IMG/VR virus record: IMGVR_UViG_3300025759_000638
Location: 1 to 25,348 of that record
Length of the DNA: 25,348 nt
DNA from: a virus
Direction: 5' to 3' (one strand)
Part shown: piece after piece, positions 1-25,348 of the stretch
How the letters are laid out: every line of letters begins with the position of its first letter
Numbering within the stretch: position 1 is the first letter of the stretch
Notes under the pieces: model-generated
Seen by the model: the letters and a program-made list of their open reading frames with translations, nothing else
Told to the model about the DNA's origin: nothing
Databases searched by the model: none
Program-made: the position numbers and the translations under genes

Positions 1-91
1 CTATGCCTACGGCATTTAAAGGGCAATTTACCTCAATTACGCCCTCAAAGACCTGTGTTTTAAATTATTTTCTCTAATTTACGCAAATGTA

Positions 92-120
92 TTGACCCCG
101 CTAAAACTTTGTGATAAAAT
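92..120 (+). promoter_or_regulatory. sigma70-type promoter, copy 1 of a repeated module
   Basis: A TTGACC -35 box (92-97) is followed after 17 bp by TAAAAT (115-120), and then directly by CGGCGCC in the expected start region. The surrounding sequence (GCAAAT..GTATTGAC..CCCGC..AAA) recurs around the promoter at 498-526, so this looks like a duplicated promoter module. Downstream lies only a 4-codon ORF with a good ribosome site (ATG at 146), then the promoter of the 219 gene. Confidence 0.6.
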
Positions 121-163
121 CGGCGCCATTTGGAAAAGGGGACAAATGATGCTAAAATAATTC

Positions 164-191
164 TTGCTTTGCTGGAAAATGTCTGTATAAT
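164..191 (+). promoter_or_regulatory. promoter for the 50-aa ORF at 219
   Basis: TTGCTT (164-169), a 16-bp spacer and a perfect TATAAT (186-191) lie 27 bp before the start codon. An AAGGAG ribosome site (207-212) stands between. The -35 box is weak. Confidence 0.5.
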
Positions 192-218
192 ATATTACAT
201 ATTCAAAAGGAGATTAAA

Positions 219-371
219 ATGACAGATAAAAAAGCAACAAAAGTTCTTGAGCCAACCAAAGCACAATTGGTGAGAGATGTGGAACAAAAGTTTCGTCTTA
301 AAAAATTCGAGCTAGATAGCTTGGAGAGAGCGAACAAAGCGACAATTGTCAAATTGTTAAGCCTCAGATAG
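219..371 (+). CDS. small charged protein, 50 aa, function unknown
   Basis: A short ORF starting at ATG 219, with AAGGAG six bases upstream and its own promoter. It ends at TAG 371, just before an intrinsic terminator, so it is a complete single-gene transcription unit. The product is rich in Lys and Glu, with no Cys and no membrane segment, and is probably all-helical (ends ANKATIVKLLSLR). I do not recognise the family. Its place beside the repeat and DnaA-box region makes a role in replication or copy control possible, but this rests on position only. Confidence 0.7.
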   Translation: MTDKKATKVLEPTKAQLVRDVEQKFRLKKFELDSLERANKATIVKLLSLR

Positions 372-377
372 AGCGAG

Positions 378-400
378 GGGGACGAAAGTCCCCTTTTTTT
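378..400 (+). terminator. intrinsic terminator
   Basis: GGGGAC, a GAAA tetraloop and GTCCCC form a 6-bp GC-rich stem (378-393), followed by seven T residues (394-400). It ends the transcript of the 219 gene seven bases after its stop codon. Confidence 0.9.
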
Positions 401-411
401 GGTTTAAAAAT

Positions 412-431
412 GATAGTAAGTGCTTACTATC
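412..431. promoter_or_regulatory. operator-like palindrome, left copy
   Basis: GATAGTAAG and CTTACTATC are perfect 9-bp arms around a 2-bp centre. The core AGTAAG..CTTACT recurs at 729-742, on the other side of the tandem repeats, so the two are probably sites for the same dimeric protein. Confidence 0.55.
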
Positions 432-497
432 GCTGCAGCGGGCGTTCAAATAGGAGACAAATGTCGAAAAGTTTTTTCATTAATTTGCAAATATGTA

Positions 498-526
498 TTG
501 ACAGACCCGCAAAAGTGTGTTATAAT
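498..526 (+). promoter_or_regulatory. consensus sigma70 promoter reading into the tandem repeats
   Basis: TTGACA (498-503), 17 bp, TATAAT (521-526): a full match to the sigma70 consensus. GGGCGCC follows immediately, as CGGCGCC follows the promoters at 92 and 1588. No gene follows. The transcript would cross the tandem repeats, so a primer or regulatory RNA is conceivable. Confidence 0.75.
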
Positions 527-545
527 GGGCGCCGCCGGCTTTGTA

Positions 546-669
546 GACTTCGCTTTGGCACTTCACTTTCGCACTTTGGCGCTGGAGACTTCGTTTTGGC
601 ACTTCACTTTTGCACTTCGGCGCATGGCGACATTCGTCACTTTATCACTTTAGCACTTTGGCGCAGAGC
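546..669. repeat. three tandem 41-42 bp repeats
   Basis: Units start at 546, 587 and 629, each with GACTTCG or a variant. Units 1 and 2 differ at few positions. Unit 3 is more diverged but keeps GCACTTTGGCGC at the same place. Within units a shorter CACTT motif recurs. Such iterons often bind a replication initiator or partition protein. The frame crossing them (462-733) is open and has an AGGAGACAA before its ATG, but it would span a consensus promoter and is rejected as coding. Confidence 0.8.
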
Positions 670-728
670 GTGTGAGATTCGACATCTGTCCCTTTATCTC
701 AAAAGCAACAAATGTCCAGATTTATGTA

Positions 729-742
729 AGTAAGCGCTTACT
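729..742. promoter_or_regulatory. operator-like palindrome, right copy
   Basis: AGTAAGCGCTTACT is a perfect 14-bp palindrome. It shares the core of the palindrome at 412-431, and the pair brackets the promoter and tandem repeats. Confidence 0.55.
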
Positions 743-769
743 AACCAAATTGTTCCACGAATGTTCCAT

Positions 770-799
770 TGTGGATAAGTCTGTGAATAGTGGGGATAA
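770..799 (-). other. cluster of three DnaA-box-like 9-mers
   Basis: TGTGGATAA (770-778) is the exact complement of the consensus DnaA box TTATCCACA. TGTGAATAG (782-790) and TGGGGATAA (791-799) are close variants in the same orientation. Two TGTTCCA motifs precede them (751 and 762). Three boxes within 30 bp are unlikely by chance in AT-rich DNA and support binding of host DnaA. Confidence 0.65.
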
Positions 800-807
800 C
801 TCGCCCT

Positions 808-835
808 CTCTCAAATTACCTAAGTAATTTGAGAG
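808..835. other. 12-bp perfect hairpin
   Basis: CTCTCAAATTAC, loop CTAA, GTAATTTGAGAG. No T-run follows on either strand, so it is not a canonical terminator. It lies between the DnaA boxes and the end of the leftward operon, and could slow leftward transcription or be part of the origin. Confidence 0.6.
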
Positions 836-862
836 TATGACGAAGTATGACGTTTTTAGCGT

Positions 863-1033
863 TTAATCGTCTTTCGACGGGAAGGGATTGTCCCGTGTTC
901 CGCAAATGGAATAGAACCCAAATCCATAACAGCACGAGCATTCGTCAACCCCAGTAAAACCGCAGCCGCCACATTGCTCGCAAGGAATACGAACCTTAAG
1001 CGGGTCATTATCGTTGTCAGATTTATCATACAT
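863..1033 (-). CDS. small zinc-finger protein with DnaJ-like cysteine motifs, 56 aa
   Basis: The start at 1033 is chosen because AAGGGG lies six bases before it and it overlaps the stop of the upstream gene; the longer open frame has no ribosome site. The protein has an acidic N-terminus, then CEQCGGCGFTG and CSCCYGFG. These are two CxxCxGxG-type motifs as in the DnaJ zinc-binding domain, here alone without a J domain. The four paired Cys would bind one zinc. It is the second gene of a two-gene leftward operon. Its partner is not known; similar orphan fingers in phages are thought to act in protein or nucleic acid binding. Confidence 0.7.
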   Translation of the reverse strand: MYDKSDNDNDPLKVRIPCEQCGGCGFTGVDECSCCYGFGFYSICGTRDNPFPSKDD

Positions 1034-1442
1034 ATTTAACCCCTTTTTTCTGAAAATGCCGTCTAGCCTTAGCCATATAGAGATGAGCATTTTCTGGTTT
1101 CCAAGTGACCTGAACATTTCGCATACGCTCAACCACATCTACAGTCTGGGCAACTGTTAGGCGGTCAGCTGAAATCCACCAGTCCCATGTGCGATTTGGG
1201 GATTTGGATAATTCCTCTGGACTCCAAACAACAAAGGCTCTGGAATGAACCCTATCTAGAATTTCATGACCAGCTCTCTCGACTGCCCTAGCGTGACGCA
1301 AGGATTTGCAAGGCAAGGCAACATTAATATTCATGACTTTGTTATAGGCTCGTCGCCAATGATCAGAAGTCACACCAATAGTTACGCAGTGTTCCTCGCC
1401 CTGAATGAGCGACCAACCTACATAAACAAAATAGTCTTTCAT
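1026..1442 (-). CDS. possible GIY-YIG/T5orf172-like nuclease-fold protein, 138 aa
   Basis: The start at 1442 has AGGAGAAAATT before it and a leftward promoter at about 1475. The N-terminus YFVYVGW, then TIGVTSDHWRRAYN and AVERAGHEIL, follow the layout of the GIY-YIG/T5orf172 fold: a first strand, a (K)IG-T segment with a following Arg, and a later helix with a Glu. The two canonical GIY and YIG tyrosine motifs are degenerate, so activity is uncertain. The C-terminal part has Trp-rich and basic segments (TWDWWISADR, KARRHFQKKG). Its stop overlaps the start of the zinc-finger gene. A similar protein is encoded at 2728-3213. Family membership is my reading of the pattern, not a search result. 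Confidence 0.7.
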   Translation of the reverse strand: MKDYFVYVGWSLIQGEEHCVTIGVTSDHWRRAYNKVMNINVALPCKSLRHARAVERAGHEILDRVHSRAFVVWSPEELSKSPNRTWDWWISADRLTVAQTVDVVERMRNVQVTWKPENAHLYMAKARRHFQKKGVKYV

Positions 1443-1472
1443 AATTTTCTCCTTATTAATTAATGAACCCCT

Positions 1473-1481
1473 AGTATAACA
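1473..1481 (-). promoter_or_regulatory. extended -10 promoter for the leftward 1442-863 operon
   Basis: Read on the minus strand, TGTTATACT is an extended -10 (TGnTATACT). It lies about 30 bp before the start codon at 1442. No clear -35 box is seen, which fits extended -10 promoters. Confidence 0.5.
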
Positions 1482-1587
1482 GCAAACCCGCCAAAATTAG
1501 AAGTATTGTATAAATATACAGTATCAATATCCCTATCATATAAAAGACTAGTCTGTCAAATTTTTTTAAAATTTTCTGTCACATGAT

Positions 1588-1617
1588 TTGACAAACAAAT
1601 ATAAGGTGTGGTAAAAT
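1588..1617 (+). promoter_or_regulatory. sigma70 promoter, copy 3 of the GGCGCC family
   Basis: TTGACA (1588-1593), 18 bp, TAAAAT (1612-1617), followed by CGGCGCCGCC, as at 92 and 498. A long palindrome begins in the initially transcribed region and no gene follows rightward. Confidence 0.6.
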
Positions 1618-1625
1618 CGGCGCCG

Positions 1626-1650
1626 CCAAATGAGAATCATTCTCATTTGG
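1626..1650. promoter_or_regulatory. Fur-box-like palindrome or attenuator hairpin
   Basis: CCAAATGAGAA and TTCTCATTTGG are perfect 11-bp arms around TCA. The core TGAGAATCATTCTCA (1631-1645) has the 7-1-7 inverted repeat form of Fur operators. It begins nine bases after the -10 box, a position where a repressor would block the promoter at 1588. The palindrome is followed by GATTTTT, so it could also end the transcript early as an intrinsic terminator. Both readings are inference. Confidence 0.5.
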
Positions 1651-1697
1651 GATTTTTATGTTTTTTGGGAATTTCCTGGTGGTCTCTTAAATCGTCT

Positions 1698-1781
1698 CAC
1701 CTTAAAATTTGTTTATTTTGTTAAACTTTGTTTATAAACAAATTTTAAGGTGTGTTGGCTCAAATGTCAAGTTTTGTGACA
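1698..1781 (+). repeat. composite inverted-repeat element, copy 1
   Basis: A 19-bp perfect inverted repeat (1698-1716 and 1734-1752, 17-nt loop) is followed after exactly 12 nt by TGTCAAGTTTTGTGACA (1765-1781), itself a TGTCA/TGACA inverted repeat. Copies at 2258-2343 and 3737-3822 have the same layout. Stem positions next to the common TTAAAATTTG core differ between copies with matching changes on the other arm (CACC/GGTG, CGCC/GGCG, TGGT/ACCA), so the pairing is conserved. Confidence 0.85.
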
Positions 1782-1793
1782 AATTTTTTGCAT

Positions 1794-1820
1794 AAAAAAA
1801 GAGGGCAAAAAGCCCTCTTT
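1794..1820 (-). terminator. intrinsic terminator for leftward transcripts
   Basis: AAAGAGGGC, loop AAAAA, GCCCTCTTT (1798-1820). On the minus strand the stem is followed by a run of T residues (the A run from 1800 back to 1794). It ends the candidate RNA and sits just beside inverted-repeat element 1. Confidence 0.85.
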
Positions 1821-2192
1821 AGTTGGTGTGAAAATCTTTTGATTGTTGTTAAGTAATCTTTCGATAACCTAAGTTTTAAATTTTCAGATTGGGCAACGTC
1901 TTATTTTAATTTTGGTTATAGTTAATATAAAACCCAATCCACCAAGCGATTTAAGGAATCAAAAAATCTACCTATCGTTTCCAGGTGATCGTGCTGTCGG
2001 TTAGTCGGCATAGCCTTCCTGTTTTCTAGCGTTCGATTCCCCTTTCGGTTTTCAAGCGTTTAGTTCGATTCCTCAAACCTAGTTAGAGAGGTCGGAGTGC
2101 TTTGCGTTTTCGTTCCTCTCGGTGTCCTCGGTTGCCCTTGGAAGTCGGAGTTCGGAGAGTTGCTTTTCCTCGCCTTATTCCCTCTCTAACAT
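1795..2192 (-). ncRNA. candidate structured non-coding RNA, about 400 nt
   Basis: This gene-free stretch is bounded on the minus strand by a promoter (-10 at 2199-2204) and a strong intrinsic terminator (1794-1820). The transcript would begin at about 2192 with AUGUUAGAGAGG. Its GTTAGAGAGG (2190-2181) pairs perfectly with CCTCTCTAAC (2091-2082), closing an 89-nt domain. Further pairings are a 7-bp GATTGGG/CCCAATC helix (1887-1893 with 1933-1939) and a small ACCT/AGGT hairpin (1970-1986). The 1960-2190 part is richer in GC than its surroundings. A GTTCGATTCC-like sequence occurs twice on the plus strand (2031-2040 and 2063-2072), but no tRNA fold closes around either copy. It does not match the parts of RNase P RNA or tmRNA that I can recall. 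Confidence 0.5.
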
Positions 2193-2198
2193 AAGATT

Positions 2199-2227
2199 AT
2201 TATAACCCGAAAATATAATTTTGTGCA
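2199..2227 (-). promoter_or_regulatory. leftward promoter for the candidate RNA
   Basis: On the minus strand, TGCACA (2227-2222), 17 bp, and a perfect TATAAT (2204-2199). The -35 box matches four of six consensus bases. The predicted start, near 2192, is two bases before the long-range stem. Confidence 0.45.
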
Positions 2228-2257
2228 AGTCTTTTTTGAATTATTTTTAAATCTTCT

Positions 2258-2343
2258 CGCCTTAAAATTTGCGTCCCTTCGGTTAATGCTTTGCATTAAG
2301 CAAATTTTAAGGCGTGTCAGATTAAAAGTCAAGTTTTGTGACA
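2258..2343 (+). repeat. composite inverted-repeat element, copy 2
   Basis: A 14-bp perfect stem (2258-2271 and 2301-2314) surrounds a 29-nt loop that holds its own 7-bp hairpin (TTAATGC, TTT, GCATTAA at 2283-2299). After exactly 12 nt comes AGTCAAGTTTTGTGACA (2327-2343). The copy has the same orientation as copy 1, and a leftward terminator likewise lies directly beside it. Confidence 0.85.
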
Positions 2344-2370
2344 CAAAAAAAGAGGGCAATTTGCCCTCTT
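2344..2370 (-). terminator. intrinsic terminator of the leftward 3614-2405 operon
   Basis: Arms AAGAGGGCAA and TTGCCCTCTT (2350-2370) around one T. On the minus strand the stem is followed by T residues (A run 2344-2350). It lies 35 bp past the last stop codon of the operon. Confidence 0.85.
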
Positions 2371-2404
2371 ATAAATTCTGATTTAGTTTTAAAGGAGATA
2401 GAAT

Positions 2405-2626
2405 TTAATCAGAATTTTTCGAAATGAGTTTTTCAAGTTCTCTTATTTTAGAATCCCAATATTTTGTTGGTTTCCCTTGTGATTCATATTCTCTTTTGAA
2501 TCTTTTATATTTAGTTAATAGAATTTTATTTCCTAAAAGTTTTCCTTGCCTGTTTGCTCTGTTGATTCCCTCTATACCTTTCGATTGGATAGATGTTGTT
2601 TTTAATTGGTTTTGCGATTGCGTCAT
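2405..2626 (-). CDS. small basic protein, 73 aa, weak resolvase-like segment
   Basis: The last gene of the leftward operon. The ATG at 2626 has AAGGA eight bases upstream. The protein is Lys/Arg-rich and helical. The segment QSKGIEGINRANRQGKLLGN recalls the link between the catalytic and DNA-binding parts of serine resolvases (..GI..A..RG...G.). However, no catalytic domain is present, so it is either a remnant or an unrelated small DNA-binding protein. It overlaps the upstream gene by 101 bases in another frame, which is unusually long, so one of the two may be truncated or frameshifted. Confidence 0.5.
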   Translation of the reverse strand: MTQSQNQLKTTSIQSKGIEGINRANRQGKLLGNKILLTKYKRFKREYESQGKPTKYWDSKIRELEKLISKNSD

Positions 2627-2738
2627 ATTTAAAAGTCCTTTCGAGTTCTATTTTCTTTTTGAAGTTGTCAGCAGTTGGCTCGATTCCAACCTTAATAATT
2701 TTGACATCTTGCCCATTAATATTTGTTTCAATTTGCAT
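2526..2738 (-). CDS. small protein of unknown function, 70 aa
   Basis: I chose the start at 2738 because it overlaps the stop of the preceding GIY-YIG-like gene, with GGGGAAAAG upstream. The N-terminal half looks like a small beta-rich domain (MQIETNINGQDVKIIKVG). The C-terminal half is basic. No family is recognised. The out-of-frame overlap of 101 bases with the next gene is odd for this otherwise tightly coupled operon. Confidence 0.45.
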   Translation of the reverse strand: MQIETNINGQDVKIIKVGIEPTADNFKKKIELERTFKYDAIAKPIKNNIYPIERYRGNQQSKQARKTFRK

Positions 2739-3213
2739 ATAGTTCTTTTCCCCATTGTTGCAGTTCGTTAACATTCCTAGTCTTTGATCTTAAAATCTTT
2801 TGCAGTTCAGATTCCAGATAGAAAATAAATTCATCATCTGTAGTTGAATCAGCATTATAAATTTCAGTATAGCCATAAATTTTTTTATCGCTAATTGCTG
2901 AATATTTTTCAAAAGCACAGTCTAGGCTTTTCTTTAAAAATTTCTCGATATAATAAGTTTCAATATCAAGCCACCTTAAACCCTTGTCAAATGAAAGCCA
3001 AATATAACCTATCTCATAATCAGCATAATCTTTTTCAAATGATTTAAACCTTTTTACAGCGTCTATAGTTTTTCCGAATTTAATATATCGTTCTATGATG
3101 TTTCCCTTATCTGATTTTTTCTCAATCGATAAAAGATATAAATGCGAATATTTTAATTGATCTAAAGGCACATTATATTTATAAATCTTTCTAGTTAATA
3201 TTTCTTTTTTCAT
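2728..3213 (-). CDS. possible GIY-YIG/T5orf172-like nuclease-fold protein, 161 aa
   Basis: The start at 3213 has AGGAAACA directly upstream. The protein shows HLYLLSI, then IKFGKTIDAVKRFKSF, and later LDIETYYIEKFL. This matches the strand, (K)(F/I)GKT, Arg and catalytic-Glu helix pattern of the T5orf172 branch of the GIY-YIG fold. It is about twice as long as the minimal domain; the rest is charged and unrecognised. It is the central gene of an operon bracketed by inverted copies of the composite repeat, which would suit a mobile or homing cassette. A second protein with the same pattern is encoded at 1026-1442. Function is inferred from the motif layout only. Confidence 0.65.
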   Translation of the reverse strand: MKKEILTRKIYKYNVPLDQLKYSHLYLLSIEKKSDKGNIIERYIKFGKTIDAVKRFKSFEKDYADYEIGYIWLSFDKGLRWLDIETYYIEKFLKKSLDCAFEKYSAISDKKIYGYTEIYNADSTTDDEFIFYLESELQKILRSKTRNVNELQQWGKELYAN

Positions 3214-3427
3214 TGTTTCCTATTGTTTGATAATCTCGAATCCAACCAATAAGACCGATTCCAGAGGTAAAAAAATAAATCCATAATGACATTATGAAAG
3301 TATGAATTGTTAAAATTGATAGAGCAATAATAAAAGCGATTGCCCTTGTTTTTGAATTAGTAAAAAAAGGGGCAATGCCAATAATGATTGCCCCTAAAAT
3401 GCCAAATAATAAAATGGCTAAATCCAT
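3191..3427 (-). CDS. small integral membrane protein, 78 aa
   Basis: Two hydrophobic segments can be seen (about residues 3-20 and 28-58, the latter perhaps two passes), followed by a short polar tail. The ATG at 3427 follows the preceding stop by one base, so translation is probably coupled. Its end overlaps the next gene by 23 bases. No family is recognised; a role at the inner membrane is all that can be said. Confidence 0.65.
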   Translation of the reverse strand: MDLAILLFGILGAIIIGIAPFFTNSKTRAIAFIIALSILTIHTFIMSLWIYFFTSGIGLIGWIRDYQTIGNNEKRNIN

Positions 3428-3428
3428 A

Positions 3429-3614
3429 TTAGGATTTTTCCCAAGCTGTTAAGTGTCCTAGCTTATTGGTTTTCCAATCGTAATTTTTAGCAATACCTTT
3501 TAGTTCTGCCATAATTTTTAAATTGGCTACAGTTATTCCATCTGCTTTGATTCTGCTATCGATCATCTCGGCTAGTTTAACTTTTGGGATGTTGGTTTCT
3601 TTTTTCTTTTCCAT
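3429..3614 (-). CDS. small basic protein, 61 aa, first gene of the leftward operon
   Basis: The start at 3614 has AGAGGTAAATC before it and a promoter about 30 bp further upstream. The product is Lys-rich and predicted helical (KLAEMIDSRIKADGITVANL), with a Trp-containing C-terminus. No Cys and no membrane segment. The compact helical form would suit a small regulator of the divergent promoters, but no HTH is clear and the family is unknown. Confidence 0.65.
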   Translation of the reverse strand: MEKKKETNIPKVKLAEMIDSRIKADGITVANLKIMAELKGIAKNYDWKTNKLGHLTAWEKS

Positions 3615-3641
3615 GATTTACCTCTTTTTGAATGTCTATCT

Positions 3642-3669
3642 AGTATATCAATTTAAGAAATCTTATCAA
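3642..3669 (-). promoter_or_regulatory. promoter of the leftward 3614-2405 operon
   Basis: On the minus strand, TTGATA (3669-3664), 16 bp, TATACT (3647-3642). It is divergent from the rightward promoter at 3868, with composite element 3 between them. Confidence 0.6.
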
Positions 3670-3736
3670 TGGGGAATCGCAAATTATAGCCTTTAATAGT
3701 GGTTAAAAAATAACCAATATTTTTTTGTAAAAAAGT

Positions 3737-3822
3737 TGTCACAAAAGTTGACATTTAAAGTGACTTGGTTTAAAATTTGTTTTATTAAACAAGTTTAAAC
3801 AACAAAAACAAATTTTAAACCA
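3737..3822 (-). repeat. composite inverted-repeat element, copy 3, inverted
   Basis: TGTCACAAAAGTTGACA (3737-3753), exactly 12 nt, then an 18-bp perfect stem (3766-3783 and 3805-3822). The 21-nt loop contains TTAAAC..GTTTAA. It is the mirror orientation of copies 1 and 2. It occupies the 315-base gene-free gap between the divergent operons (3615-3929), so it may control both. Confidence 0.85.
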
Positions 3823-3867
3823 TGTCTTTTAAAGCAAAATTAAAAAGAAAAATAATTAAAATAAATC

Positions 3868-3896
3868 TTGCATACCTAGTGGAAATTTCATATAAT
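3868..3896 (+). promoter_or_regulatory. promoter of the rightward 3930-5002 operon
   Basis: TTGCAT (3868-3873), 17 bp, perfect TATAAT (3891-3896). The predicted start near 3903 coincides with an upstream ATG, so the ATG at 3930 with its AAAGGAG is the likely start codon. Confidence 0.7.
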
Positions 3897-3929
3897 TAGT
3901 GTATGTTAAATATTAAAGGAGAAAATAAC

Positions 3930-4157
3930 ATGAGTAAGAATGAAGTCGAACAAGCTAACCTAAGATCAGAATTATGGTCATTGGTTCATCAAGTATCTAA
4001 ATTAGATATGGAGATTGCTAGAAAATTAGATGTAGTTATTAGCGATCTTCAAGAAGTCCAATTTAGAATAGGATTAGATAAGGGTACAGAGATTGGCTTA
4101 TCAATCCATGAGAAAGGACAAGCAATTCTTTCTTTAATCAATAAGGAGAATTCATAA
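3930..4157 (+). CDS. small helical protein, 75 aa, function unknown
   Basis: The start at 3930 is preferred over 3903 because AAAGGAG (3915-3921) stands nine bases before it and the transcript starts at about 3903. The product is acidic and amphipathic, with heptad-like hydrophobics (LWSLVHQVSKLDMEIARKL), so it probably dimerises as a coiled coil. It is the first gene of a five-gene coupled operon. No family is recognised. Confidence 0.7.
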   Translation: MSKNEVEQANLRSELWSLVHQVSKLDMEIARKLDVVISDLQEVQFRIGLDKGTEIGLSIHEKGQAILSLINKENS

Positions 4158-4330
4158 TGCCTATTGAAGTAATGATTGCATATATTCCTCTTACCTTTGC
4201 CATTATAATAGTAATCTATTCTAGTGCCTTTGAAACCTCTATGCCTTACAGCGTTCAGCTATTGTTAAGCTTTGCTAGTATTCTGTTAGTAATGTTATCA
4301 ATGCTAATTTTATTTGGGGGTATAGTATGA
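4157..4330 (+). CDS. two-pass small membrane protein, 57 aa
   Basis: A short ORF whose ATG shares its first base with the preceding stop (TAATG), with AAGGAG nine bases upstream. Its own stop overlaps the next start as ATGA. Two hydrophobic helices (about residues 5-24 and 35-57) are joined by a short polar loop (ETSMPYS). The size and topology resemble small phage membrane proteins such as holin-like or inner-membrane modifiers, but nothing more specific can be supported. Confidence 0.7.
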   Translation: MPIEVMIAYIPLTFAIIIVIYSSAFETSMPYSVQLLLSFASILLVMLSMLILFGGIV

Positions 4331-4566
4331 CAAAATTAAATAATGCAATGTATGGGGGCGATACACATTTTCAACAAATGATAAGCAGAATGAAACCTTA
4401 TTCAGTTCATGCAAGTGTTGATCCAATCGCAAGAATGGTAAAGTTTAGAAAAGTTTATCAAGAATATATTTTAACGCTTGGCTTAACAGCCGAGCAACGA
4501 GATACCTTAACAACAAAGATTGAGGATTTCGCAACAGCATCTTATGATGCAGGAGAAATGGGATGA
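4327..4566 (+). CDS. small protein, 79 aa, function unknown
   Basis: ATGA overlap with the preceding gene, with a G-rich ribosome site (GGGGG at 4316-4320). The product is soluble and largely helical in its second half (AEQRDTLTTKIEDFATASYD), with a Gly/His-containing N-terminus. No family is recognised. Confidence 0.65.
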   Translation: MTKLNNAMYGGDTHFQQMISRMKPYSVHASVDPIARMVKFRKVYQEYILTLGLTAEQRDTLTTKIEDFATASYDAGEMG

Positions 4567-4757
4567 TTATATTTAATCTAGGGAATGATAGGATAGAGGG
4601 CAAAGATTGGAAAGATTGTCAAAAGCAAATGAAAACAAAAATGCTTTTAAAATCTTTATTTTCTGAAGTGCCTGTTTTTAATATGGAGTTAAACCATTAT
4701 GAGCAATGGCAAAAAGAGGAACGCTTTAAGAAAACAAGAATGAAAGAGTTGTTTTAA
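4563..4757 (+). CDS. small protein, 64 aa, function unknown
   Basis: Starts in an ATGA overlap with the upstream gene, with GGAG ahead of it. It is charged, with conspicuous Lys/Gln/Glu runs in the C-terminal helix (EQWQKEERFKKTRMKEL). No recognised domain. Coupling on both sides supports it as a real gene. Confidence 0.6.
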   Translation: MIIFNLGNDRIEGKDWKDCQKQMKTKMLLKSLFSEVPVFNMELNHYEQWQKEERFKKTRMKELF

Positions 4758-5002
4758 TGTTAGCTAAAATATTTAAAAAACAGTTGACGATTAAAACAAG
4801 ATTTAATCCAGCGAACGCCAATGATGTGCAAGCCTTTAACAAGGCTTGCAACATTTTAGAAAAGCAAGGCGTAGAATTTGAAAAAGGAACAGAAACAGTT
4901 GCAACAGAATTTGGTAAGAAATTATATTTTAGATATTCTTTGATAACCGATATTTTAATTTGGATTGTTCTGCCTTTAGCTGGTCTGATCTTTTTCTTGT
5001 AA
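4757..5002 (+). CDS. C-terminally membrane-anchored protein, 81 aa
   Basis: Starts in a TAATG overlap. It has a basic N-terminus, a small polar domain and one hydrophobic C-terminal helix (about residues 61-80, SLITDILIWIVLPLAGLIFF), so it should be tail-anchored in the inner membrane with its bulk in the cytoplasm. It is the last gene of the operon. No family is recognised. Confidence 0.65.
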   Translation: MLAKIFKKQLTIKTRFNPANANDVQAFNKACNILEKQGVEFEKGTETVATEFGKKLYFRYSLITDILIWIVLPLAGLIFFL

Positions 5003-5007
5003 GCACA

Positions 5008-5035
5008 CAGAGGGGGGTTAGTTGACTCACCTCTG
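5008..5035 (+). other. hairpin after the 3930-5002 operon
   Basis: CAGAGG and CCTCTG pair around a loop that itself contains AGTTGACT. No T-run follows, so termination here would be weak or factor-dependent. The gap up to the next promoter (5138) shows nothing else I can name. Confidence 0.35.
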
Positions 5036-5137
5036 CTCTATCGCTCACACCCCTCCGCACGTACAACTTTAAAAAATTTTGAAAAGTCAAAAAAGACGCA
5101 GAACTTTACATCATGATGATGCATACAAAAATATAAC

Positions 5138-5166
5138 TTGACATCAATGTCAGTTTTTGCTATAAT
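5138..5166 (+). promoter_or_regulatory. late-type consensus promoter before the small terminase gene
   Basis: TTGACA (5138-5143), 17 bp, TATAAT (5161-5166), with a TTTTTGC stretch just before the -10. The same arrangement recurs at 12822 and 17291. The expected start (about 5173) falls on the ATG of the next gene, so the mRNA may be leaderless. Confidence 0.8.
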
Positions 5167-5172
5167 TCACAT

Positions 5173-5637
5173 ATGGCAAAGACACAAATATCTACACGAA
5201 TCAGCCCAGAAGGACTGGAAATTGCAAACGCTTACTTGGAACTAGGAAGTATCCCCGCTGTCTGCTCTCGATTATCAATCGATGAGGCAAAAGCATCCGA
5301 GTACTTACAAAAGAGAGAGGTGAAAGCATATGTTGATCAAGTTTATCTCGATACTGGATATCGAAATCGTTTTAAGTTAGCAGAAGTACTTGATACTTTA
5401 ATAGACGCCAAAATGGAAGAAGCCGAAGAAAGCGAGGTATACACTAGTAAGGATTTAGCCGATCTTGTAGGTATGGCACATAAAATTCGTATGGATGAAT
5501 TAAAAGCACAAACGGAACTAGAAAAAGCAAAAGCACAGACAATTAAAACGCAAGTGAACATACAAGATAATTCACAAGTACCGTTTGGACAAGGAAACTA
5601 TGGAGAGCTTATGAAAAAGCTCCTAAAAGATAAATGA
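5173..5637 (+). CDS. terS: probable terminase small subunit, 154 aa
   Basis: The N-terminal half contains a helix-turn-helix-like segment (GSIPAVCSRLSIDEAKASEY), followed by RFKLAEVLDTLIDAKMEEAE and a long charged helical region (MDELKAQTELEKAKAQ). The C-terminus (GNYGELMKKLLKDK) is what would touch the large subunit. Size and layout fit phage small terminases, which recognise the packaging site and form a ring. No other Met lies near the N-terminus, so ATG 5173 is taken as the start even though it coincides with the predicted transcription start and has no ribosome site. The large subunit is encoded 10 kb away. Assignment is by pattern and position. Confidence 0.65.
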   Translation: MAKTQISTRISPEGLEIANAYLELGSIPAVCSRLSIDEAKASEYLQKREVKAYVDQVYLDTGYRNRFKLAEVLDTLIDAKMEEAEESEVYTSKDLADLVGMAHKIRMDELKAQTELEKAKAQTIKTQVNIQDNSQVPFGQGNYGELMKKLLKDK

Positions 5638-5646
5638 TAAATAAAA

Positions 5647-5853
5647 GTGAACAAAGTAAAGCGAACATTTTCCTCTCTAGTAAGGATGCCCTATCAGGAT
5701 GCGATTGCGGTTGTATTGCATTGCTACGACTTTCACATGGAGATGTGCGCTAAAACACCAGAAGACAAAGAATTTCACATAGAACAAGCCAACAGACTAA
5801 GAAACTGGCTCAGCGATGTAAAAGATTACATTGAGAGAAAAGAAAGTGAGTAA
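5647..5853 (+). CDS. small protein, 68 aa, function unknown
   Basis: Begins at a GTG nine bases after the small terminase; an internal ATG at 5686 is an alternative start. The product is a compact helical protein with several His and Cys residues (VLHCYDFHMEMC) and an acidic-basic C-terminus (NWLSDVKDYIERKESE). Its end overlaps the start of the next gene. No family is recognised. Confidence 0.55.
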   Translation: MNKVKRTFSSLVRMPYQDAIAVVLHCYDFHMEMCAKTPEDKEFHIEQANRLRNWLSDVKDYIERKESE

Positions 5854-5983
5854 AATTATAGAATGGCACAAAAAATTAGTAGAGGATGCAAGAAATCAAT
5901 TCGGATTAAGTAAATATGCAGTAATGTGGATAGCATTTTTAAAAGGAATAGTACTCACGTTACTAGTTTTAGCACTAATATGA
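5846..5983 (+). CDS. single-pass small membrane protein, 45 aa
   Basis: A GTG start overlaps the preceding gene by 8 bases, and the stop overlaps the next start as ATGA. It has an amphipathic, charged N-terminus (SKIIEWHKKLVEDARNQFG) and one C-terminal membrane helix (about residues 26-45). From memory, proteins of this layout (EWHKKLVEDA.. then a TM helix) recur in uncultured marine phage genomes, of unknown role. The topology suggests an inner-membrane anchor for something on the cytoplasmic face. Confidence 0.65.
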   Translation: MSKIIEWHKKLVEDARNQFGLSKYAVMWIAFLKGIVLTLLVLALI

Positions 5984-6282
5984 ATGCAAATGACGTTTTT
6001 ACACTCATTGCAGAGGTAGGAGCACCCATAGCAGGCGCATTAATCGCTGGAGTTTTCATTTTTGTGATTATGCAACAAATTATGGGAGGAGTTGTTAGTC
6101 AAATAGGCACTCTCAAAGGGTTTTGCGAGATGCTTGTTACACGAATCAAGACAATGAACAATGATATGATACGATTAGACACAAGTGTAAGCGCAGCGCT
6201 CGACTTAGCACCAGATTTAGATAGAATAGCAAGAGCCGAAAACTTTGTAGAAGATGGGAGTATTGATGTCAGAAGAGACTAA
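5980..6282 (+). CDS. small membrane protein, holin-like layout, 100 aa
   Basis: The start at 5980 is in an ATGA overlap with the preceding gene. One hydrophobic segment (about residues 14-36, PIAGALIAGVFIFVIMQQIM) is followed by a helical, amphipathic tail. It shares N-terminal and coil features with the protein at 6523-6780 (AE.G.PI, then NDMIRL followed by a helix), so the two look like diverged paralogues. The layout recalls UviB/BhlA-type holin-like peptides, but these genes sit upstream of a secretion operon and no endolysin is near. A membrane scaffold for that system is an alternative. Confidence 0.6.
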   Translation: MNANDVFTLIAEVGAPIAGALIAGVFIFVIMQQIMGGVVSQIGTLKGFCEMLVTRIKTMNNDMIRLDTSVSAALDLAPDLDRIARAENFVEDGSIDVRRD

Positions 6283-6523
6283 TGTTTGTTTTACTCAAGA
6301 TGAGTGGTATGACTTTGTAAGTGAGTACGAACTTGAAATCCTTGATGAAATTGGAACACCCGCTACTACAGGAGATGCCCAAGCAGCCATAGACTTTATA
6401 TGGCAAACACTCTTTCTCAGTCCTTGGGAACTTGCGTACATTGCTCTACCCATGACTGTATTAGCTTTCTACGGATTGTCTATTTACAGTATTTTTAAAT
6501 ATATACAAAAGAGATTTAGTTAA
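6266..6523 (+). CDS. acidic protein with C-terminal membrane helix, 85 aa
   Basis: The start at 6266 is chosen for GGGAG five bases upstream; it overlaps the preceding gene by 17 bases. The first 50 residues are acidic (DEWYDFVSEYELEILDEIG). A hydrophobic helix (about residues 54-75, ELAYIALPMTVLAFYGLSIY) is followed by a basic tail KYIQKRF. This suggests a single pass with the acidic part outside and the basic tail in the cytoplasm. No family is recognised. Confidence 0.6.
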   Translation: MSEETNVCFTQDEWYDFVSEYELEILDEIGTPATTGDAQAAIDFIWQTLFLSPWELAYIALPMTVLAFYGLSIYSIFKYIQKRFS

Positions 6524-6780
6524 TGGCAGAATTAATAGCAGAGTTCGGATTTCCAATTGTAGCAATGGTTGGACTAGGATATTTCGTATACTATGTATGG
6601 AGAACGATGATAGGAGTTATCGGTCCTGCAATCAAAGAGATGCATTTTGCACTTATAAAGTTAATCGATCAAATAAGAATGTTAGACAACGACATGATCA
6701 GGCTGCAGCAAAAAGTAAATACAATACTGCAAATGAAAGAAAATGAGAAAAAGCGTTCTACTACTACTAATCGCAAGTAG
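6523..6780 (+). CDS. small membrane protein, paralogue of the 5980 product, 85 aa
   Basis: Starts in a TAATG overlap. One membrane helix at residues 8-30 (FPIVAMVGLGYFVYYVWRTM) is followed by an amphipathic coil (LIKLIDQIRMLDNDMIRLQQ) and a basic tail. The IRMLDNDMIRLQQKV segment matches IKTMNNDMIRLDTSV of the 5980 product. It overlaps the signal peptide region of the first curlin gene by 38 bases, tying it to that operon. Confidence 0.6.
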   Translation: MAELIAEFGFPIVAMVGLGYFVYYVWRTMIGVIGPAIKEMHFALIKLIDQIRMLDNDMIRLQQKVNTILQMKENEKKRSTTTNRK

Positions 6781-7534
6781 CCTACAAGCAGACGATAACC
6801 ATGTACATATAGATCAATCTGGAGCAAATATGCAAATGGAAATTGATCAAATTGCAGGAACAATCAATAAAGTAGACCTTTCAATTGATGGTACTAGTAA
6901 CTCCCTCGACATTGATCAGTGGGGAAGTAATAACGAGGTATCATGGGTTGACTACTGGGGCTCGGGTGCGAGCTGGGGTGGAGACTTAGACGGAAACAAC
7001 AACTCACTTCATTTTTACCAGTATTGCTCACGAGGCGCTAACTGTGCTAAGAGTGATGTAGGCTTTCATGTATGGGGAGATAGAAATAATGTTCGTTGGG
7101 GTCAAGGTGGTATACTTGATGATATAGATGATACTACTTTTGGAAACGATGGCGATGAAGGTGGTGGATCAAAACTCAATCTTGATATTCACGGAAACGA
7201 CAACAAACTTGCAGGAGTACAAAGAAACGGAAGTGCAAACGTATGGAGTGGACACACTGCAACAATTTACTTATATTCAGACGATAATGAAGTATGGGTA
7301 AATCAAAATACAGATGGAGCAAAAACGTTTAGTCTAACAACAAATAATGATGAGAATAGTGTAAGTGTAGAACAGACAGGATATGCAGCACATACAGGAA
7401 CAATTACTTTAACAGGTAGTTCTCCAACAACATTAAATTTAACACAACAAAGCAATACAGCACAATCTTATAGTTTAACACAAAATTGTGTAACTATAGG
7501 CGGTTGCTCAGTATCAGTGACACAAGGACAATGA
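6743..7534 (+). CDS. secreted curlin-repeat protein (CsgA/CsgB-like), 263 aa
   Basis: A Sec signal peptide of 16 residues (MRKSVLLLLIASSLQA, cut before DD) is followed by spaced curlin-type repeats with Asn, Ile and Gln at fixed distances, such as HIDQSGANMQMEIDQIAG, NSLDIDQWGSNNEV and VSVEQTGYAAHTGTITLTG. In curli these strand-loop-strand units stack into an amyloid beta-solenoid. This protein is about 100 residues longer than E. coli CsgA, is rich in Asn, Asp, Gly and Trp, and ends with a possible disulfide (NCVTIGGC). The paralogue is at 8818. The csgF- and csgG-like genes directly after it identify the likely export route. Whether it polymerises is unknown. Confidence 0.8.
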   Translation: MRKSVLLLLIASSLQADDNHVHIDQSGANMQMEIDQIAGTINKVDLSIDGTSNSLDIDQWGSNNEVSWVDYWGSGASWGGDLDGNNNSLHFYQYCSRGANCAKSDVGFHVWGDRNNVRWGQGGILDDIDDTTFGNDGDEGGGSKLNLDIHGNDNKLAGVQRNGSANVWSGHTATIYLYSDDNEVWVNQNTDGAKTFSLTTNNDENSVSVEQTGYAAHTGTITLTGSSPTTLNLTQQSNTAQSYSLTQNCVTIGGCSVSVTQGQ

Positions 7535-7554
7535 AAGAAGAATTTGGAAGTGGA

Positions 7555-8040
7555 ATGAGCACTGCAGTAAAATACATAATTGCAGCTGGACTCATAGGAT
7601 TTTTACTAAACCAAGCATTATTTGCAGATGAAATGGTACACAAGTTCAAAAGTCCTTCCTTCAACGGTCAAGGCATTTCAGCACATTACCTAACAATCGA
7701 AAATCAAGAAACAAACAGACAAAATGAGATCAAACAAGCATTACAAGATGCACTAGAAGAAGCAGAAAGAGACGCACAGAATACAACTCTTGCAAGATTT
7801 ATTAAAAATTTAGAAAGTAGAATTTATTCACAACTTAGTAGAGATCTAGTTGATAATTTATTCGCAGATGGAATAGCAAGTGCAGCAACAGGAGTCATTG
7901 AACTTCAAGGTAACTATATAGAGTACTCAAGTGATGGAATCACTGTGACACTCAAAGTTACGGACAGTGAGGGAAATGTTACAGAGATCACAATACCTAT
8001 CGGTAGTTTCGGCGATTTCAGTCTTGATGGTGACGGCTAG
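7555..8040 (+). CDS. csgF: CsgF homologue, curli assembly factor, 161 aa
   Basis: The start at 7555 gives a clean signal peptide (STAVKYIIAAGLIGFLLNQA, cut after LFA at 24) with GGAAG upstream. An upstream ATG at 7531, in a CAATGA overlap with the curlin stop, is an alternative. The mature N-terminus has FKSPSFNGQG, matching the F.NP.FGG motif by which CsgF enters the CsgG pore. A helix (LARFIKNLESRIYSQLSRDL) and a C-terminal beta hairpin (NYIEYSSDGITVTLKVTD) also match E. coli CsgF in order. In curli, CsgF extends the CsgG channel and helps nucleation at the surface. Its end overlaps csgG by 65 bases. Confidence 0.85.
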   Translation: MSTAVKYIIAAGLIGFLLNQALFADEMVHKFKSPSFNGQGISAHYLTIENQETNRQNEIKQALQDALEEAERDAQNTTLARFIKNLESRIYSQLSRDLVDNLFADGIASAATGVIELQGNYIEYSSDGITVTLKVTDSEGNVTEITIPIGSFGDFSLDGDG

Positions 8041-8821
8041 CTGTATGCTGGCGCCTGGCAAAGATGTCAGAGATTTTATAAATAACAATCGTCATCTTAC
8101 TGTAGAAAACGTAGCTCAAGTAAGAGAGTTACATAACGAAGAACTATATGCAATTAAAAGAGTTTCTACACCCGCACCTGTAATAGCAATCTATAAGTTT
8201 CCAGACTTAACAGGGCAAAGAAAAAGTAATTCAACTTTTGCACTTTTTAGCACTGCAGTAACAATGGACCCTGCAAGTTTGCTTATTCGTGCATTTAAGC
8301 ATGCAGGAAATGGAAAGTTCTTTCGAGTAGTTGAAAGAGCTGGGTTAGATCATCTTACAAAAGAAAGACAACTTATTCGTTCTACTAGAAATAGTTTGAA
8401 TGAAAAAGAGCAAGTTCTGCCACTACTATTTGCAGGCTTGCTAATTGAAGGCGGTGTTATCGGGTATGACACCAATCTACGATCAGGAGGTATTGGAGCA
8501 AGGTATCTGGGTATTGGAGCTCAGAAACAATATCGTGAAGATACTGTATCAGTTTCAATTAGAACTATCTCAGTCTCATCTGGTGAAGTTTTAATGGAAG
8601 TACTTGTGACAAAGACTATTCTCTCGGTAGGAGTGTCACAGGATGTATTTAGGTTTATAGAACTTGGAACAGAATTAGTCGAAGTAGAAAATGGAGCAAC
8701 TAAGAACGAAAGTGTGACGATTGCTTTACAAAAAGCTTTAGAGACAGGAGTTTTACAAACAATCTATGAAGGGGAGAAAAAGGGGTACTGGAAAACAGCA
8801 CCCGCTGGGGAAGCACAATGA
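7976..8821 (+). CDS. csgG: CsgG homologue, outer-membrane lipoprotein pore, 281 aa
   Basis: The start at ATG 7976 follows GAGGG; a GTG at 7967 is possible. A lipoprotein signal ends in VTASC, with Cys23 to be acylated. The mature part follows E. coli CsgG closely in order: YKFPDLTGQ, FSTAV, ERQLIRSTR, IEGGVIGYDTNLRSGGIGAR, GIGAQKQY, SGEVL, TKTILS, VFRFIELGTEL and an ALETGV segment. CsgG forms a nonameric outer-membrane channel that secretes curlin subunits. Length fits the family (277 aa in E. coli). Its start region lies inside csgF in another frame, and its stop overlaps the next start (CAATGA). It is the strongest homology call in the operon. Confidence 0.92.
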   Translation: MLQRSQYLSVVSAISVLMVTASCMLAPGKDVRDFINNNRHLTVENVAQVRELHNEELYAIKRVSTPAPVIAIYKFPDLTGQRKSNSTFALFSTAVTMDPASLLIRAFKHAGNGKFFRVVERAGLDHLTKERQLIRSTRNSLNEKEQVLPLLFAGLLIEGGVIGYDTNLRSGGIGARYLGIGAQKQYREDTVSVSIRTISVSSGEVLMEVLVTKTILSVGVSQDVFRFIELGTELVEVENGATKNESVTIALQKALETGVLQTIYEGEKKGYWKTAPAGEAQ

Positions 8822-9570
8822 AATTAGTTGGAGCTAATTTAATACTAGTACTCATTGCAGTATTTACAATTTTTGCAAGTGCAGCTGACAATGAAGTATT
8901 TATAACACAGAGCGGTACGAATGCTCAAATAGAAATCGATCAGATTGGATCAGGAAACACTGTAGAAGGAAATGAAGCCGCAGGTTCAGAACCAATTAGT
9001 GATTTCAAATTAACAGGTAATTCACAAACGATTGATATTGATCAGGTTGGTGACAGTAACATTTTTAGAGGAGATATTGATTCCGATACTTTTACTGGTA
9101 ACTTTAGTTTTACTGGAGATAGTAATGAGTTTGACATTCAATTTGATCCAGCAGGAAGTTATATTTCTGATAATATTACAATGGATGTTACAATTACTGG
9201 AAGCTCAAATGATCTTACTGTAACAGTAGCAAATAATGATAGTGCAGCAAACTTAGATTATGATGCAGTTATTAGTGGTGATTACAATACTTGGGTTACT
9301 GCTATTGATTCAGATAACGTTACATTCAATGTGGATGTAAATGGAAGTAATGGTAGTATAGACTATGATGCAGATGGTTATGCTGTAAACTCAAGCGGAC
9401 ATACATTCATTTTAGATCAAGATGGAGATTATGTCGACTATGTAATCGATCAACAGTCAACAAGTGCTGTGGATTATTTAAACTTACAAATGACAACAAG
9501 TGGTACAAGTGGAAGCGAAGCAAATATTTGCGTTTATCAGTCTGATAACGCTACATCTACAAGCTGCTGA
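8818..9570 (+). CDS. second secreted curlin-repeat protein (CsgA/CsgB-like), 250 aa
   Basis: ATG in a CAATGA overlap with csgG; GGGGAAG upstream. The signal peptide is about 22 residues (cut in FASA/AD). The N-terminus FITQSGTNAQIEIDQIGSGN and then TIDIDQVGDSN parallel the first curlin protein almost position for position. The middle is a long series of Thr/Ser/Asn/Asp-rich strand repeats with few Gln, and the end has two Cys (NICVYQ and the last residue). One of the two proteins may nucleate the other, as CsgB does for CsgA; the sequence does not show which. Theoretically very acidic. Its 3' end encodes the start of the FecR gene in another frame. Confidence 0.8.
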   Translation: MKLVGANLILVLIAVFTIFASAADNEVFITQSGTNAQIEIDQIGSGNTVEGNEAAGSEPISDFKLTGNSQTIDIDQVGDSNIFRGDIDSDTFTGNFSFTGDSNEFDIQFDPAGSYISDNITMDVTITGSSNDLTVTVANNDSAANLDYDAVISGDYNTWVTAIDSDNVTFNVDVNGSNGSIDYDADGYAVNSSGHTFILDQDGDYVDYVIDQQSTSAVDYLNLQMTTSGTSGSEANICVYQSDNATSTSC

Positions 9571-10609
9571 TATAGGAAGCATAAGCGAACTAAAGGGTGA
9601 AGCTTCGGTCAATCGATCAGGCGAAGCCCTTACAGCCGCATTAGATTTAGGAGTTGAATCTTATGACGATGTTAGAACTGCTAATAGTAGGGTGGGTCTT
9701 ACTTTTATCGACGACTCTGTTGTGCGTCTTACTGAGCATTCGAAGCTTATACTTGACGAGGTTATATTTGATCCAGATCCTTCTAAGTCTAAGATTGGAC
9801 TTACTTTTGCTTCGGGAACAGCAAGATTTATTACAGGAAAAATAGGTGGAATTAATAAAGAAAATATCAAGATCAATACTCCGACTTCTCAAATCGGTAT
9901 TCGAGGAACTGACTTTACTGTTACTGTTGATGAGCTGGGTCGTAGCTTGGTTATTCTTCTACCTGATATCGATGGGATATCATCTGGCGAGATCACAGTG
10001 GAGACCGCAGCGGGATTGGTCATTCTTAACAAACCGTATGAAAGCACCACCACATCCGTCTGGGAAAGTTCACCAACGCAACCAGTAACACTCGATATCA
10101 CACTAGACTTAATTGACAATATGCTCATAGTAAATGAGCCAAAAGAAGAAGAAGTAGTAGAAGAAACAAATAATGTAAGAACTGGAGACTTACTTGATTT
10201 TAATGATTTAGACGTAGACCTACTTAATGAAGATGTGCTAGCAGAAGAAGATTTAGAATTTACAGAACTTGACATTAACTTTTTAGATGTTAACTTTTTC
10301 GAAGACTTACTTGAAGTCATAGAAGAAATAGATCGATTAAGAGAAGGAAACGAAAAAGATAAAAAGACAGCATCAGTAGGAAAAGCTACTATCGAGGGTA
10401 CAACGATTGGTCAAGATCCTACTACTCAAATTATTACTATAGTAGATACACAGAATATAAACATATCGAGACAAGTAAATGACTTTGCAAAAGTTCGACT
10501 TGACTCACAGGCAGGAGTAACTTTAATTATATCACAAGATGGAAAAGAATATAACATTATTATTAATAAAGGTGGGACTTCTAATATTATCATTAGACAG
10601 TCCAGCTAA
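9500..10609 (+). CDS. secreted FecR-domain protein, 369 aa
   Basis: GTG start (9500, or 9509), overlapping the curlin gene by 71 bases. A signal peptide of about 22 residues ends in LHLQA/AD. Residues about 25-185 form a FecR domain: GSISELKGEASVNR, a RVGLTFIDDSVVRL segment, and TPTSQIGIRGTDFTV, the family's most conserved motif. An unusually acidic, low-complexity stretch (about 213-285) follows, and then a beta-rich tail with NINISRQ and SNIIIRQ, which resemble single curlin half-repeats. FecR-domain proteins act in the periplasm as ligand-binding or signalling partners, and in bacteria they are often encoded beside CHASE2 cyclases, as here. It is not the sigma-regulator FecR itself, since no N-terminal cytoplasmic part is present. 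Confidence 0.8.
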   Translation: MVQVEAKQIFAFISLITLHLQAADIGSISELKGEASVNRSGEALTAALDLGVESYDDVRTANSRVGLTFIDDSVVRLTEHSKLILDEVIFDPDPSKSKIGLTFASGTARFITGKIGGINKENIKINTPTSQIGIRGTDFTVTVDELGRSLVILLPDIDGISSGEITVETAAGLVILNKPYESTTTSVWESSPTQPVTLDITLDLIDNMLIVNEPKEEEVVEETNNVRTGDLLDFNDLDVDLLNEDVLAEEDLEFTELDINFLDVNFFEDLLEVIEEIDRLREGNEKDKKTASVGKATIEGTTIGQDPTTQIITIVDTQNINISRQVNDFAKVRLDSQAGVTLIISQDGKEYNIIINKGGTSNIIIRQSS

Positions 10610-10919
10610 ATGGGAAGACTGGAACACTACAGATAAAAATCTATATAAAGCATACCTAATAGGAAGTGCTTTAGATTACATGCAAACAAAAAATGCATTA
10701 GATAATCATTATGTAGAAGGAAACCCTTTTCTAGGGAGATATCCTTCCTCTGAGCGAATTTTAGCACAGAAAGTTTTATCTGCGGGTGTCATGTATTGGA
10801 GTTTTAATAAATTAGACGAAAAACAAAAAAGAAGAGGACTATTTATAGTCAATGGAATACAATGGGGAGTCGTTTTAAAAAATGAAAGCGTTGGTGCTAC
10901 ATTTATTTATCGCTGGTAG
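10539..10919 (+). CDS. small secreted or membrane protein, 126 aa, unknown
   Basis: ATG 10539 overlaps the FecR gene by 71 bases; a GTG at 10572 is an alternative start. A hydrophobic N-terminus (NITLLLIKVGLLILSLDSPA) is signal-like. The rest has a moderately hydrophobic helical pattern with conserved-looking ALDYMQTKNALDN and EGNPFLGRYPS, then two weak membrane stretches. A D..T..AL....EANP.LG pattern is known from uncharacterised small bacterial membrane proteins; I cannot name the family with confidence. Its place between FecR and the lipoprotein makes it a likely accessory of the same system. Confidence 0.65.
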   Translation: MEKNITLLLIKVGLLILSLDSPAKWEDWNTTDKNLYKAYLIGSALDYMQTKNALDNHYVEGNPFLGRYPSSERILAQKVLSAGVMYWSFNKLDEKQKRRGLFIVNGIQWGVVLKNESVGATFIYRW

Positions 10920-11040
10920 TTTACTTACTGCTTGCAGTACTGTACCACGAGAACCTCAAGAAGATAAATGGGGTCAATGGGACTTCTGTGAGCAGTGGGC
11001 TTATGACGGCGAATCATGGATGCAATGTATGAACTCATGA
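10882..11040 (+). CDS. short lipoprotein, 52 aa
   Basis: An overlooked short gene. It has a type II signal peptide with a textbook lipobox LTAC (Cys18). The 35-residue mature part is rich in Trp, Gln and Glu and has two further Cys (FCEQWAYDGESWMQC) that could form a disulfide. The start overlaps the previous gene by 38 bases, and the stop overlaps the cyclase start (CATGA). It has the size of a phage Rz1-type spanin lipoprotein, but no Rz partner is adjacent. A role in anchoring or regulating the CsgG/FecR system is as likely. Confidence 0.7.
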   Translation: MKALVLHLFIAGSLLTACSTVPREPQEDKWGQWDFCEQWAYDGESWMQCMNS

Positions 11041-12818
11041 TTCGACTACTAATTGCTTCAGGACTTCTAGCACTTTTTATTTGGAATCCTTATCCACTAC
11101 AATATTTAGAACTCAAGAGTTATGATACTCTTATTATGTCAACAGAACCAGTACAAAATGAAAACATACTGATTGTTGATTTAGACGAAGACTTAGTAAA
11201 AGCCTATGAAGGTTATCCTTTACCGAGAAGTCTTTATGCGGAGCTGATTAGAAAAACAAACGCAGTTCCAGGGATCACAGTGTTGATGCCCGATCCTGAT
11301 ATAAGAGGAAAAGAAAATGATTTAACGCTGAGTAATGCCATGATGAATGTACCTACAGTACTCGCATCAGCAGCATCTACTCAATCGTCAAAAGAAAGCC
11401 TACATGTAGGCACAGCACAATTAGGAGGTGATCCACTACCATGGCTATACGAATATCCAGGAATTTTACGTACAGAGTCTACTCTGGAGTTAAGCAGAAA
11501 GGGGCTAGGGCTGATAACCGCTACGCCGGAAATAGACGGGGTTACTCGTCGTATTCCCCTAGTCGTAAACGTCCAGTCAAAACTTTACCCAGCTTTCGGC
11601 TTGGAACTCTTAAGACTCGCAGTAAACGATCCTTCGTACCAGCTAAAAACAACACAAGAAGGTATTAGTTGGATAAGGGTACCTAGTTACCCTCTAATGA
11701 ATACCGACGCTAACGCTCGTATCTTTTTAGACTGGAATACGAACTTCTATAAACAAACAGGATTAGAGTTTTTAACCAATCCCATCGACGCACCTTTTGT
11801 TATCTTCGGCGTGACAGCAGAAGGTGTCGTCAATCCAACTCCAACTCCAGCAGGGTTGAAGTACCCACATGAAATACAAGCTAACATTTTACATAATCTT
11901 ATTAACGGTAGTGCTCCTTCCACTCCTACTTGGGCTGGTGGATCAGAGTTACTGGGAGGATTACTCGCAATATCTATTATTGCACTCACAGCATCCTATG
12001 TCTGGCTTAGCTTACCCACATTAATTATACTTATAGCTGGGTTACTATATGGAGCCTGGTATGCGTTTCAATCTTCTTATTTGATAGACGTCAGCGGGAT
12101 TATTTTAATCTCGTTTTTATTCTGGAGTATTGAAAGTTTCCGTAATTTCATTACGCAGTATTTGCTGAGATTACAAATTAAACAACAATTCGGAACGTAT
12201 GTATCTCCCGACCTTGTAAAAAAATTACAGGAGGACCCAACGTTACTGAGATTGGGTGGGGAGACGAAACGACTTACTTTTCTTTTTTCAGATATTCGAG
12301 GATTCACACCAATTTCTGAAAAATACCAAAAAGATCCACAAGGTCTTACAAAATTAATCAACCGATTTTTGGATAATCAAACAGAAATCATACTAAAACA
12401 TGGCGGAACCATAGATAAATACATGGGAGATTGTATTATGGCTTTCTGGAACGCACCACTTGACATCGATGATCAAGAAAGAAAGGCTACAGAGTGTGTA
12501 CTCGAGATGCGAGAGGCACTAGGAGAATTAAATGAAAAACTTAAAGAAGAAAATCTTGACCAAATTAATACAGGAGCAGGAATTAATACTGGCTTATGTG
12601 TCGTTGGTAACTTTGGTAGTAGTAGTCGTTTTGATTACTCTGTCTTAGGAGATTCTGTAAACTTAGCTGCTCGACTAGAGTCCTCATGTAAGAACTACGA
12701 TGTCGATCTTGTCATATCTGAGTACAGTTTAGTTGACGGATATGACTACGAGTTCTTAGACGAAGTAACGGTAAAAGGCAAATCCGAACCAGTCAAAATA
12801 TATACCATCAGAAAATAA
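11037..12818 (+). CDS. CHASE2-class III adenylate/guanylate cyclase, 593 aa
   Basis: The start is in an ATGA overlap (an ATG at 11016 would add 7 residues, and the numbering here uses that 600-aa form). After an N-terminal membrane helix comes a CHASE2 sensor domain (about 35-300, periplasmic), then three membrane helices (about 310-370), then a class III cyclase domain (418-600). Metal-binding Asp426 (FLFSDIRGF) and Asp472 (IDKYMGD), base-binding Lys468, and transition-state Asn549 and Arg553 (GDSVNLAAR) are all present, so it should be active. Lys468 with Ser542 suggests ATP as substrate. It would sense a periplasmic signal, perhaps via the FecR protein, and make cAMP in the host. It is the last gene of the operon; a promoter follows four bases later. 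Confidence 0.9.
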   Translation: MIRLLIASGLLALFIWNPYPLQYLELKSYDTLIMSTEPVQNENILIVDLDEDLVKAYEGYPLPRSLYAELIRKTNAVPGITVLMPDPDIRGKENDLTLSNAMMNVPTVLASAASTQSSKESLHVGTAQLGGDPLPWLYEYPGILRTESTLELSRKGLGLITATPEIDGVTRRIPLVVNVQSKLYPAFGLELLRLAVNDPSYQLKTTQEGISWIRVPSYPLMNTDANARIFLDWNTNFYKQTGLEFLTNPIDAPFVIFGVTAEGVVNPTPTPAGLKYPHEIQANILHNLINGSAPSTPTWAGGSELLGGLLAISIIALTASYVWLSLPTLIILIAGLLYGAWYAFQSSYLIDVSGIILISFLFWSIESFRNFITQYLLRLQIKQQFGTYVSPDLVKKLQEDPTLLRLGGETKRLTFLFSDIRGFTPISEKYQKDPQGLTKLINRFLDNQTEIILKHGGTIDKYMGDCIMAFWNAPLDIDDQERKATECVLEMREALGELNEKLKEENLDQINTGAGINTGLCVVGNFGSSSRFDYSVLGDSVNLAARLESSCKNYDVDLVISEYSLVDGYDYEFLDEVTVKGKSEPVKIYTIRK

Positions 12819-12821
12819 TAC

Positions 12822-12850
12822 TTGACACTTCTGCTCACTTTTGGTATAAT
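12822..12850 (+). promoter_or_regulatory. consensus late-type promoter after the cyclase gene
   Basis: TTGACA (12822-12827), 17 bp, TATAAT (12845-12850), preceded by CTTTTGG as in the promoter at 17291. It separates the secretion operon from the small-gene and terminase operon. Confidence 0.85.
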
Positions 12851-12895
12851 TACAAACATATGAAGAAAAATCTTCAAGATATTAGGGAATACAAC

Positions 12896-13093
12896 ATGGA
12901 ACTTAACGAAGTCGCTGCAAATTTGGACAAACATGAAGCTGTATGTGCAGAAAGGTGGAAAACCGCATTTAATAAATTTTCAGATGTTGAAACTCAAATC
13001 AATAGAATTGAGACAATCATGATTGGAGTCGCTGGTACACTAATATTAGGCGGTATAACTACAATCGGAACAATATTGTCAATGCACCCCTAA
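12896..13093 (+). CDS. XhlA/holin-like small membrane protein, 65 aa
   Basis: ATG 12896 has TTAGGGA upstream; ATG 12860 lies too near the predicted transcription start. A charged coiled-coil N-terminus (NEVAANLDKHEAVCAERW, then VETQINRIETIM) is followed by one membrane helix (about 44-63). This is the layout of the XhlA hemolysin/holin-associated family and of many small proteins in marine phages. It may take part in lysis, though no endolysin gene is near. Confidence 0.6.
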   Translation: MELNEVAANLDKHEAVCAERWKTAFNKFSDVETQINRIETIMIGVAGTLILGGITTIGTILSMHP

Positions 13094-13103
13094 AGGAGAA
13101 CCA

Positions 13104-13274
13104 ATGCAAAAAGAATACAAAACAAAAGATATGAAAGCGTCTTTTTCTACAAAGAAAGAGGAAGTACTTCCTATTTTTAAAAAGAAACAGAAATGGTGTT
13201 TCAGGCATAATGGAGTTTTACACAAGTTTGACTCTGAATCTGAAGCTAAACAAATGTATAAATCATTAAATTAA
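13104..13274 (+). CDS. small basic protein, 56 aa
   Basis: AAGGAG lies five bases before the ATG. Lys-rich N-terminus, then a small domain WCFRHNGVLHKFDSESEAKQ. No family is recognised. It lies between the holin-like gene and the run of very basic small genes, in one transcription unit. Confidence 0.65.
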   Translation: MQKEYKTKDMKASFSTKKEEVLPIFKKKQKWCFRHNGVLHKFDSESEAKQMYKSLN

Positions 13275-13275
13275 T

Positions 13276-13458
13276 ATGAGTAATAGTATAGAAGAAGCCT
13301 TGAAAAAGGCAGTTGAACAATCAGATTCAACAAAAATCGTCGTAGGAGAAGGTTCAGAACCTTCACAAGAACTTTCAGCAAGAGTTAAAAAACTTATGGC
13401 TAGAAAGACTAATCTAAGACGAGCACGCAGACAAAAATTACCTAGAAAATTAAGATGA
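13276..13458 (+). CDS. small protein with acidic N-terminus and basic tail, 60 aa
   Basis: The ATG follows the preceding stop by one base. Acidic first half (IEEALKKAVEQSDSTK), Arg/Lys-rich last 20 residues. Such tails bind nucleic acid or acidic capsid parts. Function unknown. Its stop overlaps the next start (ATGA). Confidence 0.6.
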   Translation: MSNSIEEALKKAVEQSDSTKIVVGEGSEPSQELSARVKKLMARKTNLRRARRQKLPRKLR

Positions 13459-13616
13459 AGAAAAAGCTTTCCTACGAGGAACGCTATAATATATGCAAAG
13501 AATGTCCAAACCTAGACAAAAGATGGAAGGTTTGTAAAGTTTGTAATTGTTTTATGCCCCTCAAAACTAAAATAAGATGGGCAGAGTGTCCTGAGGAACC
13601 TCCTCGCTGGACATAA
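13455..13616 (+). CDS. cysteine-rich zinc-binding protein, 53 aa
   Basis: Six Cys: C14xxC17, C27xxC30xC32 and C45, with a WKVCKVCNCFMPLKTK core and a C-terminal CPEEPPRW. This layout fits small zinc-ribbon proteins that I recall from many tailed phages, especially marine ones. Their role is unknown. Its start overlaps the preceding stop (ATGA). Confidence 0.7.
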   Translation: MKKKLSYEERYNICKECPNLDKRWKVCKVCNCFMPLKTKIRWAECPEEPPRWT

Positions 13617-13625
13617 GGGGAAAAT

Positions 13626-13769
13626 ATGCCGTATCATTATAAACCAAAAAAGAAAAAGAAAAAAGGTAAAAAGAAGAAAAAGTCAATGGGAGGCTTAACA
13701 GCAGCTCAAAAGAAATTACCGAAAGCACTACAACAAGCAATCTTAAAAAAGAAAAGACGTAAAAAGTAA
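13626..13769 (+). CDS. lysine-rich small protein, 47 aa
   Basis: ATG after AAGGGG. Nearly half of the residues are Lys or Arg, including two Lys clusters (residues 8-13 and 15-19) and a KKKRRKK tail. A short helix (LTAAQKKLPKALQQAI) lies between. It is probably a DNA- or capsid-binding peptide. Stop overlaps the next start. Confidence 0.6.
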   Translation: MPYHYKPKKKKKKGKKKKKSMGGLTAAQKKLPKALQQAILKKKRRKK

Positions 13770-13912
13770 TGCCTGTACGTAAAGTAAAGGGCGGTTACAA
13801 GTGGGGAAAATCAGGCAAAGTTTATAAAACTAAGAAACAAGCTGAAGCCCAAGGCAGAGCAATATATGCTTCTGGATACAAAAAGAATGGCAAGAAAAAG
13901 AAAAAGCGTTAA
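13769..13912 (+). CDS. small basic phage protein, 47 aa
   Basis: Starts in a TAATG overlap. The MPVRKVKGGYKWGKSGKVY opening and QAEAQGRAIYASGY centre form a compact motif that I recognise from memory in many phages as an uncharacterised small protein. The C-terminus is a Lys run. Overlaps the next gene by 26 bases. Confidence 0.7.
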   Translation: MPVRKVKGGYKWGKSGKVYKTKKQAEAQGRAIYASGYKKNGKKKKKR

Positions 13913-14069
13913 AAAGAAACCAGTGCCAACAAATCCTAAGCTATATGCAAGAATTAAAGCACAGGCAAAAAGAAAATTTAAAGTTTATCCAAGTGCATAT
14001 GCAAACGGATGGTTAGTAAAAACTTACAAAGCAAAAGGCGGTAAGTATCGCATGGGAAAAAGAAAATGA
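13887..14069 (+). CDS. small basic phage protein (DUF5872-like N-terminal motif), 60 aa
   Basis: The start at MARKRK (13887) is chosen over an earlier ATG that lacks a typical sequence. PTNPKLYARIKAQAKRKFKV and NGWLVKTYKAKGGKYR form the motif of a domain common in phages and plasmids (similar to DUF5872, from memory). Strongly basic. Stop overlaps the next start (ATGA). Confidence 0.65.
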   Translation: MARKRKSVKKKPVPTNPKLYARIKAQAKRKFKVYPSAYANGWLVKTYKAKGGKYRMGKRK

Positions 14070-14320
14070 AAGGAATATACACAGGAGACGGAAAATTTAT
14101 CGTTAAAAGTGGGCACACAGATGCTGCTTCTGCAATAACAAGTTGTAAAATTATTATGAACCATTGCCAAATGATTCTAGATGGATTAGAAGGTAACGAA
14201 GAAATGGACAAGCTTCCTACATGGTGGACAAATAAATTAGCTATTTCTGAATACGAAGTTGTATCGGCTGCTAATTATTTATCATCTGGAGATATTGAAC
14301 ACGAACATGGCGAAACCTAA
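14066..14320 (+). CDS. small helical protein, 84 aa
   Basis: ATGA start. Contains a DAASAITSCKIIMNHC helix and LPTWWTNKLAISEYEVVSAA, resembling the W..NKL..A.. helical motif of small conserved phage proteins. It is near neutral, unlike its very basic neighbours. Function unknown. Overlaps the next gene by 14 bases. Confidence 0.65.
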   Translation: MKGIYTGDGKFIVKSGHTDAASAITSCKIIMNHCQMILDGLEGNEEMDKLPTWWTNKLAISEYEVVSAANYLSSGDIEHEHGET

Positions 14321-14591
14321 AGGTGGTTTAACAAAGTGGTTTAAAGAAAAGTGGGTAGATATAGGTCGTCCTAAAAAGAAAGGAAAATATCAACCTTGTG
14401 GCAGAGGAAAAGCAAAAACCTCTCGAAGAGGGTATCCAAAATGTGTACCTTTAGCTCGTGCTAGAACTATGAGCAAAGCTCAAAGAAAATCTGCTGTTCG
14501 AAGAAAAAGAGCAGTAAGTCAAGGAGTAGGTGGAAGACCAACAAATGTTCGAACAATCGCCAGAAGAAAAACTAAAAGAGGTAAGAGATAA
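14307..14591 (+). CDS. basic Trp/Cys-containing phage protein, 94 aa
   Basis: The start at 14307 (MAKPKGGLTKWFKEKW) is chosen; the longer frame has no ribosome site and an unlikely hydrophobic start. It shows KWVDIGRPKKKGKYQPCGRG and RRGYPKCVPLARART, then a strongly Arg/Lys-rich C-terminus. The W.DI.RPK..G.Y..CGR motif recurs in marine phages and some large viruses, from memory, with unknown role. Probably DNA- or RNA-binding. Confidence 0.7.
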   Translation: MAKPKGGLTKWFKEKWVDIGRPKKKGKYQPCGRGKAKTSRRGYPKCVPLARARTMSKAQRKSAVRRKRAVSQGVGGRPTNVRTIARRKTKRGKR

Positions 14592-14709
14592 AGAACGTCA
14601 GTTTACTGACTGGGCTTTACAAAGAATCTCTCAGGGCGAGTTTCGAGAAAATTATTATAAACTATTAAAACAATACGAGGAAGAAAATGGTAGAATGGTT
14701 AAAGATTAA
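14545..14709 (+). CDS. small acidic helical protein, 54 aa
   Basis: An overlooked short gene overlapping the previous one by 47 bases and the next by 23. The product is Glu/Lys-rich and helical (EEKLKEVRDKERQFTDWALQ). Ribosome site weak, so moderate confidence. Function unknown. Confidence 0.55.
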   Translation: MFEQSPEEKLKEVRDKERQFTDWALQRISQGEFRENYYKLLKQYEEENGRMVKD

Positions 14710-14815
14710 ATGGACACAATTTGTGAACATTGTCTCAGGACAAGATAAGAACTGGGACGGCAAAGTGGATATTAAAGATAAACTGATAGAAGCTGAGCAA
14801 AAAGCTAAAAGCTAA
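14687..14815 (+). CDS. mini-protein with an EF-hand-like loop, 42 aa
   Basis: GAGGAAGAAA precedes the ATG. An amphipathic helix (MVEWLKIKWTQFVNIV) is followed by DKNWDGKVDIKD, with acidic or Asn residues at EF-hand positions 1, 3, 5 and 9 and Asp at 12, then a second helix. It may bind one calcium ion. Similar short D.N.DGKVD proteins occur in phages, from memory. Function unknown. Confidence 0.65.
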   Translation: MVEWLKIKWTQFVNIVSGQDKNWDGKVDIKDKLIEAEQKAKS

Positions 14816-14846
14816 AATTCATTAGCTAAGTCACATAAGGACTAGC

Positions 14847-15032
14847 ATGGACAGACGAGAAACTGCAAACGAGATTCTACAAATAGTAAGGATGTCGCTT
14901 AAATTCAAGAAAGCTATAGAACAAAGACTAGCGTGGAGCGAAGAACTTCGTAGCTTATTAAATTTACCACGCACTAAAAATAATAAAGAATTATTAAAAA
15001 CTCATTTAAAAAATGGGACGGAACAGGGATAA
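14847..15032 (+). CDS. small basic helical protein, 61 aa
   Basis: AAGGA seven bases before the ATG. Predicted helices (ETANEILQIVRMSLKFKKAI, then WSEELRSLL). No recognised family. It has a 31-base gap before it and 18 after, so it is not overlapped. Confidence 0.6.
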   Translation: MDRRETANEILQIVRMSLKFKKAIEQRLAWSEELRSLLNLPRTKNNKELLKTHLKNGTEQG

Positions 15033-15050
15033 CCTGTTTAGGAAAAGAAA

Positions 15051-15314
15051 ATGGCAAGACAAGGCGGATTTCTAAGTGGACCAAGCGTTCACGGTACATC
15101 TAAATTAAGAAAGCATGTACTAAAACGAGGTGTCACTAGAGACATGAACTCAGCTGCAGGAAACTTTGTAAATACAAAGACTCCTATGTCCACTCCTGGT
15201 GGATTCTACGGAGCAGCTCCGAAAGCAATCGGACCAAGATTCGGCAAAACAGTCAACCCTAAAAGGGCTAGATTTAGTAAAAAAGGTGCAAGCCGAATAT
15301 TACGTAGAAGATAA
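15051..15314 (+). CDS. basic Gly/Arg-rich protein, 87 aa
   Basis: TTTAGGAAAAGAAA precedes the ATG. It is a Gly, Lys and Arg-rich protein without clear helices (QGGFLSGPSVHGTSKLRKHV, ending GASRILRRR). It looks largely disordered and may be an internal capsid or DNA-binding protein. No family is recognised. Confidence 0.65.
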   Translation: MARQGGFLSGPSVHGTSKLRKHVLKRGVTRDMNSAAGNFVNTKTPMSTPGGFYGAAPKAIGPRFGKTVNPKRARFSKKGASRILRRR

Positions 15315-15330
15315 ATATTATTCACAGAGA

Positions 15331-15372
15331 CTTTCATAAATTTATGAAAGCAGGACGACTTAGTAAAGTCGT
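15331..15372. promoter_or_regulatory. two adjacent perfect palindromes in an intergenic gap
   Basis: CTTTCATAAATTTATGAAAG (15331-15350) is a perfect 20-bp palindrome. Four bases later ACGACTT, AGTA, AAGTCGT (15355-15372) forms a 7-bp hairpin. They fill most of the 72-base gap between two genes. They could be an operator, an RNA-processing site or a translational control element for the next gene, whose ribosome site is weak. Confidence 0.5.
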
Positions 15373-15386
15373 AAACATGATACACA

Positions 15387-15731
15387 ATGGCACTAACAGC
15401 AGCAGAAAAAGCAAGGCTAAAAAAGGCAGGACTCTCACGACTAAACAGTCCAAAGAGAACTCCTAAGCACCGAACAAAGAAAGCAGTTGTAGCTGTAAGA
15501 GTCGGTGGCAAAGTGAAAATCATTCGCTTTGGAGCGCAAGGCATGGGGCATAATTATAGCCCAGAAGCACGACGCAGTTTCAAAGCACGACACGGAAGAA
15601 ATATCGCAAAAGGCAAATCTTCCGCAGCCTATTGGGCAAACAAAGTATTTTGGGCAGGTAAAGGTGGTTCAAAGAAAAGACCACCTCGCTCCCAAAAAAG
15701 ACAACTTGGAATCAAACGAAGGAAAAGATGA
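15387..15731 (+). CDS. conserved basic phage protein, 114 aa
   Basis: MALTAAEKARLKKAGL, KHRTKKAVVAVRVGGKVKII, RFGAQGMGH and FKARHGRNIAKGKSSAAYWA form a layout that I recall from many marine phage genomes as a conserved hypothetical protein. Very basic throughout, with an Arg-rich end. Its position before the large terminase is typical. It may be an internal virion or DNA-binding protein. Stop overlaps the next start (ATGA). Confidence 0.7.
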   Translation: MALTAAEKARLKKAGLSRLNSPKRTPKHRTKKAVVAVRVGGKVKIIRFGAQGMGHNYSPEARRSFKARHGRNIAKGKSSAAYWANKVFWAGKGGSKKRPPRSQKRQLGIKRRKR

Positions 15732-15970
15732 CAGTACCAAAAGTAATAGATCGAAGAGAAGTATGGTTAGATGGTGTTAAGTTAGATGCCGTTAAACTTC
15801 TAACAACGTTACAAAGTCGTAAACTTGACGGTATTACTTTATCTGAAAGAGAAGAAGAAATTTGCGAACTTACAAGCGGATACTTATATTTATTACAGCT
15901 TTGCAAAGAGTATGGAATGTTTGATTCTGATGACCCATTTAATTTATTTGAAAAAGAGACCTTACATTGA
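15728..15970 (+). CDS. small protein before the large terminase, 80 aa
   Basis: ATGA start; its stop overlaps the TTG start of the terminase. Helical, mixed charge (VKLLTTLQSRKLDGITLSER, then LTSGYLYLLQLCKEYGMF). It could assist the terminase, given the double coupling, but no family is recognised. Confidence 0.65.
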   Translation: MTVPKVIDRREVWLDGVKLDAVKLLTTLQSRKLDGITLSEREEEICELTSGYLYLLQLCKEYGMFDSDDPFNLFEKETLH

Positions 15971-17268
15971 TCGAAATAAGCCGTTCAGATATTGTATCTG
16001 ACTATCATATGGACATAAGTTCAGAAACTCGTTTTATCAAACTTCCGATAGAGGGTTATTTAGAACTATTAAACATTACTCCAAATTCATCCCAAACTGC
16101 AATTATCAATGCAATCAACAATCCTAAATATCGTTTTGTCTGCGCAGCAGTATCACGACGACAAGGAAAAACATATATTAGTAATATTATAGGACAACTA
16201 ACTTGTTTAGTTCCAGGCTCTCATGTATTACTTATGTCACCTAATTACTCACTATCTCAAATCTCATTTGACTTACAGAGAAATCTCATCAAGCATTTTG
16301 ATTTAGAGGTAACACGAGACAACGCAAAAGACAAAGTTATTGAACTATCAAATGGTTCTACAATACGAATGGGTTCTATCAATCAGGTAGACTCAGTAGT
16401 TGGTAGAAGTTATGATCTCATTATATTTGATGAAGCAGCGCTAACAGACGGCAGAGATGCTTTTAATGTTGCATTACGTCCTACACTAGATAAAGAAAAC
16501 TCCAAAGCAATTTTTATATCAACTCCTCGAGGTAGAAATAACTACTTCGCAGAGTTTTATTATAGAGGATGGACCGAAGAGTTTCCAGAGTGGTGTAGTA
16601 TAAAAGCTACTTACCATGAGAATCCTCGAGTATCTGAAGCAGATATTATCGAAGCAAGAAAAACAATGTCAGAGGCTGAGTTTAATCAAGAGTATATGGC
16701 AGACTTCAATGTATTTGAAGGACAGATATGGAAGTTTAACCATGAAAAATGTACTGGAGACTTTTCACAACTTGATACAAGAGAAATGGATGTATTCGCA
16801 GGGTTAGATGTCGGGTATAAAGATCCTACAGCTTTATGTGTATTAGCATATGATTGGGATACTTCAACTTATCACTTAGTAGATGAATACTATAATTCAG
16901 AAAGAACAACAGAACAACACGCAGCTGAAATACGAAAACTGATAGAAAAATGGGATATTGATTATATCTACATTGATTCCGCTGCTCAACAAACAAGATA
17001 TGACTTTGCACAAAATTATGATATTAGCACTATTAATGCAAAGAAATCAGTACTAGACGGAATAGGGCATGTAGCGGGCATAGTGGATAACGATGGGCTT
17101 ATGGTTGATCAGAAATGCAAAGAAGCTCAAATGTGCTTAGATCAGTACCAATGGGATCCAAATCCTAATTTAATGAGAGAAAAGCCAAAACATGACATGG
17201 CATCTCATATGGCTGATGCTTTACGATACGCACTCTATTCATTTGAAACCAATATCACTACATTCTAA
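15967..17268 (+). CDS. terL: terminase large subunit, 433 aa
   Basis: A TTG start overlaps the preceding stop (TTGA) with AAAGAGAC upstream; ATG 16009 is the alternative. ATPase: Walker A SRRQGKT (63-69), Walker B LIIFDEA (Asp155, Glu156), coupling motif ISTPRGR (185-190). Nuclease of RNase H fold: Asp281 (GLDVGY), Asp337 (YIDSAA) and the last Asp pair in HDMASHMADALRY (410, 417). All catalytic positions are present. It pumps DNA into the prohead and cuts it. It is separated from the probable small subunit by about 10 kb that holds the secretion operon. Confidence 0.95.
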   Translation: MIEISRSDIVSDYHMDISSETRFIKLPIEGYLELLNITPNSSQTAIINAINNPKYRFVCAAVSRRQGKTYISNIIGQLTCLVPGSHVLLMSPNYSLSQISFDLQRNLIKHFDLEVTRDNAKDKVIELSNGSTIRMGSINQVDSVVGRSYDLIIFDEAALTDGRDAFNVALRPTLDKENSKAIFISTPRGRNNYFAEFYYRGWTEEFPEWCSIKATYHENPRVSEADIIEARKTMSEAEFNQEYMADFNVFEGQIWKFNHEKCTGDFSQLDTREMDVFAGLDVGYKDPTALCVLAYDWDTSTYHLVDEYYNSERTTEQHAAEIRKLIEKWDIDYIYIDSAAQQTRYDFAQNYDISTINAKKSVLDGIGHVAGIVDNDGLMVDQKCKEAQMCLDQYQWDPNPNLMREKPKHDMASHMADALRYALYSFETNITTF

Positions 17269-17290
17269 TAAGACCTGTCAAAAACAGTTC

Positions 17291-17320
17291 TTGACATTTG
17301 ATGTAAGTTTTTGGTATAAT
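17291..17320 (+). promoter_or_regulatory. consensus late-type promoter for the head genes
   Basis: TTGACA (17291-17296), 18 bp, TATAAT (17315-17320), with GTTTTTGG before the -10 as in the other two members of this family. It lies 22 bases after the large terminase stop. Confidence 0.85.
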
Positions 17321-17339
17321 TCTAATTAAGAGTAGAAAT

Positions 17340-17717
17340 ATGAAATTAAAAAGAGATTTAGTTAAATATGTGAGAGACAAGGCTAAATCACAGTATAAGA
17401 AATCAGATAATTGTTATATCTGTGGCGACACAGAACATCTAGACTTTCATCATTATTACGGATTAACCGAACTACTAGAAACTTGGTTAAAACAGAAAAA
17501 GATTACTATAGAGAAGGAACAAGACATACTAGCACTTCGAGAATCCTTTATTGATGAAAACTACGATAAAGTATATGATTATACTGTAACTCTCTGTCAC
17601 AAGCATCATCTTAGACTACACTCAATATATGGTAAACGACCCAAATTGATTACTGCAGAGAAACAAAATAAATGGGTCGAGATTCAGAGAGAAAAACAAC
17701 ATGGCATGGTACGATAG
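17340..17717 (+). CDS. HNH endonuclease, 125 aa
   Basis: Zinc pairs C25xxC28 and C86xxH89, catalytic DFHH (35-38) and HLRLH with His94 form a complete HNH fold. HNH proteins next to terminases are often needed with TerL for DNA packaging (as in HK97), and position supports that over homing. AGAGTAGAAAT before the ATG serves as ribosome site. Overlaps the portal gene by 17 bases. Confidence 0.85.
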   Translation: MKLKRDLVKYVRDKAKSQYKKSDNCYICGDTEHLDFHHYYGLTELLETWLKQKKITIEKEQDILALRESFIDENYDKVYDYTVTLCHKHHLRLHSIYGKRPKLITAEKQNKWVEIQREKQHGMVR

Positions 17718-18915
17718 ACTATTAGGTAGAACTCCCGAAACTGAGGAAAAACTCAACCCTGCCCAATATGTTATTTCTAGAAATGAAGGTCTAACTGTAG
17801 ATTCTCGTGAAATTGTTACTAATTATAGAAGTGCATATGAACAGCTAGAAATAGTGAATAGAGCAGTCAATATGATAGTTGACGATGTAGCAGATATACC
17901 ATACTCTCTCGGAAATCAAACACCAGGAACAAGCAATATAGTAAAAAATATTAGAAGATCAAAAGTAGATCTTTTAGTGAATAGAGAGCCAAATCCTTTT
18001 CAGGATATTAATTCTTTTAAAAGAAATTTAATTATTGACTTAATGATAGATGGTAACATCTTCATTTATTTTGATGGGGCACATCTCTATCATTTACCAG
18101 CAGATAAAGTAAGAATAGAAACAGACCCAAATACTTTTGTTGCAAAATATACATATGAAAATAGTTTAGACTATAGTCCTAGTGAGATTATACATATTAA
18201 AGAAAACAGTTTTAACTCCATATACAGAGGAGTACCAAGATTAAAGCCAGCATTTAGAACTATGCAGCTTTTATCAAGTATGAGAACATTTCAAGATAAC
18301 TTCTTCAAAAATGGAGCAGTTCCAGGACTCGTACTAAAATCACCAAACACACTTTCAGAGAAGATAAAAGAAAGAATGTTACAGGCATGGGTTGCAAGAT
18401 ATAACCCACAATCTGGCGGTCGTCGCCCTCTATTCTTAGATGGCGGACTAACAGTTGAGAACTTAACAGAAGTAAACTTCAAAGACTTAGATTTCCAAGA
18501 AGGTATCAAGTCAAATGAAAGAATCATACTAGAAGCGATGGGAATACCACCCATTTTACTAGACGGCGGTAATAATGCAAATATAAGACCTAATCATAGG
18601 CTTTATTATTTAGAGACAATTTTACCAATCGTAAGAAAACTAGGGTATGCGATTGAGCGTTACTTCGGTTTTGAAGTATCTGAGGATGTAACAGGTATAC
18701 CTGCTTTACAACCAGAACTAAGAGACCAAGCTGCATATTATGCCACTCTTGTAAATACAGGGATTATGTCCCCAAATGAAGCAAGAGAGGCTTTAGGTAA
18801 AGATCCAGTAGATGGATTCGACCAACCTAGAGTACCAGCTAATATAGCAGGCTCAGCAGCAAATCCCGAAGAAGGAGGTAGACCTCAAGAGGCTGCCCCA
18901 AGCGAAGAGGAATAA
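17701..18915 (+). CDS. portal protein, HK97 type, 404 aa
   Basis: Forms the dodecameric ring at one capsid vertex. Seen: N-terminal WYDRLLGR, EIVNRAVNMIVDDVADIPYS, LIIDLMIDGNIFIYFDG, SPSEIIHIKENSF and LLSSMRTFQDNFFKNGAVPG, the usual order in this family. ILEAMGIPPILLDGG and the long stem helices follow. The C-terminus is Pro/Glu/Ala-rich and probably disordered. Length fits. Confidence 0.9.
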   Translation: MAWYDRLLGRTPETEEKLNPAQYVISRNEGLTVDSREIVTNYRSAYEQLEIVNRAVNMIVDDVADIPYSLGNQTPGTSNIVKNIRRSKVDLLVNREPNPFQDINSFKRNLIIDLMIDGNIFIYFDGAHLYHLPADKVRIETDPNTFVAKYTYENSLDYSPSEIIHIKENSFNSIYRGVPRLKPAFRTMQLLSSMRTFQDNFFKNGAVPGLVLKSPNTLSEKIKERMLQAWVARYNPQSGGRRPLFLDGGLTVENLTEVNFKDLDFQEGIKSNERIILEAMGIPPILLDGGNNANIRPNHRLYYLETILPIVRKLGYAIERYFGFEVSEDVTGIPALQPELRDQAAYYATLVNTGIMSPNEAREALGKDPVDGFDQPRVPANIAGSAANPEEGGRPQEAAPSEEE

Positions 18916-18919
18916 ACAA

Positions 18920-19195
18920 ATGACAAAGAATATGATGGCTAAAGCATTATCCGACTGGTTTGTAGAACAAGGCGTCGAAGAAATGGATTTACCAACTTAC
19001 AAAAGTCATGGCAATGACGTTCCAGTTAAAGACTATATGCTCAGACGAGCATTTGGTTCTTGGAGACGAGTGTTGTCAGCCATGAATAAAAGGCATCCAG
19101 TAGCTGTAGTTGAAGAAGCTCCAGCACCAACTCCCGCCCCAAAAGCAAAACCGAAAGCGCCTGCTAAGAAAGCGGAGACGAAAAATGTCAAATAA
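18920..19195 (+). CDS. small protein with Pro/Ala/Lys tail, 91 aa
   Basis: ATG four bases after the portal stop. A small domain (ALSDWFVEQGVEEMDLPTYK, then VPVKDYMLRRAFGSWRRVLS) is followed by a tail of Pro, Ala and Lys (about 62-91). The domain resembles ones I recall beside phage portals, function unknown. A scaffold or head-assembly role is possible. It overlaps the start of the protease-capsid gene by 11 bases. Confidence 0.65.
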   Translation: MTKNMMAKALSDWFVEQGVEEMDLPTYKSHGNDVPVKDYMLRRAFGSWRRVLSAMNKRHPVAVVEEAPAPTPAPKAKPKAPAKKAETKNVK

Positions 19196-21245
19196 AATTT
19201 ATCATTGGACTAGCACTTTTAAAACATTAGGCGAAACCGAAGATGGTGGAGTTGATATTAAAGGATCTGCTAGCACTAACGCTCTTGATAGAGCAGGCGA
19301 CATAATCGAATCAGATGCTTGGACAAAAGGTGGATTAGAAAACTATAAAGGTAATCCAATTATTTTGTTCAATCATAATTACGACAAACCGATTGGTCGT
19401 GCAAAAGATTTAAAAGTTACTGAGAATGGACTCGAGATTTCTGCAAAGATTTCAAAAGGTGCAGGCGATAACGTAACACAATTAATTAAAGACGGTGTCC
19501 TTGGGGCTTTTTCTGTTGGTTTCAAAGTCAAGGACGCTGATTATATGACCGAAACCGATGGATATAAGATAAAGGACGCAGAGCTTTTTGAAGTATCTGT
19601 AGTATCAGTGCCATGCAACCAAGGGGCAACCTTTGGATTAAGCAAGTCATTCGATTCTATGGACGAATACAATGAGTATAAGCAAACTTTTTATAAGGCT
19701 AACTTAAAAGATTCAGCAGACGCTGTTGAAATTGAGCAGCCAAGTACGGCGAAAGCCAAGGAAATGGAGACAAATATGTCAAAAGAAAATAAATCTCCTG
19801 AAAGCAACCCAGAGTTCAATCTTGAATCATTTGCTGCAGAAGCTGCTGAAAAAGCAGTTGCTCAGTATGCAATGAAACAAGCCGAACTTAAAGCTGCTGA
19901 ACAGAAGGCTGCAGAAGAAGCTGCTCAAAAAGCTGCTAACGAAGCTGAAGTTCAAAAAGCCTCCGAGGAAGCAAAACAGGAAGAGCAAAAAACTGTAATC
20001 CAAGCTGGATTAACAGGTGCTGAAAAATTAATGTCTGACGTTGAGAAACGTGTGAACGACAACTACTCTAACTTAGAGACTGTTGTTAAATCACTAGAAG
20101 CTCAACTAGCAGAGAAGTCTGAAGAAATCATGAATATTCGTGAGTCAAAAAGACATTTCTCTGACAGACAAGGTAACAACTCCGATTGGAAAAAATCATT
20201 CGAAAGCGACATTCTTGACGCTAAATTTGCTGGTCTAGCGACTGGTAAAGGATGGGACAACCCAATGGCAAAATCTTTAATGGAAAAAGTAAATCAACAT
20301 TCAGGTGTTGAAGTTTCTTCCGCTGATTTTGAGCAAGTCGTTTCAACAAACATCGAAAGAGATATCGAAAACGAATTAGTCTTGGCTCCTCTATTTAGAG
20401 AAATCCCAATGACTTCTGCGAATATGATTATCCCTATTCTACCAGATGCTGGTTACGCTGAATTCGCTTCAGGTACAGCCGCTAGTGGATCAGCTCCTTA
20501 TGGTAACTTAGAGACCAGAGGCGACACATACGGATCACCTTACACTGGTGTTACTATGACTGAAAGAACTCTTTCAACTAAGAAATTAATCTCAACTTCA
20601 TACTTAGGTAATGAAACTGAAGAAGATGCAATCTTACCGATTCTTCCTTTAATTAGAGAGTCTATGGTAAGATCACACGCTAGAGGTATCGAAAATGCTA
20701 TCCTAGCTGGTGATGATGCTGATGGTGTCTACGGAACAAGTGGTGCTGCTTTTGAAGGTCTACTTCACTTAGCAAGAAATGACAGTGATTATACACAGTC
20801 AGCTACCGCTTTCGCAACTGACACTGTTACAGCTGCAGAACTTCTTTCAATGAGAAAAAACATGGGTAAATATGGTGTTAATCCATCTGACGTAGTTTAT
20901 ATTGTTTCACAGAGAACATATTACGAACTACTAGAAGATGCTGAATTCCAAGATGCTAATTTAGTAGGCGATATGGCTACTAAACTAAGTGGTGAAATTG
21001 GTCAAGTATTCGGTTCAAGAGTACTATTATGTGACGAGTTCGCTACTCCAGCAGTATCTAAATTCGCAGCTATCGCTGTTAACCCTAGAAACTTTGTATT
21101 ACCAAGATTACGTGGTGTGACTGTAGAGTCAGACTATGAAGTTTCTGCTCAGCGCAGAGTGCTTGTTGCTTCACAAAGAATTGGCTTCACCGATCTTATC
21201 GATGGTGCTACTTCTAAATGGGGACACATGTACAAAGCTAGCTAA
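19185..21245 (+). CDS. prohead protease-major capsid protein fusion (HK97 fold), 686 aa
   Basis: Start at 19185 with GGAG upstream. Residues 1-155 are an S78-type prohead protease: GSASTNALDRAGDII, His64 (ILFNH), Ser110 (LGAFSVGF) and LFEVSVVSVP. Residues about 200-320 are Ala/Glu/Lys-rich coiled coil, the delta or scaffold domain. Residues about 330-686 are the HK97-fold capsid protein (ILPDAGYAEFASGTAASGSA, DVVYIVSQRTYYELL, GSRVLLCDEFATPA). Usually these are separate genes. An in-frame ATG at 19776 (residue 198) with GGAG seven bases upstream could give free scaffold-capsid protein, so the protease fusion might be the minor product. Confidence 0.92.
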   Translation: MSNKIYHWTSTFKTLGETEDGGVDIKGSASTNALDRAGDIIESDAWTKGGLENYKGNPIILFNHNYDKPIGRAKDLKVTENGLEISAKISKGAGDNVTQLIKDGVLGAFSVGFKVKDADYMTETDGYKIKDAELFEVSVVSVPCNQGATFGLSKSFDSMDEYNEYKQTFYKANLKDSADAVEIEQPSTAKAKEMETNMSKENKSPESNPEFNLESFAAEAAEKAVAQYAMKQAELKAAEQKAAEEAAQKAANEAEVQKASEEAKQEEQKTVIQAGLTGAEKLMSDVEKRVNDNYSNLETVVKSLEAQLAEKSEEIMNIRESKRHFSDRQGNNSDWKKSFESDILDAKFAGLATGKGWDNPMAKSLMEKVNQHSGVEVSSADFEQVVSTNIERDIENELVLAPLFREIPMTSANMIIPILPDAGYAEFASGTAASGSAPYGNLETRGDTYGSPYTGVTMTERTLSTKKLISTSYLGNETEEDAILPILPLIRESMVRSHARGIENAILAGDDADGVYGTSGAAFEGLLHLARNDSDYTQSATAFATDTVTAAELLSMRKNMGKYGVNPSDVVYIVSQRTYYELLEDAEFQDANLVGDMATKLSGEIGQVFGSRVLLCDEFATPAVSKFAAIAVNPRNFVLPRLRGVTVESDYEVSAQRRVLVASQRIGFTDLIDGATSKWGHMYKAS

Positions 21246-21265
21246 TATCGGCTTAGACAGGATTC

Positions 21266-21294
21266 GTGGGGCAGCCTTAATTGCCCCACACTTT
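21266..21294 (+). terminator. probable intrinsic terminator after the capsid gene
   Basis: GTGGGGCA, 8-nt loop, TGCCCCAC, then ACTTTT. The T-run is short, so it is probably a partial terminator that favours capsid mRNA over the downstream genes. Confidence 0.7.
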
Positions 21295-21302
21295 TAATAA
21301 TT

Positions 21303-21899
21303 ATGGCAGATTTAATAACAGTACAAGAGTATAAAAATGCAGAGGGGATAGTGAACGCAAAGGAAGATTCACGCCTCGATATTATTGTACCACAAGTTAG
21401 TAATTTAGCCAAGAAGTATTGCGGTACTTCATTTGTTGATTATTATAGTAGTGATAAAACCGAGACTTTTTCAATTCACGACAACTTTACCAGTACTATA
21501 ATCGTCAGCGAAAGTCCACTTGTAAGTGTGACTTCCGTAAAAGAAAGAGGAACATATGAAGCTTCATATGAAACTCTTGCAACGAGTGATTATGAATACT
21601 ATGTAGATATTGCATCAGATTCAATAATTAGAACTACAAAGAGTGGAACAAAGAAAGCATTTCCACAAGGTGTGGGTAGTGTACAGGTTGCATATAGAGC
21701 AGGCTATAGTGCCGCTCCAAGCGATCTCAAATTAGCACTTTTTGACTTAGTAACATATTACTTAAAAGACGAACACAAAGAACGAAGAACAATAGCAGGA
21801 GCAACGTTACAGAATCAAGGAACATCTGGAGTAAGAGACAATACAGACTTCCCAGATCACATAAAAAGAGTACTTGATTTATATAGAGTAATAATCTAG
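21303..21899 (+). CDS. head-tail connector (gp6-like adaptor), 198 aa
   Basis: The N-terminal helix pair (LITVQEYKNAEGIVNAKEDS, then IIVPQVSNLAKKYCG) is followed by a beta-rich middle and C-terminal helices (LKLALFDLVTYYLKDEHKER, IKRVLDLYRVI). This is the layout of the HK97 gp6/SPP1 gp15 family that sits under the portal, right after the capsid gene as expected. Some members are shorter; the beta insertion is large. Confidence 0.75.
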   Translation: MADLITVQEYKNAEGIVNAKEDSRLDIIVPQVSNLAKKYCGTSFVDYYSSDKTETFSIHDNFTSTIIVSESPLVSVTSVKERGTYEASYETLATSDYEYYVDIASDSIIRTTKSGTKKAFPQGVGSVQVAYRAGYSAAPSDLKLALFDLVTYYLKDEHKERRTIAGATLQNQGTSGVRDNTDFPDHIKRVLDLYRVII

Positions 21900-23374
21900 T
21901 GTCTTTGCAACTTCGACAAAAAGTCTGGAATGAATTTATAACTTCCAACAAGTATATGACTAAAACAGGTCCACTTAAAGGACCAGGAACATCGCTAGTA
22001 GAATGGGGGTGGCAATCTGTAAACTATGACAGAATAAATACTGTTATTGCTCAAAGTTTGCCTAGTCCTATGCCATCGGGTATGCAAATTGAGGTTTTAA
22101 AAAATATAAAACCAGGCAAATTTCTTGATCTTTTTGAAGAACGAATAAGAGATACTAAAGCAGCAAAAAGTGTTAAGGGCGATGGGGGAATTAGAATTGA
22201 CGGCACAGAAAGACGTACTAATGAAGTAAAAGTTTACTGGCATGGAACGTATAAAGGTGCAAACGGAGAAAATCTAGCAAAGTTTGTAATAGTTGACGTA
22301 CTAATTGATATTTTTATGGATTTAGGCACAGAAAGTAAGCAAGATATTTATTCAAAAGGTTCAGAGGGAGGCTTCACACTAGAACATGGAGACTTAGGTG
22401 GAACTGGGCAAGTAATGGCGGATTTTGGAGTAAAGGGCGGAGCAAAGAAAATACAAGGTCTTCGTGTCCAAAAAGAAGTGCTTAATGCATTAGCAAGTCA
22501 ATATAATAAATACAGTTCAAGCGAAAGATGTTTTATAACTAATTGGCTAGATTGTAACTTTAATATATCAGATGAATTAGTAAAAAAGAGAGATATTAAA
22601 GGTATAAATGACAGTTGGGGTGGAACAGGACAGATAACATTAGATAAAAATACAATTCCTGGCACAAGCATACATCCCAATGATAGTACTGTTGATGTAT
22701 ACATCAGATCGGAATTTAGAAAGTTTATGCAGGAGACAGGTCCTGGCAGTTGGTATTCTGAAGCAATGAAGTTTTTTCAAAGTCTACCAGTAGATAAAGC
22801 ATTAGATGCTTTTAGCGCTTCAAAAAGAGCAGATCAAGCAATTATCGATTATGCTATAGCAAATTTTGCACTAGTTTTTACAAAAACTGGAAAGATTGAT
22901 AAAAGATATAGGATAAATAAAGAGTTACTTAAAAAAGCGAAGAAAGAAGTAGGAAAAAGTAGAGGACAAACAAGAAAATCAAAAGGTGGTGCTACACGAA
23001 AAAGAAGAAATGCAACAGGTGGAAAAATGAGCGGAGCTCAAAAACATGCTGCAGATACAAGTCATCCTTTAGCTTTAAAAGAAATGATCAATGCAGTACT
23101 TCCAGACGAAATACTTAAAAATATGGGAAGTCCAGCACTAAACAATAGAACAGGGAGATTTAGAAATTCAGCACAAGTAACAAATGCACTTATTGGACCA
23201 CGAGGGGGAGTAAATATAGAATACACCTATATGAAAAATCCTTATGAAACTTTTGAACCTGGAGGAGCAATGGGGAGCACACAAAGAGATCCTAAAAAAT
23301 TAATAGGAAACACAATTAAAGAAATTGCTCAAGAAATAATGGGAAAAAGATTTATAAGAACTAGGAGAGTTTAA
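21899..23374 (+). CDS. virion protein of the head-tail joining region, 491 aa
   Basis: GTG start overlapping the preceding TAG. A large soluble protein with few recognisable motifs, a Lys/Arg-rich linker (about 355-380) and a C-terminal part (ALNNRTGRFRNSAQ, RGGVNIEYTYMKNPYETF) that resembles HK97 gp10-like or minor head proteins. Position between connector and tail terminator suggests head closure or a neck protein. Unusually long for that role; the N-terminal 350 residues are unassigned. Confidence 0.6.
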   Translation: MSLQLRQKVWNEFITSNKYMTKTGPLKGPGTSLVEWGWQSVNYDRINTVIAQSLPSPMPSGMQIEVLKNIKPGKFLDLFEERIRDTKAAKSVKGDGGIRIDGTERRTNEVKVYWHGTYKGANGENLAKFVIVDVLIDIFMDLGTESKQDIYSKGSEGGFTLEHGDLGGTGQVMADFGVKGGAKKIQGLRVQKEVLNALASQYNKYSSSERCFITNWLDCNFNISDELVKKRDIKGINDSWGGTGQITLDKNTIPGTSIHPNDSTVDVYIRSEFRKFMQETGPGSWYSEAMKFFQSLPVDKALDAFSASKRADQAIIDYAIANFALVFTKTGKIDKRYRINKELLKKAKKEVGKSRGQTRKSKGGATRKRRNATGGKMSGAQKHAADTSHPLALKEMINAVLPDEILKNMGSPALNNRTGRFRNSAQVTNALIGPRGGVNIEYTYMKNPYETFEPGGAMGSTQRDPKKLIGNTIKEIAQEIMGKRFIRTRRV

Positions 23375-23823
23375 TGGCAAATAGAGATTATACAACAAGA
23401 AGAAGCGCCATTGTAAACGCCCTCGTAGAAAAACTAAAAACAATAGACGGAACAGGAAAATTTAGAACTGTAGTAGCAAGCACCTCACCAAGACTTTTAT
23501 TTTGGGACGAGATAGCAGAGTTTCCCGCAGTTCATGTAAACTCAGGTAGCGAAACTAGAGAATATTTAGGAGCAGGAGAAAAATTCAGATATCTTACATT
23601 AACATTTAGATGTTACGTAAACGAAGAAGATGCTGTAGATGCTTTAGAAATGTTACTTGAAGATGTGGAAACAGTAATTGAAGACAATAATCCAATAACT
23701 TACAATACTGGATTAGGTGTAGCAACTACTACTATACAAACAACGATAAACTCAATCGACACAGACGAAGGAGTTTTAGAACCTTTTGGAGTGGGCGAAA
23801 TAATAGCAACAGTCCAATATTAA
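23374..23823 (+). CDS. probable tail terminator or completion protein, 149 aa
   Basis: TAATG overlap with the previous gene. An N-terminal helix (RRSAIVNALVEKLKTIDGTG) is followed by FPAVHVNSGSETREYLGAG and a beta sheet ending in GEIIATVQY. This is the fold pattern of gpU-like tail terminators, which cap the tail tube. The gene lies just before the tail tube gene as usual. Confidence 0.65.
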   Translation: MANRDYTTRRSAIVNALVEKLKTIDGTGKFRTVVASTSPRLLFWDEIAEFPAVHVNSGSETREYLGAGEKFRYLTLTFRCYVNEEDAVDALEMLLEDVETVIEDNNPITYNTGLGVATTTIQTTINSIDTDEGVLEPFGVGEIIATVQY

Positions 23824-23888
23824 TGAAAACGGATAGGCAGAGAATACTCTAGCCGACCCTTTTCAAAGCAAAGATAGGAGAATGTAAA

Positions 23889-25214
23889 ATGGCAGATACA
23901 TTTTATTACTCGAGAGATACGTTAGTTCATCTTACTGATAGCGCAGGAGCAATCTATAAGATACCAGTACTAGACGGATTTAGTTTCTCTCAAGCAACCA
24001 ATGTTACAGAAGTAACATTGAACGAAATGGCAACATCAGCGGGTGTCAGTAGAAGAGCGAGACAAATGTTTACGGACTCTTATGCTCCTGCAGAATGGTC
24101 ATTTCAAACCTACATCAGACCTTTTAAATCTGGTGGGGGCGGATCAGGTGAGCACTCATCAGCAACACATCATATGGTCGAAGAAGCTTTGTGGAACGCT
24201 TTAGCAGGTAGTAAAGCAATTGGTGTTTCAACAAGTGGTAATGAAGGACCAGCTTTTAGTTCTGATGGATCAGACGCACATATTGCGTTTACTAACTCAA
24301 ATAGAGTAGCACTCGACACTTTTGATTTACATTTTGAGATGGGAAGTGGCAAAGCTAGTCCAACTATTTACAAAATAGAAGGATGTGTTGTAAATGAAGT
24401 TTCAATTGATTTTGATATTGATGGTATTGCAACAGCAAACTGGTCAGGATTTGGTAAAATCATAACTGAAGCAGCTTCAATGACTACTGCAACTATTTAT
24501 GAAGGAACTCAAGCAGCTGACACTAATAACTTTATTAGAAACAGATTAACAGATTTAGTTCTAACTAATGATGTTACAACTGCAACTGGTAGTACTTCAG
24601 GAAGTTCTGCTACTGTTACTTTAACAGCAGCTAATAGTTTAATTAAAGTCGGACAAGGAATCAAAGGAACTGGCGTAACCGCAGGTACAACAGTTCTTGC
24701 AATATCAGGTACTACTTTAACAATGAGTGCAGCTGCAAGTCTTAGCTCAGTAGTTCTTACCTTCTCAAATGTAGGTATGACTGATACTTATACATTAACA
24801 CTAACTGGTGGAAACGTTACTATTGGAAACAATATTACTTTCTTAACACCAGAAACACTAGGCAGCGTTAACCAGCCTTTAGGACATGTTACAGGAACTC
24901 GTTCTGTATCAGGTAACTTTACTTGTTACTTAAATACTCCTTCATCTGGCGCATCTAGTGCAGATTTATTTGAGGACATCATTGAATCTACTTCAGTAAT
25001 TACAAATTCATTTGATTTGACATTTACTGTAGGAGGAACAGGTAATGAACCAAGAATGGTTATTAATTTAGATAACTGTCACCTTGAAGTACCAACACAT
25101 TCAATTGATGATATCGTTAGCTTGGAAACAACTTTCCATGCCTTACCAACCTCAATTGATGCTGTAGACGAAATAGATTTAATCTTTGTCGGACCAACAG
25201 TAACAACAACTTAA
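23889..25214 (+). CDS. tail tube protein with an inserted domain, 441 aa
   Basis: MADTFYYSRDTLVHLTDSAG, KIPVLDGFSFSQATNVTEV and GHVTGTRSVSGNFTCYLN match phage tail tube proteins. Between strands (about 228-294) an inserted Thr/Ser/Ala-rich domain with SSATVTLTAANS and GTGVTAGTTVLAISGTTLTM looks like a small beta decoration domain, likely exposed outside the tube. A weak hairpin precedes the gene (GGCAGAG/CTCTAGCC, 23836-23854); AGGAG six bases before the ATG. The lack of a sheath gene before it supports a non-contractile tail. Confidence 0.8.
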   Translation: MADTFYYSRDTLVHLTDSAGAIYKIPVLDGFSFSQATNVTEVTLNEMATSAGVSRRARQMFTDSYAPAEWSFQTYIRPFKSGGGGSGEHSSATHHMVEEALWNALAGSKAIGVSTSGNEGPAFSSDGSDAHIAFTNSNRVALDTFDLHFEMGSGKASPTIYKIEGCVVNEVSIDFDIDGIATANWSGFGKIITEAASMTTATIYEGTQAADTNNFIRNRLTDLVLTNDVTTATGSTSGSSATVTLTAANSLIKVGQGIKGTGVTAGTTVLAISGTTLTMSAAASLSSVVLTFSNVGMTDTYTLTLTGGNVTIGNNITFLTPETLGSVNQPLGHVTGTRSVSGNFTCYLNTPSSGASSADLFEDIIESTSVITNSFDLTFTVGGTGNEPRMVINLDNCHLEVPTHSIDDIVSLETTFHALPTSIDAVDEIDLIFVGPTVTTT

Positions 25215-25222
25215 TTTTAGAA

Positions 25223-25240
25223 GGGAGGGGCAACCCTCCC
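25223..25240 (+). other. strong hairpin after the tail tube gene
   Basis: GGGAGGG, GCAA, CCCTCCC: a 7-bp GC stem with a tetraloop, but followed by CTCATTTAA and not by a T-run. It probably reduces read-through or protects the upstream mRNA. Confidence 0.6.
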
Positions 25241-25261
25241 CTCATTTAACCAGGAAACAGA

Positions 25262-25348
25262 ATGACAGAACAAGAAAACAAATCAGTATCACTAGCGAGT
25301 TTATTAACTCCAAGCAAAACAGTTTCAGTTGATTATCCTAGCATGCCA
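25262..25348 (+). CDS. start of a probable tail assembly chaperone gene, partial
   Basis: Begins with AGGAAACAG upstream and runs off the window after 29 codons. MTEQENKSVSLASLLTPSKT resembles the N-terminus of phage tail assembly chaperones (SLADLLTPSKTV..), and the place after the tail tube gene is the usual one. Only the first residues are visible. Confidence 0.6.
   Translation, partial: MTEQENKSVSLASLLTPSKTVSVDYPSMP

Follow-up and report, generated by a model that had tools for sequence, protein, structure and literature searches.

A probable counterpart of the T5 iss, with predicted DnaA, Fur and LexA sites, in a marine T5-like phage branch

A T5-like phage fragment and its gene neighbourhood

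The stretch of DNA analysed here (the window, a 25.3-kb virus fragment) carries small and large terminase, portal and head genes that are T5-like in protein comparisons. The terminase large subunit is approximately 49% identical to its counterparts in T5-like phages of Vibrio, Klebsiella and Providencia, and the small subunit reaches approximately 40% with T5-like phages. These protein relationships mark the window as part of the genome of a marine T5-like (Demerecviridae-like) phage. A region with several kinds of non-coding element, examined more widely at positions 375–1770 and termed iss-like here after the DNA injection stop signal (iss) of phage T5, was compared with 52 related contigs and, later, with a 104-kb relative (G026), with the nearest relative (L003) serving as the reference for conservation footprints. 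These relatives encode a T5-type replisome (DNA polymerase, primase, DnaB-like helicase and ligase), as well as SbcCD-like proteins and D5, and their iss-like region is flanked by A2/D5-like and dmp/HAD-like genes, kin of the T5 pre-early genes (the A2-like match possibly being a domain shared with D5). No dmp gene was found in the window, which stops short of A2. Terminase relatives in GTDB bins came mostly from gammaproteobacterial metagenome-assembled genomes (including Porticoccaceae and Halieaceae), with one Bacteroidetes and one Parcubacteria bin in the same listing, and the host signal is weak.

Near the start of the window, a small plus-strand gene encoding 50 amino acids (219–371; weak match to phrog_14101, E = 0.0033) accompanies the region in relatives, being 68% identical in the 104-kb relative, and is directly followed by an intrinsic terminator on the same strand (375–396). 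On the far side of the region, between the small and large terminase genes, lies a curli-like cassette (6743–12818) with CsgF (7486–8040), CsgG (7967–8821), FecR (9500–10609) and CHASE2-cyclase (11016–12818) genes, along with two open reading frames (6743–7534 and 8818–9570) whose weak matches to curlin repeats fall below the Pfam cut-off; phage curli operons have csgGF, without csgA and csgB (PMC9004378).

Of the 52 related contigs, 20 break off in the first 1 kb upstream of the small terminase gene, and the 1 kb downstream contains no contig end, a distribution expected of either a variable region or a nearby genome end. It could be taken to place a packaging or genome-end site (pac/cos, or the boundary of a terminal repeat) at the region, which we regard as very unlikely: the contig ends are scattered over 0–2 kb and lie nearer to the terminase than to the iss-like region, and strain variability would also break assemblies. 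As for a long direct terminal repeat, within which a T5-type iss would lie, the ends of the 104-kb relative are alike (78%) over 0.86 kb only.

Repeats, palindromes, promoters and DnaA boxes

The initial annotation of this DNA had described tandem 41–42-bp repeats between two related AGTAAG/CTTACT palindromes, a consensus promoter reading into the repeats and, further on, a perfect DnaA box with two variants and a 12-bp hairpin; each of these elements was recovered. Two good repeat units of 36 nt (unit 1, ACTTCGCTTTGGCACTTCACTTTCGCACTTTGGCGC, 547–582; unit 2, 588–623) and a degenerate third (639–664) lie on the plus strand, the first two spaced 41 bp apart and 85–90% identical. In relatives, the units form two blocks upstream of the small terminase gene, and they were not found elsewhere in the sequence searched. 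With 45–50% GC, they are GC-richer than their surroundings; AT-rich stretches occur near 470–525 and 1440–1620. The open reading frame at 410–733 was considered as coding sequence and rejected: its frame is broken by stops in the nearest relative and it is unconserved and without a homologue, and we therefore take the stretch over the repeats as non-coding. A structured RNA was likewise rejected, as the repeats folded worse than shuffled versions (z = +1.45) and Rfam gave no match.

Both palindromes are strand-neutral: palindrome 1 (GATAGTAAGTGCTTACTATC, 413–432) has its core (AGTAAGTGCTTACT) at 415–428, and the related palindrome 2 (AGTAAGCGCTTACT) lies at 729–742. A scan of the window found no further match with fewer than three mismatches beyond these two. 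Palindrome 1 is 100% identical in the nearest relative, and the block surrounding palindrome 2 is unconserved (32% identity). Across 22 marine loci, the AGTAAG palindrome motif occurred 7 times in the 9 kb upstream of the small terminase gene (hereafter the zone), twice elsewhere and 0.37 times in shuffled sequence. Altered forms of palindrome 1 reappear in the same zone of six relatives, the nearest and the 104-kb relative among them.

Three predicted plus-strand promoters share a GGCGCC start, a combination of promoter and start that within the window occurs only in this region: P1 (92–127; TTGACC-17-TAAAAT, then GGCGCC), P2 (498–533; the sigma70 consensus TTGACA-17-TATAAT with the GC-rich start GGGCGCC) and P3 (1588–1625; TTGACA-18-TAAAAT-CGGCGCC). 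P2, which reads into the repeats, scores 12/12 against the consensus in its hexamers (498–526) and has a TG before the −10 element; its counterpart of the stretch upstream of P1 (49–96) is 71% identical to that stretch. P3 is conserved upstream of a Fur box in marine relatives. Such GC-rich promoter starts may resemble those of ribosomal RNA promoters. Further along, a strand-neutral inverted repeat with 19-bp arms (1698–1752) holds the −10 element of a predicted minus-strand promoter (1770–1742), and the sequence from 1651 to 1752 is 98% identical in the nearest relative. Palindromic promoters of this kind are also found in the 104-kb relative and in one other.

The DnaA boxes form a minus-strand cluster (TGTGGATAAGTCTGTGAATAGTGGGGATAA, 770–799) comprising a perfect box (TTATCCACA, 770–778), a box with two mismatches (CTATTCACA, 782–790) and one with a single mismatch (TTATCCCCA, 791–799), at spacings of 12 and 9 bp on one strand. 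One perfect box per 25 kb says little by itself; we consider the boxes to exceed chance because the block that holds them (766–801) is 97% identical in the nearest relative, compared with only 32–44% for the flanks (666–764), and because boxes spaced by 11–12 bp turn up repeatedly as pairs in relatives, where 347 kb of Markov sequence would be expected to yield 0.05. The window itself gave no match in a strict test for such pairs, its second box having two mismatches. DnaA binding at the cluster is plausible. The hairpin that follows (808–835) has fully complementary 12-nt arms (808–819 and 824–835; 12/12) around a 4-nt loop; its exact sequence is unconserved in the nearest relative, where a different but likewise self-complementary hairpin takes its position.

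The same annotation had read the ensemble as an origin-like region, more plasmid-like than is usual for a lytic phage and perhaps indicative of an extrachromosomal phase. What stands of this is that the region is non-coding and structured, and that DnaA boxes occur in it together with palindromes and repeats; a plasmid-type origin and an extrachromosomal phase are unsupported. An iteron origin maintaining an extrachromosomal prophage state would fit the tandem 41-bp repeats adjoining DnaA boxes, as in plasmid iteron origins, but is extremely improbable here. No gene near the repeats matched a plasmid initiator in Pfam or PHROGs, and the region differs from plasmid iteron origins in having no Rep gene, in its GC-rich repeats and in belonging to a phage group with its own, T5-type replisome. 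Plasmid records gave no megablast match, only distant capsid/protease matches and hence no close plasmid kin, and the phage belongs to a lytic T5-like group, which argues against an extrachromosomal phase.

An origin of the phage chromosome assisted by DnaA is a separate proposal, in which DnaA bound at 770–799 would open the DNA, transcription from P2 through the repeats would prime synthesis and the phage replisome would take over. It draws on the head-to-tail DnaA boxes 11–12 bp apart in several relatives, on the consensus promoter reading into the repeats and on a cumulative GC-skew minimum near the region in three long relatives, including the 104-kb one. However, the skew follows gene orientation and lends no separate weight to an origin: in T5 and in Vibrio phage vB_VpS_PG07 (PG07; MH645904), genes keep their strand across the iss and the skew does not flip there, and because no flip occurs without a strand switch, we read the skew as gene orientation, a judgement made by analogy with these two phages rather than in the window's own genome. 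Moreover, the repeats themselves are GC-rich relative to their surroundings rather than an AT-rich unwinding element (the AT-rich stretches lie elsewhere in the region), the DnaA boxes, promoter and repeats follow one another in a different order in different relatives, and this proposal, which we hold to be unlikely, leaves the Fur and LexA boxes described below unaccounted for.

Fur and LexA boxes across T5-like loci

Just downstream of P3 lies a predicted, perfect 19-bp Fur box (AATGAGAATCATTCTCATT, 1629–1647) that is 100% identical in the nearest relative and matches exactly the published Vibrionaceae Fur consensus (AATGANAATNATTNTCATT; PMC5511505). A 19-bp consensus thus adjoins a promoter, the arrangement of a Fur operator, and occupation of the box by iron-loaded Fur at the start of P3 would make this promoter repressible. 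A predicted LexA-type box (TATTGTATAAATATACAGTA, 1504–1523; two mismatches to TACTGTATATATATACAGTA) is 85% identical in the nearest relative.

Within the 22 marine loci, Fur boxes with up to two mismatches numbered 22 in the zone and 1 elsewhere (shuffled mean, 0.33), and LexA boxes, confined to 3 of the 22 loci, numbered 3 in the zone, 0 elsewhere and 0.00 in shuffled sequence. Most of the 24 other regulator consensi scanned were near the shuffle level, with PhoP-type half-site repeats mildly raised (9 versus 2.4); for every regulator except Fur, a presumed consensus was used. Approximately 17 of 27 Fur sites in the marine loci belong to a unit of promoter plus Fur box with near-fixed spacing, and when the sites are aligned they have in common a 19-bp core equal to the Vibrionaceae consensus, an identity that is partly a product of selection, as many of the aligned sites were gathered with the Fur pattern itself. 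The Fur palindrome was also considered as a mere RNA hairpin and rejected, its outer flanks being paired in 79% of cells versus 74% in shuffles, a weak difference.

Both kinds of box extend beyond the marine branch. In 24 of 25 close T5-like loci, the iss stretch holds both a LexA box and Fur boxes (up to one mismatch), and many of these loci have a second LexA box nearer to A1; neither box was found in the 25th locus or in six more distant A1-bearing loci. Among the matches listed from a scan of IMG/VR with the perfect Fur box, approximately 30 of 79 new loci encode T5-like or A2/dmp-like proteins, some of them assigned by weak terminase matches only. In the open literature searched, a body of work outside which key older T5 papers fall, we came across no description of the T5 iss as containing Fur or LexA sites.

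The multiplicity of sites, each T5-like genome carrying several for Fur and for DnaA, would suit a sponge, in which the sites titrate DnaA, Fur or LexA of the host after phage replication. However, a single Fur box is all that many marine relatives retain, and its usual place at the start of a promoter is more in keeping with an operator; we consider such a sponge quite unlikely. In seven loci, the promoter with its Fur box tends to face a dmp-like or A2-like gene that lies on the other strand, and a transcript from the Fur-box promoter could run antisense to that gene.

A probable variant of the iss in phages lacking A1

The region in the window is non-coding, combines a terminator and DnaA boxes with palindromes and with direct and inverted repeats, and lies between early genes and terminase, as the T5 iss does. 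The T5 iss likewise has repeats, inverted repeats, palindromes and DnaA boxes and is thought to contact host components (PMC13250531, 2026); its function in T5 is taken here from the literature. Judged by sequence and position, we read the region as iss-like, in a variant form belonging to the A1-lacking marine branch.

Searches for A1 with the T5 protein and the phrog_1745 profile recovered the gene in PG07 and two further records, which served as positives, and found none in the window, in the records of 25 relatives or in 13 further records; these negative records are fragments, but one of them is the 104-kb relative. A1 is essential for second-step DNA transfer in T5, and its absence from these records makes T5-style two-step entry uncertain in the marine branch. 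This bears on a stricter form of our explanation, a literal T5-type transfer stop at which DNA entry pauses and resumes once early proteins have been made. The components and map position of the region are those of the T5 iss, and A2-like and dmp-like genes adjoin it in relatives; against this stand the missing A1 and a layout in which early genes and terminase lie on opposite sides of the region, in place of a 10-kb pre-early block. A literal stop is thus possible but doubtful.

We consider it probable that the region is the counterpart of the T5 iss in a marine, A1-lacking T5-like branch, where it would act as a variant docking and control platform. The sites themselves, with their enrichment, location and conservation, are observed; protein binding to them, gating and any effect on DNA entry are what this arrangement may imply. 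The platform would lie between the early genes and the terminase and late genes, offering sites to abundant DNA-binding proteins of the host (DnaA, Fur and, probably, LexA) next to strong host sigma70 promoters whose starts are GC-rich. Once the region reached the cytoplasm, host DnaA, LexA and Fur would bind and host RNA polymerase would load on P1–P3, and the resulting nucleoprotein complex might delay or gate further transfer and/or transcription until host regulation was overridden. Much more tentatively, T5-like phages in general may have an iss with conserved DnaA, LexA and Fur sites, and the A1-less marine branch a promoter switch controlled by Fur, such that entry or early expression would read the iron, DNA-damage and replication state of the host.

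How T5 DNA entry stops and restarts has been an open question for decades. The recurrence of Fur and LexA boxes next to the known DnaA boxes, in T5 relatives as well as in a distant marine branch, points to particular host proteins as candidates, and a branch that keeps the region without A1 offers a natural experiment on the role of the region without second-step transfer.

The annotated T5 iss (AY543070, 9140–10149) has a terminator near its start (9275–9296), after small plus-strand genes, and its sequence contains CTGGGGATAAGTCTGTTGATAAC, CTGTTGATAAGTCTGTGGATAAC, a LexA box (TACTGTATAAATATACAGTA), repeated AATGAGAATCATT boxes and then TGTGCAAATCCGAC repeats. The window region resembles it in being non-coding, with a terminator after a small plus-strand gene, direct repeats and palindromes; in its head-to-tail DnaA boxes (reading TGTGGATAAGTCTGTGAATAGTGGGGATAAC in the window and sharing GATAAGTCTGT with T5); in its LexA box; and in its Fur box, Fur boxes being present in T5 as well, where AATGAGAATCATT recurs. 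It differs in the GGCGC-start promoters inside it, in the sequences of its repeats, in usually having no array of Fur boxes but one or two, and in the lack of an A1 gene. In PG07, the equivalent of the iss is a gap at approximately 109.6–111.1 kb between pre-early and early genes; PG07 differs from the marine branch in having A1 and dmp, other repeat sequences and co-oriented flanking gene blocks, yet its gap likewise holds a terminator, three perfect head-to-tail DnaA boxes, a LexA box, multiple Fur boxes and direct repeats. Compared with the Fur box of Vibrionaceae, the copy in the window is a putative site carried by a phage and placed just after one of its promoters.

Follow-up and report, generated by a model that had tools for sequence, protein, structure and literature searches.

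A family of strong sigma70 promoters, predicted from sequence and spanned by a perfect inverted repeat that runs from about -17 across the -10 to about +15 to +48, is shown by comparison of phage contigs; the start site used for numbering is assumed to lie 7 nt after the -10. We count 23 distinct members on 15 contigs, mostly fragments, of T5-related marine phages. The comparison further shows that what is under selection is the complementarity of the two arms, not their letters, in fixed register with the -10. These results suggest that the DNA (or RNA), by its own folding, contributes to switching the genes on and off.

Three predicted promoters inside perfect inverted repeats

The window is the whole 25,348-nt stretch of viral DNA analysed (positions 1 to 25,348 of IMG/VR record IMGVR_UViG_3300025759_000638). 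An earlier note on it had described three composite elements, each an inverted repeat set exactly 12 nt from a TGTCA-N7-TGACA motif. All three are real, at 1698-1781 (A1, minus strand), 2258-2343 (A2, minus strand) and 3737-3822 (A3, plus strand), and the 12-nt gap is seen in each. Their perfect stems measure 19, 15 and 18 bp; the outer two agree with the earlier count, while the middle one had been put at 14. Likewise the motif is perfect in the first and third copies, but in the second it reads AGTCA-N7-TGACA. Overlooked at that time was the sigma70 promoter in each element: by hexamers and spacing, A1, A2 and A3 each is a predicted sigma70 promoter, TTGACA/T-N17-TAAAAT, with hexamers matching 10-11 of 12 consensus positions. 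The 17-nt motif overlaps the -35, consisting of it plus the upstream TTGTCACAAAA, and the outer stem arm contains the -10. The 12-nt spacer is fixed because the 17-nt -35/-10 geometry is the sum of those 12 nt and 5 nt of stem.

In A1 (TTGACA-N17-TAAAAT, 11 of 12 consensus positions), the -35 TTGACA is at 1765-1770 and the -10 TAAAAT at 1742-1747, within the 19-nt arm 1 on the promoter side (1734-1752); the 19-nt arm 2 on the leader side is at 1698-1716. Both arms are identical at 19 of 19 positions in the related contig L084, and the motif overlying the -35 (1765-1781) is missing from the L084 orthologue (copy 1). A2, on the same strand, has its -35 TTGACT at 2327-2332 under the motif at 2327-2343, and its -10 TAAAAT at 2304-2309 within arm 1 (2300-2314, 15 nt). 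Its arm 2 (2258-2272, 15 nt) differs from L084 by one compensated change, CGCC/GGCG against CACC/GGTG, and its loop (2273-2299) holds a nested hairpin, TTAATGC-AAA-GCATTAA, and a CC-GAA-GG minihairpin. A3, on the plus strand, places the motif at 3737-3753 over the -35 TTGACA at 3748-3753, with the -10 TAAAAT at 3771-3776, arm 1 at 3766-3783 (18 nt) and arm 2 at 3805-3822 (18 nt).

Intrinsic terminators on the minus strand stand directly upstream of A1 (1798-1820) and A2 (2350-2370), co-directional with them, and a terminator-like hairpin in the opposing direction lies 47 nt beyond A1. Positions 1-6000 of the window contain three inverted repeats with arms of at least 14 bp, compared with none in 200 dinucleotide shuffles, and near-consensus promoters elsewhere in the window have no such repeat. 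A fourth perfect TGTCA-N7-TGACA, missed by the earlier note, occurs at 1576-1592 on the plus strand; it overlies the -35 of promoter 1588, with no inverted repeat around that -10. An Rfam scan of the window gave no match. The elements were rejected as intrinsic terminators, their stems being AT-rich and none of the three appearing in the terminator listing, and as bidirectional (palindromic) promoters, since opposite -35 scores equal the shuffled expectation, with no enrichment.

The family and selection on arm pairing

Spacing is 17 in all 23 distinct promoters (TTGAC[A/T]-N17 with a near-consensus TAnnnT -10), and in all 23 the outer end of the arm lies 5-6 nt upstream of the -10. Loop length is unconstrained at 3-31 nt; short copies have loops of 3-4 nt and none of 0-2. 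A scan that fixed the -35 and arm 1 alone found nine sites, every one with a perfect arm 2.

Stem pairs are Watson-Crick at 327 of 329 positions, with neither G-T nor A-C pairs. Among eight distinct arms, 11 of 14 pairs show two-sided changes and none a one-sided change, and arm covariation is 0.75, against 0.19 +/- 0.05 when shuffled and at most 0.13 when slid. Within the window, the outer pairs CACC/GGTG, CGCC/GGCG and TGGT/ACCA bear out the earlier observation that flanking pairs differ with compensation; arms cross-paired between copies give 1-4 mismatches, and each copy's own arms none. Compared with L084 (about 80% identity), 2 of 103 aligned arm sites have changed, both in compensation. 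At A3, identity to L084 falls to 57% in the loop and 45% downstream, although arm 2 is identical at 18 of 18 positions. The L103 copies share an outer core and differ in their inner arm bases, and pairing is still perfect. From the pairing data, the fixed register and the free loop length it therefore follows that pairing itself is selected, in the promoter register. Such selection had been proposed earlier, to be given up if related genomes lacked further copies and pairing decayed rapidly; many relatives do carry copies, and their pairing is intact.

Each genome carries two or three copies, whose orientation to a neighbouring RNA-like region differs. A dedicated promoter for the RNA-like gene was rejected because the adjoining element in L103/L166/L167 points away from that region; in these same contigs one element is directed at a terminator that lies 24-28 nt past the arm. 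The motif does not retain its dyad symmetry: L153/L154 carry TTGACACAAAAN-TTGACA, and the dyad is missing in L103/L166/L167 and in L084 copy 1. The motif dyad was rejected as an operator for this reason. Strict patterns with the full operator had zero matches in viral contigs; relaxed patterns matched viral contigs, that for the window's own arm class finding the L084 contig only. There was no direct DNA match to cultured phages. A host or prophage element was rejected, a genome scan having returned three unrelated repeats, all without a -35. The phage is T5-like (Demerecviridae-related), with terminase large subunit, portal and head-tail order as in T5 (about 50% and 39% identity to T5-like proteins). 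The promoters are located where gene blocks diverge, upstream of the gene for the terminase small subunit and adjoining a repeat-rich region. The literature searched yielded no phage family of sigma70 promoters built in this way.

A possible DNA-hairpin lock and its alternatives

The reading we favour, tentatively and with somewhat less than even confidence, is a sigma70 promoter family whose pairing is selected in register with the -10 and whose palindrome acts as a DNA lock. We infer that the palindrome could trap the -10 in an intrastrand hairpin of DNA, forming a supercoiling-sensitive switch. Under negative supercoiling, or on strand parting, each strand would fold back with the -10 paired intrastrand; paired in its own strand, the -10 would be unreadable by sigma and the promoter locked. 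If the DNA is relaxed, or linear and newly entered, the -10 would be ordinary duplex and the promoter would fire. Folding would be made cheaper by the nested hairpins and C-GAA-G minihairpins of the longer loops. The likely use would be a transcription class switch without a phage sigma factor. That the family represents a natural topology-sensing class of sigma70 promoter, providing T5-like temporal control with neither phage sigma factor nor phage polymerase, is a proposition we regard as doubtful.

Conversion cost, from DNA energies at 20 C before the junction term, is 13-20 kcal/mol for loops of 3-4 nt and 27-47 kcal/mol for long-loop copies. A rough figure for supercoiling energy, about 7.5 kcal for each turn at a sigma of -0.06, makes the folding energetics marginal for the long-loop copies. 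In 13 long loops the nested hairpins have a summed stem of 83, against 41 when shuffled (maximum 50 in 500), and the predicted +1 falls within a few nucleotides of the nested hairpin start in most long-loop copies.

That last feature, like a 5'-protecting hairpin, is the kind expected of a selected RNA structure, either in crossing transcripts or 5'-terminal in the promoter's own RNA (for RNase III, 5' protection or leader control). Some copies (L098, L100) also have a further promoter-like site upstream, and in 11 of 23 another promoter follows no more than 170 nt downstream, where 4 would be expected. The promoter's own RNA, however, begins in the loop and lacks arm 1, and the same-direction terminators directly upstream of A1 and A2, with the opposing hairpin, limit read-through RNA carrying both arms. 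Because read-through is limited and wobble pairs are absent (no G-T among 329), DNA is favoured over RNA. An RNA reading leaves the outer stem's fixed register with the -10 unexplained; it may account for the nested hairpin, not the outer stem, and is on balance improbable. Somewhat better placed, if still unlikely, is an operator at which a phage regulator binds the arms to repress or activate, pairing being a by-product of dimer symmetry. Repressors typically occupy the -10 position, arm cores are common within groups (TGGTTTAAAATTTG, CACCCTTAAACT), and the upstream TTGTCACAAAA recurs. Against this, whenever one arm deviates the other does so in mirror image, even inside one genome, inner bases differ between copies yet are paired down to the loop, and 14-19 bp is a long half-site for the common kinds of dimer. 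The outer span varies from 31 to 65 bp with no helical phasing, so that a protein rigidly bound to both arms is unlikely.

The -10 register, free loop length and compensating changes would also be explained by a self-targeting leader, in which RNA arm 2 anneals to the nontemplate -10 strand behind the polymerase and shuts the promoter as an RNA-DNA hybrid; RNase H would oppose such a hybrid, we know of no natural precedent, and we give the idea very little credence. Equally hard to credit is the view that the palindromes are neutral. Perfect inverted repeats are created and mended by hairpin-templated copying (template switching), which leaves exactly matching arms, no loop under 3 nt, and changes that are mirrored with no wobble pair; the observed pattern of arms and loops fits this process, which would give pairing without function. 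It does not predict a fixed -10 register in 23 of 23 promoters, 2 of 103 arm sites changed against about 20% for the region overall, or other near-consensus window promoters free of such repeats. The least probable alternative is a promoter-linked replication origin or DNA entry signal (an R-loop origin, or part of an injection-stop-like region). The region is rich in AT, the cumulative GC skew has a turning point near 4 kb, and a perfect DnaA box lies at 778 with direct repeats nearby; the skew turn, however, falls at a gene-strand switch, the two or three copies per genome vary in orientation to the RNA-like region, and nothing links replication to the arms. The replication or recombination site suggested in the earlier note is likewise without positive support.

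Comparison with known systems

In T4 e/soc-type read-through hairpins the promoter lies inside the 5' arm and the ribosome site in the 3' arm. Our elements resemble them in having a promoter in the 5' arm and transcripts of their own without arm 1, but arm 2 has no ribosome site and terminators precede A1 and A2. The first Shine-Dalgarno sequence with an ORF of at least 40 codons begins 34-391 nt beyond arm 2. Ribosome-site occlusion was rejected because arm 2 lacks a ribosome site. Some T5 and Vibrio T5-like promoters do resemble the T4 e/soc type.

Supercoiling extrudes the early promoters of phage N4 as hairpins whose G..A loop is closed by C-G (PMC4496689). As at the promoters of the N4 virion RNA polymerase, an inverted repeat sits at a phage promoter, its pairing conserved and its stem bases variable. 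In N4 a short hairpin with its centre near -11 serves the phage polymerase as a positive recognition signal, whereas here a stem of 14-19 bp contains the -10 of a sigma70 -35/-10 promoter. The family does not have the N4 build of a short stem, 3-nt loop and centre at about -11, its loops being 3-31 nt and its centre near or past +1. A phage single-subunit polymerase (PF00940) was not detected in any of 11 records, in a search whose positive control also gave no match. According to the citation in PMC6060812, Horwitz and Loeb (1988) described a cruciform that represses an E. coli promoter. As cited there, that too is a sigma70 promoter region able to extrude a cruciform and shut off transcription; the cited case is a single one in E. 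coli, whereas this is a natural, repeated and covarying phage family.

How T5 switches among three transcription classes with host sigma70 polymerase and strong promoters is stated to be unknown (PMC7472727). A covarying palindrome over the -10 of a promoter subset is a concrete, testable candidate for T5-type class switching, and the DNA lock, if real, would be a natural repeated counterpart of the E. coli cruciform-controlled promoter and a sigma70 relative of the N4 hairpin promoters. The elements' region corresponds to where T5 keeps its pre-early genes. It resembles the T5 pre-early/early and injection stop signal region in its T5-like terminase, portal and head-tail order and in having divergent small-gene blocks, repeats and a DnaA box adjoining the terminase small subunit gene. 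A homologue of T5 A1 was not found in these contigs, in a search run without a positive control, and two 48-50 kb stretches of Vibrio phage VspSw_1 held no promoter with an inverted repeat in this register. Positions 1-50 kb of T5 contain only one approximate example, displaced by 4 nt, at 19422, together with a modest surplus of inverted repeats in other registers.

Promoter anatomy of the copies

Read on the proper strand, the three copies, whose positions in the earlier note were exact, are predicted sigma70-type promoters. Copy 1 (1698-1781, minus strand) has TTGACA-N17-TAAAAT, with the -35 at 1770-1765 and the -10 at 1747-1742; copy 2 (2258-2343, minus strand) has TTGACT-N17-TAAAAT at 2332-2327 and 2309-2304; copy 3 (3737-3822, plus strand) has TTGACA-N17-TAAAAT at 3748-3753 and 3771-3776. 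The inverted repeat begins 5 nt before the -10 and runs through it, with stems of 19, 15 and 18 bp, respectively. Positions 1-6000 of the window contain three inverted repeats whose arms are 14 bp or longer, versus none in 200 dinucleotide shuffles. The 17-nt motif TGTCA-N7-TGACA consists of TTGTCACAAAA plus the -35 box. Its fixed 12-nt distance from the stem is real, but the 17-nt promoter spacer is those 12 nt followed by 5 nt of stem, which makes distance and stem position a single fact of promoter geometry. The dyad of the motif is lost in related marine phage contigs L153, L154, L103, L166 and L167 and in copy 1 of L084. A fourth TGTCA-N7-TGACA, at 1576-1592, covers the -35 of a promoter at 1588, with no inverted repeat around that -10. 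To our knowledge no sigma70 promoter family has been described in which the -10 lies inside a covarying palindrome; a literature search covering a minority of subscription journals named none.

Pairing of the arms across relatives

Loci from relatives were fetched by terminase homology and scanned for promoters with an inverted repeat over the -10, and pattern scans supplied more, for 23 distinct elements on 15 contigs. L101 has an additional copy with a different -35, TTGCAA. Promoter spacing is 17 in 23 of 23 elements, and the arm starts 5-6 nt upstream of the -10. Two pattern scans specified both arms, so their matches do not count as evidence of pairing. Less biased by ascertainment are the terminase-derived loci (L084, L098, L100, L103, L105) and a scan specifying only the -35 and arm 1, the promoter-side arm containing the -10, where arm 2, on the leader side, was perfect at 9 of 9 sites. 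The element is absent from most other terminase small subunit loci having long upstream sequence, and among about 85,000 prokaryote genomes scanned there were three repeats, all without a -35.

To judge from sequence, arm pairing is under selection, as the earlier note proposed; covariation and the less biased loci agree. Eight distinct 14-bp arm pairs, hand-chosen to represent distinct arms and all perfect by selection, pair in 100% of cells, with two-sided changes at 11 of 14 pairs and one-sided changes at none. Their covariation is 0.75; shuffling lowers it to 0.19 +/- 0.05, and sliding gives no more than 0.13. The force of this test is the variety of arms together with the less biased loci. 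The 329 pairs of 19 distinct inverted repeats include no G-T, no A-C and two other mismatches. Window copies show no mismatches between their own arms and 1-4 of 14 when arms are exchanged across copies. The insides of the L103 copies CACCCTTAAACTTAC, CACCCTATAATTTCAT and TACCCTTAAACTATTCA differ, and pairing continues down to a 3-nt loop. Of 103 aligned arm sites, 2 differ between the window and L084, which are 80% identical overall; the two changes, in copy 2, compensate each other (G-C to A-T). For copy 3 the loop is 57% and the downstream sequence 45% identical. Copy 1 and its leader are 98% conserved as a unit, and are therefore less informative about the arms alone.

Long loops contain a nested hairpin (summed stem 83 versus 41 shuffled, maximum 50 of 500), often with a C-GAA-G minihairpin (CCGAAGG, CCCGAAGGG, GCGAAGC). 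In most long-loop copies the nested hairpin begins at the predicted +1 or close to it, and so may have a role at the RNA 5' end as well.

Possible action of the fold

At the level of sequence, the promoter geometry, pairing and register of the element are established; the fold would be one of DNA, blocking the -10. By thermodynamics at 20 C, the cost of conversion, before the junction, would be 13-20 kcal/mol where the loop is 3-4 nt, and 27-47 kcal/mol where it is long. With supercoiling energy estimated at roughly 7.5 kcal for each turn (sigma -0.06), extrusion appears plausible in short-loop copies and marginal in long-loop copies. Hairpins of phage N4 were observed at superhelical densities below theoretical prediction (PMC4496689).

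Other readings of the repeat fit less well. Scores for an opposite -35 equal the shuffled expectation, so the elements are not two-way promoters. Nor does the stem hide a ribosome site, since the first Shine-Dalgarno with an ORF of at least 40 codons starts 34-391 nt past arm 2; same-direction terminators just upstream of copies 1 and 2 would limit read-through RNA. The outer span of the repeat, 31-35 or 55-65 bp without helical phasing, counts against a single rigid dimer on both arms.

A second promoter lies within 170 nt downstream of 11 of 23 elements, versus 4 expected, so many elements may form the outer half of tandem promoters. In L098, L100 and L105 a TTGACA-type box whose -10 is poor (TAGGAT, TATGAG) precedes the elements by about 60 nt, possibly itself an outer tandem promoter.

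Promoters of T5 show some excess of inverted repeats: 8 of 44 reach a score of at least 10, versus 6 of 220 for shuffles (p 0.0005). These repeats stand in registers other than those of the window elements and are partly terminators or ribosome-site hairpins. Around some T5 and Vibrio T5-like promoters (L179, 36923-36974; L180, 46337-46411 and 28597-28671), the 3' arm of an inverted repeat lies over the ribosome site, so that read-through mRNA would be occluded.

Phage setting and neighboring sequences

The window, a 25.3-kb IMG/VR record, matches T5-like phages at about 50% identity in the terminase large subunit and 39% in the portal, and shares their head-tail order. Elements sit where small-gene blocks diverge, upstream of the gene for the terminase small subunit (5173); close by is a region containing direct repeats and, at 778 on the minus strand, a perfect DnaA box. 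The corresponding place in T5, with a Vibrio relative also compared, holds the pre-early terminal repeat and the injection stop signal; the signal is described as having abundant repeats, palindromes and DnaA boxes (PMC13250531). A search for T5 A1 in these phages, run without a positive control, gave no match. Window 1-860 is repeat-rich (CACTTTGGCGC repeats, palindrome 808-835, the DnaA box at 778) and resembles the T5 injection stop region; its repeats recur in several relatives.

A second promoter family, TTGACA-N17-(TGTGG)-TAAAAT/TATAAT-(C/G)GGCGC, occurs at 92, 498 and 1588 (plus strand) and, with the relatives included, at 30 sites. A hairpin that varies between sites often follows, such as the Fur-box-like AAATGAGAATCATTCTCATTT at 1628-1648. 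A conserved region from about 2200 to 1797 (minus strand), richer in GC and lacking a long ORF, is found also in L084, L103, L105, L174, L176 and L177. With its own promoter (2227/2199) and terminator (1820-1798), it is probably a new phage noncoding RNA; Rfam gave no match to it, and its fold z-score is -4.2 when the terminator is counted in (503 nt) but only -0.9 for the 241-nt core.

In L171, a relative, NifU-N and Fe-S carrier (Fe-S_biosyn) genes (5932-6712, minus strand) lie downstream of the element. At 6743-12818 of the window, this T5-like phage has genes for CsgG, FecR and CHASE2-cyclase; the cyclase resembles its counterparts in pelagiphage HTVC008M and Methylophilales phage Melnitz.

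Follow-up and report, generated by a model that had tools for sequence, protein, structure and literature searches.

The question raised by this locus is what is made from a gene-free stretch of a virus record of 25,348 bases (the whole stretch of DNA analysed, referred to here as the window), which carries phage terminase, portal, protease and capsid genes. In an earlier note it had been proposed, from the letters of the window, that the stretch encodes a structured RNA of about 400 nt with its own promoter and terminator. This proposal is borne out by compensatory changes in long-range helices of related loci and by a TATAAT box that is kept in all six members of the family described here, and the product of the locus is very probably a multi-domain structured RNA, comprising a 5' domain closed by a helix P1, the helices P2 and P3 and a terminator, whose structure has been kept by compensatory change. 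Our best explanation for its function, to which we assign a probability of roughly 0.4, is that it is a free-standing structured RNA with a role in replication at a putative origin adjoining it.

As judged from sequence, fold and comparison, the RNA gene in the window, which belongs to a subtype that we call A, occupies positions 1795 to 2190 on the minus strand and is about 395 nt long. The leftward -10/-35 pair that had been noticed before was recovered by a consensus scan as TGCACA-17-TATAAT (minus strand, 2227-2199), with a perfect -10 box and a weak -35 box that agrees with the consensus at four of six positions; the TATAAT is kept in L082, the nearest relative. In all six members the box lies 7-8 nt 5' of a GTT, which is taken as the start. 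The scan covered every member except L103, and it calls a promoter that uses this TATAAT in the window only. The presumed start stands directly before a 10-bp long-range helix, P1, in which GTTAGAGAGG (2190-2181) pairs with CCTCTCTAAC (2091-2082) at ten of ten positions; the helix itself is real and covaries in comparison with L082. At the other end there is, as had been claimed, a strong intrinsic terminator (minus strand, 1820-1798) with nine pairs followed by a T run. Terminators were found by scan at the end of the RNA in the window, L101, L251 and L252; in L082 a hairpin of other sequence with a T run is seen by eye in the same place and the scan lists none, and the RNA of L103 is cut by the contig end, so that the terminator can be counted in five members, by eye only in the case of L082. 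The GC content is indeed raised, being 0.41 in the RNA and 0.53 in its 5' domain as against 0.29 and 0.30 in the flanks and 0.37 in the whole window, and no ORF of at least 60 aa overlaps the RNA. The unit is flanked on both sides by dyads that overlap promoter -10 boxes. The upstream one (2245-2332; arms 79% complementary), a likely operator, overlaps the -10 box of the minus-strand promoter TTGACT-17-TAAAAT (2332-2304), and a matching dyad with fully complementary 19-nt arms lies together with a minus-strand promoter (1770-1742) just past the RNA terminator (1698-1770).

Relatives were found through the terminase genes and then through the RNA itself. The large terminase has no match of at least 60% identity in the phage collection; among the matches listed the identity is about 48-50%, and several of these are phages that we take to be T5-like. 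When the small terminase was used as the query, 52 loci were retrieved, among them L082, whose RNA region is about 80% identical to that of the window. A profile of these two sequences led to L101 (E 9.6e-13) and L103 (E 3.7e-10), and two pattern scans added L251 and L252, bringing the family to six members; each of the five relatives sits in a contig with an IMG set number of its own. With a covariance model of the 5' domain, the six members stood clear among 46 sources, with three weak matches at E of at least 0.9; in 49 whole records the model recovered all four members present and gave one extra match (G019, E 0.053). A model built without the window recovered the window with 37.6 bits (E 3e-7), and the next match reached 14.2 bits. 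A match at L089/L090 (15.9 bits, E 1.1; 0.031 unfiltered) was judged to be due to chance because a small plus-strand ORF, seen by eye, overlaps it. The pattern scans varied in yield: TTTGAGGAATCGAAC gave 67 stretches, none of them RNA-like (best nhmmer E 0.68), GAAAACCGAARGGGGAATC a single stretch, in the L082 contig, GGCTATGCCGACTAAC seven stretches with one true, CATGAGAGNAAAAGNAAC 29 with four true by eye and GGGAAAGTCAAAGCGA 19 with three true, and GAGNAAAAGNAACNCTCCNAA gave 11 viral contigs, five of them true, and 62 genome contigs, none of which, on visual inspection of at most 150 nt per match, showed the context of the RNA.

The part common to all six members is the 5' domain of about 112 nt (minus strand, 2190-2079 in the window), which consists of the closing helix P1, inner helices and a conserved loop, AAAAG[CG]AAC, that stands opposite AACGC and is kept in six of six. 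Between the window and L082, P1 changes from GTTAGAGAGG/CCTCTCTAAC to GTTCAAGGG/CCCTTGAAC, which amounts to two compensatory pairs, with one extra pair in the window; together with one double change in an inner hairpin and four in P3, these are the double changes that separate the two nearest relatives. Covariation in related contigs had been named in the earlier note as a check, and two-sided changes were found in P1, in P3 and in helices of a second subtype, B. For P1 and the inner helix of the 5' domain, aligned in five distinct rows, three of 14 pairs show two-sided changes and slid controls none; one of the three lies in the inner helix, where one row, that of the window, is unpaired in the alignment. 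The covariation score was reached by six of 500 shuffles and the three two-sided pairs by 32 of 500. A single P1 pair is disrupted in three of the five rows, and an inner pair is disrupted in one of them. For the 5' domain alone the covariation counts are modest.

The 3' part of the RNA falls into two subtypes, and A is made up of the window and L082. Here the long arm P2 is formed by GGTTTGAGGAATCGAA (2079-2064) and TTTGATTCCTTAAATC (1963-1948) with 16 pairs (minus strand, 1948-2079), all 16 of which are kept in L082 with three one-sided changes and none broken, partly through G-U pairs. It is followed by the hairpin P3 (minus strand, 1887-1939), in which GATTGGG pairs with CCCAATC at seven of seven positions. 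The counterpart in L082 is GAGAAAG/CTTTCTC, again seven of seven paired and with four double changes relative to the window; in this comparison the arms were set by their conserved neighbours, and full pairing between random 7-mers taken from that RNA has a frequency of 0.0018. In the automatic alignment of the two sequences P3 and most later helices are gapped or partly broken, and some inner helices have one broken pair. Since the helices after P2 mostly fare in this way, the distal hairpins of the fold predicted for the window are unsupported. For subtype B, represented by L252, L251 and L101 with the partial L103 left out, the RNAalifold consensus has 84 pairs, of which 13 (by our pair counter) or 12 (by RNAalifold) are two-sided. 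None of 500 shuffles gave as high a count and slid partners gave 0-3, although these controls are somewhat biased in favour of the structure, as there are three sequences and the structure was predicted from them. Nevertheless, series of two-sided changes that connect stretches separated by 70-120 nt would be difficult to obtain in any other way. One helix of this consensus, helix 16, is broken in L101 as aligned.

It is this covariation, rather than folding energy, that is the decisive evidence. The fold of the whole unit has a z of -4.36, with none of 100 shuffles as low and -5.03 in a repeat run, and the opposite strand one of -1.77, with three of 100 shuffles as low. With the terminator removed, the first 365 nt of the RNA still give -3.46, whereas 12 pieces of equal length drawn at random from the window range from -2.74 to +1.39. 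However, energy alone would not settle the matter, because the other units span -5.08 to +0.55, several being unremarkable (L101 -0.53, L103 +0.55, L094 -0.39), and because the 30 lowest windows listed in a sliding scan of 160 nt, which include the flanking dyads and terminators, leave out the inner part of the RNA (about 1841-2160).

The earlier note could not match the RNA to any known class, and this still holds. Rfam 15, which includes GOLLD, ROOL and OLE, gave no matches at the curated cut-off in the window or in 10 loci. A permissive search of positions 1600-2400 gave 47 matches, all below the cut-off; the strongest E-values belong to microRNA-like matches to the dyads, such as the mir-87-like matches at 1690-1761 and 2251-2323, which are DNA dyads, and a few weak matches (E of at least 0.4) overlap the 3' end of the RNA. 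In the relatives such a search gave two matches below the cut-off in L252 and none in L098. No tandem array was found within 1795-2190 at a score of at least 30, and a type III antitoxin RNA, which we had considered, was rejected for want of tandem repeats there. An 851-nt query that includes the flanks gave short matches in 180 phage records, the best 20 of which cover at most 6% of it, and the matches listed include the terminator, the dyads and a palindrome at 1619-1655. Without its terminator the RNA has no match at E 0.1 in the phage collection, and the same is true of subtype B; there was no match to the RNA in the plasmid collection, and no report of it was found in a literature search. 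On the strength of these searches the RNA is a new family, of a known general kind, the self-standing structured phage RNAs.

That the unit precedes a block of GCGCC-type repeats and DnaA boxes and is transcribed in its direction is well supported by comparison of the loci. In the window the putative origin includes iteron-like repeats of the GCGCC type, in units of 41 nt and 20 nt (537-664), and an exact DnaA box (770-778), which is TTATCCACA when read in the RNA direction. The same place is occupied in L094, L096, L098 and L099 by a promoter, a gene-poor stretch of 236-301 nt and a terminator-like end, all recognised by eye. These four units have little sequence similarity to the RNA and are not matched by the 5' model; a motif, GAGATTATATC[AG]AA, is common to L096, L098 and three members of subtype B (five of 49 records; none with the reversed control). 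They appear from their sequences to be positional counterparts and not family members, linked by place and at best by short motifs. Nine units have downstream sequence and were counted (L103 has none): GCGCC-type repeats follow in all nine, a pair of them 40-43 nt apart in seven, and an exact TTATCCACA in the RNA direction within 1.5 kb in seven, at a distance from the RNA end of 170-300 nt in six units and of about 1.0 kb in the window. The DnaA boxes of L082 all contain one mismatch, and L094 has no box within one mismatch. Among 2,674 control pieces of the same length elsewhere in the same loci there was no exact box and no spaced pair, and a GCGCC-type motif in 7.2%, this motif having been defined after inspection of these same loci.

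From this arrangement we infer that the block of repeats and DnaA boxes is a replication origin. No replication initiator was recognised in family scans of three sets of ten proteins, which cover part of the genes. The repeats start within about 160 nt of the terminator in L101, L251 and L252, and the window and L082 have an ORF between RNA and repeats. The gene before the RNA is alike in L251 and L252, that of L252 resembling polynucleotide kinase 3'-phosphatase, and similar-looking genes are present in L106 and L107. These two loci have the DnaA-box pair with no RNA before it by eye, and a promoter scan found none there; it follows that not every member of the group needs the RNA.

According to the explanation that we favour, the RNA would be made early, together with the leftward genes, its conserved 5' domain would bind a phage or host replication factor, and it would control or help to initiate replication at the adjoining block. 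A comparable role is thought to be played by the RNAs of repA-less mycobacterial prophages, in which, according to excerpts of the report, a transcribed noncoding-RNA region is needed for stable lysogeny as well as for autonomous plasmids (PMC7157519). By their description there, the RNAs of RedRock, Alma and LadyBird are likewise noncoding phage RNAs of a few hundred nucleotides with no recognised initiator gene, and they lie beside a region tied to replication, the counterpart of which would here be the putative origin, but they adjoin parABS in actinobacteriophages (PMC7157519, in part). The RNA II of ColE1, also described there (PMC7157519), is likewise a structured RNA transcribed toward an origin; however, it is a primer with a second, modulating RNA, whereas here a terminator comes in between, and no plus-strand promoter inside the RNA is listed by the consensus scan. 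In the window, L101, L251 and L252 the terminator stands between RNA and repeats, which makes a plain primer of the ColE1 type less likely. A more specific form of the proposal, in which a hitherto undescribed, fast-evolving class of structured RNA is built into an origin of 41-bp-spaced repeats and DnaA boxes in phages with T5-like terminases and works together with an initiator, not as a primer of the ColE1 type, we regard as rather unlikely. The replication role itself is tentative.

The main rival, less probable but to be taken seriously, is that the RNA is a free-standing particle, a scaffold or a factor for takeover of the host, directed at the ribosome, RNA polymerase or a nuclease, and that its proximity to the origin is incidental. 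The unit has its own promoter and terminator, an elaborate fold and no obvious partner gene, and there is a precedent in GOLLD and ROOL, large phage-encoded RNAs whose function is described as not understood in excerpts of a report, GOLLD rising during lysis (PMC12286853). These, too, are large, elaborate and self-standing phage RNAs, and GOLLD likewise combines a conserved region with one that is less so (PMC12286853, in part). However, GOLLD often exceeds 800 nt and the ROOL that was studied has 659 nt, as opposed to about 395 nt here (PMC12286853, in part), their Rfam models are unmatched, and they are often, if not universally, found near tRNA islands, whereas ARAGORN finds no tRNA or tmRNA gene in the 25-kb window. 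It is also at odds with an incidental position that nine units stand in the same place upstream of the repeat block. An anti-defence RNA, which would act on a host immune system as decoy or inhibitor and would diverge quickly in an arms race, would account for a constant position combined with fast divergence of sequence; no Rfam family is matched, and we consider it improbable. A DNA-level element, such as a packaging or termination site or a hairpin in single-stranded DNA, or else a packaging RNA, is suggested by the small-subunit terminase gene about 3 kb away, but we think this very improbable: TATAAT and terminator stand on one strand in the relatives (the hairpin of L252 is listed on the other strand too), the RNA strand folds better (z -4.36 versus -1.77), and the retention of P2 partly through G-U pairs favours a role at the level of RNA. 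That the RNA serves the gene following it to the left as a leader or attenuator, that gene being the minus-strand ORF 1442-1026 in the window, hardly seems credible given the second promoter (1770-1742) past the terminator and the repeats that begin at most about 160 nt beyond it in L101, L251 and L252. Equally little credence can be given to the idea that the RNA is the messenger of a small peptide, of 29 aa in the window and of 43 aa in L082: the frame of subtype A does have a good ribosome site, AGGAAGG, before its ATG, its first 20 codons agree up to synonymous changes and the next few differ mildly, and in subtype B some 30 codons of another frame are common to L103 and L252, but the C-terminal part of the former differs and is shifted between window and L082, nothing corresponds to it in subtype B, the latter falls below 20 aa in L101 and L251, the stretch 5' of the ATG is similarly conserved, and tblastn of the 43-aa peptide against phages gave a best E of 5. 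The longest frames on the RNA strand have 29 (window), 43 (L082), 48 (L101), 35 (L103), 28 (L251) and 77 aa (L252), and none is kept across the six members, which also speaks against decayed coding sequence, the refutation that the earlier note had foreseen.

Large structured RNAs of phages are so far few in number; the present family shows strong covariation and, at about 400 nt, is of a size that can be worked with. The constant position of the gene, upstream of a putative origin, yields a testable and concrete idea of function, and if the RNA acts in replication, RNA-based phage origins would extend beyond mycobacteriophages.

Some further features of the window and the related loci may be recorded. 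The palindrome at 1619-1655, AAATGAGAATCATTCTCATTT, adjoins GGCGCC and resembles what we take to be a Fur box; this stretch has a match of about 92% to Salmonella and Escherichia phages, in one record of which a feature is labelled DTR, and the palindrome core and its variants occur in 21 of 58 loci, some of them in the same contig. Perfect consensus promoters (12 of 12, with TG) are present on the plus strand at 498-526 and 5138-5166, the first pointing into the iteron-like repeats. In L110 a long gene-poor stretch on the minus strand (about 820-1600) follows a TTGACA...TATAAT promoter and contains a strong inverted repeat; it is possibly another RNA, with a fold z of only -1.32. Positions 6743-9570 of the window hold a curli-type cluster in a phage, with CsgF (7486-8040, Pfam E 1.7e-15), CsgG (7967-8821, E 3e-48), a curlin-repeat protein (8818-9570) whose E of 0.0015 is below the Pfam cut-off and a similar-looking protein of 263 aa that has no Pfam match. 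According to excerpts of its description, phage Melnitz, like earlier pelagimyophages, has csgF and csgG and lacks csgA and csgB (PMC9004378). Further along, a FecR-domain protein (9500-10609) precedes a protein of 600 aa (11016-12818) that has CHASE2 and nucleotide-cyclase domains and may be a membrane sensor cyclase.

Follow-up and report, generated by a model that had tools for sequence, protein, structure and literature searches.

The locus studied here raises the question of whether a phage encodes a curli-like (type VIII) secretion apparatus and, if so, what that apparatus would do for the virus. We analysed a window of 25,348 nucleotides, positions 1 to 25,348 of the IMG/VR virus record IMGVR_UViG_3300025759_000638. 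A first-pass annotation had placed two curlin-repeat proteins, CsgF and CsgG in four overlapping genes at 6743-9570 and described them as a phage-encoded type VIII-like secretion set. Both the description and the gene coordinates were right, with CsgG having two candidate starts (GTG 7967 or ATG 7976). The proposed extent holds the core genes but is too narrow, as a FecR-domain protein, a CHASE2-domain cyclase and small membrane proteins also belong to the module (Table 1).

Table 1. Genes of the module and its flanking landmarks in the window.
Feature	Position	Strand	Evidence
Terminase small subunit TerS, flanking landmark (T5.156 homologue)	5173..5637	+	phrog_3802 E 1e-37; T5.156 E 1e-30
Module gene chain	5926-12818	+	~11 genes; each overlaps or touches the next, no gap
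tmA-L, small single-span coiled-coil membrane protein	5926..6282	+	phrog_18771 E 2e-23
tmB, small membrane protein between the tmA pair	6254..6523	+	homologues in other modules
tmA-S, tmA-L paralogue	6523..6780	+	phrog_18771 E 2e-26
Curlin B, exported curlin-repeat protein	6743..7534	+	C-end Cys pair conserved; alignment with homologues
CsgF	7531..8040	+	PF10614 E 9e-16, over cut-off
CsgG outer-membrane lipoprotein pore	7976..8821	+	PF03783 E 2e-48, over cut-off
Curlin A, exported curlin-repeat protein	8818..9570	+	alignment with homologues; PF07012
Exported FecR-domain protein	9500..10609	+	PF04773 E 3e-11
126-aa membrane protein	10539..10919	+	weakly DUF5658-like
Small putative lipoprotein	10882..11040	+	signal sequence with cysteine lipobox, judged by eye
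CHASE2-domain membrane class III adenylate cyclase	11016..12818	+	PF05226 E 5e-27, PF00211 E 1e-20
Terminase large subunit TerL, flanking landmark (T5.155 homologue)	15967..17268	+	T5 TerL E 2e-127

Family searches identified CsgF and CsgG as unambiguous members of their families, as first proposed, and the phage CsgG also matched E. coli CsgG (E 3e-42). The cysteine of its lipobox, predicted to be lipidated, is invariant across 15 homologues. CsgF shares a conserved N-terminal P-x-F-x-G region with bacterial CsgF; in E. coli, the N-terminus of CsgF is the part that binds CsgG (PMC7304575). Two of the three constriction residues of E. coli CsgG differ in the phage protein. CsgE, which the annotation had not seen, gave no match to PF10627 in the window or in six relatives, the positive control being detected in E. 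coli, and no CsgC or CsgD was seen in the window. CsgE is reported to be dispensable for curli in E. coli (PMC7029224).

The two exported proteins taken for curlins matched PF07012 slightly below the Pfam cut-off (E 0.026 and 0.0015). Their place in the family follows from their homologues, as 9 of 14 curlin-B homologues (best E 5e-16) and 7 of 26 curlin-A homologues (best E 4e-5) match this profile. The spaced curlin motif Q-x-G-x-x-N was ~25-35 times commoner than in shuffled sequences, a ratio drawn from related rather than independent rows. By homology, both are curlin-repeat proteins far diverged from CsgA, which upholds the original assignment. The predicted structure of curlin A is all-beta and solenoid-like (pLDDT 81.5). 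A Foldseek comparison of this model with solved structures gave no significant match, returning general beta-helix folds only, and our claim about the fold is therefore limited to an all-beta, solenoid-like model.

From 5' to 3', the module reads tmA-L, tmB, tmA-S, curlin B, CsgF, CsgG, curlin A, FecR-domain protein, 126-aa protein, lipoprotein and cyclase. Its viral homologues follow the order tmA-(tmA)-CsgF-CsgG-curlin A-FecR-(curlin B)-(126-aa protein)-cyclase, which is retained in nearly all of >160 viral loci. In most other modules curlin B follows FecR, but in the window and in the relatives nearest to it (L002-L006) it lies upstream of csgF. The 126-aa protein, which matched PF18902 under the cut-off (E 0.1) and has homologues in 11 of the first 84 loci, sits in the slot used by curlin B in most two-curlin modules. 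The small putative lipoprotein was encountered in the window alone, with no family match and no homologue in the compared loci. An Rfam search of the window gave no match. Comparison with three close relatives (L003, L005 and L006) yielded dN/dS values of 0.05-0.30, with most genes at 0.10-0.18; the module genes are therefore maintained under purifying selection.

The paralogues tmA-L and tmA-S (85-118 aa in the window) each combine one hydrophobic segment with a coiled-coil-like C-terminal half, and homologues favour a start near 5971 for tmA-L. Almost every viral locus has a tmA-L homologue ahead of csgF. Conversely, a reverse search with the single protein tmA-S, no block of the tmA alignment being conserved enough to serve, found 80 loci in which CsgF came next in all but one (L153, which ends right after tmA). 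Between the pair, tmB had no Pfam or PHROG match; its homologues occur in six other loci (L003, L108, L147, L149, L158 and L187). These small genes bear on an earlier description of the pelagiphage module, in which a histidine kinase, sometimes two, always precedes csgF (PMC9599517). The HATPase_c domain is absent from nine carrier records, including those of HTVC008M and Melnitz, and the position and number of tmA genes fit the reported kinase. Judging by position and number, that 'histidine kinase' is most likely a ~90-aa single-span tmA protein without a kinase domain.

Downstream of the curli genes, the FecR-domain protein is predicted to consist of a signal peptide, the FecR domain, a disordered linker and a C-terminal beta domain. 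PF04773 was present in all 41 of its homologues, and the modelled FecR domain resembles the PupR surface-signalling domain (Z 16.5, rmsd 2.3, 137 residues). The signal peptide runs straight into the FecR domain, with neither an anti-sigma segment nor a membrane span; the 'FecR' label here is not evidence for iron uptake. The C-terminal end is conserved and its last 50 residues look curlin-like, although the curlin-profile scores of real sequences barely exceeded those of shuffles, making the resemblance suggestive only. For the cyclase we checked the class III residues, namely the two metal-binding Asp, the Lys and Asp for adenine, and the transition-state Asn and Arg. Across 26 homologues, D426, D472, K468 and R553 are invariant and D546 and N549 are conserved at ≥90%, such that the catalytic residues of the predicted class III active site are intact.

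A bacterial precedent exists for this latter part of the module. Scanning genome contigs with viral CsgG returned mostly contigs of phages that had been binned with bacterial MAGs (L084-L088 and L092), and whole-genome searches were therefore used for bacterial neighbourhoods. In Alphaproteobacteria, a FecR ORF was found within ~6 kb of 12 of 20 CHASE2-cyclase loci, where ~0.2 would be expected in the DNA examined (from a genome-wide density of 74 matches in ~73 Mb). FecR and the CHASE2 cyclase are thus a linked pair in these bacteria. None of these 20 loci contained csg genes; reciprocally, no FecR, cyclase or tmA gene was detected at five alphaproteobacterial csgFG loci or at the gammaproteobacterial ones examined. 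On this basis, curli export and FecR-CHASE2 signalling appear to be two bacterial units that were joined in phages. A Burkholderia operon pairing FecR with a CHASE2 kinase (BiofilmReg) has been linked to biofilm (PMC5192318).

We then asked which phage carries the module. TerL from the window is 49-50% identical to that of T5-like phages, and the window is collinear with T5 through TerS (T5.156), TerL, T5.153, portal, protease, capsid, T5.148, T5.147, T5.146 and tail tube. These features identify the carrier as a marine T5-like siphophage, a relative of the Demerecviridae; the 'HK97-type phage' of the first-pass annotation was correct as to the HK97 fold and can be made more specific. A DNA similarity search for the host gave only T5-like terminase matches.

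The module lies between the TerS and TerL genes. Of 20 additional contigs with the module, 12 had a TerL match, among them contigs of 105, 88 and 75 kb; 11 of the 12 are 76-90% identical to the window TerL, and the remote twelfth (L170, 27%) was excluded from the T5-like count. Scanning with TerL found 26 loci with module genes upstream and six without them despite at least 3 kb of upstream sequence. As the cyclase ends ~3-4 kb before TerL, five of these six are too short to tell. In the sixth (L319), the sole informative exception, the cyclase is missing at the expected place. In total, 26 of 27 informative contigs of the marine T5-like group carry the module between the two terminase genes; it is therefore near-universal in the group as sampled.

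In a CsgG tree, all sampled viral sequences formed one clade separate from six bacterial sequences (support 100/97), which is compatible with one acquisition, the bacterial sample being small. T5-like contigs are scattered within this clade, the starred branches requiring five label changes, although there may be further T5-like contigs among the unlabelled ones. Pairwise identities point the same way. Loci L138 and L182 share 89% identity in TerL, 49% in CsgG and 58% in the cyclase, while L007 and L008 share 83% in TerL and 95% in CsgG. These comparisons indicate that lineages have exchanged whole or partial versions of the module at one site.

Taken together, we consider it probable that, late in infection, the module allows the infected cell to export curli-like amyloid fibres and carry them on its surface, under a monitoring circuit of its own. 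Curlins A and B would use the host Sec system to cross the inner membrane, then travel in unfolded form through the CsgG-CsgF pore and polymerise at the cell surface. Changes in cAMP may signal the condition of the envelope or fibre, as read by the FecR protein and the periplasmic CHASE2 domain, with the tmA pair presumably working in the inner membrane. The fibre coat would change how the infected cell interacts with other cells and phages, most likely as superinfection exclusion or cell aggregation. Combined with envelope sensing, surface display accounts for the conserved parts better than the other readings. It is favoured by the CsgF and CsgG family assignments, curlin homology, the conserved CsgF N-terminus, intact cyclase residues, retained gene order, purifying selection, presence in 26 of 27 T5-like contigs, the FecR-CHASE2 linkage, the biofilm-linked Burkholderia operon (PMC5192318) and the metatranscriptome expression of the pelagiphage module (PMC9599517). 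Against it stand the lack of CsgE, the two altered CsgG constriction residues and the diverged, sub-cut-off curlins. No fibre has ever been seen, and cultures infected by Melnitz did not clump (PMC9004378). Because module versions have been repeatedly exchanged at one site in close relatives, we infer that the swapping fits phage competition somewhat better than a housekeeping role.

Sibling capture, in which fibres stick the infected cell to nearby cells and thereby help progeny to reach new hosts (PMC7029224, PMC9599517), is a special case of surface display with a purpose different from exclusion, and we rate it as possible although rather unlikely. It shares the molecular evidence just described, and a dilute ocean habitat and carriers from different phage families would suit it; however, Melnitz infections proceeded without clumping (PMC9004378), and repeated module exchange is not specifically predicted by it. 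Tentatively, and with the odds against it, surface display could be extended to a phage-specific type VIII subtype with quality control of its own, in which the FecR protein, with its curlin-like tail, and the cyclase sense fibre export across the envelope and convert it to cAMP, tmA couples the system to the inner membrane, and ocean phages trade the cassette as a surface-competition system.

An improbable alternative is that CsgG and CsgF, perhaps with a holin-like tmA pair, permeabilise the envelope to time lysis (PMC9004378), a role that the first-pass annotation had also entertained. The large size of the CsgG pore and the placement of the module among late genes speak for this reading, and the tmA family resembles the holin-like phrog_4898, if weakly (8 of 17 members, best E 3e-5; tmA-S, E 2.6e-4). 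No lysis gene was recognised beside tmA in the window. The published argument relied on missing csgA/B, yet Melnitz and HTVC008M each encode two curlin-repeat proteins, and a lysis pore would need neither curlins nor FecR nor cyclase. A lysis role is also made less likely by the separate lysozyme gene of T5-like relatives: four of five long records have a dedicated lysozyme, adjoined in a 104-kb contig by Rz/Rz1-like (spanin-like) genes identified by eye. The lysis proposal thus loses support.

Highly doubtful is a nutrient channel, in which CsgG without its CsgE gate stays open and admits larger molecules (PMC7029224, PMC9599517). The lack of CsgE and the oligotrophic habitat agree with it, but the joint conservation of CsgF, curlins, FecR and cyclase would be left unexplained, and a FecR protein without anti-sigma part or span offers no evidence for iron uptake. 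Finally, although CsgG is normally bacterial, misassembly of bacterial DNA onto phage DNA, which the annotation had named as a refuting outcome, is for practical purposes ruled out by an identical junction and arrangement in many independent contigs from different metagenomes (proteins 70-97% similar), by bacterial csgFG loci that, where examined, lack tmA, FecR and cyclase, and by the separate viral CsgG clade.

These findings make T5-like siphophages the third phage lineage to carry virus-encoded curli export. Given its near-core status in this group, the module is likely to benefit the virus directly. Should fibres form, abundant ocean bacteria would have their surface remodelled by viruses just ahead of lysis. 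The literature contains two readings that mislead, the histidine kinase and FecR as an iron regulator; both can be replaced by testable ones, and the FecR-cyclase part gains its bacterial precedent.

The first-pass remark that the idea was 'not wholly new' was apt but understated, as the core module is known from SAR11 podo- and myophages (PMC7029224, PMC9004378, PMC9599517), is annotated in Pelagibacter phage HTVC008M and Methylophilales phage Melnitz, and is expressed in metatranscriptomes (PMC9599517). The pelagiphage module has CsgF, CsgG, curlin, FecR and CHASE2 cyclase in identical order, together with upstream small genes, a second curlin and no CsgE. Here, in contrast, the carrier is a T5-like siphophage, the site lies between the terminase genes, curlin B is upstream of csgF, additional small genes are present and a ~90-aa tmA pair, rather than the reported histidine kinase (PMC9599517), precedes csgF. 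Because ocean contigs were assigned to myo- or podophages by best BLAST hit (PMC9599517), modules of T5-like phages may have been tallied with them.

Escherichia phage T5 shares collinear terminase, portal, protease, capsid and tail genes, but its TerS and TerL genes touch with no module between them, and its protease and major capsid genes, one ORF here, are separate. The CsgG lipoprotein pore, conserved CsgF N-terminus and curlin-repeat substrates are common to E. coli csgBAC/csgDEFG, whereas the phage module is without CsgE (CsgC and CsgD not being seen), its curlins are long and diverged, and FecR, cyclase and tmA are added. Bacterial FecR-CHASE2 loci likewise place an exported FecR-domain protein beside a CHASE2-sensor enzyme; however, the 20 tested have no csg genes and many of their FecR proteins are larger, while the enzyme of the Burkholderia BiofilmReg operon is a kinase, not a cyclase (PMC5192318). 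Unlike FecR anti-sigma regulators, the phage protein has no cytoplasmic anti-sigma segment or membrane span. Set against the literature found, and as far as we searched, the new elements are the T5-like carriers, the near-universal presence and exchange of the module there, the relocated curlin, the linked tmA family where a kinase had been described, and the precedent offered by FecR-CHASE2 linkage in bacteria.

Much or all of the phage curli module was found on contigs assigned to bacterial metagenome-assembled genomes (MAGs; L084-L088, L092, L093 and L099), the MAGs being those of Rhodobacteraceae, Pelagibacter, Flavobacteriaceae and Maricaulis. These are apparently phage contigs that were binned into MAGs, and such binning sets a trap for phylogenetic trees of bacterial CsgG. 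A CsgG match at 40% was also obtained to OR851715.1, a 'Salmonella phage' record of 1,499 bases that carries no annotation and is probably a bacterial fragment.

Annotation of the curlins in the Methylophilales phage Melnitz, which has the same module, is inconsistent: two curlin-repeat proteins are annotated in its GenBank entry (L083; MZ577097.1, 9734-12528), whereas csgA and csgB are said to be missing in the accompanying paper (PMC9004378). In the window, the signal peptide of the FecR-domain protein is encoded over the end of curlin A in a different reading frame (9500-9570), an overlap seen again in homologues. The T5-like contig L319 (1-7637), with a 2OG-oxygenase-like ORF at the position expected for the cyclase, may represent a site without the module.

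Additional features of the window outside the module
Feature	Position	Strand	Remarks
Putative GIY-YIG/T5orf172-type ORF	1026-1442	minus	identified by eye
Putative GIY-YIG/T5orf172-type ORF	2728-3213	minus	identified by eye
Cluster of small, very basic proteins	13866-15731		between module and TerL; conserved in L319

On the 104-kb T5-like contig, a lysozyme gene is followed by overlapping Rz- and Rz1-like genes (L193, 17991-19118); a holin was not recognised. This contig (L189-L194) also has genes for carbamoyltransferase, asparagine synthase, sulfotransferase, Hsp20 and 2OG-oxygenase. The head maturation protease and major capsid protein of the window are encoded by a single 711-aa ORF (19110-21245), and likewise by one ORF in the 104-kb relative, while in T5 they are the products of separate genes.
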